Below, piece after piece: positions 1 through 20,158 of a stretch of DNA of 20,158 nt. Below the pieces are notes generated by a model, which saw only the letters and a list, made by a program, of their open reading frames with translations, did not search any database and had not been told where the DNA came from. The DNA is from a virus. The DNA is taken from positions 1 through 20,158 of IMG/VR virus record IMGVR_UViG_3300009604_003017. One strand, given 5' to 3'. The first letter of the stretch is position 1. Every line of letters begins with the position of its first letter. The translations under genes and the position numbers were made by a program.

Positions 1-1210
1 CAACAAGAGTTTTAAGCGAGATAAAGTTGTTGGTAAATCCACCGCTTTGGCCAGCGATACCCGTAAGGGTCGGAGGCACTCCAAGGCCAGCATAAATACT
101 ATTAAGAACTGCTTGGTATTTTTCAGAACCCAAGAACTTGTAAACTTCACTATGAGATTCGGTGAAGGTAAGTTCTGGCCCCCAGACCAGTTCCATAGTG
201 CCACCGCCAACGTTGCCAATCAAAATATCTCTCAATTTGTTAATAGCCGCCTTGTTGGGAAGAATCTTATGATCTAAGCTACCCAAAGTCCACAGCCTGA
301 TATTAGATATGGCTCCATCTAGAGCCGACAAATCTGCCAACCTCATCTTTTCCAACATCATGATATCGTCTAGAATGGCATATATCATGGGGTTGGCCCA
401 CTGCATCCAGTCGTCCTTCTTGTAGTGGAACACAGACAATCTCTCCGCATCAAGTGGGATACGCTTGTCTCCTCTTTGAATGCCCCTCTTAACATTTGCT
501 GGAAGGGTATCTATGACATGCTGTGGAATACCCCCCTCTTTAAAATTGTCATGAAACATCTTGGTTGTAATAGTGAAATCCTTTTTCCCCAAGAATAGTG
601 AAAGATTTCCTTCTTTAATGTCTACGGTTGTTGGGTTGAAAAAGTTATAGCGCCAAGGAATAGATCCCTTTTCTGTCTTAGGAATTTTGACCTTTATATC
701 TTCTGCCAAAGACTTCATAAACTTACTAATCTCTGGAGTAATGTTGGCAAGGCTGCGATATATAACTACATTGCCAGTTTTATACAGGTTATTAAGAAAT
801 CTTTCGGATCTTTCTTTGCCATCTATCTTTTTGAACCATTGGTGATAAAATTTTTCAACGCTCTGGTTGGGATGAACTAGGTTTATGCCCTGCGAACCAA
901 AATCACCCATGAGGTCAATTACATTACGAATAATACCAACCTTGTCGTATGCGTCCATGCACATCTTAATAATGCGCTTTTTCTTTGCTGGAATATCTTC
1001 ATCAGCACGGAAGGCATAGTAATCTGAATTTCTGAAGCCCGTTCTCACAGAAACGTTAGGCTCTATACTGTCAAAGGTTTGTCTGTGGCTAGCCCGTGAT
1101 TTGGATATTCCATCATAGGCAGTTATAGAATCTGAGTATTTAGAAAATGCTTCTGATCGACCCTGCGCGTCCTCAGCCCAAGTAATAAACTGATCATTGT
1201 TTTCGTTCAT
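1..1210 (-). CDS. Phage portal protein (3'-partial, runs off left edge)
   Basis: The frame is open from an ATG at 1208-1210 to the window edge, giving 403 codons with no stop. The visible protein starts MNENNDQFITW. It lies directly downstream of the large terminase, where portal genes usually sit. Near the visible C-terminal end it has the stretch GLGVPPTLTG followed by a Gly/Ser/Phe-rich segment and NNF, which resembles the late part of phage portal proteins where bound-start residues precede the stem and crown. Earlier segments (DKVGIIRNVIDLMGDFG and WRYNFFNPTTVDI) also fit portal-like proteins. The portal would form the dodecameric DNA channel at the capsid vertex and dock the terminase motor. 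The start is preceded by a weak GGTGAG Shine-Dalgarno match. The family call rests on recalled motifs plus position, so an unrelated minor capsid protein is the alternative. Confidence 0.75.
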   Translation of the reverse strand, partial: MNENNDQFITWAEDAQGRSEAFSKYSDSITAYDGISKSRASHRQTFDSIEPNVSVRTGFRNSDYYAFRADEDIPAKKKRIIKMCMDAYDKVGIIRNVIDLMGDFGSQGINLVHPNQSVEKFYHQWFKKIDGKERSERFLNNLYKTGNVVIYRSLANITPEISKFMKSLAEDIKVKIPKTEKGSIPWRYNFFNPTTVDIKEGNLSLFLGKKDFTITTKMFHDNFKEGGIPQHVIDTLPANVKRGIQRGDKRIPLDAERLSVFHYKKDDWMQWANPMIYAILDDIMMLEKMRLADLSALDGAISNIRLWTLGSLDHKILPNKAAINKLRDILIGNVGGGTMELVWGPELTFTESHSEVYKFLGSEKYQAVLNSIYAGLGVPPTLTGIAGQSGGFTNNFISLKTLV

Positions 1211-1269
1211 TTTTTCTCACCATACAAACAATTGAAATGTAATTGGAATGCTATGTAACTATACACGGA

Positions 1270-3264
1270 TTAGTAGATATCTTTTACGCCGTCCACAAAC
1301 CAGTTTGGTCCCGAATATGGGTTTTCATCCTGTTTTGCTTTATAGGTCTTTCCTTTCACGGCAAACCCTCCATAAAAGTTATACTCTTGCTCTGAGGGCA
1401 TTCTTTGAAGGACTCTAGCGGACATGTTAGCCATAAGAAGTGCAGAGTATCGATCCTTACGCATCTTACGCTTCCTACCGGCGCCCACAATAACTTCTGG
1501 AGTATCCCACCTGTCTCTGCCGCTTGGGGTTTGGGTCATTGATATCATAGACAACTCATCTTTAAGTTCCTCAATATCCATAACGCATTCTTCCAAGGTG
1601 TCAAAGTGCCTATTTATAATTGAGTCTTCGGCGTGTGATAGCCCTAAGCTGACCGCATCGAAAAACGGAAAAATTAATGCCTTGTCTTCAAAATCTTTCC
1701 TTAGCCCATGATTAGCTTCGGATAACCAGTCGTATTTAGCAAATTGACACATTTCTAGAATGTGTAAGCCTCTCTCATCATCTGTGTCGGCCTCCTTGTC
1801 TTCATTTATAACAGGCCAAATAGGAATCTCGCCCTCCTGTATTTTGTCATTGTCATGCAGGGATTCCATAACTGCAATTCCGCCGCCTTGAGCATCCATG
1901 GCTATATGTATGCACGGAAACAATCTCATTAGGTCTCTAATTTTTCTGGCGCAGTACGCATAAAAATCCGTCTCTGAAGAATGCCCCTTCTTTACCTTCT
2001 CGCGGTGCTCTGATCTAGTGGTAGTCCAGCAATGAACAATTCTCCGATGACTTGGGTGGACTTCCAAGACAACTATGCTGAAATTGTCTACCTCGGAAGC
2101 GGGGTCAACGCCAAATATGTATCTCGCCTTCCGGTCTCCTAGCAGTGACGCTTCAAAAAATATCTCCTCCCCATTGTTGTCTTTGATAACGTTCTCATTG
2201 GTGATAACGCATGATTCGATTAGAGACCTCTTAAAGAATCCTTGGGAGTCTCTAGTAAAACACGCCCCAAACTCCATTTGATAAATCCCCGTGTGAACAG
2301 TCGCTTTGGAGCGAGCCACCTGAGCAGCATCCATGAAGCCCGGAGGAAGAATTTCATAAGGTATGCGTATAATTGAATATTGCTTCCAGTCAAAGTCCTC
2401 TGGCGGATCTTCTCCACCAAAAACTTCTCTAAGCTTAGAGCGGCGTCCCCCGCTTTTAATAATAGATTTCCACTTCTTCCAATATTCAGAAAAGTGATTA
2501 AAATCGTAATAGGCCGTACCAGAAATAATAATCTGATTATCCTTACTTTCAGAAATATAGCTCGATTCTTCCTCTACCTCCACGCCAAGTTCAAACGCTT
2601 TCTTTCTTGCTGCCACCCTTTTTACATTATCTATCGGATCAGCCGTAACAGCAGCAAATCCGGCTACCACTGTTTCAAAGATGTCTCTAGGTATAGAAGC
2701 AAATTCGTCACTAATAATATCATTTGCTCGTTGTCCACGAATTTTTTGTCCGTCGCCAAGGGGCAGACATGTAACAGTACTTTCATTTAGTCTCATCACG
2801 CATCGATCTACGTCTCTACGAGGTCCGCTAGTACTGCCACATATATCCCTTAATATTGGAGCATTTCTCCATATTGTCTCCATATATTCAAATAAGATCT
2901 TTGACTGTCTAAACGCAGCGCCGACGACGACTACTTTCCTTCTAGGTAATAATAAAGCTCTTAAAATGGCGTATAGAGAAAGCACGAATGACTTTCCAAA
3001 GCCACGACTAGCTATAAGGATAGGAAATTTTCTGTTCCACATCTCATACATCATCAACGCCTGAGAGGGCAACAGTTGAATATTTAGGATGTGCTTACAT
3101 AGGAAAGAAAAATATTCTGGCTGCGTCATAAGCCAAGCTAGCTTAAGATGGTAATCTTCTTCACGGGGCTTGAGAATAAGGGTCGGATTAAATATGTTCT
3201 TGTCTGGGATATCTAATCCTAGCCACGCATCATCTATCTTCTTTAAGCTAACTTGCTCTGTCAT
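1270..3264 (-). CDS. terL: Terminase large subunit (packaging ATPase and nuclease)
   Basis: This 664-aa protein powers packaging of phage DNA into proheads and cuts the concatemer. The N-terminal ATPase half shows a Walker A motif ASRGFGKS at residues 85-92, a Walker B motif DIISDEF at 182-188 with the catalytic acidic pair D186/E187, and a coupling motif IIISGT at 245-250. The C-terminal half looks like the RNase H-fold nuclease, with candidate metal-binding aspartates D387 (FGVDPAS), D457 (AMDAQG) and D604 (RKDRYSALL). The length is normal for the family. The portal gene follows after 59 bases and the dioxygenase gene precedes it by 19 bases. A GGA element sits just upstream of the ATG. I see no damage. 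No obvious small terminase gene lies next to it; the HTH/coiled-coil gene at 17071-17856 is a distant candidate. Confidence 0.95.
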   Translation of the reverse strand: MTEQVSLKKIDDAWLGLDIPDKNIFNPTLILKPREEDYHLKLAWLMTQPEYFSFLCKHILNIQLLPSQALMMYEMWNRKFPILIASRGFGKSFVLSLYAILRALLLPRRKVVVVGAAFRQSKILFEYMETIWRNAPILRDICGSTSGPRRDVDRCVMRLNESTVTCLPLGDGQKIRGQRANDIISDEFASIPRDIFETVVAGFAAVTADPIDNVKRVAARKKAFELGVEVEEESSYISESKDNQIIISGTAYYDFNHFSEYWKKWKSIIKSGGRRSKLREVFGGEDPPEDFDWKQYSIIRIPYEILPPGFMDAAQVARSKATVHTGIYQMEFGACFTRDSQGFFKRSLIESCVITNENVIKDNNGEEIFFEASLLGDRKARYIFGVDPASEVDNFSIVVLEVHPSHRRIVHCWTTTRSEHREKVKKGHSSETDFYAYCARKIRDLMRLFPCIHIAMDAQGGGIAVMESLHDNDKIQEGEIPIWPVINEDKEADTDDERGLHILEMCQFAKYDWLSEANHGLRKDFEDKALIFPFFDAVSLGLSHAEDSIINRHFDTLEECVMDIEELKDELSMISMTQTPSGRDRWDTPEVIVGAGRKRKMRKDRYSALLMANMSARVLQRMPSEQEYNFYGGFAVKGKTYKAKQDENPYSGPNWFVDGVKDIY

Positions 3265-3283
3265 TTTTCCAAAACCCTTTTAA

Positions 3284-3961
3284 CTATTTACCACAATGGA
3301 GCCTAACGACCAGTCTTTCTTTGCCTTCTGCTACACACCCCCCTTTATGAAAGGTGTTTGTATCAAATACAACTAGTGTCCCTGCTGATGCTTCAACTGG
3401 TTCTGCGGGATACTCTGTAAAGAGGGTTGGATAATCTATTTCTATCCTGTTTTTTACTTTATCATAGCTATTAGTATTATTCCACGCCTCTTGTCTCAGC
3501 GATTTGCCCTGTTGTCTTGAACCTACAGAACAGCTAAACGCTCCGCAGCTTTCATCTATGTCTGTTAGGTATATGAAGAACTTTAAGCACCAGTCTCTAT
3601 CAAAATGTAGCCATCCGTTTCTAGCTAGTTCTCCTGTAAATTTGTAATCATGTGTAGCATAAACATTCTTGCCGTAACCTCTAGCGTTGCCAGAATATTG
3701 TTCATGCAGTTTTCTCATCCAGTCTTCATTGTATACATGTGAGATTATGCTGTCGTCAGGAAAGGTACGCAACGCATCACCCCTGTAATTGCGGCCAAAT
3801 TCATAATGGCTCGCTTTGCTTTGACATTTGCCCAGTATATCGTCATGTAACTCTTGTAAAATGTCGCCGGATAGGTAGCGCTCAATTGTGAACACTCCGT
3901 CTGACACTAGCGTGTCATGCATATGAGATATTGTATCTCTTATTGTAAGTGTTTTTATCAT
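3284..3961 (-). CDS. PhyH-type 2-oxoglutarate/Fe(II) dioxygenase
   Basis: A 225-aa protein with the iron-binding facial triad of the phytanoyl-CoA dioxygenase superfamily: H119-F-D121 in WLHFDRDW, and distal H205 in DTNTFHKGG. R216 or R220 follows and would bind the 2-oxoglutarate carboxylate. The segment between them (LKFFIYLTDID..CGAF) matches the usual core strands, and AGTLVVFDTNTFH is the typical second-motif context. The family hydroxylates small molecules, lipids, sugars or peptides using O2 and 2-oxoglutarate. The substrate cannot be read from the sequence. It is the last gene of the sugar cassette, 10 bases downstream of the AroE-like gene, so hydroxylation or desaturation of a sugar or glycan precursor is a reasonable inference. 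Modification of a protein or nucleotide is possible too. Confidence 0.85.
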   Translation of the reverse strand: MIKTLTIRDTISHMHDTLVSDGVFTIERYLSGDILQELHDDILGKCQSKASHYEFGRNYRGDALRTFPDDSIISHVYNEDWMRKLHEQYSGNARGYGKNVYATHDYKFTGELARNGWLHFDRDWCLKFFIYLTDIDESCGAFSCSVGSRQQGKSLRQEAWNNTNSYDKVKNRIEIDYPTLFTEYPAEPVEASAGTLVVFDTNTFHKGGCVAEGKERLVVRLHCGK

Positions 3962-3971
3962 TTCGTTATCC

Positions 3972-4625
3972 CTATACCCCTATGGGAAACTCTAGGCCGG
4001 TATACAGCTTGAATTGATGTGACGCTTGCATGTTGGCTAGCTGTTTACCTGTGGCTGTTTGCACTATACAATCAATTATAGTATTATTATCGCTCACTAT
4101 AGATTTCAAATTTTCAACAGGTGTGCAGTTGTATACTACGCCATTATCTATATTATCTAATTGCTCCCAATTTTTTCTAGTAATATTGACATAGTGGATA
4201 TTAAGATCTTCTGCTGCCGCTTTAACTGCCGCTGCATATCCCCCGTTTCCTATGATATAAAAATTATCATGGTTCTGAAAGTCTTTAAGGTAATCTAGAG
4301 CAGCCAAATAGTCTGTGTTGTATGCTTTTAATTTGTTGTTTTCATTTATGACTGTGTTTGCCGCTCCTATCCGACCACCGTCCCAGATCTCATCAACATA
4401 CTCTAATACCTCTTGTTTAAACGGCATAGTTACCGCAAAGCCCTTTACGTCCAGTGTCTTCACAGATTTTATAGCATCCTCTATGCTGTCCACGGAAAAC
4501 GATTTGTAGATCTTGTTTAAGCCGTAGTAATAAAATGCGGTGTTCATCATTTGGCAACCGGTATTACCAGCAGTCTTGGCAAATGAACAATATACCTCTG
4601 TATCTTTATTGATCCACAAGTTCAT
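3972..4625 (-). CDS. Shikimate-dehydrogenase-like (AroE family) oxidoreductase, short form
   Basis: This 217-aa protein carries the AroE signature set in order: VTMPFK with the catalytic-type lysine K70, IGAANTV with N90, YNTD with D105, and a dinucleotide-binding glycine motif IIGNGGYAAAVKAA at about 124-137. Shikimate dehydrogenases reduce 3-dehydroshikimate with NADPH. This protein is shorter than the usual 260-280 residues, mostly at the C-terminus. The N-terminal substrate clamp that normally reads SxS followed by SP is degenerate here (SFAKTAGNTG). I infer a related substrate, for example a quinate-like or keto-sugar compound, rather than a housekeeping role. The start overlaps the upstream gene by 20 bases and has an AGGGAT ribosome-binding site. 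Neighbouring sugar genes support a biosynthetic role. Confidence 0.8.
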   Translation of the reverse strand: MNLWINKDTEVYCSFAKTAGNTGCQMMNTAFYYYGLNKIYKSFSVDSIEDAIKSVKTLDVKGFAVTMPFKQEVLEYVDEIWDGGRIGAANTVINENNKLKAYNTDYLAALDYLKDFQNHDNFYIIGNGGYAAAVKAAAEDLNIHYVNITRKNWEQLDNIDNGVVYNCTPVENLKSIVSDNNTIIDCIVQTATGKQLANMQASHQFKLYTGLEFPIGV

Positions 4626-5562
4626 TTAAATCCCTTAGTTTGTTTTTTATAACCCCATTGATTTTATCGTCTATGTCCAGTTTAATGAGTAAAAACTCAT
4701 CATCAGAAAGAACATAATGGCCACACACCTTTATCAATTCTTTCTTGTTGTCTTCGGGAACAAAATCCTCGTCAACCCATTTTCTCCATCTGTTTGAATG
4801 ATAACAAATTTGATAAAAATCTTCTATGTCATCACCCATTTCGTCCAAATAGCACAATGTTTCAAGCTGGCCCAATTCAGGGGCTATGTTTATTGCGTCA
4901 AGGCCCAAGTCAAACCTAGCTTTATATTCGTTGTTGGATAAGTAGTCTCCGTTGTGTTCTTTGCTCTTCTTGCCAAATTTTTTACACACCGCGATCATTT
5001 GTTCTAAATCGTTTGAATTGAAAGCTCCGGTATTAATTCTCTTGCCCAAATTCAACCCAACTCCAGATTGTATGGTTACGTATTCTATCGCGTCAAACAT
5101 TTCTGGTAACAACTTTGACTCTAAATCTGATAAAAATGTACTTAATGATGCAGCACTAAACTTTCTTATGGCCTCTTCTGTACCAACTTCAAATCTGATA
5201 TGTCTATTGGTGTAATAGCAAAATGCTATATTGCTTATACATTCTCTAAGTCCTTCATGATATCCAGAATATTTGACCCAAGGGTCTATGTGGATTATCT
5301 CTACATTTTCGCAGTCTGCTTTTAGGGACTCGTATCCGTCATCATCCATATAGCCCTGACTCGCCCCCGCGTGGTCTCTTTCAATTGTAACTCGTCCATT
5401 TACATACTTAGCAAACGTTTCAGTGGTCCAGTTGTTGACATATCCACCACTATAATCAACCTGTCTTCTCGAAGGAATGAAGCCAAACACATCGCCAAAA
5501 TCTATAACTGCATCGGTTATATTTAGAGACATCGGCCCTATAAAATATTTGATATTATTCAT
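4606..5562 (-). CDS. GatZ/KbaZ-like tagatose-bisphosphate-aldolase-family TIM-barrel protein
   Basis: I chose the ATG at 5560-5562 (318 aa) over an upstream in-frame ATG at 5610. It has an AAGGA Shine-Dalgarno just before it and leaves an 8-base overlap with the preceding gene. The protein aligns by eye with the GatZ/KbaZ family: SRRQVDYSGGYVNNWT with FAKYV (GatZ: SNQVN..GGYTGMT), ERDHAG (GatZ: GGDHLG), IHIDPW (GatZ: IHLDAS), FEVGTEE (GatZ: VIGTEV), TIQSGVGL (GatZ: VVQPGVEF), EHNGDYLS (GatZ: AHSTDYQT) and NIAPELG (GatZ: KVGPALT). GatZ/KbaZ proteins assist class II tagatose-1,6-bisphosphate aldolase, whose catalytic partner GatY/KbaY is not in the window. The protein may act alone as an aldolase or epimerase on a sugar phosphate. 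It sits between the nucleotidyltransferase-kinase fusion and the AroE-like gene. Confidence 0.7.
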   Translation of the reverse strand: MNNIKYFIGPMSLNITDAVIDFGDVFGFIPSRRQVDYSGGYVNNWTTETFAKYVNGRVTIERDHAGASQGYMDDDGYESLKADCENVEIIHIDPWVKYSGYHEGLRECISNIAFCYYTNRHIRFEVGTEEAIRKFSAASLSTFLSDLESKLLPEMFDAIEYVTIQSGVGLNLGKRINTGAFNSNDLEQMIAVCKKFGKKSKEHNGDYLSNNEYKARFDLGLDAINIAPELGQLETLCYLDEMGDDIEDFYQICYHSNRWRKWVDEDFVPEDNKKELIKVCGHYVLSDDEFLLIKLDIDDKINGVIKNKLRDLNELVDQ

Positions 5563-7456
5563 GGTCCTTTTGCAACATCTGATGTGACTTGAAAAATAAC
5601 AAATCTCCAAGCTCTCTCTCGTGGAGGGGAGACATGTTTAAAAATATAAGGGAGGTAATCGTCTTGATTTTTTCTAAATCGTATCCGTTGTCTACAATCC
5701 ATTGTTCGTACACCAACTTAAACTCATCCAGCTTAGGGTTAGATTTATAATTGTAAGTTACTATTTCTTTGTTAACATAGCAAGAAAAATTGTTACTATC
5801 TTTCATTGAGGAATAAGACATTAAGATTCCGCCATACATTTTTGCTAAGTCGTAATACACATCTCCAACGACCTGTCCCGCGAAATCTTGTCTCCAGTCT
5901 AATAGATAAAATCTACCGCAATCTGTGTGAATTACATTGTCAAATTGTAAATCTCCATGAAACATTTCTGTTGGTAGGCCCTTGCTCAGACGGCTCCATT
6001 TAAAATCATGCAATAAATCTTTAATGGAACTTGTTTTCACTCCGTTAACGATATGGCTGTTTAAATATGACTCCCCCCTTTCCGACAAGAACAATTTTAG
6101 TCTATCTAGAGTTTTATCCTTGTAGAATAATAAACAATCCTTTCTAATATCCTTATCAATCGGTTGCCACATATTATTCTTCATAAAAGATAGGAACTTT
6201 TTCCAAATATCGATATCATTGCAATCATATAAAGTGTTTCCTTCTAGCCACTTGTATGAAAACAAGTTGTTCCCGCAATAAACCACATCCGGGGCCAGCC
6301 CCCTTAACTTTTTGGCTCTCTCTACTCGCCCACTAATGAATTTGTCGTCTGAAGACAGTTTGATGAAATTGTTATCAACTCTGTAAAGAAATTCTCCGCT
6401 ATTTTTAGGGATGCTATACCTCACATTATCGTCGAATGTTTTTTGGGCATGCAAATAATTTTCTACCGTTCCGATGTCATACCAATCAAACATGTGGCCT
6501 TTCAGTGTTGAATATTTATCAGTGTTGTAGTAAGCGCTAACAACCTCCACGCCCTCCAATTCCTCCCAAAAGGTTTTGTAGTCATAAACTCCGGCCAACC
6601 CAATGAATGCATAATCATATCCATCTTCAGACTTATCTTTAAAATCAGTTATGTCTCCATTTTTGACATTTGCGGTGGAATATCTACTTGGAATACTCGT
6701 GGGGTAAAGGCCGAGCCAATCATAATCTACAGGAGGAAGGTCGTTTATAATAACTACATCTGCCGCCGCCCAAATAAATGGTCTCTGTAAATGTCTTTCG
6801 GCCTGTTTAATTGAATACCCCGGACCAGTTCCCTCCCCCTCATATTTGTCAACCGTGACAAAGGTAAAGTTTCTGTCTGGATGGGCCGCATCGCAATACT
6901 CTTTAACCATGTCTCCCCTATGCCCTAATACTATAATGATATCATGGTCTTTTGAAGTTTTATCAATGAGGTGAGAAATAATGGCCTTATTATTTAATGG
7001 TAACAGGCCCTTGTTTATGTGGTTTGAAAAGTCGGCCAATCTATTGCCGATTCCCGCTGCTAATATACACAACGCTGGTTTCGTGTGCTCGTGATCTATT
7101 CTACCAGAGCTACGAAAAGAATCATCTGAAATCCTAATCACGTCATCAACTTCGGGTGTGGAAGCTTCTTGTAAAATCACATCAGTTATTGCTATAATCC
7201 TATGTTTTCTTGGCGGTACAACAGTAAAGAATTCGCCAGCCTTCATTACTGTCTTTTCTACTACGCCTTCGTCGTTTTCTAACCAAACTTCAGCTGTGCC
7301 TTCAATTATATAGTTTGTTTCTAGCTTTTGCTCATGGTATTGGTAGCTTGTTTTTTTTCCAGCGTTAATATGCAGCCTCTTATAACAATACCGGTGGTTC
7401 AATTCTAGCCAAAGCTCTTTCCCCCAAGGCTTGTATACTGTTTTACAGTTCGACAT
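5555..7456 (-). CDS. Three-domain fusion: cupin (type II phosphomannose isomerase-like) + sugar nucleotidyltransferase + APH/choline-kinase-like kinase
   Basis: The likely start is the ATG at 7454-7456, preceded by GGGAG; an in-frame ATG at 7471 has poorer spacing. Numbering here counts from 7471. Residues about 10-120 form a cupin like the C-terminal part of ManC (YKPWGKELW, Y-x-Y-H, IIEGTAEVW, EVDDVIRISDD). Residues about 133-345 form a nucleotidyltransferase with LAAGIGNRL (137-145) and K154 in NKGLLPL. Residues about 360-638 form an aminoglycoside/choline-kinase-fold phosphotransferase with the Brenner motif HGDLQFDN (505-512) and DWR (525-527). Together they could isomerise or sense, phosphorylate and nucleotide-activate a sugar or small alcohol for a surface glycan. 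The substrate is unknown. It overlaps the HAD gene by 14 bases and the GatZ-like gene by 8. The frame is intact throughout. Confidence 0.85.
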   Translation of the reverse strand: MSNCKTVYKPWGKELWLELNHRYCYKRLHINAGKKTSYQYHEQKLETNYIIEGTAEVWLENDEGVVEKTVMKAGEFFTVVPPRKHRIIAITDVILQEASTPEVDDVIRISDDSFRSSGRIDHEHTKPALCILAAGIGNRLADFSNHINKGLLPLNNKAIISHLIDKTSKDHDIIIVLGHRGDMVKEYCDAAHPDRNFTFVTVDKYEGEGTGPGYSIKQAERHLQRPFIWAAADVVIINDLPPVDYDWLGLYPTSIPSRYSTANVKNGDITDFKDKSEDGYDYAFIGLAGVYDYKTFWEELEGVEVVSAYYNTDKYSTLKGHMFDWYDIGTVENYLHAQKTFDDNVRYSIPKNSGEFLYRVDNNFIKLSSDDKFISGRVERAKKLRGLAPDVVYCGNNLFSYKWLEGNTLYDCNDIDIWKKFLSFMKNNMWQPIDKDIRKDCLLFYKDKTLDRLKLFLSERGESYLNSHIVNGVKTSSIKDLLHDFKWSRLSKGLPTEMFHGDLQFDNVIHTDCGRFYLLDWRQDFAGQVVGDVYYDLAKMYGGILMSYSSMKDSNNFSCYVNKEIVTYNYKSNPKLDEFKLVYEQWIVDNGYDLEKIKTITSLIFLNMSPLHERELGDLLFFKSHQMLQKDHE

Positions 7457-7802
7457 TCTCAACTCCCGCATTCCTGTCTAGATTTATTGAATACACAGTA
7501 TCTCTACTGCTGTCAGGCTTTCTGTCATTTATCAAAACCCTATCTCCACCACCAATTCCCATCACTAGCTTATCATAAAATATACCTGTTTTTTGCAACT
7601 GTGCTTCTGTTTGTCTTCTACAGGATTCTCTTCTGCCGGTCACCAAGATGATATTATATCCCTTTCTATCCCATTCAATTAATTTTTCTCGCGCCCCTTT
7701 CAATAAGATAGGCTCTTTGCTTATTTGTTTATGAAGGTCTCCGTGGTGATGCAAAAGGGTTCCATCAATATCACAAAAAATTGTTTTCATGGTCTTACTC
7801 AT
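7443..7802 (-). CDS. Small HAD-superfamily phosphatase
   Basis: A 119-aa protein with the HAD nucleophile motif DIDGTLL (D11, D13), motif II threonine in LVTGRR (about 53-58), and a terminal INDRKP segment resembling the motif III/IV acidic loop. There is little room for a cap domain, as in small cap-less (C0) HADs that act on sugar phosphates. It lies inside the sugar cassette between a putative glycosyltransferase and the nucleotidyltransferase-kinase fusion. It could dephosphorylate the ulosonate-8-phosphate made by the KdsA-like enzyme (a KdsC-like job) or another sugar phosphate, but the sequence does not decide this. The start at 7802 lies one base after the upstream stop; an alternative ATG at 7790 is four codons in. 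Neither start has a strong ribosome-binding site. Confidence 0.8.
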   Translation of the reverse strand: MSKTMKTIFCDIDGTLLHHHGDLHKQISKEPILLKGAREKLIEWDRKGYNIILVTGRRESCRRQTEAQLQKTGIFYDKLVMGIGGGDRVLINDRKPDSSRDTVYSINLDRNAGVENVEL

Positions 7803-7803
7803 C

Positions 7804-8589
7804 TTATCTAAAAAGTTGGTACTTCCAGTTAGGCGTTATCAATGCGCCTTTTCCTAAAACTTTTTCAATATGCTCACGGCAAGCAAACGTAGGTCTGATT
7901 GAGTAGCTATGAATATTATCATAGAGAGCGCCAAATTGATCCATTATGTGACTATCTCCTACAAACCAGTAATCGAATAAGGTGTAATCAATATCTATTC
8001 TACCAGTTCTTTTACTAGCATAGATTTTATCCTTTTCGAGTTTTTCGAAAGGCAGAGGTGTCAAAAATTTATTGTCGAATCTATTCAATAAAACAAAATC
8101 ATATCTAAATCCTTGCTCGTCTTCGTACTGTTTTTTTAATTCAAGGGTGCGCTTAGTGGACCACCATCTACTTTTTGTTCTAAATGCCAGTAGTGCCAAT
8201 TCCTTCAAAATATTATCCACCGTTTGTCTAGATGGTAACAACCCTTCATACCCAAACCTTGTGGATTCACTAATGTCCCATTTAGATATATCGCCTCCCT
8301 TTATTCCATATTCTTCTAAGTCTACTTCAAAGTTTGCTTGAGGAAGTATTTCGTGTTTGCGGGGTTTATAATGGTCTATAATCTCTTTTTCCTTATTTGT
8401 GGACCAACTATGAACAAATACCTCTGCTTCGTATTTATCTATGATATTTTTTAAGTTTCTATAGGTCGGCAATATATCCTTATTTGCTATATTTGATTCG
8501 TGAATTAATTCTTCACAAGTTCTAGCGGGTCTCGCGCTGGCACAATTGTTATGGCCCACATTACCATATAGACAAATGGCGATTTTCAT
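7804..8589 (-). CDS. Putative glycosyltransferase-like protein of the sugar cassette
   Basis: The start is the ATG at 8587-8589, which overlaps the upstream stop as ATGA (4 bases). An in-frame ATG at 8631 is less likely because it would run 46 bases into the upstream gene. The 261-aa protein begins MKIAICLYGNVG, a short hydrophobic strand with glycines. Later it shows TYRNLKNIIDKY..VFVHSW and DFVLLNRFDNKF. This pattern (an N-terminal strand, a DVFVHSW-like segment and an R-F-D motif) recalls glycan-biosynthesis proteins of viruses and bacteria that are predicted glycosyltransferases. I cannot place it in a named GT family and see no classical DxD beyond RFDN and the IDID segment. Its position among sugar-activating and modifying enzymes is the main support. 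Confidence 0.5.
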   Translation of the reverse strand: MKIAICLYGNVGHNNCASARPARTCEELIHESNIANKDILPTYRNLKNIIDKYEAEVFVHSWSTNKEKEIIDHYKPRKHEILPQANFEVDLEEYGIKGGDISKWDISESTRFGYEGLLPSRQTVDNILKELALLAFRTKSRWWSTKRTLELKKQYEDEQGFRYDFVLLNRFDNKFLTPLPFEKLEKDKIYASKRTGRIDIDYTLFDYWFVGDSHIMDQFGALYDNIHSYSIRPTFACREHIEKVLGKGALITPNWKYQLFR

Positions 8590-9179
8590 TGAACTACCCC
8601 ATACATCCTTGGGCCACAAGGAAACAACCACCCAGTAGACTGAACATCCATGACAACTTCATCACAGAACTCTTTAAAGGCCTGTGTTTCGCCCCCAATA
8701 GTATGTTCGTCTACTACTACCAGCGCCCCTTTGGACAAATATTTTCCACAGGCGCGAAGCGCTTCTATTGCTGGTAGGTATGCATTACAATCAATATACA
8801 TCATGGATATTTTATGAGCTTTGCCAACCGTGTCTAAATATTGGTGTATTGTCTTTTTAATATCTCCGACAACTATTTGGCAATAATCCTCTAGTCCCTT
8901 TTTGGTTATTGTGTCAGCTACTAATGTTTTAGATATATTCCATCTTTTACTTCGTTGGTTTCTTAGTACTCCTTCATTGGCACCTACAAGATCCTCTTCA
9001 CAATGGCCATCAAAGGTATCAAAGCCTATGTACTGTTTTTCGGAGTTGCTCTCTTGCAGAAAGTGCCCGATGATAAATGTATTGTTTCCCTTATGCACTC
9101 CTAGCTCTATTATGTCTCCATTAATATTTTGGATTCTATTGAGAAGACTGTTGATATTTTGTGCTAAAACCTTCTGCAT
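8586..9179 (-). CDS. TylF/macrocin-O-methyltransferase-like SAM-dependent methyltransferase
   Basis: A 197-aa protein with a SAM-binding motif IIELGVHKGNNT (23-34), a second motif YIGFDTFDGHCEED (50-63), YIDCNAY (128-134) and a following strand VVVDEH (154-159). These match the TylF family of metal-dependent sugar O-methyltransferases, where the acidic residues of the later motifs bind Mg2+ and position the sugar hydroxyl. The family methylates hydroxyls in antibiotics and surface glycans. Here it would methylate a sugar made by the cassette; the substrate is unknown. It starts 44 bases inside the end of the CMP-sugar synthetase gene, with AAGGGA 8 bases before the ATG, which supports this start. 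The stop is coupled to the downstream gene by ATGA. Confidence 0.8.
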   Translation of the reverse strand: MQKVLAQNINSLLNRIQNINGDIIELGVHKGNNTFIIGHFLQESNSEKQYIGFDTFDGHCEEDLVGANEGVLRNQRSKRWNISKTLVADTITKKGLEDYCQIVVGDIKKTIHQYLDTVGKAHKISMMYIDCNAYLPAIEALRACGKYLSKGALVVVDEHTIGGETQAFKEFCDEVVMDVQSTGWLFPCGPRMYGVVQ

Positions 9180-9816
9180 ATTTTATGTCCCTTAGCGTGT
9201 TAATGTCTATAGATCTTTCTGGAGGAATAATGACACCCCTTACATTGCCCTTAAAGAAGTTTCTATGCTCTAGCAGGGAACCCCACTGCCCCATATAAAA
9301 CGCTCCAGAAGGCTTGTAATACTTCTTTATGAACTTGCTGTTTGTGAGTCCGCATTCAAGGTTGTCAAAAATGGGTAGCACATTGTCCCCGCTCATCACA
9401 CATGCTAATTGGATAGTTTCTGGTATTTGTGTCATGCTTATTACAGAGTCTGCGTGTGGGAGTAAGCTGATGCCCTTGCGTATATCTTCAACACCCACAA
9501 AGGGGCACGTAGGTAAAAAGTAAGAGAACGTATCGCAATCGTCAACCTCGTCCATTAAGTCCATCATAGCATCCAGAACCGTTGCTTGCACTGTAGCGTG
9601 GTGCGCAGGGCGGTTGTGCCTAACAACGCCCAAGTCAGACACGGCATCAAAAATTCTGTCGTCATCAGTAGATACTAAAATATGATTAAAGCGCTCAGAA
9701 GCAACAACAGATTCGGTAATCCACCTTATCAGTGGCTTGCCAGCCAAGGGGTAGATATTTTTATCTTTGAGTCTAGTTGATCCACCCCTAGCTGGTATTA
9801 CCGCCAAGCTTTTCAT
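9136..9816 (-). CDS. CMP-sugar synthetase (NeuA/acylneuraminate cytidylyltransferase family)
   Basis: A 226-aa protein starting MKSLAVIPARGGSTRLKDKN, the P-loop-like signature of CMP-N-acetylneuraminate synthetases. Further motifs are STDDD (49-53), LPTCPF (101-106, usually LQPTSP) and SIDINTLRD (202-210), whose aspartates D204 and D210 are the expected metal ligands. The enzyme transfers CMP from CTP to the anomeric hydroxyl of a ulosonic or nonulosonic acid. The motif resembles NeuA/PseF/LegF more than KdsB, yet its partner in the cassette is a KDO-8-phosphate synthase, so the true sugar could be KDO, a KDO derivative or a nonulosonate. The ATG overlaps the upstream stop by 4 bases. Confidence 0.88.
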   Translation of the reverse strand: MKSLAVIPARGGSTRLKDKNIYPLAGKPLIRWITESVVASERFNHILVSTDDDRIFDAVSDLGVVRHNRPAHHATVQATVLDAMMDLMDEVDDCDTFSYFLPTCPFVGVEDIRKGISLLPHADSVISMTQIPETIQLACVMSGDNVLPIFDNLECGLTNSKFIKKYYKPSGAFYMGQWGSLLEHRNFFKGNVRGVIIPPERSIDINTLRDIKYAEGFSTKYQQSSQ

Positions 9817-9995
9817 AGTATTTTACGTAGCCTCTCGTTTATTTTGGTAGCAGACTCTACGAAGACAAATGGCAAGAAGGCGTGAACGAAACAAAGTACA
9901 CCCCCCATAATCATGTTAATACTAACATAAATTGCCTTTCTAAAGTGTGTAAAATATGATACATTGTTTTTTTCAAGATGTTTAAGATCAATCAT
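9813..9995 (-). CDS. Small DUF6356-like membrane protein
   Basis: A 60-aa protein with the pattern DLKHLEKNNVSYFTHFRKA followed by one long hydrophobic stretch (about residues 21-48) containing CFVHAFLPFVF and then ESATKI. I recognise this as the DUF6356 family, short membrane proteins often found in or near surface-polysaccharide clusters; their biochemical role is unknown. It lies between kdsA and the CMP-sugar synthetase, overlapping them by 8 and 4 bases, so it is translationally coupled to both. A strong GGGGGGAT-type ribosome-binding site precedes the ATG. It may anchor or regulate the CMP-sugar enzymes at the inner membrane, but that is inference. Confidence 0.75.
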   Translation of the reverse strand: MIDLKHLEKNNVSYFTHFRKAIYVSINMIMGGVLCFVHAFLPFVFVESATKINERLRKIL

Positions 9996-10764
9996 AGATC
10001 CCCCCTACCGTTTTTGCTTTTTGAATTAAGGATTTAAGATCGTCCAAATGAATCAGACATTGACCGTCAGACACTGAATCGCTTGGTCTCGGATGTGTTT
10101 CTGCAAACACTCCATCGTAGTTAAATAAATCGGCAGCAACAAAGTATCTTCCGGCAAGCACCGGATCTCCCTGTGTGCCATGTACTGCTCTGGACCTTTG
10201 TGTTGAATGTGTACAGTCTAAGATCACTCGGTCATAATATTTTTTCAGTTCATCAACAATCCCAAAGTTGACAAACAGGTCGTGATACCCAAAGTTGGAA
10301 CCTCTGTCACATACCCAAGCTTCACAGGACGGGTTGGTTTCTTTTACCTTGTCTACTGAAACAAGCAGGTTGTTTGGTCCTAGCCACTGACCCTTCTTAA
10401 TATTGACTATTGGAAAATGTTTGGCAGACTCAACAATTAAATCAGTTTGTCTTGACAAAAATGCAGGAATTTGTATCACATCAATCAATCCTGCTAGCTG
10501 TTCTGCTTGCCAGCATTCATGAATATCGGTAGTAAAGCGTACATTGGGATATAGTTCTTTGGCTTCTGCCCAAACTTCTTTTGCGTATTCTAGTCCGGGT
10601 CCGCGACCACCCTGTAGGGATGTTCTATTGGCTTTATCAAAGCTGGCCTTCATGTACCAGTTGTCATCCTTGTCCATGATGGAGTTAATTGCCCCCAAGC
10701 ATTCCAAAAATAGGTCTTTGCTCTCAAGGGAGCACGGTCCCAAAATCCATACCTTATCTCTCAT
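9988..10764 (-). CDS. kdsA: 3-deoxy-D-manno-octulosonate-8-phosphate synthase, metal-dependent type
   Basis: This 258-aa protein is a clear KdsA homologue: GPCSLES (9-15), KASFDKANRTS (39-49), GGRGPG, TDIHE (79-83), QIPAFLSRQTDL (98-109), NIKKGQWL (121-128), DRGSNFGYHDL (153-163), LDCTHSTQ (182-189) and AETHPRP (221-227). It condenses phosphoenolpyruvate with arabinose-5-phosphate to give KDO-8-phosphate in the cytoplasm. Residue C11 in the GPC motif, with H186, E222 and D233, matches the metal site of metal-requiring enzymes such as that of Aquifex; E. coli-type enzymes have Asn instead of Cys. The length is close to the family norm. It overlaps the aldolase gene by 11 bases and has an AGGGAT ribosome-binding site. 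A DAHP-like or other ulosonate specificity is possible but less likely. Confidence 0.93.
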   Translation of the reverse strand: MRDKVWILGPCSLESKDLFLECLGAINSIMDKDDNWYMKASFDKANRTSLQGGRGPGLEYAKEVWAEAKELYPNVRFTTDIHECWQAEQLAGLIDVIQIPAFLSRQTDLIVESAKHFPIVNIKKGQWLGPNNLLVSVDKVKETNPSCEAWVCDRGSNFGYHDLFVNFGIVDELKKYYDRVILDCTHSTQRSRAVHGTQGDPVLAGRYFVAADLFNYDGVFAETHPRPSDSVSDGQCLIHLDDLKSLIQKAKTVGGIYD

Positions 10765-11635
10765 TTTTAATATCCCTGATCACTTCGGAAATTTGATTTA
10801 TGCACTGGTCATCGCAGTTGGGCCAAGGGTTTCTATCGTTAAGGCATGTTAGGTTTAGTATCTTTAACGATGCTCGTAGAGACTTGTGCCACCCATTAGC
10901 CATGAAGACATCAAAGAGTCTAGCCTCTGTTTGTAAATGTTTCATTTTGTCGTGACCAGCCAGAAATTCGTTTTCTATGTCTGGAAATAGATTGCCAACC
11001 CCAGCAAGTAAAGAATTTGCGCCTGCCGACTCCAAGAATGCAAGCCTTCTCATGCTTCCGCCTGCCACGATAACGTCGAGATTGGGGTTTAGGTGTCGGA
11101 CAAAGTTGTAAGAAGCTTGCAGGTTGGGGTGTTCTTCTTTTATACCCGCCACATACCCCAAATCGTACAGCCTATTTATAATATCACAATCATAGTTCCA
11201 GTCTCCAGATATGCCAGACCTCATTTTTTGAGTATGCAAATACACGCTATCGCCAGCCGCTTCGCAAATACGTTGCAGATAATCAACGACTACATCTTCA
11301 CCGTAAAATCTATCTGGATACAGCGCCATAAGCTTAGCATCTTTTCCTAGGTAGCTCCTTGAGGCGTGGACAAAATCACAAGCCTCTGTCGTGCTAGCTG
11401 GTGGAATGCCTAATATTTTTGCACCCTCAAAGGATTCAGATATACAGGCGTTAAGATCTATTATCTCTTCGGTTGCTAGAAGGTTAAACTGAGAAGTTCC
11501 AGCAGTAGTCATGACACACTGGGCGCCATGGGTTTTTAAATACTTCAAATATACGACAGTTGATTCTAGCTCAAGGCGTTCCTCTTTGTCATAGGACGGG
11601 GGAATGGCTACAATGGATCGCGGCGTAGGAGTCAT
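10754..11635 (-). CDS. DapA/NanA-family Schiff-base aldolase
   Basis: This 293-aa protein has the (beta/alpha)8 aldolase signatures of the dihydrodipicolinate synthase/N-acetylneuraminate lyase family: TTAGTSQFNLLATEE (43-57, usually GTTGE..L..eE), LYPDRFYGEDV (105-115, aligned with the usual YYP region), YLHTQK with candidate catalytic Tyr132, and the Schiff-base lysine K166 in VAGIKEEH. Family members add pyruvate to an aldehyde or reverse this. Adjacent kdsA and a CMP-sugar synthetase suggest pyruvate-dependent making or breaking of a ulosonic acid, rather than lysine synthesis. The start TAATG overlaps the upstream stop by one base. The active-site glycine-threonine motif is slightly divergent, so substrate assignment is open. 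Confidence 0.85.
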   Translation of the reverse strand: MTPTPRSIVAIPPSYDKEERLELESTVVYLKYLKTHGAQCVMTTAGTSQFNLLATEEIIDLNACISESFEGAKILGIPPASTTEACDFVHASRSYLGKDAKLMALYPDRFYGEDVVVDYLQRICEAAGDSVYLHTQKMRSGISGDWNYDCDIINRLYDLGYVAGIKEEHPNLQASYNFVRHLNPNLDVIVAGGSMRRLAFLESAGANSLLAGVGNLFPDIENEFLAGHDKMKHLQTEARLFDVFMANGWHKSLRASLKILNLTCLNDRNPWPNCDDQCINQISEVIRDIKNER

Positions 11636-12297
11636 TATTCAATGAACCTCTTGATTATGTTTAAACTGGTGATGGTTGGGGTCAAGAGAGAGGAGTCAAT
11701 TTCCATACTGGTAGTATCTTTAATAGCACAAAATGTTGCATCAACCAAGTCAGCGCTATGTAGTTTCTTTATTAAATCAATCTCTGATGCTACATCGTGA
11801 TGGTATCCAGTGCCATCTTTACGTGTGTATTGCTTGTTTAACTGGTCACGTTTTTGTAAGGAGAGGCCAATCAGGAACGGCTTGATTCCTTTGTGCATGC
11901 AATCAGCCATATACGCAAAACCGCACCTGACACACTTTGTTATTTTATGGTTAATCCCGTGCTTTCTCAAGATAGACTTCATTAGTTCGGTATTGTTACC
12001 AGCAAAGTTCTGGAAAATTACATTGTCTTTCTTTAGGTGTTCATAAAAAGCATCTATATGATCTTCTGGAATCCCGAATTCCTTATGGTAGTTAGGTCTC
12101 CACTTAAGGGGCGGTAAATTTTTAGTATAGTTCTCGTAGATATGACCGTTTAATATCTGACGAGTTGCGTCCCTCTTTCCGTAGTTGTTGTCAGGCAGCA
12201 GCATGTTGTGGCGTACAATGACATCAAAGCTATCTACCAGCTTGTTGAAATTGGCATGTTCGTACCTTCTGGAGCCACATATGATATAACTATCCAT
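11635..12297 (-). CDS. Sialyltransferase-like glycosyltransferase (GT29/GT42-like)
   Basis: The 220-aa protein begins with a nucleotide-binding strand (SYIICGSRRYE), followed by DSFDVIVRHN (22-31), the counterpart of the sialyl-motif phrase in which a fold residue recognises CMP. Later it has VRCGFAYMADCMHKGIKPFLIGLSL (residues about 123-147; compare SGVYMCAVAIALGYKEIYLSGID in the Campylobacter GT42 enzyme), and H167-x4-E172 in HHDVASE, the H-x4-E motif of sialyltransferases. Such enzymes move a sialic or KDO-type sugar from CMP-sugar to a glycan. A CMP-sugar synthetase lies two genes downstream of the adjoining aldolase and kdsA genes, which fits. Similarity is by motif and is weak, so the acceptor and the exact GT family are unknown. 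It overlaps the upstream 57-aa gene by 8 bases. Confidence 0.6.
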   Translation of the reverse strand: MDSYIICGSRRYEHANFNKLVDSFDVIVRHNMLLPDNNYGKRDATRQILNGHIYENYTKNLPPLKWRPNYHKEFGIPEDHIDAFYEHLKKDNVIFQNFAGNNTELMKSILRKHGINHKITKCVRCGFAYMADCMHKGIKPFLIGLSLQKRDQLNKQYTRKDGTGYHHDVASEIDLIKKLHSADLVDATFCAIKDTTSMEIDSSLLTPTITSLNIIKRFIE

Positions 12298-12463
12298 TTA
12301 TATCCCGCTCTTTTTCTTCCGCTTCTTCTTCGCTATCAAACGGACCCCACAGTTGACCGCCATAAAAATAGTACCACCCACGACCATCATACCCAGTAGT
12401 ACCATACTCAGGATAGCTACGGCCTTCAAAAGCCGGGTCCATTCGATAATATTCTACAGTCAT
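12290..12463 (-). CDS. Small aromatic-rich protein, 57 aa
   Basis: An intact 57-codon reading frame between the ClpP and sialyltransferase-like genes. It starts with an ATG overlapping the ClpP stop (ATGA, 4 bases) and ends 8 bases inside the next gene, exactly the coupling style of its neighbours. The protein is rich in Tyr, Gly and Trp, with the phrase WYYFYGGQLWGPF, and ends in an acidic tail (DSEEEAEEKE). The phrase resembles short phage proteins with a YYYGGxLxGPF core. I do not know a function; binding of a ligand or a protein partner by the aromatic core is possible. The overlap pattern makes it a real gene. Confidence 0.75.
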   Translation of the reverse strand: MTVEYYRMDPAFEGRSYPEYGTTGYDGRGWYYFYGGQLWGPFDSEEEAEEKERDING

Positions 12464-13110
12464 TTTAATTTTAGTCTATCTATTGAGCCATACTTTTTAC
12501 TAGTGATCACACCATCCGCAAAACCGTGATACACCGCTTCATGTGGCGACAGATACCAATCACCGCACTGTAGCTTTCGACGTAAAAACGTCCTCACCTT
12601 ATCACAAGTCAGAGCTTTATATCGCTCATTGAAAAATTTGCCTTCGACACATCTCTCTGCATAGATATCTAGCATCGTGTCTGCTCTAGATTTTTCAAAA
12701 GTAGCTAGCTTTTGGGCGTTCACGTAATCTCCACCACAATCGATGCTGCCATAATGTAGCATCAAGTAAGTGTGAGGCATCATAATTCTTACATCAGCGG
12801 CCTGTAACACCACGCTACTCATTGATTCGGCTTGTCCGTAAGTCAAAATAGTTACATCAGATTTGCATAACTGGATGGCGTCATAGATTGCCATCCCATC
12901 CCCCCACTCGCCACCAATGCTGTGCATGTGAACCAGTATAGGAAGATTACTGACAGAGTCCAGAAATCTAAGGTTCTTAATAAACGTGGTAGCCATCCGG
13001 TATTCTACTCCGGGGTCTTCTTCAAAATGGCCATGATGGCCGTGCAAAAATATCTCTCGCCGCTTTGTGTCTAGATTATAAGAATGAATATCGCCCACTT
13101 GGTCAAGCAT
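12460..13110 (-). CDS. clpP: ClpP-type serine protease
   Basis: A 216-aa protein of the ClpP fold. The catalytic triad looks complete: S96 in GQAESMSSVV (E. coli ClpP GQAASMGA), H119 in YLMLHYGS, and D183 in CGDWYLSPHEAVYHGFADG (E. coli ERDRFLSAPEAVEYGLVD). The glycine strand HSIGGEWGDGMAIYD (63-77) matches the oxyanion region NSPGG. Host ClpP works with ClpX/A ATPases. In phages, ClpP-fold proteins can be prohead maturation proteases or host modulators. Position next to nuclease genes rather than the capsid gene does not settle which. No unfoldase is seen here. The stop overlaps the following small gene as ATGA. Confidence 0.88.
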   Translation of the reverse strand: MLDQVGDIHSYNLDTKRREIFLHGHHGHFEEDPGVEYRMATTFIKNLRFLDSVSNLPILVHMHSIGGEWGDGMAIYDAIQLCKSDVTILTYGQAESMSSVVLQAADVRIMMPHTYLMLHYGSIDCGGDYVNAQKLATFEKSRADTMLDIYAERCVEGKFFNERYKALTCDKVRTFLRRKLQCGDWYLSPHEAVYHGFADGVITSKKYGSIDRLKLK

Positions 13111-13112
13111 GC

Positions 13113-13616
13113 CTACTTTTTCCTCCCAATGGTATACATCTCATTCACTCTCTTGAAAATGCTACTCACTGTAAGAAAGGCGTTGTATTTGTTCTCACAG
13201 AATAATACATGTATCCCGTTGTATAGCTGGAATTCCATAAGACACTTTAGAATATACTTCCCTGTAATCTTTAAAATGGCCTTGTTTTTTTCAGGAATGC
13301 GAGAGCTTTCTGGGAAATCGACCAAATCAGATAGGGAGAATTCTAGTACTAGGAACTTATGTGGAAACTCTACCATGCGTTCAATTTCATTAAGGAATGC
13401 GTGCTTTTTTTGTCCTAGGTTGATGGCTAGTTCTTCTATACAGCCCTTTCTTTCAATGCAGATCTTGTCCTCCATACCCTGAATGGTATAATCTCCGGTA
13501 TCCAATTTGTGTTCTACCATTCCAGCACAAGTATTATACTTGCTGAAATAATATCCTTCCTGCTCTCTCGTATCTTTAATAACGAAAAAGTCTGGCGCTT
13601 GCTTGTACTTAGCCAT
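13113..13616 (-). CDS. ERCC4/XPF-fold nuclease
   Basis: A 167-aa protein whose N-terminal half has the ERCC4 nuclease motif: DTREQ (15-19), LDTGDYT with D42, then CIERKGCIEEL with the E55-R56-K57 catalytic core. This fits the GDxnERKx3D pattern, though the last acidic position appears as Glu rather than Asp. XPF/Mus81-type nucleases cut branched or structured DNA. Phage homologues could resolve branches before packaging or degrade foreign DNA. It ends two bases before the ClpP gene and overlaps the upstream HNH gene by 8 bases, suggesting the two nucleases are made together. It is shorter than cellular XPF and has no visible (HhH)2 domain. Confidence 0.82.
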   Translation of the reverse strand: MAKYKQAPDFFVIKDTREQEGYYFSKYNTCAGMVEHKLDTGDYTIQGMEDKICIERKGCIEELAINLGQKKHAFLNEIERMVEFPHKFLVLEFSLSDLVDFPESSRIPEKNKAILKITGKYILKCLMEFQLYNGIHVLFCENKYNAFLTVSSIFKRVNEMYTIGRKK

Positions 13617-13875
13617 TCTTGGAATCCACTATTGAAATAAATAGATGTTCGTAATGTGACTCTTTACCCCTGATGGAATAATGACACTTAGAACATAAAG
13701 TAATACCGTTGTTTATATCATACCTCAAATAGGCTGCATCCGCCCATCGCTTAATATGATGTGCCTGTATTCTGTACTTTGACTTGCATCCCGGCATTTG
13801 GCATCGGCGCCCATCCCTTTTGTAAACCTGTTTTCTCCAGTCTGCGTACACCGGATCTCGATAGTCACGCCTCAT
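13609..13875 (-). CDS. HNH endonuclease
   Basis: An 88-aa protein with a zinc-finger HNH motif: C25-x4-C30 (CQMPGC), H39-H40 in IQAHHIKRWAD, N55/N56-GITLC, and C61-x2-C64-H65 (CSKCH). The sequence DWRKQVYKRDGRRC before the first Cys is typical of small phage HNH proteins of the HNH-3 or McrA-like type. These cut DNA near cos or in packaging motors, or act as homing enzymes. It may help TerL nick DNA, but it is distant from terL. Overlaps of 4 and 8 bases tie it to the 82-aa gene and the ERCC4 gene. There is no group I intron or intein context, so a free-standing homing role is a weaker idea. Confidence 0.88.
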   Translation of the reverse strand: MRRDYRDPVYADWRKQVYKRDGRRCQMPGCKSKYRIQAHHIKRWADAAYLRYDINNGITLCSKCHYSIRGKESHYEHLFISIVDSKNG

Positions 13876-14120
13876 TCGGCCATAACCTTGATGATCTTAA
13901 CATCGTGCTTGATTTCTCTACACAGAAGTCTTGTTTGTATTGAATCATCGTGATCTAGTATGATCTTGATTAGTTTATATATCGCTCTAAAACAGGCGTC
14001 GTCAGGACTTTTTGCTTCAATAAATACAATGGGAGTGGTAGAGTTAAACTCTTTAAGAGCAAACTTTTTTAGCCTGTTAATGACTAACGTCAAATCAAGA
14101 TAAACCTTGTATAGTTTCAT
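13872..14120 (-). CDS. Unknown small protein, 82 aa
   Basis: I do not recognise this protein. It has a mixed-charge, strand-helix composition: KVYLDLTLVINRLKKFALKEF, then PIVFIEAKSPDDACFRAIYKLIKIIL, then REIKHDVKIIKV. Segments such as IVFIEAKSPDDACFRA resemble short phage proteins of the helper type found beside nucleases. The start lies 26 bases inside the end of the gmd gene, without a clear Shine-Dalgarno, and the stop overlaps the HNH start by 4 bases. The start coupling to gmd and the codon structure between two real genes support it. Confidence 0.65.
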   Translation of the reverse strand: MKLYKVYLDLTLVINRLKKFALKEFNSTTPIVFIEAKSPDDACFRAIYKLIKIILDHDDSIQTRLLCREIKHDVKIIKVMAE

Positions 14121-15195
14121 CTAGGTCGTGTTCCATCATAATGTGAATAAGATCTTCTAGCCCATGCGTTGGCTCCCACCCTAGTTTTGTTCTAGCCTTA
14201 GAATAATCGCCCCTGAGATAATCCACCTCTGCCGGTCTGTAAAACTCTGGGTCGATAGTAACAAAGCGGTCCCAATTTTCTATTCCCACGCAACCAAATG
14301 CGTAATTTAACAGGTCTTTAATGGTATGTGTCTCCCCTGTGCAAACGACATAATCATCCGACTCATCCTGTTGCAGCATTAGCCACATGGCTATTACATA
14401 GTCTTCAGCATAGCCCCAGTCCCGATGTGCCTCCAGATTCCCTAAACGCAGCTTTGGAAATCTTGAATACGCCACCTGATCCGATTTTCTTTCAGGAATA
14501 TAAACCTCGTCATCGCCAACCGCTAACTGTTCCGGGCTAATGTCAAGCTGCTCGCACCAAGATATAAACTGGCCTATCCACTTGGTGATTTTTCTAGTTA
14601 CGAAGTTCTCTCCTCTTCGTGGGCCTTCGTGATTAAACAAGATACCAGTACTAGCGTGTAGCCCATAAGCTTCTCTGAATAATCTCGTGGCATAATGCGC
14701 GGCGCACTTGGCTATCGCGTAAGGCGACTGTGGTAGAAACTTTGTCTCTTCGTCTTGGTATTTTGATCCGTCTCTAGGATCAATATCATAAGAACCTCCA
14801 AACATCTCGCTTGAAGACGCTTGATAGAATCTGCATCCGAACATGTCTAGATCCACAATGCTCTGAAGTATATTAAAGCATCCCTTGCCTGTAATATCCC
14901 AAGTTAGTCCCGGCTGCTTAAAAGAGACACCCACATGCGACTGCGCAGCTAGGTTATAGACTTCATCTACGTCCTCGTTATCCTTTAAGATACTTATCAC
15001 GCTATGCACATCTGTTATGTCTCCTTGGACCAGATGGAAGTGGGGGCATCCGAGTCGATCCTTTATTCTTTGTGTAGTATCTACACTGCATCGCCTCGCA
15101 ACTCCAGTTACATCATAGCCCTTGGAGAGCAACAAATCTGTCAGATGGCTTCCATCCTGTCCCGTTACTCCAAAAATGATTGCTTTCCCGTGCAT
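14095..15195 (-). CDS. gmd: GDP-mannose 4,6-dehydratase
   Basis: A 366-aa short-chain dehydrogenase-family enzyme converting GDP-mannose to GDP-4-dehydro-6-deoxymannose, the precursor of GDP-fucose, GDP-rhamnose and perosamine. It shows the Rossmann motif GVTGQDGSHL (9-18), NLAAQSHVGVSF (81-92), the ASSSEMFG stretch (126-133) with catalytic-type Ser/Glu, and the Y159-x3-K163 pair in SPYAIAK. FNHEGPRRGENFVTRKI (about 187-203) is strongly diagnostic of Gmd. A strong AGGAGG site lies 6 bases before the ATG, overlapping the stop of the upstream membrane-protein gene. No downstream Fcl/WcaG reductase is seen, so the product would need host enzymes or be a 6-deoxy sugar made by another gene. It is separated from the main sugar cassette by nuclease and protease genes. 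Confidence 0.93.
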   Translation of the reverse strand: MHGKAIIFGVTGQDGSHLTDLLLSKGYDVTGVARRCSVDTTQRIKDRLGCPHFHLVQGDITDVHSVISILKDNEDVDEVYNLAAQSHVGVSFKQPGLTWDITGKGCFNILQSIVDLDMFGCRFYQASSSEMFGGSYDIDPRDGSKYQDEETKFLPQSPYAIAKCAAHYATRLFREAYGLHASTGILFNHEGPRRGENFVTRKITKWIGQFISWCEQLDISPEQLAVGDDEVYIPERKSDQVAYSRFPKLRLGNLEAHRDWGYAEDYVIAMWLMLQQDESDDYVVCTGETHTIKDLLNYAFGCVGIENWDRFVTIDPEFYRPAEVDYLRGDYSKARTKLGWEPTHGLEDLIHIMMEHDLDETIQGLS

Positions 15196-15196
15196 G

Positions 15197-15802
15197 TTAT
15201 CCTCCTACTTTCTCTGGTAACCTAGGTGGTGGCAACTGATGGAAACTGATTCCCCCGTTTCTTGTGAGGCTTCCGCCACCCTTCCCTTTAGCGCTGTCCC
15301 CTTTCCCGCTCTTGGCCGCTCCTTTTTCCGCTTTTCCTTTCCCCTTCTTTCCGCTCTTTCCTCTTTCTCCTCCTACCTGTTCTCCTCTCTTAATCATCTC
15401 TATAGCTCTCTGCGATTGTTCGTGCAGACCCCTAGAGTAATCTAGACGATACGCTCTAGGTCTTGACTTTCCGTCATAGAAAGATAGCAGATAGTCTTCC
15501 CATGATTCGTGTTTCTCTACAGTCTTGGATAGGGGCTTTGTCCAGATATATACAGCCCCCTCGCTCCCTGTCTTCTTGTCGGGTTCGCTGACCACTACCC
15601 AGTGTACTAGAAACTTCTCTGGTAGGATTTCCTCGGTGGGCCAGCCCATGAAATCTTTAACAGAAAAACCTACGGATAAACAGAAATATAATGAGAACAT
15701 GATCATAAGAGCCTTACTGAGCCAGTGCCCCTTAGACCCTATAATAAACCACAGAATCAATACCGCTATAATAACAAACCCTAAACCTAAAGAAAAATTC
15801 AT
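15197..15802 (-). CDS. Membrane protein with Gly/Lys-rich tail, unknown function
   Basis: A 201-aa protein with two predicted transmembrane helices (about residues 4-22 and 29-48), a folded middle region (FSVKDFMGWPTEEILPEKF, VHWVVV, AVYIWTKP, RAYRLDYSR), and a C-terminal low-complexity tail from about residue 146 with repeated Gly-Lys and Ala-Lys-Gly patterns. No named family comes to mind. It directly follows the ExbD-like gene with an ATGA overlap, so I infer it belongs to the same membrane complex as the ExbB/ExbD-like pair, perhaps as an effector or anchor. The basic tail could bind nucleic acid or anionic polymer, or be a flexible linker. It is followed by gmd after one base. Confidence 0.75.
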   Translation of the reverse strand: MNFSLGLGFVIIAVLILWFIIGSKGHWLSKALMIMFSLYFCLSVGFSVKDFMGWPTEEILPEKFLVHWVVVSEPDKKTGSEGAVYIWTKPLSKTVEKHESWEDYLLSFYDGKSRPRAYRLDYSRGLHEQSQRAIEMIKRGEQVGGERGKSGKKGKGKAEKGAAKSGKGDSAKGKGGGSLTRNGGISFHQLPPPRLPEKVGG

Positions 15803-16404
15803 AAGCCTACAGCCTCTTTCTTTACAAGAGATAGGGGAAGCTGATTTACTTCCGTCACTTTCCCGTCCTTGTCTAAAACAAATCTAAAAGCAGTCTTCTC
15901 GTCTCCGCTATCCCCCAGTATAACCTTTTTGATTACTACTGTCTTAAAGGAAGGGTTGATTTTATCCAGTTGTATTGTGACCTCTGTAATAGCTTTCTCG
16001 TCCCGTCTCTTATACATGTGAACGTTGACTATATATTCTCCCCGATTAAATCCTCTCAGGGTAACAATTTCCTTATTCTCCTTATGTTCTACAGGTCCGA
16101 ATGGAGTCTGTACGATATCATTTATTTTACCTAGGTCGTCACGATCAAGGTGCATAAGCCCTTCCTCGCGCCTCATAAAAGCTACTAGGTTGCCCTGTGG
16201 GTCTCTAACATACGTATCTACATCATTGTCCAGATCTTTAGCCCACGTCACAGTGATAATGTAATCCGCCTTAGATTTAACGTTGTTTTTATTCTTGCTA
16301 GGATTGATGAGGATAAAAGATAAGATAAACAGCGCTGCGAAACATAGCAGCGTGTTGAATAGAAGGTCTAGGAAGGCCAAGCTAGTATGATAGTTACGTT
16401 TCAT
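15799..16404 (-). CDS. ExbD/TolR-like membrane protein with periplasmic DVD-type domain
   Basis: A 201-aa protein with one N-terminal transmembrane helix (about residues 9-33) carrying a single aspartate D13 in SLAFLDLLFNT. A membrane Asp in this position is the proton-carrying residue of ExbD, TolR and MotB. After the helix is an extracytoplasmic domain with strands YIITVTW, DVDTYVRDPQGN (61-72) and an acidic turn HLDRDDLG (85-92), a pattern like the DUF2135/YfaP-type domain DVDLxVxDPxG. It is immediately preceded by an ExbB/TolQ-like gene (4-base overlap), giving the ExbB-ExbD order of proton-driven membrane motors. There is no OmpA peptidoglycan-binding domain, which argues against MotB or ZorB. 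Its function in a phage is unknown; energised transport, membrane disruption or lysis control are possible. Confidence 0.7.
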   Translation of the reverse strand: MKRNYHTSLAFLDLLFNTLLCFAALFILSFILINPSKNKNNVKSKADYIITVTWAKDLDNDVDTYVRDPQGNLVAFMRREEGLMHLDRDDLGKINDIVQTPFGPVEHKENKEIVTLRGFNRGEYIVNVHMYKRRDEKAITEVTIQLDKINPSFKTVVIKKVILGDSGDEKTAFRFVLDKDGKVTEVNQLPLSLVKKEAVGL

Positions 16405-16907
16405 TTTCTCACTTGGTCAATTGCCTGATTAAGATTGAAATACTGTATCTTGAGAAGAGAACTACAGATTAGCCCCACTAGGGTACTATATAACGCCGTT
16501 GACATCCCTCCACCAAGATTCTTGATAAGACCCTGCACGGTATTAATATCGGAAACGTCTACTTGGGCCAGACCCGAAAGCATCATAACGAACCCAATCA
16601 CCGTTCCCATCATACCGATACTAAGACAGAGATCACTCGTAAACCACCCAACCTCCATCAAGCCCTCTATTTTTGCAACGATGTGCTCATCTTCATCACT
16701 AGAGTCTATAAATCTACTCAGTCTCCACGTCTTCATTCCACACCACGTTGACATTCCCATGAAAATACCCATGAGGACAAAGCTTAGCTTGGTCGAATCT
16801 TGCTCCCATAAGACCACCAGCCCCCCACTCATTGCTACCAAGGTCAGCCCTATAAGAGTAGCAACAAATAAAAGCCACCATTTAAGGAATAAGGTATGTC
16901 TAATCAC
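16401..16907 (-). CDS. MotA/TolQ/ExbB-like proton channel protein
   Basis: A 168-aa membrane protein starting with GTG at 16905-16907. It has helices at about residues 8-33, 41-58, 93-113 and 133-153. The core shows DLCLSIGMMGTVIGFVMML (compare ExbB GLFGTVWGIM) with polar T102, and GGGMSTALYSTLVGLICSS with T142 aligned to the ExbB ATAIGL threonine; these two residues line the proton path in E. coli ExbB. Length and topology fit a short ExbB/TolQ. It forms with the downstream ExbD-like gene a pair that would couple proton motive force to movement of a periplasmic domain. It overlaps the upstream 55-aa gene by 8 bases and has GGGAGGATGG before the GTG. Confidence 0.82.
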   Translation of the reverse strand: MIRHTLFLKWWLLFVATLIGLTLVAMSGGLVVLWEQDSTKLSFVLMGIFMGMSTWCGMKTWRLSRFIDSSDEDEHIVAKIEGLMEVGWFTSDLCLSIGMMGTVIGFVMMLSGLAQVDVSDINTVQGLIKNLGGGMSTALYSTLVGLICSSLLKIQYFNLNQAIDQVRK

Positions 16908-17067
16908 GTTCCCATCCTCCCGAAGTCACCGAATACTTCTCGGTAGTGCCGCACCTTTTACATTTCCGATGCGAAATAGCATGTGACTCAATGCCCCCAC
17001 CCTTCCATATATATTCCCACAGATGCCAACCCAGCCAACAGAAAAACTTCAACACGTTAAGCCACAT
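16900..17067 (-). CDS. Small Trp-rich CxxC protein, 55 aa
   Basis: A 55-codon frame beginning MWLNVLKFFCWLGWHLW and containing a likely zinc knuckle, HRKCKRCG (C36-x2-C39 with an adjacent His). The N-terminal half is amphipathic and Trp/Phe-rich. It overlaps the ExbB-like start by 8 bases, as its neighbours do. Similar short proteins with an HLWEY-type tryptophan segment and a CxxC pair occur in phages, but I know of no function. It may bind a membrane or a metal and assist the membrane pair made from the next genes. The coupling supports its reality. Confidence 0.65.
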   Translation of the reverse strand: MWLNVLKFFCWLGWHLWEYIWKGGGIESHAISHRKCKRCGTTEKYSVTSGGWERD

Positions 17068-17070
17068 AAT

Positions 17071-17856
17071 TTATTCCTTTGCTGTCTCTGGCGTTAAAAA
17101 TGGCTGGTCCACCTGACCATCCGAGTACTTATGGTATGCCGATAATCTCTGTTTCTCATTTTCCATGGCCAACCTCATCTTTTCCATTTCTATCCCGTAC
17201 TGCTTAGTAAGATCCGGGTTCTTCATTAGGTGGGCTATCCACCCTATAAAAGTCTGACGCGAATCTTCCAGTTCTTTAATACGCTGCTCCCGCGTTCCCT
17301 TCATCTCCTTAAGCATGGCGTTCTTCTTTGTCTGAAGATCACGGTAGTCACGGTTCAAGGACTCCTGTGCTGCTCGTAGCGCTGCGGCCTGTCTTTCCAA
17401 GTTAAGAATAAAGTCACGGTCACGATCTTCTTCTGAGCGATTCTTTTCCTCTTGGACCATCTTCTCCAAGGAATTGATCTGATCTATATTCTCTTTATTT
17501 TGCTTAAGTGAGCGATTCATAAGTAGCTCTAGCTTAATGGCGTCCACGACCTGCAATTCTTCCGTTGGAAATACGTCGTCCTTAAACTGCGAGATGATTC
17601 GAGACCAGTGATACTTAAATAGCTCAAGTTCCGATTCCGTAAACTGTTGCCTAAGCTCACTCCAGTAAGGGCGATCCTCAAGAGAAAACTCCATCTCTTC
17701 TTCTTCTGATAGTCCGAGTCTTAGCTTGCGCTTAATGAACGCTTCGATAGAGGAGGGGTCACGATTAAGCTCTGCGGCGATATTGTCAACACTCATCGTG
17801 TTCGCGTGGTCCGTTATATAGCGGACCTCCTTTTTTGATAAACGGCCCTTACGCAT
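17071..17856 (-). CDS. HTH/coiled-coil protein, possible small terminase or DNA-binding adaptor
   Basis: A 261-aa protein with an N-terminal helix-turn-helix-like region (SKKEVRYITDHANTMSVDN, IAAELNRDPSSIEAFIKRKL), where the pattern IAAELNRDPSSIEAFI is a homeodomain-like/HTH signature. From about residue 105 to 240 there is a long charged region with heptad periodicity (coiled coil), for example DQINSLEKMVQEEKN and AAALRAAQESLNRDY. A DNA-binding HTH plus coiled coil is typical of small terminase subunits, which bind pac/cos and partner with TerL, but here the large subunit is about 14 kb away in the operon. The alternative is a transcription co-factor for the sigma protein encoded just upstream. 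GGGGAG precedes the ATG and an 8-base overlap joins the sigma gene. Confidence 0.6.
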   Translation of the reverse strand: MRKGRLSKKEVRYITDHANTMSVDNIAAELNRDPSSIEAFIKRKLRLGLSEEEEMEFSLEDRPYWSELRQQFTESELELFKYHWSRIISQFKDDVFPTEELQVVDAIKLELLMNRSLKQNKENIDQINSLEKMVQEEKNRSEEDRDRDFILNLERQAAALRAAQESLNRDYRDLQTKKNAMLKEMKGTREQRIKELEDSRQTFIGWIAHLMKNPDLTKQYGIEMEKMRLAMENEKQRLSAYHKYSDGQVDQPFLTPETAKE

Positions 17857-18343
17857 ATCCCTGCTCCCCTAAAATCTCCGTAACAACAGCAAGTACTTCT
17901 TCTCTTCGAGACTTGGGAACGTAAACATCGTTAATGATCTTCAGGTAGTCGGCACGATACGAGGCGTGGAGCTTTATATCTAACAAGGCCAGCATCTGGC
18001 TATAGTCAAGCTTATCCTCGTTACATTGACGATGATCAACAATATTATCCTCATTCACAAGCTGGCCGGGCATCACAACTCGCCGCTTTTCTTCTTCGCT
18101 ACTAATGAAATAATTGTCACGTACAAAGTTCTTTAGGCGATTAGAAAGATGTACTGAAAGGAAGTTCTCTAATGGGCGATTATGGTCATAGCGTTCCATG
18201 GCATCCATGCAGATTATAAAAGCTTCCTGTTTAATATCGTCTATGTCATAACCGTAAAAAGTATACTTGGGGGCAATCTTGTTAACGACGAAGGTTATCT
18301 CTTTAGCAACCTGCTCCTCTGTCATATTAGGGGGGATTTTCAT
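17849..18343 (-). CDS. RNA polymerase sigma factor-like protein (phage, region 2)
   Basis: The 164-aa protein has a sigma-70 region 2-like core: VVNKIAPKYTFYGYDIDDIKQEAFIICMDAMERYDHNRP LENFLSVHLSNRLKNFVRD (about residues 18-77). The DIDDIKQEAF and ERYD..R..EN(F/Y) L phrases are the region 2.1-2.2 pattern that binds the beta' clamp helices. Length is short, like T4 gp55 and related late sigma factors, which recognise a simple TATAAATA-type -10 element. I infer it directs late transcription by host RNA polymerase. It has AGAGGA 7 bases before the ATG. A region 4 is not evident, and the C-terminal part (LDIKLHASYRADYLKIINDV) is not assigned. Confidence 0.78.
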   Translation of the reverse strand: MKIPPNMTEEQVAKEITFVVNKIAPKYTFYGYDIDDIKQEAFIICMDAMERYDHNRPLENFLSVHLSNRLKNFVRDNYFISSEEEKRRVVMPGQLVNEDNIVDHRQCNEDKLDYSQMLALLDIKLHASYRADYLKIINDVYVPKSRREEVLAVVTEILGEQGYA

Positions 18344-18344
18344 G

Positions 18345-19154
18345 CTATTCCTCTTCGAGCCAAGCTACGGTCTTCCACTCGGTTCCATTAAAAACCTCTA
18401 GGCGATTGATGGTAGTATTATATATAATGCTTCCCTTCTGGGCCGGAGGCTTTGTATCATTATCGTATGAGGGAAGGGCGCGTAATACAGACGCGGAGAC
18501 GGCAGCGTCTTTGCGTTCCAGATCAATACGGCGAGCTTTGAGCTTTAGTTGTTTCTGGGTCTTTACGATAGCTTCAACGGCGTCATGATCCAGATCTCCC
18601 ATCATCTCGCGTAACTCGTCCATATCTATGGACTGCACCATGTTATCTTTACGACCTAGGAGAGAATTATCGTCTATCTCAACGGGAGTGGGATTAAAGG
18701 GGCCTATAGAGGCAATAACGGAATTTGGCGATGCTAAAGCCTCAACATAAGTATGAGGAGTAACCGTCATGGCCCTTATGTGAGTGAACGGAGGCTCAAA
18801 CTCTCTGGGTGTGTTCCCCGGAGACGGATTCTGATACTTTGGCGAATCTCCGAAGCCTATACAAATCTCGCGCTCTAGTGATACCTTCCCGCCTCTGGTA
18901 GATGCTACAGTTCCTATGCCACGCTCAAATAGGGTCATTTCTCCTTGATTAAAACTCTCTATAACATAATGACACCTATTTCCTACGCCTATTATATTCT
19001 TGAAGGTTCTATCGGTATCTTCCCTGCTTAAAAACGCCGCTAAAGAATCATTAACCTCAATCAGGGCCTTGGTGCCTTTCAGTACCATGTCCGTACCTTT
19101 GCCTACGGTACAAAGCTCTACGGCACCGGTCTGAAATTTATTCTTGTGCGCCAT
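18345..19154 (-). CDS. Probable phage structural protein
   Basis: A 269-aa protein of unrecognised family at the start of the operon, with a Gly-rich and charged N-terminal half and a C-terminal segment KGSIIYNTTINRLEVFNGTEW (near 240-260). This last phrase matches a motif seen in many phage tail fibre or structural proteins (G-x-I-x-YN-x-x-x-N-x-x-x-x-YNG-x-x-W). I therefore infer a virion or tail protein, without being able to name it. GAGGA precedes the ATG and it overlaps the 54-aa gene by 17 bases. A helix-rich charged stretch around residues 175-220 (MDELREMMGDLDHDAVEAI) may form a coiled coil. Confidence 0.6.
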   Translation of the reverse strand: MAHKNKFQTGAVELCTVGKGTDMVLKGTKALIEVNDSLAAFLSREDTDRTFKNIIGVGNRCHYVIESFNQGEMTLFERGIGTVASTRGGKVSLEREICIGFGDSPKYQNPSPGNTPREFEPPFTHIRAMTVTPHTYVEALASPNSVIASIGPFNPTPVEIDDNSLLGRKDNMVQSIDMDELREMMGDLDHDAVEAIVKTQKQLKLKARRIDLERKDAAVSASVLRALPSYDNDTKPPAQKGSIIYNTTINRLEVFNGTEWKTVAWLEEE

Positions 19155-19302
19155 CTTCAGGTTCCTCTTCTTCCTCTAAGATTTCAGCAAGGGGCTTGTC
19201 TTCTTTTAACATGTCATCAATAACTTGATCGTTAAGAGAGGCAGTGGCCTTGCAATCCAATTGCGTTTCGACTTTACCGATGTGTTTGGACTTGTCTGGC
19301 AT
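19138..19302 (-). CDS. Small acidic protein, 54 aa
   Basis: A 54-codon frame starting at 19300-19302 and ending in an acidic tail (ILEEEEEPEDGAQE). AGGA lies upstream of the ATG, and the end overlaps the next gene by 17 bases. It is the first gene after the candidate leftward promoter. I do not recognise a family. It may be a chaperone-like partner of the structural protein or an anti-host acidic peptide. Positional logic and codon frame make it likely real. Confidence 0.65.
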   Translation of the reverse strand: MPDKSKHIGKVETQLDCKATASLNDQVIDDMLKEDKPLAEILEEEEEPEDGAQE

Positions 19303-19345
19303 AATATCATTCCTATTGAAGTAAGTAATAGATGCTGTATACTTG

Positions 19346-19374
19346 ATTATACACTATTAGAGACATAAAAACAC
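19346..19374 (-). promoter_or_regulatory. Candidate leftward operon promoter
   Basis: Read on the minus strand, TATAAT lies at 19346-19351, about 44 bases before the 54-aa gene's start codon. The -35 position at 17 bp spacing has only a weak match (GTGTTT), so the site is a strong -10 with a poor -35. No T4-type TATAAATA is seen here. Transcription would begin near 19339. Confidence 0.45.
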
Positions 19375-19516
19375 ACATTGGAGCAAAACAAAGAGGGGCG
19401 AAGAGGGGGGATTGGGTGATACATTTGGATTGTTTGGGCCAGATTGCGTGTGGACCACCCCCGACAATAAGGCAATATAGGTAAGATGGGCAAAAGAAGA
19501 TAAAACTACCCCCTTT

Positions 19517-19590
19517 GGTAAGTAAGATAATCTAGGCAAGATAAGAGACAATGGCAAGATAAGCAAAAAAAAGGCTATAGGCAAAGAACA
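19517..19590. repeat. Imperfect direct repeats, about 18-bp period
   Basis: GGCAAGATAAG occurs exactly at 19535-19545 and again at 19553-19563, an offset of 18 bp. Related units start at 19517 (GGTAAGTAAGA) and at 19573/19580 (GGCTATAG, GGCAAAGA), and looser ones at 19471 and 19480. An 18-bp spacing with A-rich units suits iterons or binding sites of a replication or regulatory protein. The short length and lack of spacers rule out a CRISPR array. Confidence 0.55.
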
Positions 19591-19631
19591 TAGTCTAAGC
19601 ACAATACACAGAAAAGGATGAATATAGCAAA

Positions 19632-19654
19632 GGGGGGAGATGGGTGGGGGGGGG
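19632..19654 (+). other. Potential G-quadruplex motif
   Basis: On the plus strand, runs of six, three and nine G are separated by four bases and one base, satisfying the G3+N1-7 pattern four times if the nine-G run is split. It lies about 75 bases upstream of the tandem promoter block. A structured G-rich strand could affect replication initiation or transcription. It could also be a polymorphic homopolymer tract, and sequencing errors are plausible in the G9 run. Confidence 0.4.
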
Positions 19655-19728
19655 AAGAATGACTAATAACTGATACTGAGACTCAATCTCAATAAGATAC
19701 AGTGTAATAATTACAATAAATGCTCAAT

Positions 19729-19800
19729 AAAATACTTTGATAAAATTCTGGAATAACTAATGATAGGGGTTGACAATTGACGATAATATATATATAATAC
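19729..19800 (+). repeat. Tandem promoter block, copy 1 (72 bp)
   Basis: This 72-bp stretch is homologous to 19911-19982, with 52 of 72 positions identical by hand alignment. Shared parts are AAAATACTTT at the start, TCTGGAATA in the middle, TTGACAATTGACGATA, and TATAATAC at the end. The offset is 182 bp. It carries a complete sigma-70 promoter and is followed by a CAA-rich leader and a short reading frame. Confidence 0.85.
19770..19798 (+). promoter_or_regulatory. Consensus sigma-70 promoter P1
   Basis: Exact TTGACA at 19770-19775, a 17-bp spacer and exact TATAAT at 19793-19798. Expected transcription start is near 19805, giving a leader of about 35 nt before the 22-codon frame. A full consensus with optimal spacing suggests strong host-polymerase transcription, as for an early phage gene. 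Confidence 0.9.
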
Positions 19801-19839
19801 AAGCATACAAAACAACAACAACAAACGAAAGAAACAAAC

Positions 19840-19908
19840 ATGACCATCATCATCATCATCATTGCAAAGCTGACCTTACTTGCCTTGATTGTAGAGGCGA
19901 CAGGCTAA
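19840..19908 (+). CDS. 22-aa hydrophobic leader peptide or toxin-like small ORF
   Basis: ATG at 19840-19842, stop TAA at 19906-19908. The peptide starts MTIIIIIIAK, with six Ile codons (five ATC then ATT) followed by LTLLALIVEATG, so it is a single hydrophobic segment of about 15 residues with one Lys. It follows promoter P1 and a CAA-rich leader, at the position matching the start codon after P2. The Shine-Dalgarno is weak (GAAAG). It could be a translated leader that controls downstream expression, a small membrane peptide acting on the host (compare Ibs/TisB-type peptides in size and character), or a remnant of a duplicated gene start. No protein evidence exists. Confidence 0.45.
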   Translation: MTIIIIIIAKLTLLALIVEATG

Positions 19909-19918
19909 GTAAAATACT

Positions 19919-19935
19919 TTCCAGAATGTCTGGAA
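19919..19935. promoter_or_regulatory. Inverted repeat, candidate operator
   Basis: TTCCAGA-ATG-TCTGGAA is a perfect 7-bp inverted repeat with a 3-bp centre, starting 33 bp before the P2 -35 box. Copy 1 of the block keeps only the right half (TCTGGAA). No T-run follows, so it is unlikely to be a terminator; a repressor or activator site is more likely. The protein is unknown. Confidence 0.4.
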
Positions 19936-19951
19936 TAGTATACGATTGGTC

Positions 19952-19980
19952 TTGACAATTGACGATACACTTAGTATAAT
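19952..19980 (+). promoter_or_regulatory. Consensus sigma-70 promoter P2
   Basis: Exact TTGACA at 19952-19957, 17-bp spacer and exact TATAAT at 19975-19980. Transcription would start near 19987, giving a leader of about 33 nt rich in CAA repeats before the ATG at 20020. The two tandem promoters would both feed the rightward gene. Confidence 0.9.
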
Positions 19981-20019
19981 ACACTCATGAGAAACAACAA
20001 CAACACAAAGGCAAACGGA

Positions 20020-20158
20020 ATGATTCAGATTCAAGACGCAACAGTTGAGACACTCGACCAGAACCAAGCCCGCCCCGTTGGCAAGACAATGATCAAGGTT
20101 ACGATTGGTGATCATACGTTTGACTTGCTTGTTGATGAGGACGAGTTGATCCAAGCAC
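20020..20158 (+). CDS. Rightward early gene, partial at right edge
   Basis: An open frame from the ATG at 20020 to the window end (46 codons seen). The protein reads MIQIQDATVETL, then VGKTMIKVTIGDHTFDLLVDEDEL. AAAGG lies 8 bases upstream of this ATG, and the position matches the start codon after P1 in the duplicated block. An in-frame ATG at 19987 would be at the transcription start of P2 and is less likely. Too little is visible to name a function. It is the first gene of a rightward, probably early, transcription unit. Confidence 0.65.
   Translation, partial: MIQIQDATVETLDQNQARPVGKTMIKVTIGDHTFDLLVDEDELIQA

Follow-up and report, generated by a model that had tools for sequence, protein, structure and literature searches.

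A phage-borne gene cassette for the probable synthesis of a KDO-like acidic sugar, its activation with CMP and its attachment through a sialyltransferase-like enzyme

Cyanophage P-SSM2 carries an LPS gene cluster. In surface ocean viruses, kdsA and kdsB are reported among the common glycan genes (PMC10653327), and from one global-ocean AMG catalogue contigs with LPS-island genes were removed (PMC11360552). Outside viruses, KdoO sets a precedent, being a dioxygenase with Kdo as its substrate (PMC5462993), and the plant GT29 enzyme RCKT1 is a probable (RG-II) Kdo transferase, plant bioassays of GT29 in Kdo transfer being still needed (PMC12168206). In the literature, mostly outside subscription journals, we found no paper on the gene set described below, on a phage GT29 or on phage KdsA cassettes of this kind.

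We analyzed an IMG/VR record of 20,158 bases that represents part of a viral genome (hereafter the window). It carries an operon whose products probably synthesize a KDO-like acidic sugar, couple it to CMP and, by means of a sialyltransferase-like enzyme, attach it. The core set of this cassette is found again in many environmental phages that are unrelated to one another, and very seldom in bacteria.

Organization and insertion site of the cassette

From position 19154 to the left end, window genes lie on the minus strand. The genes before the cassette include those for a sigma-like factor, a D5-like regulator, a GDP-mannose 4,6-dehydratase, HNH and ERCC4 nucleases and a ClpP-type head protease; after the cassette (12297 to 3284) come terL and then the portal gene (Table 1). 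The window TerL matches at least 598 IMG/VR viral contigs, with 73-100% identity among the best 80 of these matches, and its best match in isolated phages has about 25% identity across most of its length. The window phage belongs to a lineage of tailed phages that is uncultured. Where both genes are present in related loci (74 of them), ClpP and terL adjoin without room for a gene, and the window cassette is therefore an insertion of about 9 kb at an otherwise fixed junction. In a 135.8-kb relative of the same TerL lineage, a DapA-KdsA pair lies about 75 kb from the relative's own terL; the module has thus moved.

The sequence-only reading had described intact frames directly upstream of terL, coupled throughout by 4- or 8-base overlaps. 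All these frames exist, unbroken and on the minus strand, and TerL starts 19 bases past the last cassette gene. The short overlaps hold at four junctions only, two of them depending on the chosen start codon; cassette junctions range from an overlap of 11-20 bases to a 19-base gap, and CMPt and TylF overlap by 44 bases if the first ATG is used. The TylF-like, HAD and kinase-nucleotidyltransferase genes named in that reading are present, the last as a cupin/NTP-transferase/kinase fusion. Those it had missed encode the PhyH dioxygenase, the AroE-like protein, a TIM-barrel protein (5562-4606), DUF6356 and U275. TylF is also found in the bacterial locus L154 and in the cyanobacterial clusters discussed below, and U275 homologues adjoin module B in three other loci (L239-L241).

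Could the cassette be random host DNA, or a chimeric assembly, devoid of phage function? GC content over module B (0.37-0.39) is lower than in the flanks, and cassettes vary in content and place from phage to phage, as this explanation would have it. However, the frames are intact and overlapping, and two further IMG/VR contigs, whose metagenomes have other numbers (3300009418 and 3300009605), are 100% identical to the window over 14,266 and 6,763 bases, spanning the junctions. A chimeric assembly is made unlikely by this identical sequence, and the occurrence of the core set in 31 viral loci, with its great rarity in bacteria, largely refutes the explanation as a whole, which we regard as very improbable.

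Table 1. Cassette genes and flanking phage genes in the window
Feature	Coordinates	Strand	Evidence or context
Terminase large subunit (TerL), downstream flank	1270..3264	-	phrog_2 3e-23
PhyH Fe(II)/2OG dioxygenase, core partner of KdsA-like	3284..3961	-	PF05721 2.8e-9; 19/31 loci
AroE-like (shikimate dehydrogenase N-domain) oxidoreductase (module B)	3972..4625	-	PF08501 5.7e-15
U334, TIM-barrel aldolase/epimerase-like (module B)	4606..5562	-	no Pfam; Foldseek on predicted model
Cupin + sugar nucleotidyltransferase + APH-like kinase fusion (module B)	5555..7471	-	PF01050, PF12804 over cut-off; PF01636 under
Small HAD phosphatase (module B)	7443..7802	-	with module B in L238-L243
U275, no assigned family, possibly glycosyltransferase	7804..8589	-	phrog_13607 4e-13; likely start ATG 8589
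TylF-type methyltransferase	8586..9179	-	PF05711 8.6e-12
NeuA/PseF-type CMP-ulosonate cytidylyltransferase (CMPt)	9136..9816	-	PF02348 2.5e-23
DUF6356 small protein	9813..9995	-	PF19883 4e-15; adjoins KdsA in L044-L046 too
KdsA-like PEP-dependent ulosonate-phosphate synthase	9988..10764	-	NF003543; catalytic residues; tree
DapA/NanA-superfamily protein, rare subfamily (DapA-like)	10754..11635	-	PF00701 30.5 bits (cut-off 22.1); alignments
GT29-like (sialyltransferase-fold) glycosyltransferase, divergent subgroup	11635..12297	-	family profile, AlphaFold model, Foldseek
ClpP-type head maturation protease, upstream flank	12460..13110	-	phrog_94 5e-24

The core module and its enzymes

The KdsA-like clade is represented by 31 non-redundant viral loci. 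CMPt is present in 29 of them, the DapA-like gene in 26, the GT29-like gene in 22, PhyH in 19 (the window protein scores 38 bits against PF05721, cut-off 22) and a small HAD in 17; a dedicated small HAD is absent from the window. The 14 canonical viral KdsA loci have no DapA, GT29 or PhyH partner, and CMPt matches, all of them short, occur in a few. The DapA-like gene lies at most 45 bases from the KdsA-like gene in almost every complete locus (about 2 kb in L010 and L070), and it occurs without this partner in two loci only, both cut by a contig or locus end. Contigs with the core module reach 459 kb, most of them without a match to the window terminase. Since only two of the 28 cassette-bearing contigs searched (G007 and G027) match the window TerL, at 50-52%, and given the 135.8-kb contig, the core module clearly spans several phage lineages, many of the contigs being fragments.

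The KdsA-like protein retains all catalytic and active-site residues of KDO8P synthases. The motif residues C11, H186, E222 and D233, by which it was first recognized, are present and invariant in an alignment of 23 relatives; K39, K44-R47, D80, H82, R154 and others are also invariant across viral and canonical KdsA. The KANR/KANRTS motif and the TDxHE signature of KDO8P synthases are kept, and the protein has no SAF domain. KdsA equivalog profiles are by far its best match, with scores under the equivalog cut-offs (216.8 bits for TIGR01362, cut-off 314; 226.4 bits for NF003543, cut-off 242). In a tree of 57 proteins, with a midpoint root only and long internal branches, a 100/100 branch splits the viral KdsA-like clade from canonical KdsA. 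Viral relatives form two sets, one of about 47-77% identity (L002-L026, and L043-L072 found through DapA) and a canonical one of 34-39% (L027-L040). Two bacterial MAG proteins, L154 and L155, group with the viral clade; in L155, a Myxococcota MAG, the gene has no cassette partners.

The second enzyme, taken earlier for a NeuA-like CMP-sugar synthetase, is indeed of the acylneuraminate/PseF type by Pfam (83.5 bits against PF02348, cut-off 22.6) and by family profile, which matches NeuA in the PDB (1eyr, 5.5e-52) far better than KdsB (3tqd, 1.8e-17). It scores 117 bits against the PseF equivalog, under the cut-off of 205.7. That both synthase and CMPt fall under equivalog cut-offs counts against the pathway proposed below.

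These observations bear on a rival reading, that of an ordinary CMP-KDO pathway with a diverged KDO8P synthase, a KDO cytidylyltransferase and the DapA-like protein as a side enzyme, for example a KDO aldolase. We find this possible and lean against it. The KANRTS motif, the full set of KDO8P synthase residues, the best match to KdsA profiles and the common occurrence of kdsA and kdsB in surface ocean viruses all fit such a pathway; a separate clade with long internal branches, a CMPt of NeuA type and not KdsB, and a constant DapA-like partner that canonical viral KdsA loci lack do not. KDO as the product is not established, given the scores of the synthase, its own clade and the type of its CMPt.

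The DapA-like protein, first read as a DapA/NanA-type aldolase, belongs to that superfamily: its match is weak though over the cut-off (PDB profile, 1.5e-10), and Lys166 is present and invariant. All aligned members have His134 where DHDPS has the catalytic Tyr133. The subfamily is rare. No member was found in INPHARED phages or in a pattern scan of 84,980 species, a scan that missed the true relative L154. With profiles, a member was found in 1 of 168 Fibrobacterota genomes and in 2 of 292 from the phylum to which G037, a Melainabacteria/Cyanobacteriota genome, belongs; none turned up among 399 Pseudomonadota or among 46 and 294 genomes of two other phyla. Outside viruses, DapA-like genes were found in one Fibrobacterota MAG and two Cyanobacteriota genomes only, which rules out a strictly virus-only family; CMPt adjoins each time.

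In the first of these, L154 (a Chitinivibrionales MAG), a single locus encodes a KdsC-type HAD, a KdsA-like protein, CMPt, the DapA-like protein, TylF and a second CMPt with 52% identity to that of the window. In the two cyanobacterial loci, the DapA-like gene adjoins a NeuA-type CMPt, with TylF and a CBS-NeuB-SAF synthase nearby (domains checked in one of the two genomes) and no KdsA. Both this bacterial counterpart locus and the presence of the DapA-like gene in a cyanobacterial ulosonate context count in favor of the proposed pathway. A role as KdsA-specific aldehyde supplier is weakened by the pairing with NeuB. As the DapA-like gene stands beside CMPt with either KdsA-like or NeuB, it goes with CMP-ulosonate pathways irrespective of their synthase. 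This association speaks for a step that would take place on the ulosonate itself.

The same pairing of a true NeuB with the DapA-like family, together with a NeuA-type CMPt and a GT29 transferase, might also suggest a nine-carbon, sialic-like nonulosonate, with the KdsA-like protein in the place of NeuB. However, the window has no HexNAc-modifying enzymes or NeuB, and the synthase lacks a SAF domain and keeps KANR and TDxHE. Furthermore, four loci of the KdsA-like clade (L014, L015, L023 and L026) have a separate NeuB, so that the KdsA-like protein is not obviously its replacement. We consider a nonulosonate product unlikely.

The transferase was first described as GT29/GT42-like with an H-x4-E motif. 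Its GT29 affinity and the motif (motif VS, H167 and E172 invariant) stand; GT42 as the closest family does not, GT29 scoring better by fold. The window protein has no direct Pfam match, PF00777 included, and 14 of the 21 family members match PF00777 (103 bits for L022, cut-off 23). The family profile retrieves ST3Gal1 (2wnb, 5e-23). An AF2 model of the window protein (pLDDT 94.3) was compared with the PDB using Foldseek: the best 14 matches are all GT29 sialyltransferases, with CstII (1ro8, GT42) only at rank 15. TM-scores of about 0.5 make the protein a divergent GT29 member. Motif III (HY) is absent from the window subgroup and present in other aligned members; this absence and the missing Pfam match count against the proposal.

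A second module

The HAD, the fusion, U334 and, mostly, the AroE-like gene recur in L238-L243 without core-module genes in the stretch examined, with 63-74% identity for the fusion in L238-L240; the single-cell virus AG-345-E15 has module B without AroE. Because they recur in other phages without KdsA, DapA and CMPt, the HAD and the fusion look like a separate module. U334 had no significant match in Pfam or PDB sequence searches; its predicted model, of moderate confidence (pLDDT 70), is a TIM barrel, with UxaE (6il9, 5.6e-6) as best Foldseek match, along with class II aldolases. In our view the window cassette joins two modules, with the far-end PhyH belonging to the core module by co-occurrence. 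Module B may be a second activated-metabolite module and is not clearly part of the same pathway as the KdsA-like protein; the HAD is weakened as a candidate KdsC of the core pathway, since it travels with module B.

Proposed pathway and comparison with known systems

We regard it as likely that the cassette encodes a pathway, carried by phages and shared horizontally, by which a KDO-like 3-deoxy-ulosonic acid is made, activated and then joined to a glycan or protein. Protein families, residues, the predicted transferase fold, conserved linkage and the insertion site rest on the data above; the reactions, sugar, acceptor and benefit that follow are inferred. The KdsA-like enzyme would condense PEP with an aldose phosphate from the host, either arabinose-5-phosphate or one like it, and a host or phage phosphatase would remove the phosphate. 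Arabinose-5-phosphate isomerase, noted as missing at the outset, is indeed absent from the window; this absence and that of a dedicated small HAD count against the proposal. The DapA-like protein may then take the free 2-keto-3-deoxy acid as substrate, forming a Schiff base at Lys166, perhaps for a retro-aldol/aldol C4 epimerisation or a dehydration. The NeuA-type enzyme would yield a CMP-ulosonate, from which the GT29-like enzyme would transfer the ulosonate, and PhyH may hydroxylate the sugar, as KdoO turns Kdo into Ko. The benefit would most likely be a modification of the host surface or virion. That the phage builds and transfers a CMP-ulosonic sugar, as the sequence-only reading proposed, is well supported by conserved gene sets and fold; the HAD and kinase fusion as parts of that pathway are not, as they recur without KdsA, DapA and CMPt.

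More specifically, and with a confidence just short of even, we may hypothesize that the KdsA-like, DapA-like, NeuA-type, GT29-like and PhyH proteins form an undescribed, mainly phage-carried CMP-ulosonate pathway, in which the DapA-like step (His for Tyr) gives a not-yet-known ulosonic acid stereoisomer or derivative, the GT29 enzymes being prokaryotic-virus counterparts of plant Kdo transferases. A GT29 enzyme beside a KdsA-like one is chemically sensible, since Kdo is the probable substrate that RCKT1, a plant GT29, transfers. Should the hypothesis hold, phages keep up a sugar-activation pathway of their own, one step of which is absent from canonical CMP-Kdo biosynthesis, and they possess GT29 enzymes, a family described mostly in eukaryotes. 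They would then offer enzymes with which ulosonic sugars, and the part that GT29 plays in Kdo transfer, can be tested. The cassette illustrates what current AMG catalogues miss.

With the KDO8P synthase and CMP-Kdo pathway, the window shares active-site residues, fold family and the expected PEP condensation chemistry; it differs in a KdsA-like protein in its own clade, with 34-39% identity to viral canonical KdsA, in the DapA-like and NeuA-type proteins found instead of KdsB, and in having no KdsD. CMPt shares PF02348 and the N-terminal nucleotide motif with NeuA/PseF acylneuraminate cytidylyltransferases, but falls under the PseF cut-off and has a KdsA-like partner synthase. The DapA-like protein has the Schiff-base Lys, Tyr111 and Pfam DHDPS match of DHDPS and N-acetylneuraminate lyase, whereas its invariant His replaces Tyr133 and TTAGTSQF replaces the GTTGE loop. 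GT29 sialyltransferases, including plant RCKT1, share with the viral transferases the fold, H-x4-E and, in viral relatives, a sialylmotif-L-like N-terminus; the viral proteins are 189-236 aa long, and in the window subgroup the HY motif is missing and Pfam does not recognize the family. Phage LPS/glycan gene islands, as in cyanophages P-SSM2 and S-SCSM2R, likewise hold sugar-nucleotide and KdsA/KdsB genes, but the S-SCSM2R KdsA is 34% identical to the window protein and adjoins KdsB, without the other partners of the window cassette.

The terminase lineage

The large terminase subunit of the window marks a widespread phage lineage, with matches in at least 598 IMG/VR contigs (here no longer than 174 kb); comparison with isolated phages found no close isolate of this lineage.

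Features outside the sugar cassette
Feature	Position	Strand	Remark
TerL	1270-3264	-	lineage marker
GDP-mannose 4,6-dehydratase	14095-15195	-	
MotA/TolQ/ExbB-like protein and two partner frames	15197-16907	-	weakly ZorA-like (6e-7, PADLOC)

The dehydratase and the MotA/TolQ/ExbB-like triplet

Among TerL relatives whose contigs extend that far, the structural block retains the GDP-mannose 4,6-dehydratase at 55-72% identity, and this sugar gene looks like a core gene of the window's phage lineage. The MotA/TolQ/ExbB-like triplet is possibly a phage-encoded proton-channel complex. It is also carried by two comparison loci, L080 and L119, and adjoins the DapA-like gene in L070, a viral locus of the KdsA-like clade.

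Cassette relatives in other records

A homologue of U334, the aldolase/epimerase-like TIM-barrel protein of the cassette, is present at 27% identity in a wastewater record named as a Listeria phage (L247, OR846727.1), where it may represent bacterial sequence within the record. Four phages with a member of the KdsA-like clade (L014, L015, L023 and L026) additionally have a NeuB-like synthase, which adjoins a CMP transferase.

Follow-up and report, generated by a model that had tools for sequence, protein, structure and literature searches.

Organization of the locus

The window, i.e. the whole stretch of DNA analysed here, is a virus record of 20,158 bases in which positions 1270-3264 encode the large subunit of a phage terminase. 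Within it, a minus-strand gene (5555-7456, stop codon included) encodes an intact single-chain protein of 633 amino acids, in which a cupin domain is followed by a nucleotidyltransferase domain and a kinase domain. The minus-strand frame is open for 638 codons (5555-7471), with an alternative ATG upstream at 7471. The ATG at 7456 appears to be the likelier start, since a GGGAG motif (7467-7463) lies 6 nt upstream of it and since a gene starting there shares its first 14 bases with the end of the HAD gene before it; the gene limits given in the preliminary description are therefore right. The surroundings are those of a phage genome, and a bacterial capsule locus is ruled out by the virus record with its terminase large subunit.

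The fusion gene is part of a conserved cassette in the order HAD phosphatase, fusion, ketose epimerase/aldolase-like protein of the GatZ/KbaZ/UxaE fold, and AroE/SdhL-like reductase. GatZ-like and AroE-like genes are present in all 21 of the 21 representative viral fusion loci, and the small HAD in 19 of them. In the window all of these genes, and the two flanking genes described below, lie on the minus strand. The small HAD phosphatase (7443-7802, 119 aa) overlaps the fusion gene and is homologous to RB69p051. At the other end, the start of the GatZ-like gene (4606-5562, 318 aa) overlaps the fusion's stop. Its product resembles TIM-barrel ketose-phosphate epimerases and aldolases: the AlphaFold2 model (pLDDT 94.8) is matched by Foldseek to KbaZ-type structures (3txv and 2fiq), to tagatose epimerase 9lhw and to UxaE 6il9. 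The corresponding family, PF08013, has no match in the window's GatZ-like protein, scores below its cut-off in phage relatives, and passes it in the cellular relative L131 (30.8 vs 26.7). The compact AroE/SdhL-like protein (3972-4625, 217 aa) matches PF08501 (6e-15) and NCBIfam PRK12550 (1e-37, 130 bits vs a cut-off of 306), with all aroE models below cut-off. Judged by these profiles, it is a member of the shikimate-dehydrogenase superfamily that fails the equivalog cut-offs for shikimate dehydrogenase. For a full-length cellular relative of this protein, the closest PDB entry is 1npy, HI0607 (7e-60), and 7cok, a 5-ketofructose reductase, is also matched (2e-30); a relative of the shikimate dehydrogenases that reduces 5-ketofructose has been described (PMC7954740).

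Two further genes flank the cassette. A PhyH-type dioxygenase (3284-3961; PF05721) follows it and is found in few relatives, and a PHROG 13607 protein, possibly a glycosyltransferase (7804-8631), is a cassette neighbour in 14/21 fused representatives. In another locus (L082, 2663-3661), a PHROG 13607-like (ORF275) domain is fused to a cupin directly upstream of a nucleotidyltransferase-kinase gene, which ties the PHROG 13607 protein to the pathway. Elsewhere in the window, the region 9136-12297 harbours a PseF/KdsB-like CMP-sugar synthetase, a DAHP/KDO-8-P-synthase-like protein, a DHDPS/NanA-like aldolase and an unplaced 220-aa protein; this gene content suggests a second, sugar-acid cassette for phage-encoded CMP-ulosonic acid synthesis. 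Methyltransferase and GDP-mannose dehydratase genes are also present, as are genes for a ClpP-like protease (12460-13110) and an ERCC4-type nuclease (13113-13616). At 15799-16907, a MotA/TolQ/ExbB-like proton channel gene, seemingly an uncommon feature among phages, adjoins the gene of a 201-aa protein whose N-terminal part has a single hydrophobic stretch.

Domains and predicted structure of the fusion protein

Residue ranges of the three domains are counted here from the start at 7456, and Pfam positions from the start at 7471. The PMI/ManC-type cupin (7127-7456, minus strand; residues 1-110) matches PF01050, MannoseP_isomer, at positions 8-115 (E 2e-8; 34.7 bits vs a gathering score of 23.6). 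Its candidate metal ligands, Q39, H41, E46 and H85, are present in all fused rows of an 87-row alignment, and the ligand positions are shared by fused and separate cupins. The best matches in a PDB profile search are oxalate decarboxylases, and the separate cupin of a Woesearchaeota MAG is 71% identical to the window's domain (locus L120).

The nucleotidyltransferase (6434-7087, minus strand; residues 124-341) has the RmlA/LicC/MurU fold and matches PF12804/PF00483 (NTP_transf_3/NTP_transferase, positions 135-243, E 1e-8 and 1e-6). Both PDB profile search and Foldseek place it closest to sugar- and choline-phosphate nucleotidylyltransferases: the top profile match is LicC 1jyk, a CTP:phosphocholine cytidylyltransferase (5e-13), and Foldseek against the PDB groups it with RmlA, GalU and MurU. 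The third domain (5558-6412, minus strand; residues 349-633) is an APH/choline-kinase-like kinase with the motifs HGDLQFDN, DWRQDF and GDVYYDLAK. Its match to PF01636 (APH, positions 491-546, E 0.003) is sub-threshold in the window, at 17.6 bits vs a Pfam cut-off of 23.2, and the same region is above the cut-off in the relatives L131 (29.2 bits) and L159 (36.2 bits). A search of solved structures with the kinase only gave no reliable match.

Across the 87 alignment rows, the nucleotidyltransferase and kinase motifs, HGDxxxxN and DWR of the kinase among them, are invariant or nearly so, and the window protein has every catalytic motif (GxGxR...NK, D233, WxDxG, HGDxxxxN, DWR and GDxxYDxxK). The AlphaFold2 model of the whole chain has a mean pLDDT of 94.0, and low confidence is confined to the N-terminus and the two linkers (around residues 110-122 and 341-350). 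Chance motif matches are ruled out by the Pfam domains, the model and the motif alignment taken together. The earlier claim of three intact domains, in the order cupin, nucleotidyltransferase, kinase and in one chain, is borne out by the same evidence and by the recurrences described next.

Recurrence and distribution

Three scans of IMG/VR recovered the whole three-domain ORF in 41 distinct other viral contigs from many metagenomes. These ORFs encode 628-657 aa at about 43-100% identity, one of them (L001) being nearly identical to the window. An assembly false join, which the preliminary description had named as a possible refutation, is ruled out by this recurrence of the complete fusion. 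In a viral relative with 61% identity (L112, 5281-7167), the fusion ORF and those around it are fragmented, through assembly error or decay. The viral fusions are one clade: in a tree built from 123 nucleotidyltransferase-kinase sequences, their 21 representatives are set apart from the rest by one branch with SH-aLRT 100. Among cellular organisms, a Bdellovibrionales MAG (L159) carries its own three-domain fusion of 764 aa, which apparently arose independently of the viral ones; no second fusion was found in 57 further genomes of its class. A fusion common in cells is ruled out by these counts (1/79 scanned cellular loci among the matches listed, and 0/57 further genomes of the MAG's class).

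The preliminary description regarded the order of domains as unusual, and this holds for the single chain only. A separate cupin gene lies directly upstream of the nucleotidyltransferase-kinase gene, often overlapping it, in 37/79 cellular loci among the matches listed and in 20/28 non-fused viral representatives; as adjacent, often overlapping genes, the same order is the commonest arrangement. The only phage record that covers 80% of the fusion protein, Marine virus AG-345-E15, has such a split form, with a separate cupin, a HAD gene in front and a GatZ-like gene behind. The same record (L006, 4035-5892) shows these domains recombined in yet another way, with a further kinase gene ahead of a probable nucleotidyltransferase-HAD fusion. 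Megablast found no near-identical reference phages, plasmids gave only partial matches to the fusion, and full-text searches of open-access papers returned no published account of this three-domain architecture.

Cellular relatives and alternative sugar modules

A search through 84,980 species genomes yielded at least 80 bacterial and archaeal loci. By neighbour clustering, the 80 listed loci include a KdsC-like phosphatase (53 loci), a cupin (44) and a GatZ-like protein (42), and less often a ribulose-phosphate epimerase (RPE, 14), a SIS isomerase (13) or a split transketolase (8). The cellular relatives also adjoin glycosyltransferase-like and methyltransferase-like genes.

Co-occurrence was tested in the 64 listed cellular loci longer than 9 kb, using Fisher p values that ignore relatedness. 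GatZ and RPE are never found together, GatZ being present in 0/11 RPE loci vs 37/53 others (p 2e-5); the cupin behaves alike (0/11 vs 36/53, p 3e-5), and 10/11 RPE loci have a SIS isomerase. GatZ is associated with the cupin (p 3e-6) and is absent from transketolase loci (p 5e-4), where transketolase and a GmhA-like SIS protein form a third module. When mapped on the tree, the GatZ-cupin link amounts to about 6.6 to 0 tree-independent pairs (p about 0.016) and is the sole link reaching significance; the RPE contrasts, including the RPE/cupin exclusion, involve 4-6 independent tree changes, all in the expected direction and too few for pair-test significance. Transketolase/GmhA loci often retain the cupin too, and the isomerase swap is not universal. 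These patterns can be read as a core enzyme that would be fed by alternative ketose-phosphate modules. They also suggest that the cupin may be an aldose-ketose isomerase, because GatZ and cupin are replaced in cells by RPE and a SIS isomerase, the cupin taking the place that the SIS sugar isomerase has in the RPE module.

Proposed pathway and alternative explanations

Judging from sequence, the fusion protein very probably turns a simple sugar into an activated form for glycan building. More specifically, and with fair rather than full confidence, it would be a fused multistep sugar-activating enzyme (isomerase, kinase and nucleotidylyltransferase) converting a ketose phosphate into an NDP-sugar within a phage-borne glycan-decoration cassette. 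The GatZ-like enzyme would epimerise or form the ketose phosphate, and the PMI-type cupin would interconvert it with an aldose phosphate. The kinase would phosphorylate the sugar, with the anomeric position as the likeliest site, and the small HAD phosphatase would take off the original terminal phosphate either before or after that step. The nucleotidyltransferase could then join the sugar-1-phosphate and an NTP into the NDP-sugar, to be used by neighbouring transferases in the decoration of host-envelope or virion glycans; the AroE-like enzyme may add an extra redox step in this subclade. We infer the activities, the order of the steps and the glycan destination from family chemistry and context. 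Counting against the isomerase role, cupins are a varied group that includes epimerases, oxygenases and plain binding domains besides isomerases, and the best PDB profile matches of this one are oxalate decarboxylases. The sub-threshold APH score of the window protein likewise weighs against the scheme. The earlier proposal that a single chain phosphorylates and activates one substrate stands in that kinase and nucleotidyltransferase probably acting in series is the best reading, but the two-domain nucleotidyltransferase-kinase protein is not in itself new (PHROG 4098).

The glycan destination is not guaranteed, as the RB69 homologue has been proposed for DNA modification. An NDP-sugar (e.g. 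an NDP-pentose) put on a modified base by a phage transferase, as proposed for ara-hmC in RB69, would agree with the homology of the core and the HAD to RB69p051-053 and to ORF046-047 of Enterococcus phage 9183, genes that adjoin DNA polymerase or thymidylate synthase genes (PMC6024577). For the window such DNA hypermodification is nonetheless unlikely: no base-modifying or thymidylate-synthase-type gene is seen in its 20 kb, the CMP-sugar synthetase-like, DAHP/KDO-8-P-synthase-like, DHDPS/NanA-like, methyltransferase and GDP-mannose dehydratase neighbours are typical of glycan making, and the cellular relatives lie near glycosyltransferase-like and methyltransferase-like genes. These sugar genes, and the fact that no base-modification gene was seen, tilt the balance from DNA modification towards glycan use.

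The nature of the activated compound is also open to other readings. The kinase could act on the terminal hydroxyl of a ketose, or of an alditol made by the AroE-like enzyme, leading to a CDP-ketose or CDP-polyol, in which case the cupin would not be an aldose-ketose isomerase. Such a route would suit the GatZ-type ketose enzymes of the cassette and the reduction of 5-ketofructose by an AroE-superfamily relative (7cok), and it has a precedent in C. jejuni HS:5, where a nucleotidyltransferase acting on a ketose phosphate and a partner reductase convert CDP-6-fructose into CDP-glucitol (PMC10918830). It is rendered quite improbable by the wider family, in which most cassettes have no AroE and keep a PMI-type cupin or a SIS isomerase, families in which the members known so far often interconvert ketoses and aldoses. 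Least probable, and markedly so, is an activation like that of LicCA, with a kinase acting on an amino alcohol, a nucleotidyltransferase forming CDP-choline or CDP-ethanolamine, and the cupin as a binding domain. The comparison with LicA/LicC made in the preliminary description fits as far as folds are concerned, as the best PDB profile match is 1jyk and the kinase appears to belong to the APH/choline-kinase superfamily. The conserved ketose-phosphate enzymes and the phosphatase, on the other hand, would have no role in choline activation, and the neighbours (HAD phosphatase, ketose-phosphate epimerase/aldolase and AroE-superfamily reductase) point to a sugar.

Sugar activation by the fusion offers a concrete, testable role for a sizeable set of phage and cellular proteins that lack annotation (PHROG 4098 and its relatives). 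Among them is the RB69 protein that is presumed to produce UDP-arabinose and whose chemistry the literature on it describes as unclear. From upstream modules that exclude one another, a substrate derived from a ketose phosphate is predicted, and the findings indicate that many phages carry their own complete sugar-activation route instead of relying on host nucleotide sugars. A broader and more tentative possibility, held with less than even confidence, is an undescribed NDP-sugar pathway common to phages, bacteria and archaea, in which a core enzyme is served by interchangeable modules (GatZ with PMI-cupin, RPE with SIS isomerase, or transketolase with a GmhA-like protein) and the phage-welded isomerase-kinase-nucleotidyltransferase makes a rare sugar not known from hosts.

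Comparison with known systems

The nucleotidyltransferase-kinase core is already known from phages (PHROG 4098) and is common in bacteria and archaea. The fusion matches phrog_4098 over residues 135-567, both domains in one chain (E 2.4e-16), and two-domain relatives are found by Foldseek among predicted viral structures, e.g. that of Tenacibaculum phage PTm1. PHROG 4098 is the family containing RB69 ORF53_52c, and the family HMMs match RB69p053 (6.8e-14) and RB69p052 (2.2e-14). RB69 ORF53_52c, a single chain of 561 residues, has been proposed, not proven, to take part in making UDP-arabinose for arabinosylated DNA (PMC6024577). As in the window, its nucleotidyltransferase precedes an APH-like kinase in one chain, a homologous small HAD (RB69p051) adjoins, and a sugar-phosphate isomerase is nearby (RB69p055, arabinose-5-phosphate isomerase). 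That isomerase, though, is a separate SIS protein, the RB69 stretch seen has no cupin, GatZ-like or AroE-like gene, and ORF53_52c, with its proposed role in DNA arabinosylation, lies beside a DNA polymerase. The window's small HAD is also homologous to the one beside the nucleotidyltransferase-kinase of Enterococcus phage 9183. Some annotations of such proteins seem to be mistaken (L007 4712-5369, L008 4688-5348, L200 1209-1595): small HADs of cyanophages and RB69 carry the label 'phosphoheptose isomerase' (PHROG 1238), and cyanophage PMI-type cupins are labelled either 'cysteine dioxygenase' or 'putative nucleotidyltransferase'.

Another three-domain fusion, Butyrivibrio SFQ39577.1, joins a nucleotidyltransferase, a kinase and a SIS isomerase in one protein (PMC6024577). 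By description, it is like the window protein in combining a related core with a sugar isomerase, and unlike it in having a C-terminal SIS domain instead of an N-terminal PMI-type cupin. Like the window protein, ManC/AlgA-type GMP-PMI enzymes pair a nucleotidyltransferase with a PMI-type cupin belonging to PF01050, but there the order is reversed, with the cupin C-terminal, and a kinase is absent; the full-length GMP_PMI model fails on the fusion (TIGR01479, 35.6 bits vs a cut-off of 373, cupin region only). HldE, a bifunctional sugar kinase and nucleotidyltransferase, works with a HAD phosphatase and an isomerase (GmhB and GmhA) and starts from a ketose phosphate; its kinase is of the PfkB type and its nucleotidyltransferase has a different fold, and the likeness to the window fusion is one of analogy, not homology. 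In Treponema LicCA and in AmgK/MurU, a kinase of the APH superfamily works with a nucleotidyltransferase of the RmlA/LicC/MurU fold; the likeness is one of fold, and these systems differ from the window in having no cupin and a different cassette. The fusion is thus real and widespread in phages, kinase-nucleotidyltransferase proteins were known before, and what sets the window protein apart is its N-terminal cupin together with its cassette.
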